Program-made: the position numbers and the translations under genes
The notes under the pieces: generated by a model
The model's database searches: none
Told to the model about the DNA's origin: nothing
What the model saw: only the letters and a program-made list of their open reading frames with translations
DNA from: Acholoe squamosa
Taxonomy: Eukaryota > Annelida > Polychaeta > Phyllodocida > Polynoidae
Assembly: GCA_949317995.1 (NCBI GenBank)
Contig: OX439044.1
Location: 27,848,733-27,912,732 of the forward strand
Length of the DNA stretch: 64,000 nt
Reading direction: 5' to 3'
Part shown: in pieces, positions 1-64,000 of the stretch
Numbering within the stretch: the first letter of the stretch is position 1
How the letters are laid out: each line of letters starts with the position of its first letter

Positions 1-89
1 CTCAAAGTCCTGAGATACATCATGCATAGTTGGGAGTTCCGGAGAGGTGACAGACCTTGGATGAACTTGTATTGGCGCTATGCTATATG

Positions 90-143
<54 letters not shown>

Positions 144-798
144 TTATTTAGTATACTGCTGTTAAACTGCTCACTCGGACTCAAGTTTTGTGAACACCCA
201 TATCTTATTATAAACCTATACGCCCTCTATTTAACATGACACCGGTACCCTGATCATACATCAAGTCTTGTATTGTTCATCGATTATAAAACAAAACGAT
301 AGGTTTAACAAATTGTTTTTATAGTACTCACCTTCCAAACAAACGTCTGAGCATATTTACACCTCTTCTGAGGAAATCCATGATGTTCTACCGATAGAAT
401 GAGACTTTCCTGTTCCGGAATTTTGAGAGATAACGTCGTTTTTTGTTTAGTCGAAGGTCAAACTAAACTACCGCATAGAGTTAGCTTAAAACCCTGTAGA
501 CGGCGCTCAAATCGTAGAGATGTAGTAGTTACCACATTAACCGCTAGATGTCCTCACTGCGCTATACTATCCCTGTTCCCGCCACAGTGGAGGGTTCTAG
601 CTCCTGACCTGTCCGAATAACCAGGGCATCATTGCCTAATACCTGATGTCCTCTCTGACCCCTTTGACCTTGGTAGATAACTAGACCTGATTAGAATGCT
701 TCCTTATGACACTGACCTCATTTGGGGATCAGAAGGCGCCAGGAAACAGGGCGGGGACCTACACGCTCAAGACTCTAGGCTCTCTAACTTTAGCCAGA
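1..798. other. left flank of the compact gene cluster, no convincing gene
   Basis: Apart from a GA microsatellite at about 92-134, this stretch shows no convincing gene. An open frame of 73 codons at 399-620 has no recognisable domain and no supporting context. The 80 bases before position 799 are locally GC-richer and may hold the promoter and 5' leader of the gene that follows. The window starts here, so the true left boundary of the virus-like cluster, including any terminal inverted repeat, cannot be seen. Confidence 0.5.
92..134. repeat. (GA)n microsatellite
   Basis: An almost pure GA dinucleotide tract of about 43 bases with one late interruption. A mirror-image CT tract lies at 8801-8850 in the same gene cluster. 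Confidence 0.95.
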
Positions 799-1281
799 AT
801 GCCGGCATTAAAATTCACAGCATATAACGATGTGCTCGTGTGGGATGCAAATGAGGAGGGCGATAAGTTCATGCAGGTTATTTATCATGTGTCACCAACA
901 CTGAATCTGCGCCTGAATTATAATGATGTTAACTCTGAGGAGTGTGAGGCTGAGTTCTGTATAATGCCCAGCCCCGATGATGACACGGAGGAGTATACCA
1001 TAGAAATAACTTTCGAGGAGTGGCGCGACATGGTTCAAAAGATTGAACTTATTAACGATCTAGCAACGGAACCCTGGCCTGTTTTCACTAAATGTGTGAC
1101 GAAGGGGTTCATTTTCCAGAAGACCCCAGGTAAAGACAATTTCACCGTCTTTTCTGCACTAGGATCTTATGACTCGTTCACAATGAACAGTGTGGAATTG
1201 ATTCGTCTGTTCTCAATGCTGGAGCATGCAAATGTCCAGAGCGTGGAATATTATAAATCACTCCTGCCGGGACATTTTTAA
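799..1281 (+). CDS. hypothetical protein of the virus-like cluster, possibly a tandem PC4-like domain protein
   Basis: An intact frame of 160 residues from ATG 799; an in-frame ATG at 706 would add 31 residues. I prefer 799 because the added segment is low-information and a splice-acceptor-like TTTAG lies just upstream. No family is firmly recognised. Twice a block of beta-strand-like sequence is followed by an amphipathic helix: EITFEEWRDMVQKIELIND in the middle and SVELIRLFSMLEHANV near the end. The first resembles the strand-turn-helix that closes the PC4/SUB1 ssDNA-binding domain, which also has a tryptophan at the helix start. A clearer PC4-like gene lies in the same cluster at 7208-8522. 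The protein is acidic and has no signal peptide or membrane segment. It is transcribed toward the polymerase gene (convergent). The coding call is fairly safe; the PC4 link is a guess. Confidence 0.6.
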   Translation: MPALKFTAYNDVLVWDANEEGDKFMQVIYHVSPTLNLRLNYNDVNSEECEAEFCIMPSPDDDTEEYTIEITFEEWRDMVQKIELINDLATEPWPVFTKCVTKGFIFQKTPGKDNFTVFSALGSYDSFTMNSVELIRLFSMLEHANVQSVEYYKSLLPGHF

Positions 1282-1741
1282 AGACTTATTGGATTAACTG
1301 ATAATGCTGTTACGTAATACCATGGACCTTTCCTACCGTGTATCACCAAAGACTCTGTCCTAACGACAGACTAAAGACTGCGCAATGCATGCCATTCAAA
1401 TGATACTAGAATGACTGCTTTTTTAGAGACCTGTATACTCTAGATTTAAATACTCCAGACTTGAATATTCCAGAATTGATACTACAGACTTGCTACTTGT
1501 CATGTATGTAGCATGTTTATATCACCCTACCGGGTATGATTATTGACTGCTTCATTTATTTTGATACTACCAAGCATGTGAAATTGTTGAGATTATCTAT
1601 ATATTCTGATAAAAACAAACACATCAGTGTGACATCAGTGTGAAATTTATTTTGTTTTATTGACACTAAATCAATGCACAGATTTGCTATAGGAGTAGCT
1701 TATAGAAGTTTGGGACAGAGTTTGTGACTTACTGGCACACA
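1282..1741. terminator. convergent intergenic gap with minus-strand polyadenylation signals
   Basis: This gap lies between two convergent genes. On the minus strand, AATAAA occurs at 1656-1661 and 1646-1651, about 80-95 bases beyond the polymerase stop at 1742, the expected place for its poly(A) signal. No clear AATAAA follows the plus-strand gene ending at 1281. The rest is AT-rich with nothing recognisable. Confidence 0.5.
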
Positions 1742-4618
1742 TCAGTATCCAAAAGGTATAGTCTCACCATCGATTAAAACATAACGCTTTGCAAAGACAC
1801 ATTGAAAACATTTAAGCTGTTCTATAGTGCGTATAACAGCAGAAGCTTTATCACGAGTAATAAAACTTCTGTTCTTTACCATCATTTTGAGAGGCTTGTA
1901 CACCTCCTGACCAGCTCTAGCTCTCAGTTCAGTAAGTAGTAAGTCTTTCATGCTGGTAAAGTTTATGTTTTCTGATACACTCTGCGTCAGGTTTATACCT
2001 TTTATTTTACATATGACATCTTGCTTGTTACCCTCAAAATCACATGTTTTGTAAGCATAACTTTTAGGCCCTGTGGAAACAAATTCATAAATAAAATGAC
2101 CTTCAGGTAGCTCATTAGTTAGGTCGCCTAAATAATCACCAGTAGGTGGTGTGTATTCGCTACAGTTATGTGGAGGGTTAATGTATGATCTGAATATTAT
2201 ACTATCAGTATCATAATACATGACACGTCTATCCAAACGTTTCAGGATAGAATACAGTTTCATTCGAGCATGAGCTGTAGTGTATGCTGCTATGACAACG
2301 TTTATTTTACTATTAGGTTGTACAAATTCCCTCTTTGATTTGTATTCCACGAATATAACATTTTCATTGACCAGTTGAATGTTGCATATTTCTTTTCTTT
2401 TATCAGTTATAAGTTTAAAATATTCAGCAGGTTCTGTAATGTAGACTGATTTCGTTTGATTTTGCTTCTGACCAAACTTACCCCAAAAACAATTCAGCAT
2501 TAGCTTAGCAACCGCTCTCAACCCAGGGTTATATTCTATGTTATCAGGGTCTAAAAGTATTCCCTCCCTCTCGTAATAGTGGTTAATGTAGGTTTGCCGG
2601 TCTTCAGGTGTTTTAACCCAGCTAGGCCAGCCACTTTTCTCTTGCTTTATTTTCAGAAAAGCATTGATGTACTCAGTGAAAAGCCCTCCAGTTTTTGTCT
2701 TTTTATCATATACAGAAACGTTGTCATAGTGCCATGCCTCATATACTTTAACTATTTTATACCCAGCTCTTACAGCTTCTTTCAGTTCCATGGATACCCA
2801 TGTACCGGTGATCATACGTTTACTATCAGAGTGATTACATGAGTAAGATTGCCCGTTAAAAAAACCATAAAATGCAGAGAAATAGTCATCTTTATCACTG
2901 GTGCTATTAAATATATTATCGGCTGATACAACACACGATTTACATAAGGTGAAATATAACCTATCTTTATACCTCATCGGTAGTACAGGGTGATACAATT
3001 TCCTTGGTGGTAAGACAGAACATTTTATCAGCCCTTCAATGTTTTCTATGTCAACATTCTCACTCCACTGTTCAGCAGGTATTACTCTATGCTCACCGCA
3101 CGGGTATTTACAGTATTTGTTTACATAAGGATACAAACTAGTGAAGTCCATGTACTCTATTTTCTCATTCCTACCGCATTTATGATATGTTTTAGTTGTA
3201 TCTACTCTACCGCCGTAAAAAGCATCTCTTGGCTGTAAGGGTTCGACAATTGAAACATCATTCATTACAGAGTTGTATTTTACAGTCTTTCGTAGCTCAT
3301 CAAAATCACAACTCCAGATGGTCTCAATTGAGTACCCTAAATCCCTAATTTCTTCATCAAGTCTCATTGTATTCTGGTACAGGACGCCCATACTTTTACT
3401 CAAAAAAGTATTATACACTTGAGATGGGTAACATTTATCGTGACCATGAATAAAACAACTATGGAATTGGTAGACAGTGCGTGAACCTGAATGATACCCG
3501 TCTACTTTTCTACCACCTATTCTAAATTCACCTTTTTTAGACCTAGCATGTCTTAATTGAATACCTTTTGTTCTTTCTATATATATTAACCATAGCATAC
3601 TATGTACTGAATGATTATCATAAGGTTTAAAATGAGCTACTACAGGGATAGTGTTTTCTTTAATGAACATAGTTCTGTACACAAGATTGCAGGCAGAAGC
3701 TATAGTTAGACATTTCTCAAAGGGATCGATTTTGTGTTTGCCCGAGATTTCCATAAAAATATTTCTAAATTCCAAGCAACCACGACGGAGGATATGTACA
3801 TCACTTTTACAATAATCTATTAACTCCTTTTTAAAATTGAAATCACTTAAAAGGTTTGAATCATACCATTTAACAAATTCTTTATGTACACTAGGTTTCA
3901 TGCTCCACGGCATATAGAAATAAGTTGGAGGTAGAACTTGATCATGATGATTTTGATTAGATTTTTTATTGAATAAATGCGGAAAAAATCCTTTACATAA
4001 TTCAGGAATGTTAAATGTCTTAGGTATCTTAGAGAGAGCCATTGGGAGAAAATTCAGGGAGTCTAAAAAACGGATATTGTATGGAGGGACTTTGAGACTC
4101 ATTACCTTACCACCATTGTAAATAATACCTGGTTTCAGTATTTTAGAATAAATGTAGGTTAAAATGAAATAAGAGTCATACCCATGGAAATTATGACATA
4201 TCATTTTACTGTTTTTGTGTTCTTTCACTAAAGCCCATTCACAGAACCTCTCTACGCACCCCTCACCATAAAAAACATGTTGATTTATACCACACGTGTC
4301 ACAACTAGAAGCAGCGTCAAATTTTCTCTGAGCATGCCCTGATTTAATACAGTCATGACATGTGCGCTCTGCTATACATAGATTGGGTACATGCTTGCCT
4401 GTATCTTGAGTACATTCTATATCAAAAAATATATATCGCTGGACTGATAAGTCTTTAGTTTCCGACTCAGAAATAGACTTAACCTTTTGAATATAACAAA
4501 TATGCTCATTCAAGGTATTATAATCAACATGACAGATACCACATTTTTTCATGAAGCATACATGGCGTTTAGATGCACCCTTATTAATCAAAAGCTTATT
4601 TTTTCTTCTTAAGAACAT
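1742..4618 (-). CDS. protein-primed family-B DNA polymerase, exonuclease and polymerase part (Maverick/adintovirus type)
   Basis: An intact, intronless frame of 958 residues. A Cys/His cluster lies at about 21-41. The 3'-5' exonuclease has Exo I at 66-68 (FFDIECT), Exo II at about 143-151 (NFHGYDSYF) and Exo III at 269-274 (YCKSDV). A stretch at about 380-400 with HSCFIHGHDKCYP resembles the endonuclease-like Cys/His insert common in animal polymerases of this type. Polymerase motif A is at 491-497 (DFTSLYP), motif B at about 706-717 (LMLNCFWGKFGQ), motif C at 801-809 (YYDTDSIIF), and the late K-x-Y at about 852-857. The long spacer between A and B fits the TPR insert of protein-primed enzymes. 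All catalytic aspartates are present, so the enzyme may be active. Related proteins usually carry the domain found here in the neighbouring frame 4620-5993 on the same chain. Here the start ATG lies one base after that frame's stop. Confidence 0.93.
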   Translation of the reverse strand: MFLRRKNKLLINKGASKRHVCFMKKCGICHVDYNTLNEHICYIQKVKSISESETKDLSVQRYIFFDIECTQDTGKHVPNLCIAERTCHDCIKSGHAQRKFDAASSCDTCGINQHVFYGEGCVERFCEWALVKEHKNSKMICHNFHGYDSYFILTYIYSKILKPGIIYNGGKVMSLKVPPYNIRFLDSLNFLPMALSKIPKTFNIPELCKGFFPHLFNKKSNQNHHDQVLPPTYFYMPWSMKPSVHKEFVKWYDSNLLSDFNFKKELIDYCKSDVHILRRGCLEFRNIFMEISGKHKIDPFEKCLTIASACNLVYRTMFIKENTIPVVAHFKPYDNHSVHSMLWLIYIERTKGIQLRHARSKKGEFRIGGRKVDGYHSGSRTVYQFHSCFIHGHDKCYPSQVYNTFLSKSMGVLYQNTMRLDEEIRDLGYSIETIWSCDFDELRKTVKYNSVMNDVSIVEPLQPRDAFYGGRVDTTKTYHKCGRNEKIEYMDFTSLYPYVNKYCKYPCGEHRVIPAEQWSENVDIENIEGLIKCSVLPPRKLYHPVLPMRYKDRLYFTLCKSCVVSADNIFNSTSDKDDYFSAFYGFFNGQSYSCNHSDSKRMITGTWVSMELKEAVRAGYKIVKVYEAWHYDNVSVYDKKTKTGGLFTEYINAFLKIKQEKSGWPSWVKTPEDRQTYINHYYEREGILLDPDNIEYNPGLRAVAKLMLNCFWGKFGQKQNQTKSVYITEPAEYFKLITDKRKEICNIQLVNENVIFVEYKSKREFVQPNSKINVVIAAYTTAHARMKLYSILKRLDRRVMYYDTDSIIFRSYINPPHNCSEYTPPTGDYLGDLTNELPEGHFIYEFVSTGPKSYAYKTCDFEGNKQDVICKIKGINLTQSVSENINFTSMKDLLLTELRARAGQEVYKPLKMMVKNRSFITRDKASAVIRTIEQLKCFQCVFAKRYVLIDGETIPFGY

Positions 4619-4619
4619 A

Positions 4620-5993
4620 TTACAGGTTCTGGCACACAGATTTTCTCATCTTTTTTTTTTTACTAGTACCAGAACCACTACCACGATATGCAGGGTATTT
4701 TTTAGAGTGAAAATTGAAACAGTCCATACCCTTGAAACTACGGTTGCATTTCACACAGTAAAACCATTCGGCATCGTTCTCAGGTTTATGTTCATGTTTA
4801 CACAATTTACATATGTCTTTACATGCATGCTGGTGGTGATTATTAGTACGTGCATAACATATAGTACAGAAATGACACCTACCGAAAAAGGAAGGGAGAC
4901 TTGTAAGAACATCAAAATGACCATCTGAGTGATATAGGCTTATTATCCGGGGTGTTTTAACACGATTATCATAGATTATAGAATTTAAGTGATCTTTAGA
5001 AACTATCATGATGCGGTATCCTTTCAGGGCTTTAGACAATTTGTCAAACATAGGCAGTGTTATACGAGTGTTGTAGGGTATCTTAGAGAATTTATATAAT
5101 TTTTTGACCATGCGTAACTGCAGCAATTTATTTTCACAGACTTTCCGTACTGCGCTGTTCAGACGGTTACCACTGCTGTCTGCTAGAACTTTACCCACAA
5201 CCAAGGCTCGAATGGCACAGCAATTATCTCTATTCTTGATATATATTACACACCTTTTAATTTTGAGAAGATGAGTGATTGGTTCCCGCCCTGATCCTGA
5301 AGGAACTTTGACATGAGTCACTGTTATCGTGCAACCCTTGTTCAGGTTAAAAACACTGAAACTCTGTAAAACTCTGTCTATCTCGGTTAGAATATCTCTA
5401 GCACTGATGCTACTAACCGTATTGAAATGTATGAGTATAGGATAGTCTATATCTCTACTGTCTATGGTCATTCTAATTAGATCGTCAGAACCAAATTTCA
5501 AAGTTAGTTCTTCAACCAGTTTCTCAAAAACTTCAAAAAGCCTTGCCAAAACATCCTTCATAGATTTAAATTTTTCATTCATATTTAATCTAAAAGTGTA
5601 TGTTGTATGTCTAACCTGGAATTTTCTTGAAAATTGCTCATTCACCTGACGCAATGAATATAACCCCCCTGATCCAAAACCCTGATCAGTAATGTCTGGG
5701 GAATTTTGATCAGTTGGTATAGGTTGAGAACCGGCATGGCTGCTATTCTGGTTATCATTATGATTATCATTATCGTTACCAATAGCATTAAGACCATGAC
5801 GCCTGTCTAAATGCAGATTCAGGTTGCCACGTTTAGGGAATTCTTTCCCACAGACATGACAGATATGTTTGGTAACTGTGTGAGCTGCAGGGGAGGCACC
5901 ATTTCCTTTTTTCTCAGGAGGGTGTGTTTTAATATGCTTATTGAGATAAAAAATCTTTTTATATGACTTACCACAAACAGGACAGTCAAACAT
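4620..5993 (-). CDS. zinc-finger N-terminal half of the PolB protein, as a separate reading frame
   Basis: An intact frame of 457 residues. It starts with two C2H2 fingers (CPVCGKSYKK at about 4-13; CHVCGKEFPKRG at about 45-56), followed by a polar Asn/Asp linker. A middle domain of about 240 residues resembles the N-terminal region of animal Maverick/adintovirus-like polymerases. A Cys/His-rich C-terminal region follows (CTICYARTNNHH; CVKCNRSFKGMDC). The frame ends just after an A11 tract that encodes four lysines. Its stop and the ATG of the polymerase frame are separated by one base (TAATATG), in different frames. The pair looks like one ancestral protein now split. Options are stop-start reinitiation, programmed frameshifting, separate transcripts, or a damaging indel. 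Both halves have kept long open frames, which argues against old decay. Confidence 0.8.
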   Translation of the reverse strand: MFDCPVCGKSYKKIFYLNKHIKTHPPEKKGNGASPAAHTVTKHICHVCGKEFPKRGNLNLHLDRRHGLNAIGNDNDNHNDNQNSSHAGSQPIPTDQNSPDITDQGFGSGGLYSLRQVNEQFSRKFQVRHTTYTFRLNMNEKFKSMKDVLARLFEVFEKLVEELTLKFGSDDLIRMTIDSRDIDYPILIHFNTVSSISARDILTEIDRVLQSFSVFNLNKGCTITVTHVKVPSGSGREPITHLLKIKRCVIYIKNRDNCCAIRALVVGKVLADSSGNRLNSAVRKVCENKLLQLRMVKKLYKFSKIPYNTRITLPMFDKLSKALKGYRIMIVSKDHLNSIIYDNRVKTPRIISLYHSDGHFDVLTSLPSFFGRCHFCTICYARTNNHHQHACKDICKLCKHEHKPENDAEWFYCVKCNRSFKGMDCFNFHSKKYPAYRGSGSGTSKKKKMRKSVCQNL

Positions 5994-6024
5994 GATTTCA
6001 GTCTTGTGAGAATCAGTCTATTAT

Positions 6025-6906
6025 TCAGTTTATCATGAGATGACGCAGTGTTTTAAATCCAGGATCTACAATATCGTCTATTCTATCACAAATATTCTCT
6101 AGATCGGGGTCTGTTATATACAAGTCTCTGATAAATGCACTAGCATTAACCAACCAGAAAATATCCGATCTCAGATTATAAACATTATTTAAGAATGTAT
6201 GCCTGGATGTTACTGAAGGACTGATATATTTTCTAATCTCTATTATCAATAAGTCAAAGAAAAGCTCTTTGAACTTTATATCAATATCTCTACCAATATG
6301 CGCTAAGTTAAAAAGAATAGGAATTTTGAAGTTCTCAAAGTGTTCAGAGTTACCAGAAAATTCCAGAAAAAAAGAAACAATTTCTCCAGAATCTACAACC
6401 TTTACACCACAGCTTGCCAGACCCCGACCTATTTTGAAACCTTCTCGCGATTGCATTACATAGTGAAGGTCTCTTTTTTCTGAATAAACCTTAAAGATAG
6501 TGAGAGTTACAATTAACTTTTTAAATATCAGAAGTAATTCATAAGATCTGCTATAACATTTGTTTTCTGAGAGAATTGAGCCTAAACGCCTGTATAAATT
6601 CGAGCCAATGTTGTTGTGGATATTATCTAAACTATCACACACATCAAAAAGCCTGTGATAGAGGGTTTTGAGACAATTCAATCTGTCAATAAAAACTTCT
6701 ATATCAGACCAGTCATGAAGTGTTATAAAACGTCTCTTTATAAAGTATTTCCAGGTCTCTTTTAAAGAAAGAACACCCCGAGCTCTTTTTGAGGCTATAG
6801 CAAATCTGTGTAAGCTTTTTCTGTCATGTTCTAAGAATGTAATGACTAACCAAAAAATCTCCTGAGGGAGATCCGAGAGTGAAAAGCTAGAGCTAGAACT
6901 ATCCAT
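6025..6906 (-). CDS. F-box protein of the virus-like cluster
   Basis: An intact frame of 293 residues. After a serine-rich start, residues about 12-58 match an F-box: LPQEIFWLVITFL, a downstream SKRARG, then a WKYFIKRR-type end. F-boxes bind Skp1 and make the protein the substrate receptor of an SCF ubiquitin ligase. The remaining 235 residues form no repeat (no WD40, LRR or kelch) that I recognise; they are helical-looking and presumably bind the target. The gene lies 32 bases upstream of the polymerase N-terminal frame, on the same strand, as if part of one transcription block. Viral F-box proteins commonly redirect host ubiquitination; that role is inferred from the setting only. There is no signal peptide or membrane segment. 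Confidence 0.75.
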   Translation of the reverse strand: MDSSSSSFSLSDLPQEIFWLVITFLEHDRKSLHRFAIASKRARGVLSLKETWKYFIKRRFITLHDWSDIEVFIDRLNCLKTLYHRLFDVCDSLDNIHNNIGSNLYRRLGSILSENKCYSRSYELLLIFKKLIVTLTIFKVYSEKRDLHYVMQSREGFKIGRGLASCGVKVVDSGEIVSFFLEFSGNSEHFENFKIPILFNLAHIGRDIDIKFKELFFDLLIIEIRKYISPSVTSRHTFLNNVYNLRSDIFWLVNASAFIRDLYITDPDLENICDRIDDIVDPGFKTLRHLMIN

Positions 6907-7207
6907 AACATGTGAAATGTTAGAATGTATATGATAACTGACAACAAACCACCTCAGGATATACCCTTTGATTGTAAGAAGTCTCCAAATTTTATAATTA
7001 CTACAAATGTAAATTATAAGACCTTACATAGATTAAAAGAATAATAATTCTTAATGAATACACTGTGAAAGTGTCTATATGACGACCCTACATAAACTAC
7101 ACAGTCAGATTATCTATACTCTTTCTATACGCTCTGACTGCCTCTACATTGAAAACTGAAATACACCCAAAAAAGTTGAGGATTTCTTGCACGTAATACA
7201 CGTCTCA
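6907..7207. other. intergenic gap between F-box and PC4-like genes
   Basis: About 300 AT-rich bases that must hold the 3' end of the PC4-like gene and any promoter of the F-box gene. I see no clear TATA box or AATAAA on the minus strand here. Confidence 0.4.
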
Positions 7208-8522
7208 TTACTCACTGTCCTCCAACTCTTCAATCCTGCTGTCAACGGCCTCTATGTTGTCGCAAAGGGTCCGCCACTGATTCACAGTGAGGACAGCCCC
7301 ACCCTTTTTAATTGGCTGCCACAGCACCGAGTCTGGGTCCTCAGGGTCCCCGGCCGTCTCTATCCTTAACACCGTGTAAATCGAGACCAATGGCTCTCCA
7401 GTCAGATCATCATCCACCAGAATGCACTTCCTGTAAAAGTCAGGAGTATAATGTTTTATTTATTTAGAATAAATCTCATATATCATATAATGAGAGTTAT
7501 GATAATACTTATAGCATTTGCAATGTAATATAACTTTGTTATTAAACTATGTAATAATTCAGATTCCATGTCACTAGTGAGTAGATAGAGTGGAATTGAA
7601 ATTTTAATGAGATTATATGAAATTATTTTGTGATAGTTATACAGATTCATGTCAGTAGTAGATTAACATAACAAACTTAAAATTATAAATATCAAGAATA
7701 ACATAAATCAGTTAATCACAAATCATAACATACCTGAATGGTTTAGGAATTCCTCGGCGGATAAACTCAGGCTCAAGCCAGCACAGGACATCAGACTCTC
7801 TTTTTGGACCTCTCACGATGGACTCAGTTTGCTGTGGGGAGGCTGAGAATGACCCTCTGCTAACTCTAGGCTCGACAACCCCCCTCTTTGATGCTTTAGA
7901 CCCGCTCGAGGCAGTCTTAGGTGAAGCTGGAGGGTGTAAAGGCGATGATGATGGGGAAGGTCGTGGTGTTGAAGCGCGTGGCGGCGCACCACCCTTAACC
8001 CTACTGGTCTTAGTTGGGGTTTTAAATGGTGTGGCCTGAGATGCCCCCTCGGAGTCTTCCACAGTATCTGCGTCACCCTCCTCATCAGCATCGGCATACG
8101 TTAAGGCTTTGACAACCTTTTTGGGCGGAGGTGTAAAAACATCATCATCGCTGGGTGCGTCCTGGACCCAAACGTCCTCGTCTTCAGGCTGCTCAACAGG
8201 TAGTTTAGAATTTGAGGGTTCAGGAGGGGGGATGTTCTCGGCTTGAGGTGCTACATGCACTGCACGGCGCGTCTGCTTCCTTTTCAAAGCTGGCTGAGGA
8301 AGAAAAGAAAAAAAAGTCTTAATAAAAATCATAAATGATTATATAAACATTATCTATAATAATCAAATGTAATATGTCATAAACAGGAACGCTGTGAGAA
8401 CTTCATGTATAAACAGATGAATTATATTCCATGAAAAGATTTATGCATCCTTACATTACGTGTCCTTGCTATAATTCAATGAAAAGAGCAGAAGTTAATA
8501 GCGAATAACTCACCTTAGACAT
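7208..8522 (-). CDS. spliced PC4/SUB1-like single-stranded DNA-binding transcription cofactor
   Basis: Three exons on the minus strand: 8514-8522 (Met-Ser-Lys), 7734-8293 and 7208-7430, giving 264 codons with the stop. All four splice sites are strong: AAG|GTGAGT, a pyrimidine tract with TTCCTCAG, CAG|GTATGT and TTTTACAG. The phases fit (0, then 2). Residues about 4-185 are low-complexity, rich in Ser, Pro, acidic and basic residues. The last 80 residues resemble the PC4 ssDNA-binding domain: a short beta region (PFR continuing into CILVDDD), then GGAVLTVNQWRTLCDNIEAV, which matches the strand plus W-containing helix that ends PC4. PC4 binds melted DNA and helps RNA polymerase II transcription, replication and repair. 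Next to a DNA polymerase it could serve as a replication ssDNA-binding protein or late-transcription cofactor. Ordinary PC4 proteins are about 120-130 residues, so the N-terminal extension is unusually long. Confidence 0.72.
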
Positions 8523-8634
8523 TTTGAGGAGTGTTGTCTGATTAGGTTGAAAACTGGGTAAATTTCCACTGAAAGTAGCTCAGGTGAGTCTACAGCAAGG
8601 TTCAATATCAGTGTAGCGTTCCCCGCATGCCACA

Positions 8635-8731
8635 CCTTTTTTATACATCTCAGGTGGTCAGTGAGGGTGACCATGCGTCTACACCCCTAAGACCAATAAC
8701 GGTGCTGCTACGTCATAGTAAACCCCGCCCC
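8635..8731 (-). promoter_or_regulatory. compact Pol II promoter of the PC4-like gene
   Basis: On the minus strand a TATA box, TATAAAAAAGG, lies at 8635-8645, about 113 bases upstream of the ATG at 8522. Upstream of it are a CRE-like TGACGTA at 8709-8715 and a GC box GGGGCGGGG at 8723-8731. The spacing predicts transcription starting near 8605-8610 and a leader of about 85 bases. The (CT)n tract at 8801-8850 reads as GAGA repeats on this strand. This is the best-formed promoter in the window and resembles strong viral promoters in its compactness. Confidence 0.6.
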
Positions 8732-8800
8732 TCCTACAGCCAGGTACCGCTGAAGGACAACAGGCACCCTGTAGGACTGCTTTATCAACCCTCTGGGTGT

Positions 8801-8801
8801 C

Positions 8802-8850
<49 letters not shown>
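8801..8850. repeat. (CT)n microsatellite
   Basis: A 50-base CT tract with one A interruption near 8807, upstream of the promoter of the minus-strand gene block. Confidence 0.95.
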
Positions 8851-8851
<1 letters not shown>

Positions 8852-8853
<2 letters not shown>

Positions 8854-9652
8854 TACTATGCATGCCCCTTGGTGGTGATGAAAAAAGTTGCTTTTTATCA
8901 CCATGACCCAACCCTAAATGGCACCCTTAAATTACACCTTTACAACCTGGCGTCTGTGTGAGGGTGGTGTAGGATGAGCCTGGGGAATCAATTACAACCT
9001 CCCACAGCCATAAAAGATTACTAACGGCGTACAGTATCCTGTTTTAACGAGGGTAAACACATCTACAGACTCCTGTCCTGTGATACTGTGATGTGTAAAG
9101 TTAGATTACTGATCTTGACCCTCAGGTCATGACTGTAGACGTGCATGAGCACCCTGTTATCCTTTGGGGATATGGTGTATACCCTATCATGAATGGGGTA
9201 AAGCAATGTTTCATTTATGCAAAAAAAAAGGGTAAAGTCCCTATTCTTTAAAAGGTACTGTTGTATAGTAGTTGGGGTATAAAAGACTGTACAATACCCA
9301 GTTATGAAGTAGGGAGTGTAGGTTACAGGGTGAAACCTTTGAACACTTTGATGTACTGTGTGACTCACTTAACACGGCTTTAAAGCATATGGGGTAAAAC
9401 CACATGCATTACAATGATCATACGGGGTAGAAAGAAAATAAAAAGGGGTAAAACTGATGACTGTCGTGAACATTATGTATACAGCACATAGAAAAATACG
9501 TTATGTGTAGGGTTAAATCAAGTCTATGTCAGACTGTTTAATTACTGAGTGTTCTCATCTGATATCCGCTCTAAGTTAAAGTGACGCCAGTCACACAGAC
9601 AACAGTAGTTCTTAAGACACAGGCTGGGGAGATACAAGTACTTGGAAGCACC
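8852..9652 (+). promoter_or_regulatory. divergent control region with repeated GGGGTAAA words
   Basis: This is the only divergent gap in the cluster, between the minus-strand block and the plus-strand receptor gene. GGGTAAA or GGGGTAAA occurs in the same orientation at 9051, 9195, 9230, 9391 and 9445, with looser versions at 9274 (GGGGTATAAAA), 9424 (GGGGTAGAA) and 9511 (GGGTTAAA). A plus-strand TATA box, TATAAAAG, lies at 9278-9285 and would serve the gene starting at 9653 with a leader of about 340 bases. The words could be binding sites for a cluster-encoded regulator or replication protein. A 101-codon open frame on the minus strand at 9063-9368 overlaps the words and is not annotated as a gene. 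Confidence 0.45.
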
Positions 9653-11936
9653 ATGAATGTTATTAATTCATACATTTACATGATTTTATTCATGTACGGA
9701 ATGTCGATTACCGATGGTATGTACCATTGTGGACCAGCATTGCGATGCCTCTGTGAGCCAAACACTCGATCGATTCTATGCAGCGGTCAAGGAATAACAT
9801 CAGTTCCTGAGTTAGGCGTTGAATACAATTATTACAATAAACTGTTTTTACAGTATAATGACATAAGATATGTACGAATAACTAAGGTATACGACATCTT
9901 GGATGTACGAAATAACCCTATATCATGCAGAGAACATTTACCTAAATGGGTTCTACAAAATTCATGCTCACTGGAGATAAAAGGTTCTGAGGATATGGAC
10001 CACAACAAGGACCTCATTAAAGAGTATGTAACAGGATATGACGGTGTTGGAACAATTGAGAATGGTCTAAGTGAATCAATTGAAACTACAACGCAGGGAA
10101 TACATATGGAGACTACAGCACAGAACTCCGTAGAGAGTACAGCCCTGAACTCTGTCATACCCTTAGTGACTACGGGTGACGTGTATGCTCTAGTGAGCAG
10201 CACTCAGATCCCTAGTATTGATGACAGCTCTACTCCCACTATATCTAAATTACTCACTACGTATGATGTAATGAAGAATCCAGATTTAGTGAGTGTGTCA
10301 TGGGGTCATGGTAGCGTGTCAACACATTACGTCAGCACCCCATCTCCATGGCTGTCAGGTGAGGCTCGTGGTGAACTGAGTGAAAAAGTCTCGCAAAGTG
10401 ATATTATTATAACTCAGGCGAGCATAGAAACTATGACTGAAATTGAATCTACCTCTAGAGACGGGTCTAATGATTTAACTTCTACCACTCAAGGGTTGCG
10501 CCTAATATCTGATGAACCTTCTACCCCCTATCAACAGAATTTCATACCGTTAAAAGCACCTTATAACAATGATTCTAGCACCCCACACAATAACAATGGA
10601 ATTAAACTAAAGACCTATGGTAGTGATGAGTCAAAGAGAAGTGGTATGAAACTAGAGCTGTCTAAAACGCTGAATAAGGGCAATATTACTGTCGGTATTG
10701 GAATAGATGGAAACAAGACTCATGTCATCCTGAAAGGGGAAATTGAGCTGTATGTTCCTATTTTATCAGTGCTAGGAGTCATAGTCGTTATCATTACACT
10801 GATCACAATGGTCATAGTTTGGCTTAAGCGATCTAGGTCTGGTACCTGGAGAAACATTTTAATGTGTGGAAACAGTGTAAACAACACCGGCACCAACAAC
10901 ACCGCGTTAGAACTGGTTCCCCATATGAATCAGGACTGGATGTAAGTATCAATCTCTATTGTTGTTATATTTACTCATAATGGTGGTTATAGATATAATA
11001 AATCATTACTATGGATATCTGTGTGGAGTCTCAATGTAATAACTCCATTGATGTATTCACTCTATTATCTAATGAAATGAGTAATAAACGATGAAAATAG
11101 AATTAATATTTTTATTTCATGATATAAAAGTCCTCATACAATTTCAGGTCTCCAGCAGGTAGATCATGCAGGTCCCCTATGACAGCACAGGCCAGTGTTG
11201 AATATGTAAATGAGAATCATCAGAACAGGTGAATACCTGTAATAATAATATCATGCATACATATACTCATATATTCTCATATATTATATCAGATTCTTAA
11301 ATGTGTTGTAAGACTCAAAGTTTAAGATTGATTTCTCGCAAGACATACATGAATACCATACAGGGTTCTCTCACGCTCCTCATGCTTCATTTATTGTACT
11401 TAAGGTTGACTGACCCTACATCCAGAGACAAAAATGCTGACTGTGGGAACGAGGATACCCGACCCTACTCAGAACCCTCTCAAAGTGCCGCTACCGTGCC
11501 TCCCAGTACCTCTAACGACCAATCAGTCTCATGGAAACCTACTCAACCAGGTGCCTGGGTTGGGGGTACACAAGATGTTGAACAGTGTGTTGAACAGTGT
11601 GGTGCCAAAAGTTCAGTGCCCGGAAATTTGAAAGAATCGCCTAACTCCTCAACGCTGCACAGAACAACCTCTACCCCTATGGTCTTAAGCATGGGAGAAA
11701 ACAGGTTCACTACACCTACTGCTTCCCCTATCATTAAGTGTGAAGCAGGCGTCCTTAACAAATGGCTGTCATCGCCTGAACTGACATGTGATGTGCCAGT
11801 GGCTTCAGAAACCCCCAAACGCCCTGAGTGCATGAGATTGAGATCTGGCCGTGATATTGAATTAAAAGAGCGTGTAAAAAAAAAAAATCGAATGAAACTA
11901 AGTAGACACGACCCTATGATGTATCCTGTATATTGA
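9653..11936 (+). CDS. spliced LRR-mucin-transmembrane receptor with signalling-type tail
   Basis: Exon 1 is 9653-10941, exon 2 is 11148-11228, and exon 3 is probably 11426-11936, for 627 codons with the stop. ATG 9653 has a good context (ACCATGA). It begins a hydrophobic signal peptide of about 22 residues, followed by a Cys cap (CGPALRCLCEP), one or two leucine-rich repeat-like turns, and an LRR C-terminal cap (NPISCREHLPKWV then a Cys). A Ser/Thr-rich mucin-like stalk of about 230 residues leads to a transmembrane helix at about 364-389 (LSVLGVIVVIITL) with a following LKRSR stop-transfer. The exon 1 frame would stop right inside a perfect donor, GAT|GTAAGTAT. Exon 2 contains SVEYVNEN, a Grb2 SH2-type YxN motif. 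Exon 3 keeps frame through acceptor CTACATCCAG after a CTGAC branch point. A nearer acceptor at about 11290 would give a six-codon tail instead. The architecture resembles platelet GPIb-like or Toll-related receptors without a TIR domain; no specific family is assigned. Confidence 0.7.
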
Positions 11937-11967
11937 GTTACAGTATATCCGGTAATCCGGTGAAATC

Positions 11968-12019
<52 letters not shown>

Positions 12020-12285
12020 GTATTCAAGCGTGTTGCTGTTCTAGGACTATCTTTTATGTCGAATTAAGCTAATTAAGCTACACTCCATATAGTGTTTACA
12101 GGATGTATATCTAGATACATATAACTGAAATATATAGGTGCAAATATATCTATACTACACTTTAGTATATTACTACATGTACTCAGCATAATGTATCCAT
12201 ATCATATAATAATGATTATTCAGCTATGTCGATGTTTAGAACTTCTAATTCATCTCTTTCAATATCATGTGATCTACAAATGGGT
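11937..12285. other. intergenic gap with (AT)n tract
   Basis: An (AT)n microsatellite spans about 11969-12020, followed by AT-rich sequence with no recognisable gene. Two convergent genes end on either side. Confidence 0.6.
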
Positions 12286-12993
12286 CTATACACGTATTTT
12301 ACCAGTAGCATAAGCAGTCAGAGTTTTGTATAACAAACAATGAGAACTGGTAAAAATTTCACGACCTCTGAAAGGAGCAACAGTGCCCAAAACTCTGAAC
12401 TTAACACGACGGGATACAATGGCAGGTTGCTGCTGATCAAGCTTATCAAGAATAGCTCTGACTTTAGTCATTCCAGGCATATCATCGTAGTACTCAGTGA
12501 AAAACACCCCTGAACCTACTGTATTCTTCACCCTCTCGACTATGACACCGCTTATCATGTCTATACATGTATTCAGTAGAGTAAATCCTTCAGAGAAATT
12601 GTATTTAGCAAGAGCACGTATTGCATTCCGGCGAACAATACTGCTCCGTTCATGCCATACCAGTCCTGCTGATTCAAGTATTCGCTGCATCTCTCTGTGA
12701 TCATAAGAGTCCTTTCTAAAAAGCTGAGTCATTAGATTATGGGATGCCATATACTGATGTCGTGCCATTCTATTATATATGCTATACATTCTAGGCTCCA
12801 ACCACGATTCCATGTGGGTATGCAATAAGACAAGTTCCATTTGTGCTGCATAATAATTAATTGGTATCTTACCATATCCACAAAAAACAGTCCTGCATTT
12901 ATTTATGAACTCATCACGAGTGGTCTCATCAGTCTCATTAAATGAGAAATCATTAAAGGAATCTACTTCCTGAGGTGTTGTTTGACCGTACAT
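12286..12993 (-). CDS. hypothetical protein, intact member of a tandem paralog pair
   Basis: ATG 12993 gives 235 residues and matches the start of the paralog at 13956 (both begin MYG-x-TT). The open frame extends 43 codons further upstream, but that part has no counterpart in the paralog. An acceptor-like CTAACGTCTCAG just before the ATG hints at an intron in the 5' leader. Blocks shared with the paralog include FCGYGKIP, YYAAQMELVLLH, EYY-x-DMPGM and PFRGREI-x-TS. The sequence has mixed helical character with no signal peptide, membrane segment or zinc motif. I do not recognise the family. Conservation of whole blocks between two diverged copies shows it was maintained as protein. It is encoded on the same strand as the polymerase. 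Confidence 0.7.
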   Translation of the reverse strand: MYGQTTPQEVDSFNDFSFNETDETTRDEFINKCRTVFCGYGKIPINYYAAQMELVLLHTHMESWLEPRMYSIYNRMARHQYMASHNLMTQLFRKDSYDHREMQRILESAGLVWHERSSIVRRNAIRALAKYNFSEGFTLLNTCIDMISGVIVERVKNTVGSGVFFTEYYDDMPGMTKVRAILDKLDQQQPAIVSRRVKFRVLGTVAPFRGREIFTSSHCLLYKTLTAYATGKIRV

Positions 12994-13260
12994 AACTACT
13001 GAGACGTTAGATACTTTCCAAAAACAGTAATAGGATAATGAAAAGTATCCTGCAGTGCTGAAAACGTTAGATAATTCCAAAACAATATTAGGGTGATAAG
13101 AAAATGTCTCCGTGTATAACATTCACTGTATAGCGTCTGATAGCGATATAACTGTATCTGATTAGTAGCTCCGACTGGTGTGTAGGAGGTGAACTAGAGA
13201 ACACTGTAGAAATAGGCCATTAAACTCGTTAGATGGTATACACTGTTTCTGTCCTGTTAT

Positions 13261-13956
13261 TTAAAGGTAATTACCACTAGCATATCTGTGTATAGTCTTA
13301 TACACATTACATCTGGGACTTGTGAGAATTTCCCTCCCTCTGAAAGGGGTGACTGTCCCCACGATTCTCTGTCTAACTCGTTCGTACACTGTAGAGGGAA
13401 GCAGCCTACTGTATTCCTCCACTATAGCTTCAACCTGACCCATTCCAGGCATGTCGTGATAATACTCAGAATGGAAAATTGCCGGTCCAACAACTTTCTT
13501 AATCTTCTCCACTGTAACATAAACGACTAAGTCAATGCATGAGTTTTCTAGAGAAAACCCCTGTGAAAAATCATATTTCTTCACTACACGCTTAGCTTCA
13601 TTGAAACATATCTGAGGTAGTACATCATGTGGCATTCCACTGCTAGTGAGGATGTTCAACATCGAGCGCACATCATACCATCCGTAGTGAATCAACTGAG
13701 GAATCAGTTCATGCGAATTGAGAAATTGATCTCGGGCTATCTCATGATACAGTCGGAACATTTTTCTGTGGTGAAATTCCGGTATAAAAGAATGAAGTAG
13801 AACCAATTCCATCTGAGCTGCATAATAATGCACCGGTATTTTACCATACCCGCAGAAAATCTTTCTTAATCCGTCTTTATATTCTTAATATGTTGTTTCT
13901 TCTTTCTCCTTGAACTCAAAGTTCAATACATCTTCACGTGTAGTACGTCCATACAT
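13261..13956 (-). pseudogene. second paralog of the unknown family, interrupted by an in-frame stop
   Basis: The frame starts at ATG 13956 (MYGRTT) and runs 232 codons to a stop at 13261, the same length as the neighbour at 12286-12993. A TAA at 13885-13887 interrupts it after 23 codons. The rest of the frame is open for 190 codons and keeps the shared blocks (FCGYGKIP, YYAAQMELVLLH, YYHDMPGM, PFRGREI). There is no ATG soon after the stop in the conserved part, so a shorter product is unlikely unless a non-ATG start is used. The single lesion in an otherwise well-kept frame indicates recent inactivation, a sequencing error, or an unusual expression step. An acceptor-like TTTTACACAG lies 15-20 bases before the ATG. 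Confidence 0.65.
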
Positions 13957-14065
13957 GTTGATGTATGAAGCTGTGTAAAATCAAGTGTATATGTACGTAT
14001 AGGAAAGTTTCACTGAGCTATCAGTAATGAATTAGCGTATGTAGGAATGAAAGGTTTATGACAAA

Positions 14066-14302
14066 CCTCCCCTCAGTAGTACTACTACTGCCCGCTGGTG
14101 AGTAAAAAATCAACTACAGTTTGGCATGTAGGAAAAATGTATGAAATACCCACTAGGGGAAGAGGGGTGCTAACATTCCACCACCCCTCAGTAGTACTAC
14201 TACTGCCCTCTGGTGAGTAAAAAATCAACTACAGTCTGGCATATAGGAAAAATGTATGAAATACCCACTAGATGGCAGAGGGGTACTAATGCTCCACTAC
14301 CC
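14066..14302. repeat. 115-bp tandem duplication with CTCF-like motifs
   Basis: Two copies at about 14066-14180 and 14181-14302 share CCTCAGTAGTACTACTACTG and most of the following 100 bases. Each copy has two outward-different motifs close to the bilaterian CTCF consensus CCASYAGRKGGCRS. On the plus strand are CCACTAGATGGCAG at 14265-14278 (full match) and CCACTAGGGGAAGA at 14150-14163 (weaker). On the minus strand are TCACCAGAGGGCAG at 14203-14216 and TCACCAGCGGGCAG at 14088-14101. The duplication lies just outside the virus-like cluster, near its probable right edge. Confidence 0.75.
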
Positions 14303-14305
14303 CAA

Positions 14306-17300
14306 GCGTGTCCACCATGGCTGTAAGGTCAAATGAGGACAAATTTCACGCCAGAGGTAGCAATTATCTTTCTTAAGCGTTGAAACTCCATAGGGGCCCA
14401 AACCACCAAGTTCCATTTTTGCTACTTATATAAGTAACAAGGCGGCGTGTGCATTTAACTTGACCATGGCACAGTGTCTAGAATCCACAAGAAACATGTC
14501 CAGTTCACTGGGAAACATAAAAACCCTGCACACACATCCTACATGCATCTATATGTACCATAAGGATCTGGTGTTAGATGCATGACTATGTGTTAATCTA
14601 TATAGAAACTTAGAGGGATGAGCTTTCCTGTTGAAACTCACTGTATGCAGTCAGTAGAGCTCTAGAAGTTCTGGATGGCTATGCTAAGATCTTTCACCAT
14701 ACTTCACACATACAATATGTCTAAACATAACTAAGTTTAGTCTAGACCTATAGTTCAAAAGTATCCCCCTTCCCTCTATATTTATAAGATTAGACCCACT
14801 CCTGATCTGTTATGTAAAGGGCACTTTTCTTTAATATAATGAAATATTTATCATTCTAGGATCACCTACCAGGATGGATCCAAAGCATAGGTAACAGACT
14901 TCAACCATCCGCAGTTCTTAGCAGGAAGATGTGCCATAAAGATGGGTATATGCATATTGTTAACTGATAACCTCATTAACCATGGCTATAATTATCTCTA
15001 TCACTCTCTCCAAATTGAACACATGTGTGTCGCACCTTTTTGGGCCAACACACACACCCATCACACTTCTGCCAACACTCCCTAGAAAATGGTGTGAAAA
15101 TGAACCCTTCGCCATGACTATCCAATAATTTGAATCCCGATGGCTTCCCCATGATCACTCCTCATCCATCTATTCATGGTTACAATGAAAGACATCACAG
15201 ACAGTCAGTTTTGCCAGGGTGATGTGACCTTGTTACATTTCCTTCCTTTCCCACAGGAAATGAGTGCAAGTCAATCCGCTATCTCAAAGCTGATACTGAC
15301 CTAAATTCACCTCCAATGCAAGAAGACCAAAATGGCCTCTATGTCATTTTGCGTAAGGAAAAAAAACAGTACCTTTGTATGCATACCACTTATTTCACTG
15401 ATTAGTGTCATAAAAAAAATGAACATGGCATCACCTGCTCCAATCCTTCTAGCACACTCTGATCATTAAATTACCTACAGATAGTACATTGTTTTTACAT
15501 AGTGATGTGTACAGGACCCAGTACCCATTTAAAAAAAAAATACACGGAATTATCCTAGAGACACCAAACCTGACTTTATTATTACAAACTTCATAGATGT
15601 CACCTATGGAAAAAATAAGCAAATTTGAACTATGATAAACCACTTTTTTTTTTCTAAAAAGAAACAAAAAAACTTAAAATCAATGACCCAACTGGTAACA
15701 ACAGTTAATGTGGTTTAAATGAAGCTTAGAAAAATTAAATAGAGTTGCTATGGAAACTGGACGCGTTAATATATACATTTGATAAGGCAGAAAAAAAATA
15801 CTGTCAAATATTTATTTTGATTTGACTTGTTAGCTTAGCAACAAAAACATTTGTTTTGTTAATCTCGAGGGTTGTTCCACATTTGATATAAGAAGGCATA
15901 TAGCTTTATGGACGGTAACATATGTATCTTCCATTCATCATTAGCAATTGTTTGCATTTTCCAAAACGTATCTACAGCTTTATATACAGTATTTAAAGAC
16001 AGCATGGTACATTCTCAGAGGGCACACTTGAGTGGAATAAATGTTGAGACCAGGTATGAAGTTTGTCTATAAAAGGTTGATGTAAGGTAGAGATATGGCT
16101 AAATTTCAATGTTAACAATACATAATCATATCACCCATGACTCAACATCTACACATTACTGATTTAACACAGGTTGATGGTGATATTGATTCATCGTTGT
16201 TTCAATGTTAATAGTTGTTACGTTATTGAATGTTGGCATATCAACATTGAGTTAATACTTAAAATGATAGTACCGTAATCTCCTGCGTATAAGGCGCGTC
16301 TTATACGCAGGAGTTAGTGCTAATTGCATCCACAAGGGGGACTCCAAGACCTTTATTTTGACATGTCCCATGCCCCCTTGGCCATAATAGGATATATGGG
16401 GGCCCAGGGGAATCCATGGGGCACACGTTACACATAGGTATTTGAATTTTGAAAATTCATTCAGAAGAACCAAAATTATGAATTTTTCATTTTTTTGACA
16501 ATTTTCCAAAACTCTAGGTGCGCCTTATACGCGGGCTGCACCTTATACGAGGGAGATTACGGTAGTGAATCAAACAACACTGAATCAGTGTTGACAGATT
16601 GATTGAAATTGTCAACATTAATCAACCGGCTTCAACATTAATTCAAAATTCTGTGCTCACTGGATTGTAGCTTCATGTTCATTTTCCACAATGATGCAAT
16701 AATCAAGCACTTGTGATGCTGGAACTGTATTAATGCAGCCCTTCCCTTCCATTGAAAGAATGGTCGCTGAAGTTCCTATACAATTTGTGCTTGGAAGTGT
16801 ATCAAAACCATGGCGCAGGGCATGATACCTTAAAGTGGCCTCAACAAGTTACTGGTACTTGCAAATCTGCATCTTTCTGACTAAACATACATTGAAACAC
16901 ATTACTGCCATTAAACAGTTAATATGAATGCCCTTGTAGCTTGAACATCCATATACTTTAACTCTGACACTAACACAATTAGACCAAATGAATAATTACA
17001 ATGTACACCTATATATACATAATATTCAACAGTAGTTTCAGGAGACCTCCATACCATCTTGACAATTGAAACCAGAAATGTAAGCTTTTCACAAAATATC
17101 CATGCGTCCGACATATGAAATAAATGTGAGAATTAATGGCAGTGAGATTGGTAATAATTCAATTGCCTTTATACATTTTCTACCATGAAAATTGTCAAGC
17201 TCGGCAATCTGTAAAGTGAACTCCCCTCCCTAAATGGTATCATGTAATCATAAAAGTAGACTTTCAGCCTCGAAAAAAAATTCAGTCAACCCTCTTTATA

Positions 17301-19934
17301 ATATAAATGCACGCACCAGGACCATCTGTACAAAGTATGTCTATTTGTCATTCATATACAAGATCTTTAAAGAAATTCCTTGAAAGCCATCAAAAGTTAC
17401 CTCCCATTGCATTACGCAATATGATTATTTAGATAACACATCAAGTGCCATGGCTCCCTTAATAGTTTAATATTGGTTGGTTTGGCACGGAAAACGAAAA
17501 GAGTACATGGTGACAGGTCAATTACATGTAGTTAGGTACATCTTTACATCCCTCCTAAACAAGCATTTTTATATAAGGTGGAATGAATATCACACCGCAT
17601 CGCTGCATTCAAGTGCTGGATTTACATTTTTGAAGAAATCCTGGTCAAGTATTTATGCCTCTAAATCTAAAATCACCAGGGCACTTATAAATAATTCACA
17701 AATATATGGTATATAAACTTGAGTGGATACAGAATACTACATATATATTATAATATTGTACCTCATAATAACTGTCGATGTAGCTGTGATTCAAGCCTTC
17801 GATTTTCATAGCATTGATTGAGCATTTGATGGAAGTCCATACGCTCTAATACAAATCAGGATTCCACGTCAAGCATGCTAAAGCCAAGGATAAATGATGC
17901 AATCAATAAGGCTGAGAATTAAACGTATTGTCCTTATTTTGATTAGATACCTGATGCAGAATCTGTGTATAAAAATACATGTCGTACAGAACTATAAACT
18001 TCCAATTATAAAGATGTAATTATGTATATCAAACCAACTGTTACTTACAAGACCTTAAACTACATACTTAACAATATTTACACATTTTAGAGCTCAACAG
18101 TGTCATGTGTGCTCAGAAATAAAATAGTGATTATGAGATTATACATAAACTAGAGGTGGGTTTTGGAAAGTGCAAAAACTTTTGCAGCAAACCTCCCCCT
18201 GGTTCTATGAATAAAAGAGCCATCACCAGAATAAATATCTCGCATATGTTAATGTTATACAGAAAACTATGTATACAATGCAACAACAGTATCATATCTA
18301 TTGTTAGACACAAAACATAGTAGCTTCTTTCTTCAAAAATTACAATATTATGTGGACCCTTCAATTGTTTTATTAGGTGGCTAGATACGCTCTATTACTT
18401 TTACTGCAGCAATCTAGAATTGTTTAAAGCATGTTTAGTTAAAGCCTAATGGTAGCAAACAAAATGAATAAAGCTAACTCGAAAAAATGAAAAGAAAATC
18501 AACAACATACAGAACACGAAGTGGTCATTGAACTTGATATTTCCAGGATATGACCGTGATTTGAGAGTATAGCTTCAAAGGGTTGGCATTCAGAAGTATA
18601 GATTTTTGCTTTAGAAACCTTCATGCCCATTTGTCAGAAGTATACCCATGAATAGACTGCAGGTCCCAGGGGTAGAGCAGATGGCGGTTTTAGTACTGAC
18701 GCATTGGTTAATTCAGTGGTTAAGCCCATTGCATGCACTTGCCCCAAGAGAGATTCTTTCTCCTTAATGAGAGCATTGTTTAATCATGTATAGTAATGGG
18801 ATATTAGGCTGTCTTGTTAGGTGCAAGTGGTCAGTGCAACAAACCAAAATGGTTCCAGTAACTACTTATTACATCCCTTCACATAAAAAATCCTGATGTT
18901 TAAGATCAATTTTTTTGTGGCCCATGGAAAATACTTTACATAAAGCCACACCAACCATGAAAGATTGAGTTGATTTGTGATGTCAAGTAATGCTGTTGCT
19001 CTCATCAAAATAATTAGGCTACAAATGGGGAGTTAAGCACTTGGTCTGCATTTCAATCCTTTTCATAAAAAGTGGCCAAACATCCATTAACCATCTTCTG
19101 TTATAGTCAGAGGGTGACTAAATGCTTTGGATGTAATACTCACATCAGCTACACCTGCATCGAAATACAAGGTTCCATATTCAGTTTTAACCGTACAGGA
19201 TTGACATGATGCAAGACTGTATTGAGGTATCGCACCCACATACCTGGTATATACTAAGACTGTACATTGCAGGTAAAGCGCTATATCCAAAGCTAACTTT
19301 CTCCCATAATTATGCTGCCTAAGGAATACTCCAGTGGTCCCGCTATATATGGTACTGGAATGTATACAAGCTTCCTTAACAATGAAAACAATTTAGAAAC
19401 CCATGATTTTGGCAGTAGAGCCTTATACAGACATTTTGTCTTCTTTCTCATTTGTTATGAATATGAAATCCAGTATTGTACAGAAGTATAAAGTGTCCAT
19501 GTAAAGGAGGCTTCCATAAAGTATGTACCACACCAAGGTTGGGGTAACGGATCTATAACTTTGAAAAATTGTGCGTACAGAAACCCATTATTCTAGTTAA
19601 TGTGTACAAGAACCTCAAGGTATGGGTGGGTCAATTTCTGGTGAAAAAAAACATGAGTACTTTATAGAAATTCCCAAAGTGTGAATGAAAAAACAACAGC
19701 ATACACTTGTCATAGATATAAGGAGTCAGCTAAACACTTGGTTATTTTCCTAAAGTTGTACAAAAAGGGAGAGAAAAGAAAACAGAATAAATCCACATGA
19801 ATACATGAATATGGAAGAAGATGCTGAGAAAGAATAAACCAGGAAAAAAGGATTACGGATATCATCATTTGTCTACGGGATGACCTAACCATAAATCCCT
19901 AACAGCATTAGTATGGAATTATCTGAGCAGTAGC
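14306..19934. other. non-coding host DNA
   Basis: About 5.6 kb of AT-rich sequence with no frame that looks coding on either strand. It holds one MITE (16273-16562) and otherwise scattered homopolymers. The part nearest 19934 should include the 3' untranslated region of the minus-strand Ig gene. Confidence 0.6.
16273..16562. mobile_element. CGTATAAG-family MITE with TA target duplication
   Basis: This 290-bp element is flanked by TA on both sides (16271-16272 and 16563-16564). Its ends begin CCGTAATCTCC and finish GGAGATTACGG. Subterminal GTATAAGGCGCGTC words are repeated in inverted order. The interior is homologous, in the opposite orientation, to the member at 45394-45658. It has no coding capacity. 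TA duplications fit a Tc1/mariner-like or related transposase acting in trans. Confidence 0.8.
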
Positions 19935-22900
19935 TCAAACAGACAGCCCTGCCTTGTCCATGTAGGCCCCTGTGGGATGACCAGATGGGTACTGGTCCTC
20001 ATAGTCGTCCTCATACCCTCCTCTGGGGCTGGCCCTGCTGCCATCAGCTGGATATTGTTGGTTGAACAAGGCACGTGGTTGAAGATGCTGGTCACGTTTT
20101 GTAGGCCCTGTTGTTGGACGTGGTGGTGGGCGTTCAGAGTATGCATTTCTTGGACTGGGTTGGGCATAGCGGGGGCTAACATCACCATTGCTGTACCCAT
20201 GCTGAGGTTCTGCTTCTGGGTATCGGAATGCCCCTGGTGCAGGATTTGCAGAGTGTGTTGACCATGCACCAGGAGACCTCCCCGTATCAGCCTGTGCATG
20301 GGCGGCAAGTGCATCATGTGGAGTCCTTGGTCCACCTGGTGATCGGATATCATCAGCATAACGACCAGCATCATAAGTATCAAGTGGTCGTGGTGACGGT
20401 AGGGCTCCTGCACCAGCTCCACGGCTCTGTGTAGGATGGGAATGGCTCTTGTAATTGTTATACTGGGGTGGTCCTTGGTCATCCTCAATCTCCTGGTATC
20501 CCGTATCTTCATCTTCATATGCACGGTTAGTGTGAGCCACAGCCTTTGTTGTGATTTGGTTGTATGCAGGATGTGCCTAGTGTTAAAGAAATTGAACATG
20601 ATTTAACATAAACCCCCTTATAAGCCCGGTATATAAAACTAACCCCAGTCACACTGGTAAGCTGGGAGTAGACCTGGGGTAAATGTTGCAAGCATTTGGG
20701 GTCTGTTTCATCTGATTTTCTTTACTAATTTGTTGTAATTAAACATCACTTCACTTTGGCTCATATTTTGACCAACTACATGTACCCAAATATGAGGTTG
20801 GCTTATAAGCATATGGTCATTGGCCATTTCAATTTCTGCATGGAATCATCGATTATCAGTTTTAACTCGCTTGTGCCACTAAAGGTAGGAGTTAGGAAAA
20901 CGTTCTTATGTCTTTTTTATTTGTATATATAAAATAGAAACTTTTGTAAGAAATGACATCAATGGTGAATGAACGAAATACCAGTACTTTGAATATAAGA
21001 TTTCATTCTAGAAACCAAGTGAAATACGTTTGTACACACCTTTTCATTCCTTGGCTTGGACGGTGCCAGATCTACTTGACTATTTGTCTCATGTGGATCA
21101 AGTTCTACCTCCTCAGAGCCTGCATACATGGATGGGTCATGTGTCTTCCTCATCTGTGCAAGATCCTGTTTCCGCTTCCTCTTAGCAGCCATTCTTGCCA
21201 TGCAGTCCCAGCCAACCAGAACAGACATAACAAGACCGAAGATGATGGCAATGGCCAGACAGACACCAAGCCCAGCAGTGGCTGTGGTGTAACGGTGCTC
21301 CCAGGCCTTTATAGACGGGTCTTTCTGTGAAATGGAACAGATTGAACTTATACTGACACTTTCCCAGGATTCTGATAGATAACTGGTACGTTGGCTTTAG
21401 CTGAACAAGGAAGAGGTATGACAATAGACGAGTGTTGTGCCTCGTCTGCATCAGTAGAGACATATATACTGTTCATTTAATCGATCCAGGTACAAATTTC
21501 TTGGAATGTGTAATACAGGAAAGAAGTAATAATTCACTCCGAAGATCTAAGGTACTACAAACTGCTGGAAAAAAAAAGATGATTTTAAGCATGTGGCCTG
21601 ATCTCCTCAAGATTTATAGATAGAAAGACATTTAAAGCAATCAATTCTCACATAATTATGGACATTTACCTCATAACATTTGGGACTATTAAATCCAGTC
21701 AATGCTATACACTTGCAGGCCTGATTCTCTATATCATCGCACACAGCCAGCTTGACGTAGGTAATTGGCTGTGGTGTCCCAGAGACGCGCACCTGACATC
21801 CTATCTCTGCACTGTCCTCATGCTGCAAATCTGTCCAAATCAAAAACACAGCAAGACATTGATATATCCGTAAAACACAATGTATCTTCCTTTGTTTAGA
21901 CCACTGATAGAGAGCTACAAGTATCTGATCTATATCTTGAGTAAGTTAAGGAAAGGTAGATGAGTGCATTGGAAATCAACGACTTTTTCGCATTTCAGGT
22001 ACCAATAAGAGCAGCTAGGTCCCGGTTAAGTACATATAGTAAAAATGGATTCAAATCAGTAACATTGAATGCTTTTTTGCTTGTGACAATTTAAGAGCAA
22101 ATGCTTACTTGATATGGTGATGCTATACCCAAAGCCATCATCCTGACCATAGGCCGCTGCCTGATAACGGTTTCCATTATCAAATGACGAATCGATAATG
22201 GAACCACTTCCAATCTTTGTTTTGATCTGACCAGTTTTCCTCCACCATAGGACTGTGTTTGACCGCCAACGCTCAGCCACCTGAAAAAAAAAACATCACA
22301 AAAATCTTTGTGAAAATTAATTGTAGCAATAGCAGGTACATTATGACTGTTATACAGGTGTTCGCCTCATGTCTGTATTACGATGCACCCTCTCCTTGGG
22401 TCATCATCGTTCATGAATACCTGTACTTGTCTCAAGAACTTTCTTAAATCACTGGTGTTTACTTTTTCTTCAACAAATGAATACATCAGATTGACATCTT
22501 ACCTGACACCTAATGGTGACTTCTTCATTGGGTTTTCTCTGTGCTGACGGTTCTATTGTGATTGTTGTAGCTGTATTCTGACCTGTAGGAGACCAGACAA
22601 TTGTGTTTTACTAGGGGAGTGGTCATTATCAATCAACAGGGGGGGGGGGGTTGAGGGGGTGAGCGCAAAAAAATTTGACTGCCGTCGAGGGGGGCGTAAA
22701 AACCCACCACCCCCCTCCTTGTTGATAGGTAATGACCACTCCCTTGTGTGCGGCAAACAGTGACCGAAACATTATTTTGATATTTCATTATTAGCTGTAT
22801 CCTTAAATTCTGATATAATGATCATAAGTTTTACTACCCAGTAGTATCGTAGTACACTGCCGACATAAGGTGCATTCCGCATATAAGGCGCACCATGACT

Positions 22901-24715
22901 TTGACAGAATCTTTTAAGGCACACATGAAGTCACAGAGATACATGTGAAACCCCTGCATGTAATGTGGCCTTGATTTTAAGAGGGTCAATGATTATGCCT
23001 TATACATGGGTATGGACCACTAAATTTGACACCCTTTAGTGATATGAGATAAAAAAATAGTGACATAACATGGGTGCTTTCTTAAATTCGACATGGAACA
23101 TGAATGGTTCTTAGAGGTGACATGAGGACTGAAGTGACATGTGACATGAGCATTTCTTAAAATCGACATTTAACATGGAGACCCCCATCCAGACCCCCTT
23201 ATTCCACACTTATGTATAGTTCATGCTGGAACTCTCAGTGGGGTGGATAAGAGCTATGGACAGAAGTGTCAATAAGGGTACTGCGGAGATCTATATATGG
23301 TAGATTGCCTGAACCAAGGGGGGAAGCACATGTATGTGTTAACAACAATCCAGCTAGGCAGAACAACTCTCTCACGTGAATGAGTACAGAATGTAGGCAT
23401 ACTATGCCTCTATTTGAGCTGTAAATCTTATGCTGATAACTTTAATAGTTTTTATACATTGCCCTCCTACCCAAATACATTTAGAACTTTTCCAAACCAT
23501 GGTAACGGACGTATTGCCCTCCTATATCTCTTAACATGGTGATTTTTTGTAACTCTGCCATTTCTGAAATATTCACTTTCAAACTTTGGAATAGTACAGT
23601 CTGTTATTTGTACAAACATTTTAATTATAGACTAAACGGCATACATTTTCAACTTTTATTTTTGAGGGGCTTTCCTGGCCAATTGGCACGGATCTCACAT
23701 ACAAGGGCAAAGGAAACTTCTAAGGTGAATAGGGGTCTGAACCACTAAACCTTACATGGTCACATGACCATTTCTTAAAATCGACTTGTGACATGGACTT
23801 TAGTGACATGAGGTGAAAAAAGTGACATTACATCTATGTATAACAAGATTTGCATATGTTGTTGGAAGATAGTTAAACTTAGATTACATAACGAAGAGAC
23901 CCCCCCCGGGCCGCCCACCCCCCCCCCCCCAAAAAAAAAAGAAAAAACAACAAACAAACAAAAAAACCACCCACACACACCCCGACCCCTGACTGGAACC
24001 TCAATCAATTTGAAAGACCTAACATTACATGTATATGTAATAAAGTTTCTTAAGTTTCTTGGTGTAATTTTCATACAAATTCTTCACGGTTGCTTGAGAT
24101 TCCTTAGGCTTAGTCTTAATAATCTATTAATGTACAGTAAGTTACTGTACATTAATAGATTATTAAGACTAAGAGTAACATTTATTTTATATATCTAAAT
24201 TTAATCATGCAGATTTGGGACTTCCCAGTCTGTCACTTGCAACATCTTTTTGTAGGATATCATCATTACATATGCTTATTAAAAATGTATACCTCGATCC
24301 CTATAGCATACACCCTATACACCCAGGTGACAATCTGGCCCAGACTACACACTACAATACACCATAGTGTACGCTAGTACAGGCCCAACCCACCCCAATA
24401 CACAAAATTATCCAATACACTTCCAAGACCTTTTGATCTTTATATCAAATGTTACACCCCATCACTGTTGCTTAATTACACAAATTACATGTTGACCTAG
24501 AAACCCCCATCTGCAGGCTGAGTGAACTTATCTAACCGTCAGTGGGCCATAATCCAACTGACATCGACATAAAAAAAAAACTCACACAGGTGTGCCATAA
24601 TTCCCCACTCAGAGGAAAGTTTCGCCTATGTAAACCAATTATCCTGACACTACATACCTGTAACTCTCGCTGATAAGGCCACGGACAGAGCTAGAATAAT
24701 CCAGGTAGGTGGCAT
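19935..24715 (-). CDS. Ig-domain type I transmembrane protein with long proline-rich cytoplasmic tail
   Basis: Six exons assembled on the minus strand: 24658-24715, 22503-22582, 22109-22280, 21670-21830, 21040-21324 and 19935-20576. They give 466 codons with the stop, and all borders are GT-AG with matching phases. Exon 1 is a signal peptide (MPPTWIILALSVALSARV). Exons 2-4 encode one V-type Ig domain: first Cys in EVTIRCQ, core Trp pair in VLWWRKTG, and the D-x-x-x-x-C end as EDSAEIGCQV. A short Cys-rich segment follows (CDDIENQACKC). Exon 5 holds the transmembrane helix (GLGVCLAIAIIFGLVMSVLV) and a basic KRKRK stop-transfer. The 260-residue tail is rich in Pro, Tyr, Arg and Gly, with SH2/WW/SH3-like short motifs, and ends LSV, a possible PDZ ligand. 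Single-V-domain adhesion proteins such as LSR/ILDR or JAM-like proteins are alternatives; I cannot decide. Confidence 0.82.
22614..22744. mobile_element. short GGGAGTGGTCATT-family element in an Ig-gene intron
   Basis: This 131-bp inverted-repeat element starts GGGGAGTGGTCATTATC and ends with AATGACCACTCCC. The interior is G-runs and C-runs typical of the family that is abundant at 31-37 kb. It lies in the first intron of the Ig gene, about 30 bases from exon 2. Confidence 0.7.
23006..23835. repeat. GACATG-rich dispersed repeat, two fragments
   Basis: Words such as TTCTTAAAATCGAC, GTGACATG and GACATGAG recur at about 23006-23200 and 23730-23835, and again at 45806-46040. The 23.0 and 45.8 kb copies both begin with TATGGACCACTAA and run parallel for about 200 bases. 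No coding capacity. The class is unknown. Confidence 0.6.
24109..24173. repeat. 65-bp perfect palindrome
   Basis: Two 32-base arms (24109-24140 and 24142-24173) are exact reverse complements around a single central G at 24141. The sequence is AT-rich and contains TGTACAGTAA. It lies in the first intron of the Ig gene. It could extrude as a cruciform, form a hairpin in the pre-mRNA, or be a fold-back MITE. Confidence 0.9.
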
Positions 24716-24843
24716 TTTATCAGCTACCACTTGACTTGAGAGAGCAGGTGAGATAGGTACATGAATAATGATATGCACAGGTAAGGTCTGGCCACAACAA
24801 TGGTGCAACTCTCCGCTTTTGGAGGCAAGGAGAATACAAATGT

Positions 24844-24854
24844 GCTATAAATAG
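24844..24854 (-). promoter_or_regulatory. possible TATA-like box of the Ig gene
   Basis: CTATTTATAGC on the minus strand lies about 130 bases upstream of the ATG at 24715. It would predict a transcription start near 24820 and a leader of about 100 bases. No other core elements are evident. Confidence 0.35.
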
Positions 24855-27193
24855 ACGGGGATACCCTACCCAGAGGATACCCACCTATGACAGGTGGGTT
24901 TAGGTATGTGGTCTAACGATGGTAGGTATGCGTGTGGGTGGAAAGGGTAGGGCCGGGGAGGGGGTGGTGAGGGGGCCGCGGCCCTTATTAGCCTTTAATA
25001 TCTCCCTACCAATATTCAAAGAATCCTTATGAAGGAGTAAATTAAATAATCTATATAGGAAATGTACCAGATGAAGGTGTTGCAATCCTTATCATAAAAG
25101 ATTTTGACCACCTTCAGCCAAATGCATTTACAGAATCTGAAAGATATTTAAAATTTGTAACACATACCAGTACTCTGTAAGTTTATTCGCTATTTTCTCA
25201 TCCCAAGAAATATATCAGAAATTTTTTTTTTCCTAGGAAATTGCCTATGTAATGTGATCCTCTGCCAGGTCTTTAGCGACCAGAGTAGGCACTTACCTAG
25301 TTTTCAAGACTTTGTCCCATGCATTTTATCTTTTAAGCAATGGATAGATCTCATCAAAAGAAATCGATTTGCTCTTTAAATGAAGTCTTTATGCCAAGTA
25401 TAAGGGAAGTTATGAATGATCAAAGACCCCAAATCGAACCCAAAATTCTTCCACTGTTAGGAGTTTAAATAGGGCCCAGATTTGTGATCAAGCATATCTG
25501 ATACAGGAGTGGCTACATCTCTTAAATCATTATTTTGGACTATTTTCTTTTTATGTATGGAAGAGTTCCCCATAAAAGGTTGAAAAACAATGTATCATAT
25601 CAAAATTTAACAATTTAAAGGGATTTTATCTTGACCTAATATCATCTGCGGTTAAGCGATCTCACAGAATTGGCGCAAAATTATGGAGTTGATATGAGAT
25701 CTTTAATCGGTCAGAATTTCCCTTTAAATTGATGTAAAGACTTCATTTAAAAAGGAAATCCACTTATTTTTATCAGCTCTATCCATTGCTATATAAATGA
25801 TATACATAGGATTGGATTCTAGCAAACAGACAAGGACCTAACATGGAGAAGCTGGTGGAAGGGTGATAGCGAATGGCACGCTAAAATTTTTGTGGGGTCT
25901 GGCAAACATCCTGTTCCCCTATGAAATGAAAAACCCTAGACAGTTTCTAAACCATTTTTTTCTGTAGAAAGTGTGGGAACTATTCTCTTTTATGTGAGAT
26001 TTGGCCTTTATACCAAAAAATGATTCCAAAGTTATGGGGTAACTTCACTTGGGGAGAATGGGATGTTTATCTGAATCAATTATTTCTCAAATAGATTTTT
26101 ATTAAACCCCTAATCAATCCCTTTAAAATGGGCCTATGTTTGTTAAGATCCTCCAATAAATAGCTACACAATGAGCTTGCAAAAAAAGGAGAGTTTAGCA
26201 CTCCCCAGTTTCAGCTTTATCAGTTTCACACCTCCACTGCAGCAGAACCATGCACTGGGGGTAGGTAAGTGCACCCACAGTTCTGCTCCGTAGATTACAA
26301 AATGTACATGCGCCAAAGGAATTAAAAGAGATAAGGAAAGGCAATTTGTCCCCCACCCCCGACCCGAGACCCATGGCTGTGGGGGTGCCCCCGGGGTATC
26401 CCCCCCCCCTCCCACAACACATCACCCCTTCTTGATCCGACCCCCCCCCCCCCCGGCCCATGCCACAGCATCTTGGTATCCTCTTTTGAATGAGGCTCTC
26501 CACAATGGACAATCAAAATCTTCAATGGTTGAATGGTATTCAGTACCTTTTACCTGGTTTTGGTTGTAGAAATGTGAGAGAACTGTCTAGCTTAATCCCT
26601 AGGCTTGGTCTAAGTACTCATTGGAGAGGGTGCGCGCCCCCTACTTTTTTTTATAGCTTATAGGCCCTAACAATTTATTTCCCTCTTTAATGCCCCAAAT
26701 TTTGCCAAGAATTGAGAAAGGGTGCACACGGGGGCGCACACCCTCGTTTGCCAAGTCTTGGATCTACCACTGGAGGCCCTTATAAAAAGGAGGTTTAGGG
26801 ATGAGTCATTTATTGCTAGGTGTTAAAGGTGGATTTTGGCGGATCGCGAGATTCTTTTCCAACCCCCCCACCATTATGACAAAAATGATCGCGACCCTCC
26901 CCCCTCCCCACTAAGAACTGATTTTGCAAAATGACCAAAAATCAAATATGCGGGTGGAATGACACATTGCGATGGGTATTTGAATTGCCCATATTTAGTT
27001 TTGACCCCCCCAGTGTGAAGGTTTGTTGGGTTTTGGCCTCACCACCAAGGGGGCTCTTTTTCAAAATGACCTCCCCCCCCCATATCTAACAAGCCTCCCA
27101 CCTGGCAATAAATGACTCATCCCTTAAAAGGGGGCGTCCAAGTATCACTAAATGACGTCATGGTGGTACAGAGATAAGAGTTTTAGGTTCCTA

Positions 27194-27452
27194 CCCAGGT
27201 AGCACACAAAAATTTGCCGACGTTAGCTGCCCATCGGCATTTGCCAACCAAATGCCAAAATTGGCCCAACATTGGCAAGACATCGGCCCCTGGCCAACCA
27301 TTTGCCGATGTTGATGTTTGCCGACCAAAAGACAACGTTGGGCCTATGTTGGCACCGTCGGGTCTACGTAGGCAGGATGGGCAGCCTATGTAAAGCCAAT
27401 GGTTGGCCCAACATCGGCCCAACGTTATGCCAATGTCTCTGTGCTACCTGGG
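27194..27452. mobile_element. MITE with CCCAGGTAGCACA termini
   Basis: This 259-bp element begins CCCAGGTAGCACA and ends TGTGCTACCTGGG, with TA on both outer sides. The interior repeats TTGGCCCAACATCGGC-like words in both orientations, so the whole unit is close to a long fold-back. Open frames on both strands here are products of this symmetry. Confidence 0.75.
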
Positions 27453-28619
27453 TAAGCTATCAGGCCAGACGAAGACACCCTCTCCCTACTGCTAACGGCT
27501 GACCACGAAGTTGGCTGGCCCCATAGACAGCAGAAAACTCATGATAAGATATACTTTTCCCTCACTGTCCTTCTTCAAACTACTCACAAACTTAAAATAA
27601 CACTTAGTTATGTTCTTGCAATACTTAATCTTCACTTTCATAGCCTTGATTATCCATATTTTGATAAAATTTAGAAATTTGAGGCTGTGACCTGGACCTC
27701 GACACAGTGTCAAGGCAAGGCTCTTATGTCTCGGGAGTAGTACCCTAGCTGGTTGCTAGAGACCTGACAAAGGGTCAAATTATATAGGCAATGTACTAGA
27801 AAAAGTAGTCTATTTGTTATTTTCTTTTCAAATATTGGGACTAGAACATAATGAATCAAGTATGTGATGCAAATTTTAAATATCTTTCTGATTTTGGAAA
27901 GCATTTTGTTGCACAATGCCTAGATCTTTTCTGATAAGGATTTTAACACCTTTTTCTAGTACATTTCCTTTTTAATTTAACCCTTCATGAGGATCCCTAT
28001 CAGTACCGTGGTAGGGAGATAAGCCTGATAAGGGCCGCGCTAGTTGCTATGACGTCACTGCTAGGTACCAAATATTAAACTGCAAAAATGGCCTTTGCGC
28101 TCTGCAGCTCCCGATAGGTGGAGTTGGCAGTGGGCTCGGCCTATCAGACCCCAGACTTTGCCAGTCTCTGGCTTAAACATGGATCTAGACCCCTAATATC
28201 AACAGTGTGTCATGGCCTTTTCTTTAAAAAGATAATCGACAATAGGGACATGGAGTTCTAGCAAGAATAGTATAGGTTCCCTAGGATATGTTACTCCATA
28301 GAGTCCTATAGTGCAAGCCCCCCCTCTACCCCCCCCCCCTTAAAAGTAGGCTACCTTTTGTGTTCAGTATTGAGTCCTATGTAAGATAAGGGGGTTTATG
28401 GAGATGTCAGGAATCTTTATCAGAGTGATATCAAATGGAAACAAGGGGCCACCTATACCAAAATATCCTGCTGAATCCAAAATTTGTGGTCTTAATTCTC
28501 GAAATTTGGCCAAAAGTACCTAAAAATGATGATGAGAATATTTTAAAAATGTACAAAAGTTATATTGAAAATGATTGGAACTTTTTATAGATAGAACATG
28601 CTAATCAAAGTCAGTAACT

Positions 28620-29275
28620 CAATCTACATATCCCAATGTTTGCCTATCCCAGCCTGACAAGTACTCTGCCTACGTATGGCTCTGCCTCTCCCACATACTG
28701 CCTATCCCTTAGTCTGCCTATCACTCATACTACCTATCCCCTGAAACATCTATAGTTTAATTAGGTTTTCCCTCAAATGGCTTAAAGGATTAAAGTTTAC
28801 CCCTCACCTTTGTACCTAATTTTCTCTGTACATTCTTACCATTAGTCTACCTATCCTCAATCTGCCTATCATTCAATTTACCTATCCCTCATGGTGATTA
28901 TCCCCCAACTCTTCACATCCCTCATATTTGACTGGCACATCTGTGATATTACCTAGCACCAATGTATCTTTTGAATATGCTCACCTTACAAGGTACCCTC
29001 TGTGCCTATCTCTTAAACTGTTTATTACCTATCCTCCTTGCTACCCATCCTCTTCAATACCTATCCCTCAAGTTCACTTCATAGCTTTCCTACCTATCAA
29101 AGCTTGATCAGCTGGGATAGCTCACATCCAACCTTCATTATGATCTCTTAGTCAACCTATCCCCTAACGAACAAATCCAACAGTCTACCTTAAGCATACA
29201 TCTACCTATCACTCATGCTATATCCTTGAGGTTACCTATCCTTCAGGCTGCCTATCCTTCATGGTATATAACCCT
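28620..29275. repeat. degenerate CTACCTATCC minisatellite
   Basis: About 650 bases of pyrimidine-rich sequence in which CTGCCTATC, CTACCTATCC and close variants recur every 15-40 bases with irregular spacing. No coding frame. It looks like an eroded tandem array. Confidence 0.65.
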
Positions 29276-31265
29276 CAGTTTTTAACCTTAAAAAATGTTT
29301 TGTAGACTGTTAAATTTGTTCCTTTGTCCGTCGCCGTAATTAGAATTAAGAGCGCAGGGATCCAGTGTAGGGTTAAAACGGGTAGGACTTGAGTTTTGCC
29401 GTCTACGAGAATAGGGGTTGAGCCAGACATTTCTGCAACCAATTTCACATAATAATAATGGCTTTTATTGACAACAAAGGGTGAGGTTATTGCTGACCTA
29501 TGTGTCATACAGTAAGTCTACTACAATGAATATGCTCTATGTTCTACAGACTACATGCATAGTATACAGTACTACAGAACTAAGTCTATGAAAACAGATA
29601 CTTCTGTATAACACAGTCACAGAGTGACAGATCACTTACACACATATTAAATAGGTGACCAAGCGACATGGTAGGTATGTCAGCATTGGGGCTGATATGA
29701 GCCTGGACTGCGTCATGGAAAACTGTGCCAGGCTTGGAGGGTTTGTGCAGGGACAGGTCTCAGTGATCAGCTTATAACTATGGGAAATATTGGAGGGTTT
29801 AACTATCTGAGAATTTGTACCCCAAGTACACAAAATTTCCTTCAATTTAGTGTTTGATTTTTTTCAGATTAGTTAATTGATTGTCACCTTAATTAGGTCA
29901 ATGTAATCAATACCCCCTGATCAAATACATGAAGGAATATAGGAAGTCTTTCAAAAACATATAGAAGAGGTAGTATATGGTTACCTATGGTCTTAGCATC
30001 ATCTCTGCCAAATATGAAGAAAATCTATCGTTGAGCACATAGTTTTCTAGGATCAGCAGAAATTTGTAATTGATAATTTCTGCCCAAATTAAAGAGGTTT
30101 CACTAACTTTTTATCTTTAAAAATTGATATTTCCACTTCTTTTGGTTAGAATGACCTAGGATGAACTGCATTGTGATGGCAAAGTTCCAGGCTTACAGGG
30201 GATGTAAGTTTTTCCATGATACAGCAAGTTTAAAAATCAGACTAAAATCATGGAAAGGTCACACTTGTTCCTTTTTTGTACTGTTTAAAATGATGACGAA
30301 AAAAATGCCCACTTTCGATCATGAAAACCACTATAACTTCATCAATTTTCACTTTAAATGAAAAATTCCAAAAGCATATTATTACTAACATATGTCTCTA
30401 AAGGCTGTGTTAAAAGCTAAGCGATCAGACAGCTTTTCAATTTTTAGTGACATGGCCATGATGGGGGCCCCCCATCGAGACTGTGCGCGTGGGAGCTCGT
30501 GTAGACCTAGCATGAAAATAGGAAATTAAGCAGCACCCCACACACACATATATTTATACAAATTGTCAAATAGGGTTGACGAGCGAGGACAGAACAACCT
30601 CAGTAAGCTTACGTGCACAAGTTACTGTCGAAATAGACTCCCAAAATGCCGGAAATGCGTGCTGACGCCTAGCGGACCTTGCGGACCTCATATCAAAATA
30701 GCTCCCGGTTGGCTTAGAAAACAAATTAACTGATATTTATCCTTCACTACTAATATGATGAATGAATAAACAATTCTTGATCTTATATAGGATTCCTATT
30801 ATATTCAATATTCAAAAGATTTATAAGATAAGTGAATAATTACTTTAGGCTTAGTTTTCTGCGGAGCTAATGTTTTGCAGGCGCGAGCGCGGGTTTTCAA
30901 AAGATCGTGAAAGTGGATTCACAAATGCACATATTTTGCTTGATTAAAGAAAGATTAAGGAACATTTCACGAAGGTAAGAGAGAAAATTAATACATGTGT
31001 TCGACAGGCATCTTTTGAATGTCACATAGTTATCCCCTCCTGCCGTTGTAGCCGCCAATGCAAACTGTCAATGTCATGTTTTTGTTAGTGTGGGGATTTC
31101 CACACCGTCTGCCGCTCGGCTCAGTCAGGGAGCTGTGTAAAGTGTAGGTATCCCTAACATCATATGCCTAGAGTAGTGACCGGTTGGCAGGTCTAGTTTT
31201 TTTTTTGTGTGTGTGTGTGTTTTTTTATTTAAATTTCTCTGAATCAAAACTATCAACTTTACTTA

Positions 31266-31563
31266 AGGGAGTGGTCACTATTTATCAACGGGGTGGTGGG
31301 TTTGAGGGGGGGGGGGCGTAAAAAATTCAGACCCCTCCCGAGGGTGGGGACTAAAGATATTTTGAGCCCTCTTGAGGGGGGGGCTAAAAAAATTTACCCT
31401 CTTTTTAGCAAAAAAGCCAGTGCACTACTATAGATCAAAGAGAGGTGCGAAAATTCTCCGCGCCTGCGGCGCGGGGGGGACGCAAGAAATTTTGACTATC
31501 CTCGAAGGGGGGGGCGTAAAAATCCACCACCCGCCCCCTGTTGATAAATAATAACCACTCCCT
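31266..31563. mobile_element. GGGAGTGGTCATT-family MITE, copy A
   Basis: A 298-bp unit running from AGGGAGTGGTCACTATTTA to its inverted counterpart ATAACCACTCCCT. The interior alternates G8-11 runs with GTAAAAA and CTAAAAAAATT words. A truncated copy of the same family follows directly at about 31564-31700. Confidence 0.8.
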
Positions 31564-31903
31564 AAGGGAGTGATAATTTTTTAACAATGGGGGGGGGGCT
31601 GGTGGTTTTGAGGAGTGGGTCAGTATATTGTTGACCCTTTCACCAGGTCCAGGGGGGCAAAATAATTTCAACTGTTTTCAGCGAAAAAGGCAGCACATAA
31701 CATTACAGTTACTACGTAGCCTAGGTAGTAACTGTAATGTTAGGGTAGGGACCCCAGAAAAAAATGAAATCTATTATATACCACAGTTGACCAGTTCTTT
31801 TGGATAGAGCCCGAGCTATCATAGAACCCGAGATATGATGAAATATGTCAGTAAATCCCAGGATTTGCTACCTATACATAAGCAAATGTAAACGATCCTA
31901 TAA

Positions 31904-32220
31904 GGGAGTGGTCATTATTTATCAACAGGGGGGGTGGTGGATTTGAGGGGGGGCGTAAAATTTTCAGACCCCTCCCGAGGGGGGGCTAAAAAAATTTTGA
32001 ACCCTCTTGAGGGGGGCCTTAAAAAATTCACCCTCTTTTTAGCATAAAAGCCTGCCCCCTACTATAGATAAAAGAGGGGCGCCAAGACTCTCCGCGCCTC
32101 CGGCGGGGGGGGGGGAGCTAAAAAAAAATTGACTGTTGTCAAGGGGGGGGCGTAAAAAATTTCCGCGCGTCCGCCTGAAAACCCACCACCCCCCCTGTTG
32201 ATAAATAATGACCACTCCCT
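31904..32220. mobile_element. GGGAGTGGTCATT-family MITE, copy B
   Basis: A 317-bp unit with terminal inverted repeats AGGGAGTGGTCATTATTTAT and its complement. It is about 85-90 percent similar by eye to copy A, and carries the same internal ACCCTCTTGAGGGG pattern. Confidence 0.8.
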
Positions 32221-32838
32221 AAGGCCTCGTTGAATACGGGCAGAAGCACCTCTGGGAATACGATGCTAAATTATTCACTGTGATTTGACATTTGCATTTA
32301 TTATATGGCTCTAACTGTCTAAGGATGAATTTGCTTTTAAATAAGGAAACACAATGATATTTACTGATTTTCAATGCGTCGAGTCACCCCGGTTTGTTTC
32401 GATCCGCCATGACACCTTGCTTGACGAATTTGGTCACGTGATACGGAGCTAGCTGCTGCTTTTAGTTTCGAATTAAATGTTCCTTGCACAGGGCAATAAC
32501 TTCTTTTGTAACATGGCGCTTATACTTAGATATACGTTAAACAATTCATAACATATTATTTAACTAGTTCAATCATTCTTTTTTACGTAAAACTTCTAAT
32601 AACCATACCTAAATACGAAACTAATTAGCTCTGTATAAATTTCAAAATGGCGCTGCTGAATATGCGAGGATCATATTCCACCCCCTGCATTGAATACGGC
32701 GTAAGTAGTACTAATCTATAGTGTCGTCAATATTAGCCATATAATAAATTTCTATAATAGAGCTGAGAAGTTGTGACCAAAGATATCCAAAATATAGGGG
32801 TTTTCCAAAACACGCTGTAAAACATAATTTCACTTCTA

Positions 32839-33071
32839 CCGTAATCTCCCGCGTATAAGACGCGTCCTCTATGCCAAACAAAATGCTGAGGGGTCTTATA
32901 GCTTTCTCTCTAGTTGGGTGTGCGTCTTATACGAGGGGTAATTTTACTATAGAAATGTACTAATCTTACAAATTTCAGCCTTAAAATGTGCGTCTTATAC
33001 GCGAAAATGCATGTGCTGAGTTTGGGGTGCGTCTTATACGCGCAGCGCGTCTTATACGTGGGAGTTTACGG
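32839..33071. mobile_element. CGTATAAG-family MITE, short subfamily
   Basis: A 233-bp unit from CCGTAATCTCCCGCGTATAA to GGGAGTTTACGG, with TA on both sides. Six GTCTTATACG-type words lie inside. It is nearly the same as the copy at 37465-37696. Confidence 0.8.
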
Positions 33072-33587
33072 TAGTAGGAATTTTAAAAATTCCAAAATCC
33101 TAGATAGATACATATGTGACCTATTTAATTAATTAGTCAAATGACCTTTTGACCTTGACCTTTGACCTAGATCGTACTCTCGGAGGTCACCAAGTTTCAC
33201 TTTGAATCAACAAAATCCTTTGGGAGCATGTGAGAGCATCGTCCGATTGATCTGAAATTTTTTACAGTGCATCTTTAAGTAAAGTCCAAACTAACTACAG
33301 AGTAGCAACCAGTAGCATTAATAACTTCATGGTTTGGGCATATTCTGAAAATACAATGTTTTAACAATATCCAAATGCATTTTTTTCTCACATGGAAGTA
33401 CTTGTGTTATATATGGGTGGATAGCCCTTTCTATACATATGACTATTAACCTGTAAAAATGTGGTAAAGAACACTCCCTCAGAGAAGAGGTTCTAGAGCA
33501 GTGTCTGTGGAGTCTGCCTAGATCCCCTGCACAGCTGTCACTGCAACTCCCTAAGGGGCGCCCTAGCGGATTCTGGGGTCCCTAGTT

Positions 33588-33904
33588 AGGGAGTGATCAT
33601 TTTTAACAACAGGGGGGCTGGTGGGTTTGAGGGGGGGTTAGAATTTTTTCAACCCCTTGACCGTGGGGGTTAGAATTTTTTCAACACCTCTGATGGGGGG
33701 TCAAAATAATTTCACCTGTTTTCAGTGAAAGACCCCACGCGTTACTATAGGCTAAAAGGGGACGTTCGCACGCAATTTTTGTCCCTTATGGGGGAGGTTG
33801 AAAAAATTTTACCACCTTGAGAAGGGGGGTCGAATATTTTTTCGTGCATCCGCGTGCAAACCCACCAGCCCCCCCCCCTGTTGTTTAAAAAATGATCACT
33901 CCCT
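33588..33904. mobile_element. GGGAGTGATCATT-family MITE, copy C
   Basis: A 317-bp unit with ends AGGGAGTGATCATTTTTAA and AAAAATGATCACTCCCT. The termini differ from copies A and B (GATCA instead of GGTCA; TTTAACAAC instead of TTATCAAC), so it represents a second subfamily. Confidence 0.8.
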
Positions 33905-34605
33905 TATCCGTCACTGTGGTAAACGGGTGTTGGTAAAATCTTGATTCTGAAGGATTTACTGGCCTGAATCACTACAAATTAGTATCAAATTAAAGAGAAA
34001 AGATACCTCTATCTCACTGGCATGGTATTTTGCCTCTTTTCCATAACTTTATGCTGATTCTGACAACAAAGAGTTGGGTGATTTTGCAAATTCTGTCAGA
34101 CCACACCATAAGAGTAAGTTGAACAGCCATGCACTTATTACAGAAATTCATAGATATTGTCCCTTCTAGACATAGCTAGATAAATTACAATATTATGATC
34201 TTGTGACCAACATATAGACCTACATTTTAAGGGGATTTTGGATGATATTGACTGATTATTAACAGCAGGGCCGTCTTGGAACCTTCTACAACATTGGACC
34301 AATTTTCCTGAACAAATATTTGTTACAGAAGCTAACAGAACCAACAAAGTTATTCTTCAACGTCTTTTTACTCAGAATATGCTCAGTTTGTACAGCTGAA
34401 AGCATAATACCAAAATATTATTCAATTTTCTGATTTCATTTTGATATTTCCAAAACTTTTTTCTATAGTGATGGAATGGAATTGAGATATATCAATCTTC
34501 TATTTCTCAGCTTTAAGGTGGTGTCTTTGGTTAGAAGATTGGCCTTTCCAATCAAAATCTATGAATAATTTTGTACAGTGATGTCCAAATACCCCACATG
34601 CAGTA

Positions 34606-35833
34606 CCATAATCTCCCGCATATAAGGCGCGTCTTCTACGTGAATCAGATCTTGGATGGGTCTTATACGCGGGAGGCAGGCTGCCTTGAGTTGGTGGTGC
34701 GCCTTGTATGCGAGTTTTTTAACAATCCAATCCTAGAAAAAGGCCTCACCTAGATATGATGCTTTGCTCTAACCAAAGAAAAGGTGTAATTTTGCAGCAT
34801 CAAAAAAATTTCCTGCCATAATATAGTGCTGCTGCCATCTGGTGTTATGTTCTGTATACCCTTAAATGATTCTTAAAATTGTCACCAGTCTCCACCACTG
34901 TACAACTCCTATCTAATTTGGAGAAGGGATGAACTTTGATAGCTCAAAAAAGGATATTCAAACTATGTTTGGATAATGGGATGTTTTTTGTTCATTCCCT
35001 AACATGACACCACAATGATGGAATGCTCAAATGGAGAAAAAAATGATGATTGAATATTAGAGTCAAGTTCAACTTCTGTTCACACCTCATTTCTCACATT
35101 ATAAAAATGATATGGTCAGCATCATACCAATACATTGGAGGAGCCGGGAGGCGTGGCGCAGTCGGTAGCGCGTCCGCTCACGGGCCGTAAGGTCGTGGGC
35201 TCGGTTCCAAAGGTCACCAAAAGGTGTCGTTTGAGTTCCTCCCTGCTCTGGGTTACATCTTTTGAGGAGAAGCGCTAATGCGGCGCCATTTTCGCTTGTA
35301 AAATAAGAGCACTAGACTTTCGCATATTCACCACCGGAACCACGGACACACTTCCGATCATACCGTTTCTCCCCGAAAGGGATCACGCCTGCTCTGGCTA
35401 GGCTGTGCTGGAAAGTCTCTTGACGGTCATGGCAGACAAATGACTTAAAACAGGCCTGTCCATCTCTCACTATGCCTATGTAGTGACAGATGTTAAAGAA
35501 CCATTGCCTCGGTAAATGTGTAGGGGCCTGCTTTCTATCTTCCCATAGATTCGGTCACCATCATCCCCCCTCTCCACTAGACTAGGGTCCGGGCAAATAC
35601 GCCACAAGGGTAATCTCACTTCGGTTTGGATACAACCCACGGGACCTCTCACCCTTGAGTGTCGGTCGTATGGAAGGCACAAGGTGAGATAAAATTTGAG
35701 CAAGCGAACACATTGGAGGCATTTTACGTGGAAGGTGTGCCTTGGTTGGTGCGTCTTCTACGTGAAACAGCCATCCCTGAGTTGTGGGTGCGCCTTGTAC
35801 GCACGCTGCGCCTTATATGCGAGAGATTACGGT
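34606..35833. mobile_element. degenerate CGTATAAG-family remnants flanking a SINE
   Basis: A left end (CCATAATCTCCCGCATATAA from 34606) and a right end (finishing GAGAGATTACGG at about 35833) share internal CTTCTACGTGAA and GAGTTG-x-TGGTGCGCC words. They lie 1 kb apart with a SINE between. They may be two decayed copies, or one copy broken by later insertions. Confidence 0.45.
35148..35690 (+). mobile_element. tRNA-headed SINE
   Basis: The head GGCGCAGTCGGTAGCGCG followed by GGTCGTGGGCTCGGTTCC has the spacing of tRNA-type internal A and B boxes for RNA polymerase III. A non-tRNA body of about 450 bases follows. The acceptor stem does not close, so it is not a tRNA gene. The right boundary is approximate. 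Confidence 0.6.
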
Positions 35834-36079
35834 ACATGTTTAATGGGTGGTCTTATCTGTATATTTGGGCAAGAATGTGGGGTGCAGAAATGACAGAAAG
35901 ATTTTCATGTTTCCAATTTATAAAGCGGCATAGAGAAGGTTCTAATATGAGTATCTTCTTCATTCAAAAAGCTATGAATTGCCCTTTCATTTGGCGTGTC
36001 ACTTGCGTAATTCTGTTGAGGTCTGAATTTTTGACTGACTTCGGTACAGAGATGAGAGTTTAGATTTCTAAGCTAATTA

Positions 36080-36377
36080 CTACCGTATAGCTTTTAGGTT
36101 AAAAGGGCGCATCCGCATGCAATTTTTGTCGGGGGGGGTCAAAAAAATTTTGATCCTTGAGTCGGGAGGGGGCGACAATTCTTTTTTTTCACGCATCTGC
36201 ACGCAAACCCACCAGCCCACCCCCTTGTTAAAAAATTATCACTCCCTACCTAACAATTTTTTGACACCCCCCCCCATAAGGGACGAAAATCATGCAAGGG
36301 GTCGAAAAAATTATGACCCCCCTTCAAACCCCCCACCCCCCCCCCCCCACCCCCGTTGTTAAAAAATGAGCACTCCC
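36080..36377. mobile_element. two partial GGGAGTGATCATT-family copies
   Basis: One left-truncated copy ends near 36247 with AATTATCACTCCCT. A second partial copy ends at 36377 with AAAATGAGCACTCCCT. Long C-runs and GGACGAAAAT words match the interior of copy C. Confidence 0.6.
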
Positions 36378-37464
36378 TAAATTCTCTCCTGAGCAGCTGA
36401 GGCTGAGTGAGGGCCAGTGAGACTAAGTCTAAGCCTCTGTCCGTCATGTCATCGACCCCGTCACAAATAATTATACATAATACTAGTATCTATAACCTAT
36501 AGATCTAGATCATTGTCGGGGCTAGGGGTTTGGTGTTTGCGGTGGGGGGGGGGGGGGTGAAAAAAGAGCCCATGGGTGTGGATGGGGCGCACTTTAGGCT
36601 TCTCTCTGACTCCGAGCCTCTGACTCAGACCTAAAATTGTCACAGCTCTTTGAAAAAGCATAAAAAAAGCTTTGATTTGTAGAAAATTTACAACCCACGA
36701 TAATTAATGTACATAGGAAATCACTTTGGTCACTAAAAGGAAGAACATGGCTATCCAAATCTTTTTGAATTATGGATCTAATAATGACAATTCTAAGTGG
36801 CAAAAAAAAATTATCCGCTCACAGTCACTTTGTGAGATCAGGCTTTAATTAGCTTTGTAACTCAGAACATAGAGACTGTAGGCAAAGGTAGCCTTGCTTA
36901 CGCTGGGGATGCCACCAGTCTTATGCGAAAACAGCGCTCCTACCGGGGATGAGAGGAGTCACGGCTCATGTTTTACGATAAGTGATGTCCCCTATGATGG
37001 AAATTCCATCCTCTAATGACAAGGCCAAAAAAAAAAGAGTTGTGTTTCAGGTAACATGCTGACAAAAAAATTAGGTAGGGTAGGTCGGATTTTTTTCTTT
37101 TAATTTTGTAAAAAAAAAAAAATTTGACTACAACCAAGACATGCAACGACTCACGGTGACTCACAACGACTCGCGGAAGACTCGATTGACCCAAAAGTAG
37201 CCAAAAAAATGTATATCTTCAAAAATAAACTTTAGGGTCGGCCCTGTTTTACTAGGTAAGGTCAGTGACCTGAAACAATTTTTTTTTTTTTTTTGCCCAA
37301 ATAAACCTCAAATTCTTTCAAAGACAACATTTTTGTAAAATTTGTACATAGATTGTCGACACCAAATGCCATGTCTGTTGAACACTGACACAACTTCTTT
37401 TTTTGTGCCTTAAGAAGACTTTTAACGCTGGCAGCAGCAAAACAGCAAGAGTTTTAGCACAGTA

Positions 37465-37696
37465 CCGTAATCTCCCACGTATAAGACGCGTCCTCTACGC
37501 CAAACAAAATGCTGGGGGGTCTTATAGGATTTTCTGAAGTTGGGGTGCGTCTTATACGAGGGGTAATTTTACTATAGAACAGTACTGGATTTACAAAATT
37601 GAGCATTAAAATGTGCGTCTTATACGCGAAAATGCATGTGCTGAGTTGGGGGTGCGTCTTATACGCGCAGCGCGTCTTCTACGTGGGAGATTACGG
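37465..37696. mobile_element. CGTATAAG-family MITE just upstream of NCAPH2 exon 2
   Basis: A 232-bp unit, near-identical by eye to 32839-33071. The left flank has TA; the right flank has TG, a mutated duplication. It ends only about 37 bases before the first coding exon of NCAPH2, so it sits within the branch-point and pyrimidine-tract neighbourhood of that acceptor. Confidence 0.8.
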
Positions 37697-37742
37697 TGTT
37701 ATTCATTGTTACCAGCTACTTTTCTGTTTGTAGAGCTAGAAG

Positions 37743-40700
37743 ATGGCAGACCTCGAGACAAGATTCGCATACCTGCTTAAACCCATTCGAGACCTCGCAA
37801 AGAACTGGGAAATAGATATTGCTTCTCAACTCGAGGAATACCTTGATGAGGTAAGTCCTGATTTCAGGGTTTGCTTTTAGCAGGATCCACTGAAACAGCA
37901 CAGTTCATGTGTAATGTAGAAGAAAAAGAATATGAAACCTTTACATAATGCATTGTTCAACATCCAATCATTTCATACACCTTTTCCCATTATTTGAAAC
38001 TTTGTAGACTATGGAATGTAACTTCTTTTTTAAATATGTCTTACCTTTGTGCAATAATGATACAACATTCTGATCAAACTGCGTTTGAACCTGGACAGTC
38101 AGTGAAGCTGGAGAAATTATAAACAATTCTAATGCTTGGAAGGTTATTTCAATATGATTGCATAGGGGATATTATGTAAAGCAAAACGATATTTCTAAAT
38201 TACACATGTGAAGAAGCCATTTTACCACAGTAGTATTAAAGTATATCCTTCCCCATTACAGCGTGCATGTGGTTTTACGCCAATAAAAATAATCAAATCA
38301 CTCATCCCTCTGGAAGTTAGAAGGTATTAACACTTTTTGTGGGATGTCTGTAAAACCATCTTTTTTAACGTTCGTGAGTATTTTTCAAGGTATTCATTTA
38401 CTGGATTTTTGTTCTTGTTTCAACCAGATTGATCAGATCACCATCACATTTGACAATGGGGCGACATCAATGAATTTCGCTGAGGCGGCAATGGTCATTC
38501 AGGGTTCAGCCTGTATCTACAGCAAAAAGGTAAGGTAGCTGTACTACTACTGGGATTCATTAGATATTAAGGTAATGGACAGTAACCAGTTGTCAGGTTG
38601 GAACACATTTGAATAACTCAATGCGATCGTTGTGAAAAAAGGAAATACATGCATGTTTTAAGAAATAGGCGATGAGATCATTACAGTGATGCTGAAATGA
38701 CGCCAGGTGTGGCCAGCATAGTATCTTAATGGCCGGCACAGGGCCTTTGGCAGAAACCTGATTCTAATGATGATTTTCTCCAAGTACATCCCATTGTTTC
38801 AATTTCCACTGCCTTAAATATTCACTGTTCTTTAAATTTTCGTTTACAGGTTGAGTACCTTTATTCCATGGTATATCGAGTACTGGACCTGCTTGCAAGC
38901 AAAAAGTAAGTAAATTTCTGTCTTCTCATACGTAATCAAAGTAATCTTAAAATGTCAGTGTTGTTCACCTTGGCGAGGCCCTGTGAAGCTGTGGGAAATG
39001 TTGGATGCTGACCAACAAAGGAGTGAAAACAAACAAAAGTTGTGTGCTGAGTGTGACCTAAATGTCAAATAACTCTGGAATAGGATATCAATATGCTATG
39101 TAACAAAGTCAGTACATCATTTCTGTGTTCAATCCCATGCGATCTATGATGATCTATATCCTGACACTGTGCCTATGTCCAATCAAATGTTTTCCGTCTA
39201 TTTTTGTGTTATTGACTTTAATCAATAACACATTCATATATATATGGAAACTGCCACACAGAACCACATTAGATTAAAGAGGGTTTCTGACAGACATAGG
39301 AACATAGAGGGAAATCTAGTCTATAGTGTATCTCTGAACAATTGCCACCGCAGCTAGGCCATGGTTGAATCAGAGATGTCAGACCTTCAGAGGTCCGTCT
39401 ATTTTCAGATGTTCAAACTTTCCTAAAATCAGACATCTCAGAGGCTTCTTCCAACTTGTAGCCTCACAATGTTTCATTTCTCCTTCTAGGGAGCATAAGG
39501 CTGAGCACAGTTCAGGCTTCAGCAGGTGGAATTTAGCATGCCTTGTGCTGCCTTCTAGCCTTTTCTAGACAAACCATCTTTCAGAGAACAGAGGATCTCT
39601 GAAATCTCATTTCAGAGGACATGAATCTAAGCTGGCTGCTGATTTGCTGAAATTCTAATGCTGTTTTTTTAATTGTCTTTCAATGACCATCCATTCTAGA
39701 GATGGTTTTAATGATTTTGAGTGAGGGGAACATGTTGAAATAAAGACAAGATGGGTGCTTTTAGCAAAATACATTATGCAGAATGGGTGATTTCCTAACA
39801 CCCAAAATTTTCAGAGGTTGAGGCAATACCCAACTGACATCTCTGTTGAATAATCTCTGTTTGACCTTATATGCATTTAAGTAAATAATATGCTGAACCA
39901 GGTATGAAGGAATAGCATGGACAGCTGGCTTTTGGACCTAAGAGATAGAGCATAGTCAGCTGTTCATTGGGACTTGAAGGTGGGAGGTGGATTAGTGTTG
40001 CCTCATTGTTGGTGCACACAAACCATTAACCCTTTAAGGGCTGCATAGAGCTTCTACATTTGTTTTTCATTGAACTTAGAAGCCAATAACATGAAGGCCT
40101 GTGGCCTAGACTTAAACTTCATCTATAGATATACTGTACTATTCATCTTATTTGGCATACAAGAAGATCTTCCTTTAATGTATGATATTTCTGCGAAATA
40201 AAATTTACAATCAATCAATCTTGACAAATGCTCTTATCTCGTTTGGATGCAAACCAAGGTTTAGAGCTTGTTCATCCTCTTGACAAAATTTTGTTGAAAA
40301 CAATTGTGCATTAGCTTGATTCTAACCATCAGCTTTTGGTTTGATCCATTGGTAGCAAGGGAAAAGGGAAAGACTTTGGAAAAGTTGCTATTTATGAGCT
40401 TGTCTCAAACTTGTGATAGCCTATTGACCGTAGTTGCTTTAATCAGTCCACTAGAACTCCTCACTTTTATTTCATCTCGAATTTCCATCTTGAAAAACAG
40501 AAAACTTCAACAAGCTGGTTCTGTTGGGGAAGGAGGGGAGGATCGAGATGCACCACAAAATGAAGACCAAGAAGAGGAGGTTAGTTTATTATGTGCACAT
40601 GTGCGGTATTTCATCACCTGTATGTGTATGTTTGAACGCTGTACATGTATTCTTTTTTATTATAAAAGATACAGTTGATCTACAACTATACTAGTCTAGT

Positions 40701-43700
40701 ATTTTGTATATAGGGTAAACCCACGTAAAAAGCTCCCTTGCCCCTGAAAATACTTTTTTAAATACTATTGTATACTATAGTAAGAAACCCATCTGTCTGT
40801 AATAAATTTCTTAAATATTCTTTCCTCAGTTCCTGACCTTAGATGACATCAAAGAACACCACAACATCGATATGAAGGACAATGCAGAGAAGGTATACAT
40901 GTACCACCAAGTACTACATATATCACTTAAACATAGCAAATTTTGAAGAACTGCCAATATTTTACTACTTCTGAGTGTTATGATCAATGCCAATCAAGAG
41001 TAATAAGTTATAAAAGCGTTTTTTTATTAGCTTAATTACCGGGGTAGATTCGTTTTCTTATGTCAATATCAATAGAATGCTAAGTTAGTAGCTAGCTGGT
41101 TCAGCTACTAATTAACCTTAACCCATATGGTCTGAAGGGTTTGATGTTAGATTGGGCCTTTGAGGCTACATTCTATATTAAAAGGAATAGATATCAATCA
41201 TTCAATTGAGGAATACCAAAATCAGGGATGGTCACACAAAAAGACATGTACTATGTAGCGAAAAATGTTTTTACATTGTACCACTTATGTGTATCTCTGG
41301 AGAAGATAATGGTGGCTTGGGCAAGAATGTACATGTCCATGATTAACCCATAAATATATAGGACAACATGGTAAAGGTAATTTTTTTCGCATGACCCACC
41401 TGGAAATCACTTGGGTATCATATGATTATGTGTCTTTAATTGTAAACTTACAGGGTGTACACGACATCCCACAGACACCTATGGCACTGACCAAGCTAGA
41501 TGAAACAGAGAAAGGCGACAACCCTTTGATAAGGTAATTTGTGAACATATGAATTATCAAAACTCCTGCATATCAGCAGCGGCTTATACACACATAAGCA
41601 GCGACTTATATTTAACTCGAAAAGAGTTATAGGAGACGACTATGGGTCCCCTCATTTTCAGTCATTTTGGTGGTGCGAATAAGTATATATAAGAGGCAGA
41701 TTTACTTAATGAATTTGTAGTGTCATTAAAGGAGGAGATGTAGGGGTCTTGCAGGAAAATGTATCTCAGTACCAACTATTGTAAATTTTTAGTAATTGTC
41801 CATATTCTACTGGGCTTCCCTAGCCCACTTAAATGGGTCTATTTCTCCTCTTTCCTATCCCCTCGGATGTGTGTGGTGCACATATGCGTGGGCACTGACA
41901 CATTCCTTTGTGAAATTGTGTAATGTAGTTCTCGCCGTGAATATGACCTTAGCTGTCGAAATGGCGTTAAACATCTATTACTCACTCACTCCATATTCTA
42001 CAGAGTCGGTTGAGTGCCATAAGATGGTTTTTGCCTGCAATGGTGAAGGTATATGATGTTGATCCATGTATCAACTTTCCTGCCTTTTTGGGCAATGTGG
42101 TGCGAATAGGGCAGTTTTGGCAGGAGTTATGCGAATAGTGGCTTGGTGGTGCCAATAACCTGGGTGAGGGAGTGCTGATATGTCAGACCACAAGCTAGAC
42201 TTGCTGAAGGCTATTGATTTATTTCTTTTCAATTATGAGCAACTTTCCGGAAAACCCTATGTACCGTAAATCCTCTTGTTATTCAGTGACCTTTGTCACT
42301 GAATAGTTGAATGTACGATAGATCAACGAATTTCTATGATGTGCTTCTGGGTCTGAGAATTATTTTGTTTTTGTGGCCCATAGGCTTAACCATTCCAGCA
42401 ATGCCATAAAATTATTTGTAGCACCAAGCACGTCTAACCATAGGCAGCAGCAGAACTTCACGTCACGTATTGACAAACTGTGAACATATACAAAGACATT
42501 ACAATCCAGTACACGACTGCCTAATATCCCCTCCCCCTTCTCTACTACCTTGATCATTTATAGATGTAATATGTCAGCCAGAACGTTGCTGACTTGATAT
42601 AAACACAATACCACCACCCAGGGTACTTATGGACGCCTCCAGCCACTCCCAGCACTACCATAATGTGTGCAGCGAGCTGGAATATTGCTGACTTGATATA
42701 AAGACAAAACCACAACCCAGGGTAGGTATGGACGCTACCTGGTCACAGCTCAACAGTGTCAGGTAGCCAGCACATTGAATCATACATGAACATAGACCTG
42801 GCTGCGTCTGGGCCCTGTGTACTGCCTGGTCTAATATTGTCATGCACCAATACCATAACCTTTTACAGGTAACATGGTGTTTTATCGGTTGTACCATACC
42901 GTAACCCCTTATAACCATTGTATATAGCACATTGAACATAGAATGTCACTGAAAGCCTCAGGCTTAGACTGTGACCTTAACCATTTTATATAAGCCATGG
43001 CTTATACCAGAACCCAGATCAAACTGAGGCTTATATGTTCAGCCCAAAGTCGCGGTGCGGCTTATATGAGGGGTGTTAACACCATAGAACAGTACTAAAC
43101 TGCCCATTTTCAAGCCCAAGATGTGGCTTATAGCCTCCTCTAAAGGTCAGCGTGCGGCTTATACAAGGATGTGGCTTATACGAGGGAATTTACTTTATAA
43201 GCCTTACCAGCGTATAAGCCACACCCTGAGTTTGTGGATTGCTTTGAAAATTGAAAAAAAAAAACTTCTTTTCTAAACAATGGCTTTTCAAAATTAAAAA
43301 AAATATGGGGTCCTGAGGGCTACCCCAACCATCTATGTCAATGAAAATGTTAGGTAAAGCGATGGGAAGGTGCTTCAGCAACATTCCTCCCTCCCCTTCC
43401 CCTGTCTAATTGGTCTAAGCCGTGGCTTATACGCAGGGTTTTACAGTAAATTTATTTCAAATTTGGGGGTAGGCCCTGTAAATAGGAGTTTACGTAAGTC
43501 TTGTAATTTGATCTCTGACAGATTCTGTTAAAATATAGTATATAAAATAGATTTTAAAAGGGTTAAAAGGTAACACTTGGATGAATATTCAGGGTTTTGA
43601 AATTACGGAATGCAGAATTCTGAGATTTTGATACTCACCAGGACCTTAGATTTTTGTGCAAATCTACTAAATGCAGTTTTATGGCGAGGTGGCTTCAGAG

Positions 43701-46700
43701 GAAATGGATTTTGTCAATGGCATACTATAATGATAGTACCGGGAAGTTATGTTGCTTATAAACACTGGATTACGTAGCTGTAAAGGACTTGCTTACAAGA
43801 ATCAAGTTTGTCTTGTTATGGGCCCTACGAGTAAGAATATCAGACCGCAGAAGCCAAAGTCTTCTACCAGGTAAATGATACATGTAGTAGGAAATTCTGA
43901 TTTCATTCCAAGAAAAAAAAAAATCCAAAAGATATAAATGGATTTAAAACTACCCTACACAATTACCTCCTTTTGATTACAGTGCAAATGGGGAGGTAAT
44001 AGCCAACAGATACGACTTCAAGATGAACCTTAGCCACATGCACAAGTCTGCCATGATGCTGTTAGATATGTCACACCTCTCACTTCTAGAGGCCTCTCTT
44101 TACTCCAAACCTAGTTCTACACCCTTCCATCCACTACCAAGTAAGTCGAGAACAAGTTTTAAATGGTTTATTGGTCCTTACTTGATTTGCGTTGTGTTTG
44201 GAGTTTTCAAATATAATAAAAAAATTTAGTTTGTAAAAAAAAAAAGAAAATCCCAAATCAATTGCCAGGTGCGCCCTATCTAAAGTTGGGAGTACACCTC
44301 ATACGTGAGATTTATGGTAGTTGTATTTTGAGAGTACTTATGTTAACAGATGTCAGGTTCATCCATTTTCAGAGGATCAGAGGCCCCTCAAATTTAGACT
44401 TTAGTGCAGTTTTATACTTTTAGAAAGCCTTTTACTAGTGAAGTCTTCAAAGAGGTTGGACCAATACCCAACTGACATCTCTGTGTTAAGTAATCCTAAT
44501 ATAGTCATTATTAAGAAGGGATGCTGAAGAGTTATGATTTATAAACGTGATTTTCTTGGCAGAATCACGTTTAGCTGATGAGCCCATGCCACCTCCCACT
44601 CTGGACAAGGACGACAGTGGTCACATAGATGAAGGTCTCCCTGCTGATATAAGTAGTAAGTTCACATTTTTACAGTGTTCCGCTCGTTCTAAACAATCAA
44701 AACCTGGATTGATTGTGGAGTTAGCCATGGAAGACCCATTGAAAGTTGTTCTGGAATAGTGTAAAATTAATTGTTCTGCCACTGTTATGGAAAGAGATGG
44801 TAAAATGTTTGATGTCTTATAGTGGATGATGATGGCCCACCAGAAATGGACCTTCCTCCAAGCACGTCCCCAGGGTCACCAGAACAAGTGAGTACTAATC
44901 CATGACTTTTAAGTAACAACGAGGTTACCTTCTTTATTTCTTCAAATACCATATTCAACTTTTTATGGGAGATGGTTTGTTATGAATAACCTTTCTTAAT
45001 TACCTAATCAGGTCTTTAGTAGCCATAACATAGGCCGGCTCCCATTATAATTTACACATTATAATAATACAGCTCATTTGCATAATATTGGGGTGTTCCG
45101 CACTGAATTATTGCTGTGCTGTGATTGGTTGAAAAGATTTTTCTCTTTGATCCAATGTGTTGAATTTAGTTGACTGTTTTTGCAATAGGTAGTGTGCAGA
45201 TAGGGCCTGGGTTTAGCTGGTCGGGCTTCCCTAGCCCACTTAAAAAGGGTCTATTTCTCCTCTTTCCTATCCCTACGGGATGTGTCTGGTGCACATATGC
45301 GCGGGCACTGACACATTCCCCTGTGAAATTGTGTAATGTAGTTCTCGCCATGAATATGACCTTAGCTGTCAAAATTGCGTTAAACATCTTTTACCGTAAT
45401 CTCCTGCGTATAAGGCACACCTACAGTTTTGGAAAATTCTCAAAAAAATGAAAAATTCGAAACTTTGGTTCTACTGAATGAATTTTCAAAATTCAAAATT
45501 CAATGGGTAGCTTGGGCCACCTTGGGCCCTCCTGGGCCCCATTTTGTCCTATTTTGACCAAGGGGGCATGTAAGATATCAAAAGAAAGGTCTTGGTGTCT
45601 CCCTTGTGGATACTAAAACCCCCCGTATAAGACGCGCCTTATACGCGGGAGATTACGGTACTCGCTTACTCACTCGTTTAGCTGGTGGGACTTCAATACC
45701 CACTAGATAGTGCTACCTCACTGGTCCTCAGGCCTCACTGCAGGCTCACTGCATGTGCCTATTCTCATGGCAAATTGGGTCCTATTCTGACGGGAAACTG
45801 TGGCTTGTTTATGGGTATGGACCACTAATTTCAACATGGAGACATGGCCATTTCTTAAAATCAACATGTGAGATGGGCCTTAGTGACATGAGGCAAAACA
45901 ATTATTGACATGACATGGGTGCTTTCTCAAATTCGACATGGGACAGGCTCTTAGAGGTGACATGGGGATTTAAGTGACAAGTGTCATGACCATTTTTTAA
46001 AATCAACATGTGACAGGGGGGACCCCTCATCCACACCCCCTTGTTTCATGAGGCTACATATATTATATAAGTGGGGGAATGTTTGTAATTTCTATCGTCT
46101 CCCCCAATTGTTTACAATTGGACAGACCCCTAATGTCTTACTTGTTTTTCTTTTTTTTTCGGTACATAGCCTTGTCAAAATCTTGTATTCAATTTAATAT
46201 GTGCACAAAGCCTAATAAACACATCCACCATCTTTTTGCTCGTACCCGGTATCTCAAAAATTGACCCAAAATTGTCAAATATTCAACCCCGGTTAAAGTC
46301 ATAACTACTAGACATATTTTAGATGTTATTTAAGCGCACAGGGTTCTAATTAGCGCGGCGACTCTAAGTCCTACTAGTGAGACTTGTAGACTAGTCAATG
46401 GTTCAGAGTCGCCACGGTGTAAGGGATAGGGGAGCCCTGATTTCTATTTTCGTTCACTGTTCTTCTCCTATGGACTATTTTGGCACAATATTGAGGCATT
46501 GTTATCAGCATATGTATGTACTAATGGTAGATAACTTGTTTTTGTGATATATGTTTAGTTTGGGTTTTATGATTAGATTAGACATTTCAGCTCCTGGAGC
46601 TCTATGGAAGATTAGCATAGGACAAAATTAAGATTCACCAATACATCTCTGTAGGCTTTATCTGATAATTCTGTGGTCTGAAATTGCTGTATATATGTAA

Positions 46701-49700
46701 TAAAGGTTTCATCTCACGGGGTTATGGTACATTTGGATCATATATTCTGTATTTGAAGAAGATATTTACTGTTTAGAATCTCTATAAATCTCTATGGAGA
46801 GACAAATGCTAAACTTGGTGTACCCTGTCTACAGAGGGGAGGGGGTTACCAGTTTGGTGGGGAGGGGGTTGTGACCAGCTGTATGCTATTGGGGTTGGTA
46901 AGACTGCCACACACAACCCTAGTCATTCTGGGGTCCTTGGTGCATATGGTTCTGGGTCATTGAACATGCCCACCTCTACCATTTGTAGTGGTCATCTATG
47001 GGCAGGCAGAACTTCTCGGTAGTAGACCTAGTAGTACAAGGCAGCACAAGAGTTACAGGTTGTACATCAGTGTCTATGTAAGAATTGCATTAGTTAAGAT
47101 AGTTTTATTCTTTGCTACTTCACGTTGAAACGCAGGGCTACAATAATGAGGTTTACTGAAAGTGTTGAGCTTGTTTCAATTTAAAAAAATGTATTGGGTA
47201 ACTTCTGAAACAATATTTACTCTGTGCATTCATGAGCATGATTTGATATTGTCAAAACTACTACAGTAATCTATTCCCTGAATTTCTCCAACTGAGATGC
47301 TATCCATATGTTTGCATGTATATTGTCTCCCTAAATCTGCATTGCCTTAGGCTTAGCAGTCAGCGATTAAAAAAAAAACATATTTGCTGGTTCTGTCATA
47401 TGTGTCACAATTATTTACACCGAAATTGTTTTAGCAAAATTTGATATAGTCTACCCTGAATAGTTACCGCAGCCTTTGTTTTGAAAATCACACTAGCCTT
47501 CTTTGTTTGCTTGATTCTTGTAGGTAAACAGGAGAGAATTACGTGAGAGAAGAGCTGTAATAGCACCGGCCAGACCAGTGAGTTATATTCCCATGTCAAT
47601 ATGCGTGTACCCCATTGTTCTGCAAAGCAATAGATTGATATCTCCAGCAGTTGTATAATAAGGATTACTACCTGGTGTTTCCCAACATATACCGTAAAAT
47701 GCCTCATATAGGCTGCATCCACTGTAAGCTGACCACTCTGTGTTTTGGAGGAATGTAATAAGCCATGCAAAGGCACTGGATATCATTGCCATTTTAGGCT
47801 GCATAAAATTGATAATCAGCTGCTTTGCGGACAGCTCCGCATCCCTTAAAAATCGGCCGGCATGAAGCCTTTTTATCACCTTTCTACAAAAAATTTACCC
47901 CAAAAAATCCTCATCCCTTAAAAAAATATTTAAAAAATACCCGCACCTTCATTTATGGTACTTCTACTTGAAATATTTTCATAATTTTAACAGTTTTGGA
48001 ATCTCCAAAATGTGTGCTTTCCAGTGCTAAAGCTGGTCAATCGAGCATATGAAAGGTTCATATGCTGCAAGATGATAGGAGTTGGAAGCATATTTTGCAG
48101 GATATTGGGGTGTACATCAAAGCCACAACAGCATATTAACAATAAAAATAAAACGCCACCTCCCTCATCATTTCAAATATGGGGAAAAATAAAAAGATAC
48201 CTCCCTCATTGGACAAATATCGTAGAACAAATAAAATAAAAAGGCTCCCTCCCTCCCCGTATCTTTTCAAAAAGTGTCCGCAAAGCTGAAAATCAATTTT
48301 ATGCAGCCTTAGTAATAATAAGTATTGTAGCATGCTGAGAAAACCTGTCCTCTTTTTCTATGTTGTAGGTTATTGACCCATGGCGCACCTTGGACCCACA
48401 TGATCCACTGGTTAATGTTACTGATAAACCAGTGAAGAAAGGTGAGACTTTCGCATGCTATTATCAATCTTTGAAATAAAAATTGATAATACATGTCCTA
48501 CAAGATGTACGAAATTCAAAGAACTAATAAAGTAATATCTGTATCTGCTAGCAAGACCTCTTTTATATTTCCAGTGAAGTTGATTTGCACTCTCATTTTG
48601 AATTCATCTAAAATATGCAATTTGAGGTAATGTTTTATCTTGTAAGTTGTCCAATTCCAGCCAAAACATTCAAAGTGCCCACATCACTAGAATCAGATTC
48701 AACAAAGAAGCGCAAACGGAAGAAGAATCCAGTTATTGAGACATTACAACCAATCAGCGAATTCTCATTGAAAGCATGTAAGTCTGTTTTCTTATGCTAA
48801 ATAATTCCTTCAACAATCTATGATTGGAATAGATATGCAGAAGTATTACCGGTAGTCGCAAAACCTTAACTTTTCAACATGTTCGTCCTTCCTGGTTCAG
48901 ATTTAGTGAGTATTACTGAATATATAATGATAAAACAAAGAAAAAATAAATAACTTTCCAATAATCCCATGAATTGTACAGAACTTTTGTTCAACAATGA
49001 ATGTCTGTCCATAGTAGTGCCAAAATGTATAATACTGGCTCGTGTATTACAGACTATTCAGCGTCATCCCGCTTCCCAACTAACCCATTGAAGGTGCCCT
49101 TCCCAGAGTTTGAACCACTTTACTGGAAAGAGTTACAACGACGGAAACAGCAGCTCCGTAATGTGCGAAAACAGCAGGTCAGTGAGAAGAATCTACTGGT
49201 AAATTTCTGTATATCTTAAAGGGGGCCTAGCACAGAAATAATCATGATCGGTACCTGCTCAACGATTGTGCACAACTTCACGGGACGCAGCGAAAAAAGC
49301 GCGACGCCCTGATTGGTCAACGGTGATCACGTGACTTGATAACACGGGTATATCTTATCTGTGCTAGCCGCCCTTTAAGGGCTCATTTAAAGGCCTGGGT
49401 CTCCAATTAGCGCTGTTTTAAAATACGCACTGGGGTACAGGGGTATTGAAAACAATCTTAAGCATGGGAATGCATTATGAACCAGTCAGATGATTCCCTC
49501 TGATCACTGTAGAATATCTTGGGTACATAACATTAAATAACAACTGGTACCCATCATGCTGCCCCCGACTGTTATCAATGCCTATCTTGCCTGGTACCAG
49601 ATCAAGCAATGGCGGCCCACGTTTGGTACAGGGTGTGAGGGTGCTGTTTATGGAGTTTCTCCTGTAAGGGCATTGAAAGAGTTTTACTACTGTACAATGC

Positions 49701-50492
49701 TTACGTGTATGGTGTGGGAGCAAAATCTGTGTATTAGGCCACACCAAATAAAAAAGTTGGTCTATGGATTTCCCGTATCATATTTTTGAAAATCAAAATT
49801 TAAATTTTTTCTGAAAATCATTTTGTTTATAGGAAGCATCATTTTTTTAAAAAAGATTGGATTTTTTTTTTTTTGCCAGATAAAGTCTACGTATATTGAG
49901 GCAGCATATGAACAAACACAAACCACTCATTGGAAAGCTGAAAGTCTGCAGATCCCCCTACCAAAAAAAAAAAAAAAAAAAGCCGGCTCCTCATCTCTGA
50001 TAGCAAGAATCCATAGACAAAAACAAATTTTGAAAAGATAAAATCCCGCACCATTATTTCAAAGCTAAAATCCATAGACCAACTTTTTAATTAGGTGTAG
50101 CCTTAAGTAAGGAGGTTTTGTGTATGGGGTGAAAGGGTTCTGTCATCATGCAGGGTTACCACAGGTCAGGGATATCAGGAGATATGTGTTTTATCATTAC
50201 CCAGGCACTGCAAGTCCTCGAGGAGGATCTGGCAGATGCGGAACAGGATGACCAAAATGACATGGACGGAGGCGTAGCTGATCTACCTGCAGGTAATGAC
50301 AATATTAAAAACTCATGTTTTGTGTTGAAAAGAAACCACATGGTCTCTTTGGTTCCAGCTCTGTTGACCTGTACAATTGTGGCCATATGTTGAGTATTAA
50401 GAGCTTTGAATCCTTTAGATCCTTTAGTTTGTCCATTTCTAATTGGTCTGCCTTAAACACACACACACACGCACGCACAAACACACGCGCGT

Positions 50493-50529
<37 letters not shown>

Positions 50530-52332
50530 ATCAATTTCTGTTCCTCAGGACATTGTGTGATTGTATTCAAACACTGTTGTACAGGTGGGGAAGACGATGA
50601 TGAGGGTGATTTCCAGATCCCAGATATTCCTGCTATAGACTTCGCTGAGGGTGAAAGGCACGAATTCCCTGAGCACGATATCCACAACTTCCCAGATAGA
50701 TCAGGTCAGTTATTGACTCTTGTTTGATTCATCAATTAGTTTAACGTCAGGACGGAGTGGTGTGTACGTCTGTGGCAAAGTACATATTTGTAATGATGAT
50801 GTCAGATAGAATCAATTCCCCATCCTTTGCTGATGGCCATCCCAATGCATTGTCTCCCTTATGCATGGCCCTGGCCCTTGTTCCCTTCCTTCTAACTGCA
50901 CAGAATTGAACTCCAGTAATCACCCCCTGAGTTGGGAGAAACTGAAGTTTCTCCTGTAATGTCTGCATTCTCCCACTTATCTTATTTACCATTAACTACG
51001 GGAATATTGCATGAAATTTTGTTTTCACAATCCACCATACTTTTTCAGTCGCGGACTCGGCACCATTGGTCAACTCCTATGAGGAACTTGTGAGACAACA
51101 TGTGGTGAGTTCATTACCAGAATTCTGCATATCTACGTGTCCAGCTAACAAAAACAATACCAGTAGTTGTCTAGTGCACACTTTGTAAATGTTGACATGG
51201 ATTTCCGCAATGTGGTATCTATTACAAGTAAGACTGGATTTGAAGAAAATATCCATGATACGTCATATACATGAAGATATTCAAATTAGTTAAATTTGAT
51301 GTACATTGTTGTTTTACAGGAGGGTTTCCTGGCAAGTGCACAGCAGTATGCTCAGACCACAGAGTTAACACGACGTGTTAATGAGTGGGAACAGAAGATC
51401 CTTCCTAAATTACAAGAAGAGGTAAGCTGCCGGAATAACAAATCAGTCTCCCCCACAACCCCACCATGGATCAATGTTTCGCTATGTTTCATGCTACCCT
51501 AATACCCAACCCATTTTTCATCCTGTTTTCATCCACCATATCTCTCCCTCCATCTCAATCCTCACTCCTGTAAATATCCCTCCCACAACCCTCTCTTTCC
51601 GTGTCCGTCCGAACTCGGCATATTGGCCTCCTCTCCCTCTCGATGCTCCGACCTCTCTACATACACAGTCATTCTTTAAGATAACCCCATAAAACGGGAA
51701 GCTATATATCTTGACTATAGGTGCTTCAACAGTAGTCCCCCTATCATCAGTACTTTCCTCTTAATCTGATACACGAATGTAAAATTTTATCTTCTCAGGA
51801 TAAACATGCACCATTTGACATACATAAGTATGGCACAACAGTGATAGACAAGATACCGGCTCCGGCACGGACACAGAAAGAAAAAGTGCCATTCAGAGAG
51901 GTGGTTGAAGGTAAACCAGCCTATGAAGTATGTCGCCTCTTCCTCGCCACCCTGCAGTTGGTAAGTGTTTTCGCATAAGATTTAACAAACATGAATTGTG
52001 AGCAAGTGGTAAAATAGACTTTTGCAATTTGCCTCTTTGGCATTGAAGGAATATCTTTTCCATCATCTCAGGATGCGCCCTATATTCGAGGTGCGACATA
52101 CAGATGATGTGATTATGAGGAAAATATTCACATAGATTCAGAAATGTGAATGATCTTGACATGTATATCACGTATCCTAAATGCTCTTGTGATTCAGGCC
52201 AACAACTATAATGTGGAGATAAGCAGCAAAGGGGTTCTAGACGAGGCAGTCGACACAATGGCCCTCAAATTCCTCTCAAATAAGCGGCATTTCGAAGAGC
52301 TCCAAGAGTACCGGGCGCCATCATTAAACTAA
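37743..52332 (+). CDS. NCAPH2: condensin-2 complex subunit H2 (kleisin beta)
   Basis: Nineteen coding exons: 37743-37850, 38428-38529, 38850-38905, 40501-40579, 40830-40892, 41454-41533, 43983-44140, 44563-44655, 44823-44887, 47524-47577, 48369-48441, 48661-48777, 49053-49177, 50205-50292, 50585-50704, 51049-51104, 51320-51421, 51799-51960 and 52198-52332. They total 612 codons with the stop, close to the 605-residue human protein. All borders are GT-AG and all phases agree. The N-terminus ([17 protein letters not shown], then [15 protein letters not shown] and YSKKVEYLY) and the C-terminus ([27 protein letters not shown]) are diagnostic. The N-terminal domain contacts SMC2, the C-terminal winged helix contacts SMC4, and the acidic middle binds the HEAT subunits NCAPD3 and NCAPG2. 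Condensin II works in the nucleus on mitotic chromosomes. The splice acceptor before 37734 shows an upstream non-coding exon. Confidence 0.95.
41811..41996 (+). mobile_element. SINE-like repeat with CTCACTCACT tail, copy 1
   Basis: About 186 bases in an NCAPH2 intron, starting at TGGGCTTCCCTAGCCCAC. It contains GCGTGGGCACTGACACATTC and ATGACCTTAGCTGTCGAAA, and ends GCGTTAAAC followed by a TTACTCACTCACT tail. Two further copies lie at 45221 and 53440. Confidence 0.7.
42960..43455. mobile_element. old relatives of the CGTATAAG family (CTTATA-rich)
   Basis: The words GGCTTATA, TGCGGCTTATACAAGG and GTGGCTTATACGCAGG recur in direct and inverted order over about 500 bases of an NCAPH2 intron. The pattern mirrors the CGTATAAG MITEs, but the ends are not cleanly preserved. 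Confidence 0.5.
45221..45680 (+). mobile_element. SINE-like repeat, copy 2, split by a MITE
   Basis: The same unit as at 41811, running from GGGCTTCCCTAGCCCAC to GCGTTAAACATCTTTTA. It is then interrupted by the MITE 45394-45658 and resumes with CTCGCTTACTCACTC at 45661. Confidence 0.75.
45394..45658. mobile_element. CGTATAAG-family MITE inserted in a SINE tail
   Basis: A 265-bp unit flanked by TA at 45392-45393 and 45659-45660. It interrupts the tail of a SINE whose uninterrupted versions lie at 41811 and 53440, so both ends and the TA target duplication are fixed by comparison. The interior is homologous to 16273-16562 in inverse orientation. Confidence 0.85.
45806..46040. repeat. GACATG-rich dispersed repeat, third copy
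   Basis: Parallels 23006-23200: it starts at TATGGACCACTAA and contains TTCTTAAAATCAAC, GTGACATGAGG and TCCACACCCCCTT. Located in an NCAPH2 intron. Confidence 0.6.
47797..48308. mobile_element. MITE with GGCTGCATAAAATTGAT ends and TTA duplication
   Basis: A 512-bp unit in an NCAPH2 intron. It starts GGCTGCATAAAATTGAT, ends ATCAATTTTATGCAGCC, and is flanked by TTA at 47794-47796 and 48309-48311. Subterminal TGCTTTGCGGA pairs with TCCGCAAAGC. A TTA target and GGC...GCC ends fit the PIF/Harbinger group. No transposase frame. Confidence 0.75.
49737..50102. mobile_element. MITE with GGCCACACC / GGTGTAGCC ends and TTA duplication
   Basis: A 366-bp unit in an NCAPH2 intron, ending about 100 bases before exon 50205. 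TTA lies at 49734-49736 and 50103-50105. The arms share AAAGTTGGTCTATGGAT and its complement. It is similar in type to 47797-48308 but of a different family. The interior contains an A18 run near 49963-49980. Confidence 0.75.
50459..50527. repeat. (AC)n microsatellite with GCGCGTGCGC core
   Basis: Two AC tracts around an alternating purine-pyrimidine CGCGCGTGCGC segment, able to adopt Z-DNA. It lies in the short NCAPH2 intron between exons ending 50292 and starting 50585. Confidence 0.95.
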
Positions 52333-55300
52333 TGTAACATTAACAAATTCATGTATAACATTATGAGAATTTTTATTGAGATGTATAAAACGCAACTACT
52401 GCCTTCATTTTATGTTCTTCATCCACCATCCATTTCTTTCTTATTTTTTTTATAATCACCTTTTCATTCATCCATTTTGTAGGCAGCTTTGTACAAAAAG
52501 AAAGTTAGATAATCTGTATATAACCTGTATAGTATGAACAATGTCCTATAAATCTGCATGAAGATTAGGCTTATACTGTAGTGCCTGCTTTTATATGTGT
52601 ATTTAAGTTGTTATTGCTGGAATAGGAAAAAGTGGGCAATACCACAGTACATCCAATGTAAGGCTAGGTTTATACATTGTATATGAAATTAATGGAGGCG
52701 GGGAGGGGACCAAGAATTTGCGGTGTGCCCTCACCTTTATCAATGCTTCCCTGACCTCTTAAACAGACAAGATGGGCCGGTGTAGAACCCCATAGCTTTT
52801 TGAATTTCAAAAAAAAATTTTTTTGATAAAGTTCTGTTGTTTTACAATTGTTTGCCAAAGTGCCCAAGTCTCAGTGCATCATTGTTTATCCCTTGTTATG
52901 TAGACAATGGCCTACTTAACGTTTTTGATAAAATGTTGAACAGAGAAGGCTAAGTGTTCAATGAAATAATATCATTTACATACATATGCTATAGTCCAGT
53001 GTTATGATTCTTTTCCCCGTGATTGTTACCCCCCACTCCGATTACGACCATTGCGATTTGAACTACCAGAATTATGATGTTTCGGCATTTCTGATATGTC
53101 TGTAAGAGTACAAAACTGCCCGAGTATGTTTCCAAATTATGGGTGGTGGGGGATGAAATATTTCGACCTGAAGTCAAGCTACCTTTCCTCTCCACAACCC
53201 ATACTCTACTCACAAAATGTCTATGCTATTTTTTCAGTGTTTACTAAATTATTTTTTATTATCTATGTAGTTAATGAATCTAGGGATTCCCGCCTCTCAT
53301 TGAGGAGAAAGCTAACTGATTCTCATGGTACCAGAGATGCCACTTTTCCTGGTTTACCAGGAATTCCTGGTTTTCATTTCAAGATTTCAGTATTAGATTA
53401 TGTTAAATTCCTGGGAAAATGTGTCCTAAGTTCAGTTTTCCTGGCGGGCCTCCCCAGCCCCAGGCCATCTTTAAAAGGGGTCTATGTCTTGCTTTTCTAT
53501 CCTCTCTGAGTGTGGGTGGTGTCCATATGCGCGGGCACTGGCACATATTCGTTCCTTGAATCTCCTCTTTCCTGTCCCCTCTTTCTTACATGTGTCTGGT
53601 GTCCCTATGCACGGGCACAGGCACATGTATTCCTTTGTGACGTGATGTCTAATGTACTTTTTCCGCCATGAATATGACCTTAGCTGTCGGCTTGGCGTTA
53701 AACAACCATTACTCACTCACTCAGTTTTCCTGGTTTTTGTCGGCCAGTGAGTGGTATCTCTGTGGTACATATATCTATTCAAGAATGGCTTTGAGCTGTT
53801 GCTATTCTGTTACGATTTAAGAAACTTTGTTACGATTATATACCTAAAGAATCGTAGTAGTATTTTGGGAATAACTCCGTATCACGATACTTTACATATG
53901 TAAAATCCTATCTGTTGTTGGCTATACCATTCTTGAAACTAGAGCTGTTTTATACATGTGTATAGGTAAGCACCAAACAAGACATCGACTTTTCTATACC
54001 GGTGTACCACATCTATATGATGTTTGGGGAAAATGACATCATTTAACGAAGGAAAATAACTTAAGACTTAAGTCCTCGTCAAACCATTACCGACATGGGT
54101 CTCATATTGATTTACATTATATTTTGAATACTCTAAAACCTTGTGTAACTGCAGCGCCTAAATATAAACTACTCAGATTTTGTGGCCACACGTGTATACG
54201 CTTTAAAAATAGTTAATCCCATGTTGAGCTTACACAGGAACTACCCATGTTTAACCCGCACCCTAACTTCATGTGTACGGTATCATATGAAAGCAGACAT
54301 CGATGGACATAAGCTGCATCTTAAGTTTATACAGTGTAGTAGTTCCGGAATGCATGTGCACAATTATATGTGTATTCATATAAAACCTATCAAGAAAATC
54401 ACAAACACAGCCTCATTGGCCACTCCAGTATGAATTCTTTCTACCAAGTATTTACACTCCTGTGCAAATAATGGACAACTGCCGTATATACACGTGGTCT
54501 AGATTTATTAACATTCATGGCTAATAAAATCGTCATTTTTAAAGAATTAATTTTGTTTCGACTTTTTTTACAGTTCGTGTTAATGTTTTGCTCGGAGAAA
54601 TGAATTTGATTTGGTCTCGTGAGATGGGATCCTCTGCTTGGAAAGCTGCCCCTACATACCATTTAGGGCAGAGGGATTATTCATCATGTTAATTGGTGGT
54701 AGTAAAGCATACAGGGATGTACTGTCATCTCCCGCTTATATGGTGCACCGCGCATAAGACTTAACTAAGGTTAAGGTCGGAAAATAAAAAGTCTGTTAAT
54801 TTCCTTCCTACCTTTCTGCAATGCCCAGAACTAAGTTCTATAGGAAAAGCTCATTTTACGGGGGGGGGGGGTGGCACAGTGTTGGAACGAACTCCATCCA
54901 CATATTCGCTCGTTCAACACTGTAACTTTAAGGTGCAGCATAACACAAACACCAGCGTGTGATGAGAATTGTCTGTTTATTTGCATTTATAGGTGTCCAC
55001 CATCCCTTCCCTGCATAATAATTGTTCTACTTAAATGTACACACAATCTACGGTATCTGATGCAAGGCTGGCGAAAACCTTTGTTTGATTCACTTTGTTT
55101 GGTTACATTCAATATGCACAATATATAATCATATCGATAATAATGATATTGGGCAAACTAAAGGTGTATGATGGGAGAACAGTTTGGGTCTGGTTGTACA
55201 CCGGCCACTCATACGCATATCATGTTATGAAAGGATAACTACAAGACCATCAGACAAAGGACTGTCTACAGTTCAAATAATTATGCTTTAGTAGTATATA

Positions 55301-58268
55301 TTTATATACATATTGCAGAAAGAAACATACCAGTAGTAAAAATAAGAAAGATTAACACGAGGTTACAGATAACCCATCTAACAATTTGTGAGCCACAGGT
55401 TTCTCAGTTGGAAATATTTTCCTGAAGCCTGAATGTAATTGATTGTAACATTGACACAGCATTGTCTATGAGCAGTCTGATGGTTGACATGGTGATAACG
55501 GAACATTAACACTTCAGTAAGATACTACAACAGAGGAATAACAAGCAGCACTGAAAGCCTCTTTATATAAATTAGAAAAAAGGGAATTGGCCTTAGAATA
55601 CAACACTGGAATTGAAAAGTTCAGTAACTATATTGAGCCCGGGCCCAAGTGCCACTATCTACATGGAACATTAGCTCCTATGGTGTGTACCGAGTAGTAT
55701 GTATATACAATATAGACTAGTCTTGCTCCCGTCTTATTGACCATACTTACTGTCTACATATTGAGGGTCCTTGTACTAGTCATATGATGGGATCGTCTAC
55801 TCTAAGCTCTTGTAGATTTGGGGTATACACCACACCAATCACATTCATGGAGCTGTGCTGTATTTACAGCATAAAGGCAGGGGTTACGTACATTTAGTAT
55901 GTCTTTGGTGTCTACAAACAAGTTGTACCTTCTTTATCATCATCGTCACCTTTGTGCAGTAGCTACATATGATACACAGACTATTGTTATTTCATGGTCG
56001 CCTCGTGCCAGAGCAATACATAATCTCTATTATTGTACTATGAGAAATGATTCATTGCTGGATTTATAATCACACATTGATGTTGAAAACTTGAATATCT
56101 CAAGTCAATATACTCAATGGACCGGCAGTTTGTCTGATTTATTTCTTTAATTTTTGTTAACAAATCCCCACCCCCTTTTTCAAACCATTGTTATGTTCCT
56201 TGTTTAAACTTAGTTAATTTAACAGTTGTACTTTAGGATGTATTCAATCATGGACTCTTCTCGTCATGTTAGTGTGTGTCTTGGAATCTAAATCTAAATC
56301 GAGAATGACAGAAGCGATGGGAATGGCAAGATCTGGGGTAAATGATAAACATAACTGGCGGATGTTACAACTCCAACTGGGAATCATTACGTTAATCAGT
56401 TTGAGCTAATTTGAAAACATGCAAATATTACTTTGCCACATTCCTTGTACAGTTCCATTTAGACTTGCTGTCCAGATATGAGTGAAGTTAGCGCTCGATA
56501 GTCATGGCATGAGCATGTACTTGCATTATTCCAGCAGCACCAACATTAGGTCAATATAGATATATTTTTCTATTTTCAAACAAGAATACTATTGTATGAG
56601 TCGTACATCTTGATACAAGTTTTTCTATACATCAGATTTGTTAATGATCTGGAACCAGTAACCCACGAAACACATTTGCTTGGCTTCTCAAACTTATTGC
56701 TGATTGGTTCATGGGTAATTCATAATCGAGGCTTGATGACAACCGTAAAACAAATATCCTTTGGCGCGACATGTACATTTCATTTCTATACATTTCATTG
56801 ATATCATTATTCCAAATCTAAACATCCACTCTATATACCTCAGCTAACCTCACAAATTGCGTTCCGGTAGAAATCGCAGCACTCGACTAACAGATATGGT
56901 TATACATACACATTTCATTTGTGGAATGTTCAATTATTTACATCAATCCATGTCCCACACACTAGGGAGGTTAGCTTAACAATGTCTACTGGTCTAATTA
57001 TTTACTCCTTAAATGTCCATTAGTTACTTACTAGGACAAAGCGCAACTTAATTTGGTATCAGCCTAAGTAGCAGGGTCGCCTAATGCTAGTAATGCACCA
57101 GTTATTTAGTTCGAATTGTCATAATTTCAAGCGAATCGAATGGGTCTCGAATAACTGCACCTCATCTTGCTCTGTAAAAAGCCGTGCCAATGTATCAACC
57201 TTTCTAAACATGTACACTCATGTATATGCTACTATCTATCTCCTCACGTGAAAACAAGTGTCAAGCGTAGCACAGCCAGGCTGGGTATGGTGTAGTAGAA
57301 GTAAGCACTTTGTGCTAGAATACTTTACATTTATGAGTTCTCCTCAACTTAACAACTTTGCAGTGAAAAATAAGAGAGTAAGTTTCTAAAAAATCACAAG
57401 AAATCACTTAATCAGATCTTCAACTCACTCAAAAGTAGAATCAGTGAAATGATACCAGTAAATTTCTATGTAATGGAAACCCGTTTTGAAAAAAGAAGAG
57501 CTGTGACATCAAGAGTCAATGCTTGGGAATAAAGAAGTTGTTGCATCAACCACCATACGTTTAGTTTCATATTAAGATTGTGTGGTAACATTGAATAGCG
57601 TCCATCAACTATCGCCTGTGCAGATCTAGTACACCTCTTCCCTCTGACGACTGAACAACTAAATTCATTATATTTCAATATGCTTATCCACGGATCACTA
57701 TTTGGTTATTATCAGTTTCCGTTTCTATACAATTCCATTGCACATTCATTCAATCAAGCGTAAAGTCCCATTCTACCCAGACACTACCACGTCTCCTCAT
57801 CTTGGAGGATGCTCAGACTTTTGCTTGTTAAAACATCAAATAACATTGGCTAATTCAATCTGTAAGAGATGAATAACTTTGTTCTACACATCCATGGTTT
57901 AGCTTATTATGAAACCACCTGAACATCTACGATAGGCGGGAGAGACTCCAGTCATCCCTAGTATGATACATAAGGATAAGTGGCACCGACATCAATAACC
58001 ACACTACACGACCAACAGCACTACCACAAAGAAGTCTATACTGCGCTTTGTCCACTACGAATACAGGGTGTCCCCTCAACAATACATTCGCATGCTTCTG
58101 ATTTCTATGTCCAATCCATTTGTACAGCGTCTTTAATAGAACCGGCCTCTGTCTGGTTTTGGTGACTGGTAACAAATGTTGTCCACACCAGTGCTCCTGG
58201 GGCAGACAGATAACGGTGCTGGGTGTGGTTGTAGTTCTATGTGGCGAGAAGCTTGTTGTAGGCGGCGG
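52333..58268. other. intergenic region between NCAPH2 and AP-2 alpha 3' ends
   Basis: About 5.9 kb separates the convergent ends of NCAPH2 and the adaptin gene. It contains a SINE-like copy at 53440-53733, a CGTATAAG-family fragment near 54725-54770 and otherwise AT-rich sequence without coding frames. The first few hundred bases after 52332 and the last few hundred before 58269 should be 3' untranslated sequence. Confidence 0.6.
53440..53733 (+). mobile_element. SINE-like repeat, copy 3, with internal duplication
   Basis: The same family as at 41811, but the TCCATATGCGCGGGCACTGG segment occurs twice about 80 bases apart (second as TCCCTATGCACGGGCACAGG). The unit therefore carries an internal tandem duplication. 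It ends GGCGTTAAACAACC followed by the TTACTCACTCACTCA tail. Confidence 0.7.
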
Positions 58269-59753
58269 CTACTCCAGCTGTGTACCCATCAATTCACATA
58301 ATGTCTTAGCCACTTTGTCATTACTAGTGCGTATCGTCAACCGATACATCTGAAACAGAAAAGTGTTTATTTGGTGTTAGAGTGAAACCTGCTACTTCCT
58401 TTTACTTTGATATTGCAGCGACTTTTCACCTGTGTATCTTTTTCCAGAGAAAAGCATATGTATTCTTCTGACGAATATATTTCCAAAGGGAAGACTAACT
58501 ACAATTTATTTCTAGGGGTATTCTATTCAGTTAGATCTAATTCAATAGTCTCCACCGGTTGTAAATCTTGGGCCTTATCTCGTGGATTCACGCAGCCCAC
58601 AGTCAGGTTCCATACCATTTTCCTTCTTTGTAATGTTTACTTCTATGTCCTCTGACAAGTCATCAATTTATTTCTCATTTATATATCTGCACATATTCTG
58701 ATTTAGAACAACTGTTTGTAGTACATTTTTATCAGAGGATGTTGAAATGTATCTTTTTATTGGGTTATGTAAGTTTAAAGTAAACATCACAAAGAGAGAA
58801 AATTGTATGGAACCTGACTGTGGGCTGCGTGAAACCACGAGATAAGGCCCGAGATTTGCAACCGGTGGAGACTGTTCCAAACATTGTAACTACACATAGC
58901 GTCACTGCAATGCTTAAGAAAGAAATATAGACTAGGCAAAGGTAGTACCTTACGTCATGTATAATGGTTTCCAACAACATACCTGGGCTTGCCGATTAGG
59001 TTCTAGTCGTAGCAAGCATCCAATTTGCGATGTCTTTGTGTGCAGAATGCCTGCGCACACAAAGTTTTCAGGGTTGGGATCTACATTCTCCAGAATCTTC
59101 ATGCCGAAACCAATCAGCTTTAGTTTCACACCCTCGGTATCATTGGTCAAACTCGACTTCAAGATGTGCTGGAACTCCTGTGATGGACTACAGGAGAGGG
59201 AATAATGTTTTGTGAGTCTCATGTAATAAGGAAAAAAATGGAGAAATTTTACTGGATAAAGTTAGGTACCGGTAGTTTAGAAATTTACCCCTTTTAATAT
59301 ATCAAAGGCTTGATAAAAACAGGTTGTTTTTTTTTCAAAAAGAATGTCTTCCACAGCATGTGATTTCTACTGCCAATATTTTACACTATTATTTTTACAG
59401 GGATGAAAGTCACAGAGCACAAAAATCCCTGAAATGGTCCAATATTCGCCCCAAAAACCTGGGGTTCTATATGAATGTATAGAGCCCTGGAACCACAAAA
59501 TCCCTGAAATCAGGGAATTCCCTGAAGACTTTCATCCCTGTTTTTACCATAGTTTGCGCATTGCATCACTTCATACACTGATAATTTGTTGTGGAACATG
59601 TTTCTGTTCTACTTCAGAGGAAGGTCCATAACTTACTTGCTCAGCATCTTCCATCTTGAGAAGAAGGTGGAAGAGTCCATCTCTGTGGGTTCTATGAACT
59701 TGTTTAGAGTAAGAGGTAGTTTGAGATTAAATCTCTGTTGTGATCCGCTGTAC
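58269..59753 (-). CDS. AP2A: AP-2 complex alpha subunit, last three exons (C-terminal appendage)
   Basis: Three exons on the minus strand: 59637-59753, 58983-59187 and 58269-58349, with stop TAG at 58269-58271. The borders are GT-AG and the phases agree. The encoded 130 or so residues match the platform subdomain of the alpha-adaptin appendage: [52 protein letters not shown] and [13 protein letters not shown]. Alpha-adaptin is a large subunit of the AP-2 clathrin adaptor at the plasma membrane; its appendage recruits accessory endocytic proteins through DPF/DPW and FxDxF motifs. The full protein is about 940 residues, so roughly 800 residues lie to the right of the window. The intron before the first visible exon is longer than 4.2 kb. 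Confidence 0.93.
58548..58873. repeat. inverted repeat in the last AP-2 alpha intron
   Basis: Arms at about 58548-58640 and 58780-58873 are reverse complements with roughly 94 percent identity by eye, separated by about 140 bases. They share GGCCTTATCTCGTGG and GCAGCCCACAGTCAGGTTCC. In the pre-mRNA they would form a hairpin of some 90 base pairs. Confidence 0.8.
59398..59540. mobile_element. short hAT-like MITE with AGGGATGAAAGTC ends
   Basis: About 142 bp in an AP-2 alpha intron, with ends AGGGATGAAAGTC and GACTTTCATCCCT. The flanks ATTTTTAC and GTTTTTAC agree in 7 of 8 positions, as expected for the 8-bp target duplication of hAT elements. Confidence 0.65.
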
Positions 59754-59996
59754 CTGTAGGCAAGTTAACAGTATTTTTTTGTGACAAATGATGACAATTA
59801 TTCATATAACCATAAATAAAACATCAAACCCATAACATACGCAGATAGCCTCTAGTATCCTACTATTGCTTCAGCTAAGGGTGCCCCTTATATACAAAGT
59901 GCGCCTTATACATGAAGTATTACGTTATATAGATTTTCGTTTACACGCCTATATCGATTGCCATATCATACATGGAATATTAAATGTCGCATCATC

Positions 59997-60418
59997 AATA
60001 TAAAATTAATCGATACTTACATGTAAGTTGATGATTAATTGTTGTTCCAGGAGCAACGATAGATCGTTGCGGGGTACATAGGAGATGCGCATGCGCAGAT
60101 CCGTAGATGTCAGACGTCCGCTGGCAGTGAATCAATCGCTGAAAGAAATTTCGTTTATGGTACATAGGAAATCAATATCTATACTATTCAATTTGTCGTA
60201 GTTATATAGATGAATTCGTATCGTCGAATAAGATCTATATATAGATATTATATTCAAGAAAGCTTGAATATTGTAGATTAATGATTATGCCTGACTGTCA
60301 CTAATCTGTTCATCCTAGGGAGGATGGGTGGGCCTATGTACCCCGCAACGATCTATCGTTGCTCCTGGAACAACAATTAATCATCAACTTACATGTAAGT
60401 ATCGATTAATTTTATATT
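59997..60418. repeat. 86-bp perfect inverted repeat with 250-bp spacer
   Basis: The left arm (59997-60082) and right arm (60333-60418) are exact reverse complements. Each contains the dyad GCAACGATAGATCGTTGC or its complement (60053-60070, 60345-60362). A third, slightly longer version lies just outside at 60425-60444. The left spacer edge has TGCGCATGCGCA. The GGCAGTGAATCA of the left spacer recurs inverted after the right arm near 60473. No coding frame. Confidence 0.9.
60086..60097. promoter_or_regulatory. NRF1-type palindrome TGCGCATGCGCA
   Basis: A full match to the NRF1 consensus YGCGCAYGCGCR in an otherwise AT-rich intron, at the inner edge of the left arm of the inverted repeat. It may mark an internal promoter, or may be chance. 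Confidence 0.35.
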
Positions 60419-60419
60419 C

Positions 60420-62200
60420 CAGAGCGCAACGATAGATGTCGTTGCGGTCTAATAGGAGACTTTAAAGTTCAGCTGATTCACTGCCCATTTCCATAGTCCT
60501 ATTATCTAATGTTACTAGTTCTCACAAACTGGTAGAAACTGTAACGCAGGACTTTTTAGGAAAATAAGTGAATAACTTTATTCATCCTGACTAAAGAGGC
60601 AGTCAGGTTTCAAGAAAAGTCTTGTTTGGTCAAACCAAAAGAAAGCTTACTTTCATTTACCCTTCTTTTAGATTCAATGAAGGTAAACAACACCCTTCTT
60701 TTTAGATTCAAAGAAGCCAAACAACAAAATCCCAATTGATTTTAGTTGTAAATAGCACATTAGTCATGTGCTAGAAAGAGGAATTTTCCATTTGGGAAAT
60801 TCATTAATTAGATTACCTCAGGTTTGAGTTTCTCAAAGGTTAACAGCTGCTTAACAGTATTGTACCTCCTGATGTTGTACAATCTATGTAGTTCTAATAC
60901 TACATAATTTGAGATAAATAAGCATGTTAAAATTCTCTAGCAGACATAACATGCAGAGAGTGTACAATCTTGCTGGTATGTATATAACAGTCATATTTTG
61001 TGCAAATTAAGCAGGTAAGACTGCTGCACAATTTATGTACAGACAAGTAGTTATGACTGTTTTTACTAAAACAGTAGGCACACAAACAGCTATTAGTTGT
61101 ACACCCTAGTGGCATGCATATGTACCATATAAGCAGCTAAGGCTTGCTTGGTCAGTTATGGTATGATACATATCATTCCTGCGTAAGAAGATACTGCTTA
61201 AATGAAAAAAGGGGGATATGTACAACTTGTTGTACCATTTAAACAGCTTAATCTGTTAACACCCATATTCACAATGTAGAAAAAGATTTCTACATTTATA
61301 ATGTAGATTTGAACAGCTCACCATAAAGGTATGTTGTAAATCATAAGCAGCTGGTACATACATATAGGTGCAAAATATGGTACCTACACATATTGTACAA
61401 CATAAGCAGCTATGACTGCTGGACAAGTATTTTAATCCATATGTTGTACAATTTAGTACACTTGTAATGTATATATAAACCATCTACATATATAATGTGA
61501 GCTTCAGCTGGTGCAGGCAAAACAGCGACCACATTTACTATGTAGAGTGTGGTTTCTACATTCATAGTGTAAAGTAAAACAACTTACAGTCTTTACATGA
61601 TGTACAATATAATTACTAATACTAAATACCAGTATGGTATAGTATATTGACCTTTTGTAGCACACAAAAAACAGTCTGTTTGTCTAGTGTCGTGATAGCT
61701 TCAAATGAAGCTATTACCTATACTTGTACAAATAAGCAACTATGACTTATTGTACAAGCCAGAACCACTAGACATGGTAAAGTGACAGTACTTGGCTAGC
61801 TACTGCTGCAACGGTATAGTGTAAACAGTCAATGTTGCTAATACTGTAAAGTGTACACATGTTTTACTGCATAGATAGGTTCAGCTGATATGGTAAGACA
61901 TATAAGCTGCCAAATTAAATAGCTAAGAAGCTAGTTTATTGGAACCATACATTTGTACAATTTTGTCCTAGAATCTGGACATATTGTACCTTATCAGCAG
62001 CTTGACATATTTACTTATTGTAAATAGACTACCTATGTTATCTAGCATAATCAGCTACCCTAACTAGTACCACACAATTATGTGTATGTTGTACAAGAAT
62101 AAACCGTTATGCTGTTTATACAAGCACAAGCAGTAACAATGATACTGCATACAGTATTATACACCAAGTACACCATACATGTCCTAAATGCTGATTGGAA
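60420..62200. repeat. word array of TTGTACAA and AGCAGCT, non-coding
   Basis: From about 60845 to 62200 the palindromic word TTGTACAA (or TGTACAA) occurs roughly every 60-120 bases. It alternates with AAGCAGCT/ACAGCT words, several followed by ATGACT (61405, 61735). Copies are too diverged for a simple tandem repeat to be defined by eye. Open frames are short. The first 400 bases after the inverted repeat lack the words. Confidence 0.6.
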
Positions 62201-64000
62201 GATCAGCTTGCCAGTGTTGTGCCAGGGAGCCACATCTCTGGTGGTGCTGAGTTCATCTTACCCACAAACTCTAGTAACAAGTCCTACCACAGGTCTGGAC
62301 AGTTACAAAAATGAGATTGAGACTTATACCAAACTTCTTTATTTGGTATGAATGATTAGCCTGACCCATCTTCAATTGACTCAGAGATATTGCAGTGGGT
62401 CTGCTTTATTGGTGGCTCATGTAAGAAATTAATTAGTTAAAATACCAAAAGTTATGTCCACCACCTTTGAAATAGCAAGGTGGATCAACTGATAGTCTCC
62501 ATTATGAAACTACATCAGTGACAAACTCAGTATTTAGATTTAATTTCATTAACAAGGTCAACCAAGACTATAAACGAGAGTCTTAGCTCTTACATTGAAA
62601 TAAACTTCACCAGTTGTGGAATTTTTTGGCCATAAGGTAAGGATATTTTGATTTTGCAAAACACTACCTATAACCTTGAATCTAGACACCGTTTCTTGGG
62701 CCTTCTGCCCTCATTAGAGGAGCAAATCAAGAAATCATTTTTAGGCAAATGGTAGAGGAGATAGATTCAACTGCGGGTCTATTAGACCAGCAATACTAGT
62801 GCTGTGCCAAAAGCCACAGTTCTGGTGGTGTCAAGTTCATCTTAGTCTCCAGCTCCAGTAACAGTCCCATCGTAGTACGGACAGTTTTACAGGAGTCCCT
62901 GTTTAGAATTTACCAATAATTCTAAAACAGTCACCTCACTCTACAGCCCTGGTGGTGTCAAAGTCATCTTTGCACAAACTCCAGTAACAAGTCCTCCCAC
63001 AGGTTCGGACAGTTACATAGGAGTAGCTGTTAAGAATTTTACTCATAATTCCAAAAACAGAGTTTATCAGGGTTAATGACATAACGACAACTATTTACTG
63101 CGGTCCTTTCGAGGAGCAGTTGGTAGCCATCTGATATCTAATATCAGTGAAATTGCTGGGTTTCAGCAATGGCTACCTCAGTACTCTTGTTTAATAGGTA
63201 AGATTTCGTCCTTCTGTCCTCTTCTGAGTAAACAGAAAAGATTTTGTTGGTGTAACCTGATACGTAACTCATTTTTATCACCAATCTTTAGGTGAATTAA
63301 GATGAGCACACTACCTCAGTTAACCACCTTACCACTTTGGCCACCGGTAGACTTTAGTTTGTCAAAGTAAACTGAACACCAAGAAAGACATCCTAACCTA
63401 AGATAAATAAATTCAGAGAATTTATGACATGAGGTATAGGTTATCAGTAACTTGAGCACTCAAATAACCCAAACACAAGCTAGGATACTTGTGGCTGCAC
63501 ATTGACCTCTATGATATTTCTGAAGAAATATTCTAATGTAAAAACTAGGTCTCAGTGATTTATATATCACTACCAAGCAGCTTTGTGGTTATTGGTGAGT
63601 CAACTGCAATTCTCATAGAATTCCATGACATTAAGTATGGCTCTTAAGCTGTTAAATACAGGCTTAAAGATTTTTACCATACTTGTGAATCTATTGGGCA
63701 TAAATTATAGGTATATTTGAATTCTCAATTCACAACCTATACAAAAAGTTTTTACGCCAGAATTTAGACACCATTCTGCCCTTCCAAGGGAGGCAGATCA
63801 AATTCTCTATCTTTCTCACCATAAATGGTAGAACAGAGAATTTCGGAATGCTGATTAAATCAGCTAGTTAATGTTGTGCCAATGGGCCACAACTGTGGCG
63901 GTGTCATGGTCATTTTACACCCAATTCTATTAACAAGTCCCACCGCAGGTCTGGACTGTTACTCAGGAGTTACTGTTAAGAATTTTACCAAATTCTAGAC
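62200..64000. repeat. diverged long-unit repeat, about 1.07-kb spacing
   Basis: A block with TCTAGACACCGTTTCTTGG, CTGCCCTC, GCAAATGGTAGA, TGTGCCAAAAGCCACA and GTAACAGTCCCAT at about 62680-62900 recurs in the same order at about 63755-63990. Shorter partial versions lie at about 62212-62320 and 62940-63060. Identity is perhaps 65-75 percent by eye. No frame stays open, so it is non-coding or ancient. The last copy runs off the window. Confidence 0.55.

What the first reader, a model, noticed from the sequence alone, without database searches (positions are those of the whole stretch)
1..14000. Compact virus-like element with an unusual gene set in animal DNA
Seen: seven or eight genes in 13 kb with introns of about 310 bases or less, next to 50 kb of sparse host DNA with long introns. 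The set is a protein-primed PolB in two frames, F-box, spliced PC4-like, possible second PC4-like, LRR-mucin receptor and two tandem unknown paralogs. Known: such PolBs mark Maverick/Polinton, adintovirus and related elements, which normally also carry integrase, packaging ATPase, protease and capsid genes; none is visible here. Inference: either a truncated member with captured host-type genes, or a distinct lineage that pairs PolB with PC4, F-box and a receptor.
Basis: partly seen in the sequence, partly recalled or inferred. Interest (0 to 1): 0.9.

Follow-up and report, generated by a model that had tools for sequence, protein, structure and literature searches.

The report
Maverick provirus with unusual gene cassette
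A 23-kilobase Maverick-type virus-like element, one of about thirty near-identical copies in this animal's genome, carries a DNA polymerase gene and a block of extra genes kept by selection, some of which are predicted to act on the host cell or on DNA copying.

Summary
The window cuts a mobile element in two. Window 1-14426 is the right-hand 63% of a 23,049-bp Maverick/Polinton; the rest lies left of position 1. It has 158-bp terminal inverted repeats and a TATATA target duplication; 7 of 8 other copies examined show both ends with their own 6-bp duplications. The PolB frameshift and integrase deletion are defects of this copy: 22 of 28 family copies have an open PolB. F-box-like, spliced PC4-like, LRR-mucin and tandem-paralog genes belong to the element: they recur in order in three families under purifying selection; 84 of 113 F-box-like places have an MCP-like gene beside them. 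PC4 has support for the spliced gene, not for the 196-aa ORF; F-box rests on a motif. No Ulp1-type protease was found, inconclusively. A new variant of a known kind.

The parts
1..14426 (.). Right-hand part (element positions 8624-23049) of a 23,049-bp Maverick/Polinton element; genome C10:27840110-27863158
   Evidence: TIR pair and TSD; other copies share both ends
691..1281 (+). 196-aa ORF (conserved from Met at 799), unknown function; not shown to be PC4
   Evidence: no protein at E<=0.001 in 5.8 billion; dN/dS 0.14-0.30
1742..4645 (-). PolB, exonuclease and palm part
   Evidence: PF03175 E 1.2e-40; 47 scored places in own genome; relatives up to 61-62% identical
4620..6017 (-). PolB N-terminal part: C2H2 fingers, putative terminal-protein region, vOTU-like region with invariant Cys and His; in another frame in this copy
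   Evidence: zf-C2H2 E 1.1e-6; C267 and H367 invariant in 6 of 6 sequences
6025..7023 (-). F-box-like protein
   Evidence: 130 matches in own genome; conserved; no Pfam match; motif test against a recalled consensus
7208..7430 (-). PC4-like gene, exon 3 (the PC4-like domain)
7734..8293 (-). PC4-like gene, exon 2 (low-complexity)
8514..8522 (-). PC4-like gene, putative exon 1 (three codons)
   Evidence: start codon and GTGAGT donor read
9575..10945 (+). LRR-mucin single-pass membrane protein
11301..11936 (+). Low-complexity ORF, similar ORFs at the same place in the B and C copies read
12286..12993 (-). Tandem helical paralog 1
13261..13884 (-). Tandem paralog 2; its frame is cut by an in-frame stop here and in the other family-A copies listed
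14065..14271 (.). Subterminal direct repeat, two 92-bp units
14269..14426 (-). Right terminal inverted repeat, 158 bp, ending GCTACT
14427..14432 (.). Target site duplication TATATA (other copy in L027, 6628-6633)

Best explanation
The finding is the right-hand 14.4 kb of a 23-kb Maverick/Polinton element, bounded by terminal inverted repeats and a 6-bp target duplication and likely inserted by its family's integrase, one of about 30 near-identical copies whose lineage carries a conserved cassette of extra genes. How it would work (inferred): the PolB, whose N-terminal half has a putative terminal-protein and vOTU-like region, copies the linear genome from its ends by protein-primed strand displacement; the spliced PC4-like protein is proposed to bind the displaced single strands or the transcription machinery; the ATPase and capsid-like proteins would package the DNA; the two LRR-mucin membrane proteins would serve as surface or attachment proteins; the F-box-like protein would direct host ubiquitin ligase to host targets; the helical paralogs would act on the host in an unknown way. 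The copy in the window is a decayed member: PolB frameshifted, integrase missing about 370 bp.
For: TIR 158 bp with AGTAGC...GCTACT ends and TSD TATATA; 7 of 8 further copies show both ends, each with its own 6-bp TSD. Integrase rve E 9.4e-10 plus chromodomain E 2.1e-6 (L011); PolB E 1.2e-40; ATPase Pox_A32 E 0.0076, below the curated cut-off. PolB places: 28 at 99-100%, 13 at 85%, 1 at 84%, 5 at 82%, 47 scored of 1658 candidates. Accessory genes collinear in families A, B and C; dN/dS 0.05-0.30 for them, 0.03-0.04 for the MCP-like protein. F-box-like gene with MCP, PolB and paralog in order: A 25 of 31, B 13 of 13, C 5 of 10. Eight A copies differ from each other by 0.06-0.5%, the window copy by about 1% from each. 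PC4-like domain against the host's own PC4: 3, 0 and 6 of 5000 shuffles reach the score.
Against: The MCP-like protein got no Pfam or PDB-sequence match, its model is unusable (pLDDT 28.7), so virion formation is inferred from place, conservation and recall. No Ulp1/adenain protease seen. F-box and PC4 have no Pfam match. The roles of all accessory genes are untested; a 148-aa ORF is only weakly constrained (dN/dS 0.31-0.41) and paralog 2 is cut by a stop in the family-A copies listed. Of 59 F-box-like places outside A-C, 17 have neither a scored MCP nor a paralog beside them.
Confidence: 0.9

Rival explanations
1. Only PolB is mobile and the neighbours are single-copy host genes.
For: PC4 and LRR proteins are host-type.
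Against: TIRs and TSDs enclose all of them; F-box-like gene in 130 matches, paralogs in 139; collinear in three families.
Confidence: 0.01
2. A non-viral transposon: the element moves by integrase and PolB, and the 462-aa and 187-aa proteins are not capsid proteins.
For: No database or structure support for the capsid-like proteins (only chance-level phage matches); no protease found.
Against: The 462-aa protein has the lowest dN/dS of the eleven genes or pieces measured (0.03-0.04) and lies in one block with integrase and ATPase; packaging-type ATPase (weak).
Confidence: 0.12
3. The PC4-like protein is a transcription cofactor or chromatin protein of the element, not its single-strand DNA-binding protein.
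For: Its domain resembles the host's own PC4, which by recall acts in transcription as well as binding single strands; long low-complexity exon before it.
Against: By recall, strand-displacement replication needs a single-strand binder, and no other candidate was recognised in the element.
Confidence: 0.4
4. The window copy is a chimera in which host genes were captured after insertion.
For: The copy is decayed (63 private differences in 7866 columns).
Against: The accessory genes occur in the B and C copies read, at dS of about 0.5-1.4, once 2.5.
Confidence: 0.01

Closest known systems
Vertebrate Mavericks (PMC8097293, passages read)
   Same: TIRs, 6-bp TSDs, AGT...ACT type end motif, 12.7-24.6 kb, PolB, integrase, ATPase; [quoted passage not shown]
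   Different: Intact ones have eight (or seven) intronless conserved ORFs including a protease; here one gene is spliced, no protease was found, and the accessory genes form a conserved cassette of F-box-like, PC4-like, LRR-mucin and helical paralog genes
Adintoviruses (PMC11071296, passages and section 16 read)
   Same: rve integrase with C-terminal chromodomain; PolB with an N-terminal region holding an invariant Cys and His; animal host
   Different: Hexon relationship could not be tested; the main text of that paper has 0 occurrences of PC4 and of F-box
Polintons with vOTU-containing pPolB (PMC11071308, passages read)
   Same: terminal-protein region, then vOTU region, before the palm domain
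   Different: the Ulp1-family protease listed as a polinton gene was not found here
Mavericks with candidate envelope glycoproteins (Widen et al. 2023, cited in a passage of PMC11071296; itself not read)
   Same: membrane surface protein genes inside a Maverick-type genome
   Different: here LRR-mucin type, two distant paralogs; no fusogen recognised

Membership tests
Maverick/Polinton | terminal inverted repeats with AG...CT type ends | tested here: met
   158 bp, AGTAGC...GCTACT; same left end in 8 of 8 and right end in 7 of 8 further copies
Maverick/Polinton | 6-bp target site duplication | tested here: met
   window copy and 7 of 8 others, all different, one of them GGGGGG; one right end not found in the piece fetched
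Maverick/Polinton | protein-primed type PolB | tested here: met
   PF03175 E 1.2e-40; PHROG 1907 E 1.4e-47; priming itself not tested
Maverick/Polinton | retroviral-type integrase (rve) | tested here: met
   L011 900-2072, rve E 9.4e-10; 372 bp of it missing in the window copy, present in 8 of 9 other A copies compared, the ninth (L015) not alignable there
Maverick/Polinton | A32/FtsK-type packaging ATPase | tested here: inconclusive
   Pox_A32 E 0.0076, 16.2 bits against a cut-off of 22.8, on the C-terminal piece only
Maverick/Polinton | double jelly-roll major capsid protein | tested here: inconclusive
   462-aa candidate; no Pfam or PDB match, model unusable
Maverick/Polinton | Ulp1/adenain-type cysteine protease | tested here: inconclusive
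   no C48 or C5 match among the 20 ORFs of the window copy and L011 given to Pfam at E<=1, no ORF over 101 aa in the eight gaps of the window copy; a genome search for PF02902 did not complete. The MCP-like protein also lacks a Pfam match, so a diverged protease is not excluded
Adintovirus | integrase with C-terminal chromodomain | tested here: met
   Chromo E 2.1e-6 at residues 349-388 of 390 (L011)
Adintovirus | PolB with N-terminal OTU-like domain | tested here: inconclusive
   Cys267 and His367 invariant in 6 of 6 sequences; fold not tested
Adintovirus | hexon recognisable by BLASTp against adintovirus hexons | not testable with these tools
   no reference hexon on hand; the three protein database searches went to PolB, the paralogs and the 196-aa ORF
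PC4 domain (spliced gene) | sequence similarity to PC4 | tested here: inconclusive
   3, 0 and 6 of 5000 shuffles reach the score against the host's PC4, but no Pfam PC4 match at E<=10 in 3 of 3 members
F-box protein | F-box motif | tested here: inconclusive

The most novel reading that the evidence does not exclude
A living lineage of animal Maverick viruses that has built its own host-interaction and replication kit, a spliced PC4-type single-strand binder taken from a host, an F-box ubiquitin-ligase adaptor, paired LRR-mucin surface proteins and a new helical protein family, and that does without the usual Ulp1-type capsid protease.
Probability: 0.25. Interest if true: 0.75.

Novelty: new variant of a known kind. 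Interest (0 to 1): 0.5.

Why it matters
Mavericks are thought to be viruses, but how they replicate and meet the host is little known. This lineage offers a natural series within one genome (three families measured, more indicated by the 84-87% MCP-like group) in which accessory genes are kept in order and under selection, so their roles can be asked directly: does a Maverick carry its own single-strand binder, its own ubiquitin-ligase adaptor and its own surface protein? The very similar copies suggest recent activity in an animal.
Full report
WHERE IT ENDS. BLAST of DNA left of the window against the window gave one inverted match, L027 6628-6791 to window 14432-14269, 97% identical. Reading both ends shows TATATA|AGTAGC... 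and ...GCTACT|TATATA: a 158-bp terminal inverted repeat and a 6-bp target duplication. The element is C10:27840110-27863158, 23,049 bp; the window holds its last 14,426 bp. For eight other copies I fetched 301-bp pieces at the expected ends: the left end was found in 8 of 8, the right end in 7 of 8, and in those 7 the flanking 6 bp match, each different (one is GGGGGG, low-complexity). These are the duplication size and the type of end motif reported for vertebrate Mavericks (PMC8097293, passages).

WHAT LIES LEFT OF POSITION 1. In order: a second LRR/mucin membrane protein (L027 7042-7818; sialomucin MGC-24 E 8.8e-5, below cut-off; 27% identical to the window's LRR protein), an ATPase (Pox_A32 E 0.0076), a short basic protein, a 131-aa ORF, an integrase, a 187-aa protein, two low-complexity ORFs and a 462-aa protein. 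The integrase is whole in L011 (rve E 9.4e-10, chromodomain E 2.1e-6); the window copy lacks 372 bp that 8 of 9 other A copies compared have. I call the 462-aa and 187-aa proteins major-capsid-like and penton-like from place and from recall of Maverick proteins; no call confirms it.

COPIES. The PolB piece matched 47 scored places (1658 first-look candidates, so a lower bound): 28 at 99-100% (family A), 13 at 85% and 1 at 84% (B), 5 at 82% (C). In family A, 22 of 28 have an open frame of 1430 aa without stops; the window copy (967 aa) is one of the six that do not. The MCP-like protein matched 92 scored places of 2491 candidates: 29 A, 14 B, 8 C and 41 at 84-87%. Over a 7.9-kb piece, eight A copies differ from each other by 0.06-0.5% and the window copy by 0.93-1.12% from each (9 of the 10 A copies fetched; L015, which matches only in part, left out). 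The family looks young; I did not convert this to years.

THE ACCESSORY GENES BELONG TO THE ELEMENT. Right-hand pieces of one B copy (L044) and one C copy (L045) carry the F-box-like gene, the PC4-like gene with matching splice signals, the LRR membrane protein, a low-complexity ORF and both paralogs in the same order; in L044 the F-box-like frame and paralog 1 are each broken by a stop. Between families dN/dS is 0.13-0.18 (F-box-like), 0.05-0.17 (PC4-like exon 3), 0.27-0.29 (LRR protein), 0.20 (paralog 1, one pair), 0.08-0.15 (paralog 2), 0.14-0.30 (196-aa ORF), against 0.09-0.11 (integrase) and 0.03-0.04 (MCP-like); a 148-aa ORF has 0.31-0.41 (simple Nei-Gojobori, some pairs near saturation). 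The F-box-like gene has 130 matches (133 of 151 candidates scored). I copied 113 of these by hand, dropping 17 further fragments of split copies, and 88 of 139 paralog matches, dropping 51 that by place are mostly the second paralog. With MCP, PolB and paralog in order: A 25 of 31, B 13 of 13, C 5 of 10; of the 59 others, among which no PolB had been scored, 34 have MCP, 27 a paralog, 17 neither; 84 of 113 have an MCP-like gene in all. Nine of 92 MCP places and nine of 88 paralog places had no F-box-like gene within 25 kb. Paralog 2 has a stop in the family-A copies listed and open frames in the B and C copies read, so an intact one was apparently not needed for the A burst.

WHAT THE ACCESSORY PROTEINS ARE. 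PC4: exon 3 resembles the host's own PC4, found with PF02229 at C5:83459657 and read from L058 and L062: scores 46, 49 and 45 against a shuffle mean of 23; 3, 0 and 6 of 5000 shuffles reach them; in the two alignments printed the aligned part is the last 23 residues, with a shared QW. Pfam does not call it, and no PF02229 match was listed at this copy's place in the genome search. 196-aa ORF: no support as PC4, no protein at E<=0.001 in 5.8 billion. F-box: motif only. LRR proteins: cysteine-rich N-terminal block, Ser/Thr-rich middle (23-29%), a C-terminal membrane span. Paralogs: all-helical model, no known fold matched, one distant relative. PolB N-terminal half: zinc fingers and a region with invariant Cys and His, as described for the vOTU domain of pPolBs (PMC11071308, passages).

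MECHANISM. Shown: ends, duplications, copies, gene order, selection. Inferred: integrase-made insertion (from the 6-bp duplications and the rve gene), protein-primed strand-displacement replication, PC4-like protein as single-strand binder, packaging into particles, surface role of the LRR proteins, ubiquitin hijack by the F-box-like protein.

PLACE AMONG KNOWN THINGS. It meets four tested Maverick features (ends, duplication, PolB, integrase); the ATPase, capsid and protease tests were inconclusive. By the adintovirus definition in PMC11071296 (section 16 read) the integrase with chromodomain fits; the hexon test was not possible. Most vertebrate Mavericks are described as having accessory regions with diverse proteins, so extra genes as such are expected; a conserved cassette of these genes, one of them spliced, is what differs.

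Noticed in passing
L027 1-3511 (C10:27833477-27836987): Part of a different Polinton-type element (PolB piece, ATPase, rve+chromo integrase) about 3.1 kb left of this element's left end.
   Followed up: partly
own genome, e.g. L059-L061: PC4 (PF02229) has 148 matches at E<=10, two of them exons of the host gene; 20 reach the cut-off (host gene counted), many in repeated ORFs. PC4 domains may ride in other repeats of this genome.
   Followed up: partly
window 13885 region and sibling copies: The family-A copies of paralog 2 listed share an in-frame stop, so the founder of the burst probably already had it.
   Followed up: partly
L015: The copy at C1:3.33 Mb matches the others only over the right half of the fetched left piece; a rearranged or truncated copy.
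   Followed up: no
window 14065-14271 and L009 5978-6156: Short tandem repeats of about 90 bp, two units each, about 95% alike, one pair beside the right inverted repeat.
   Followed up: no
window 19919-21396: ORFs on the minus strand outside the element, one with a membrane-like segment; host-type by eye.
   Followed up: no
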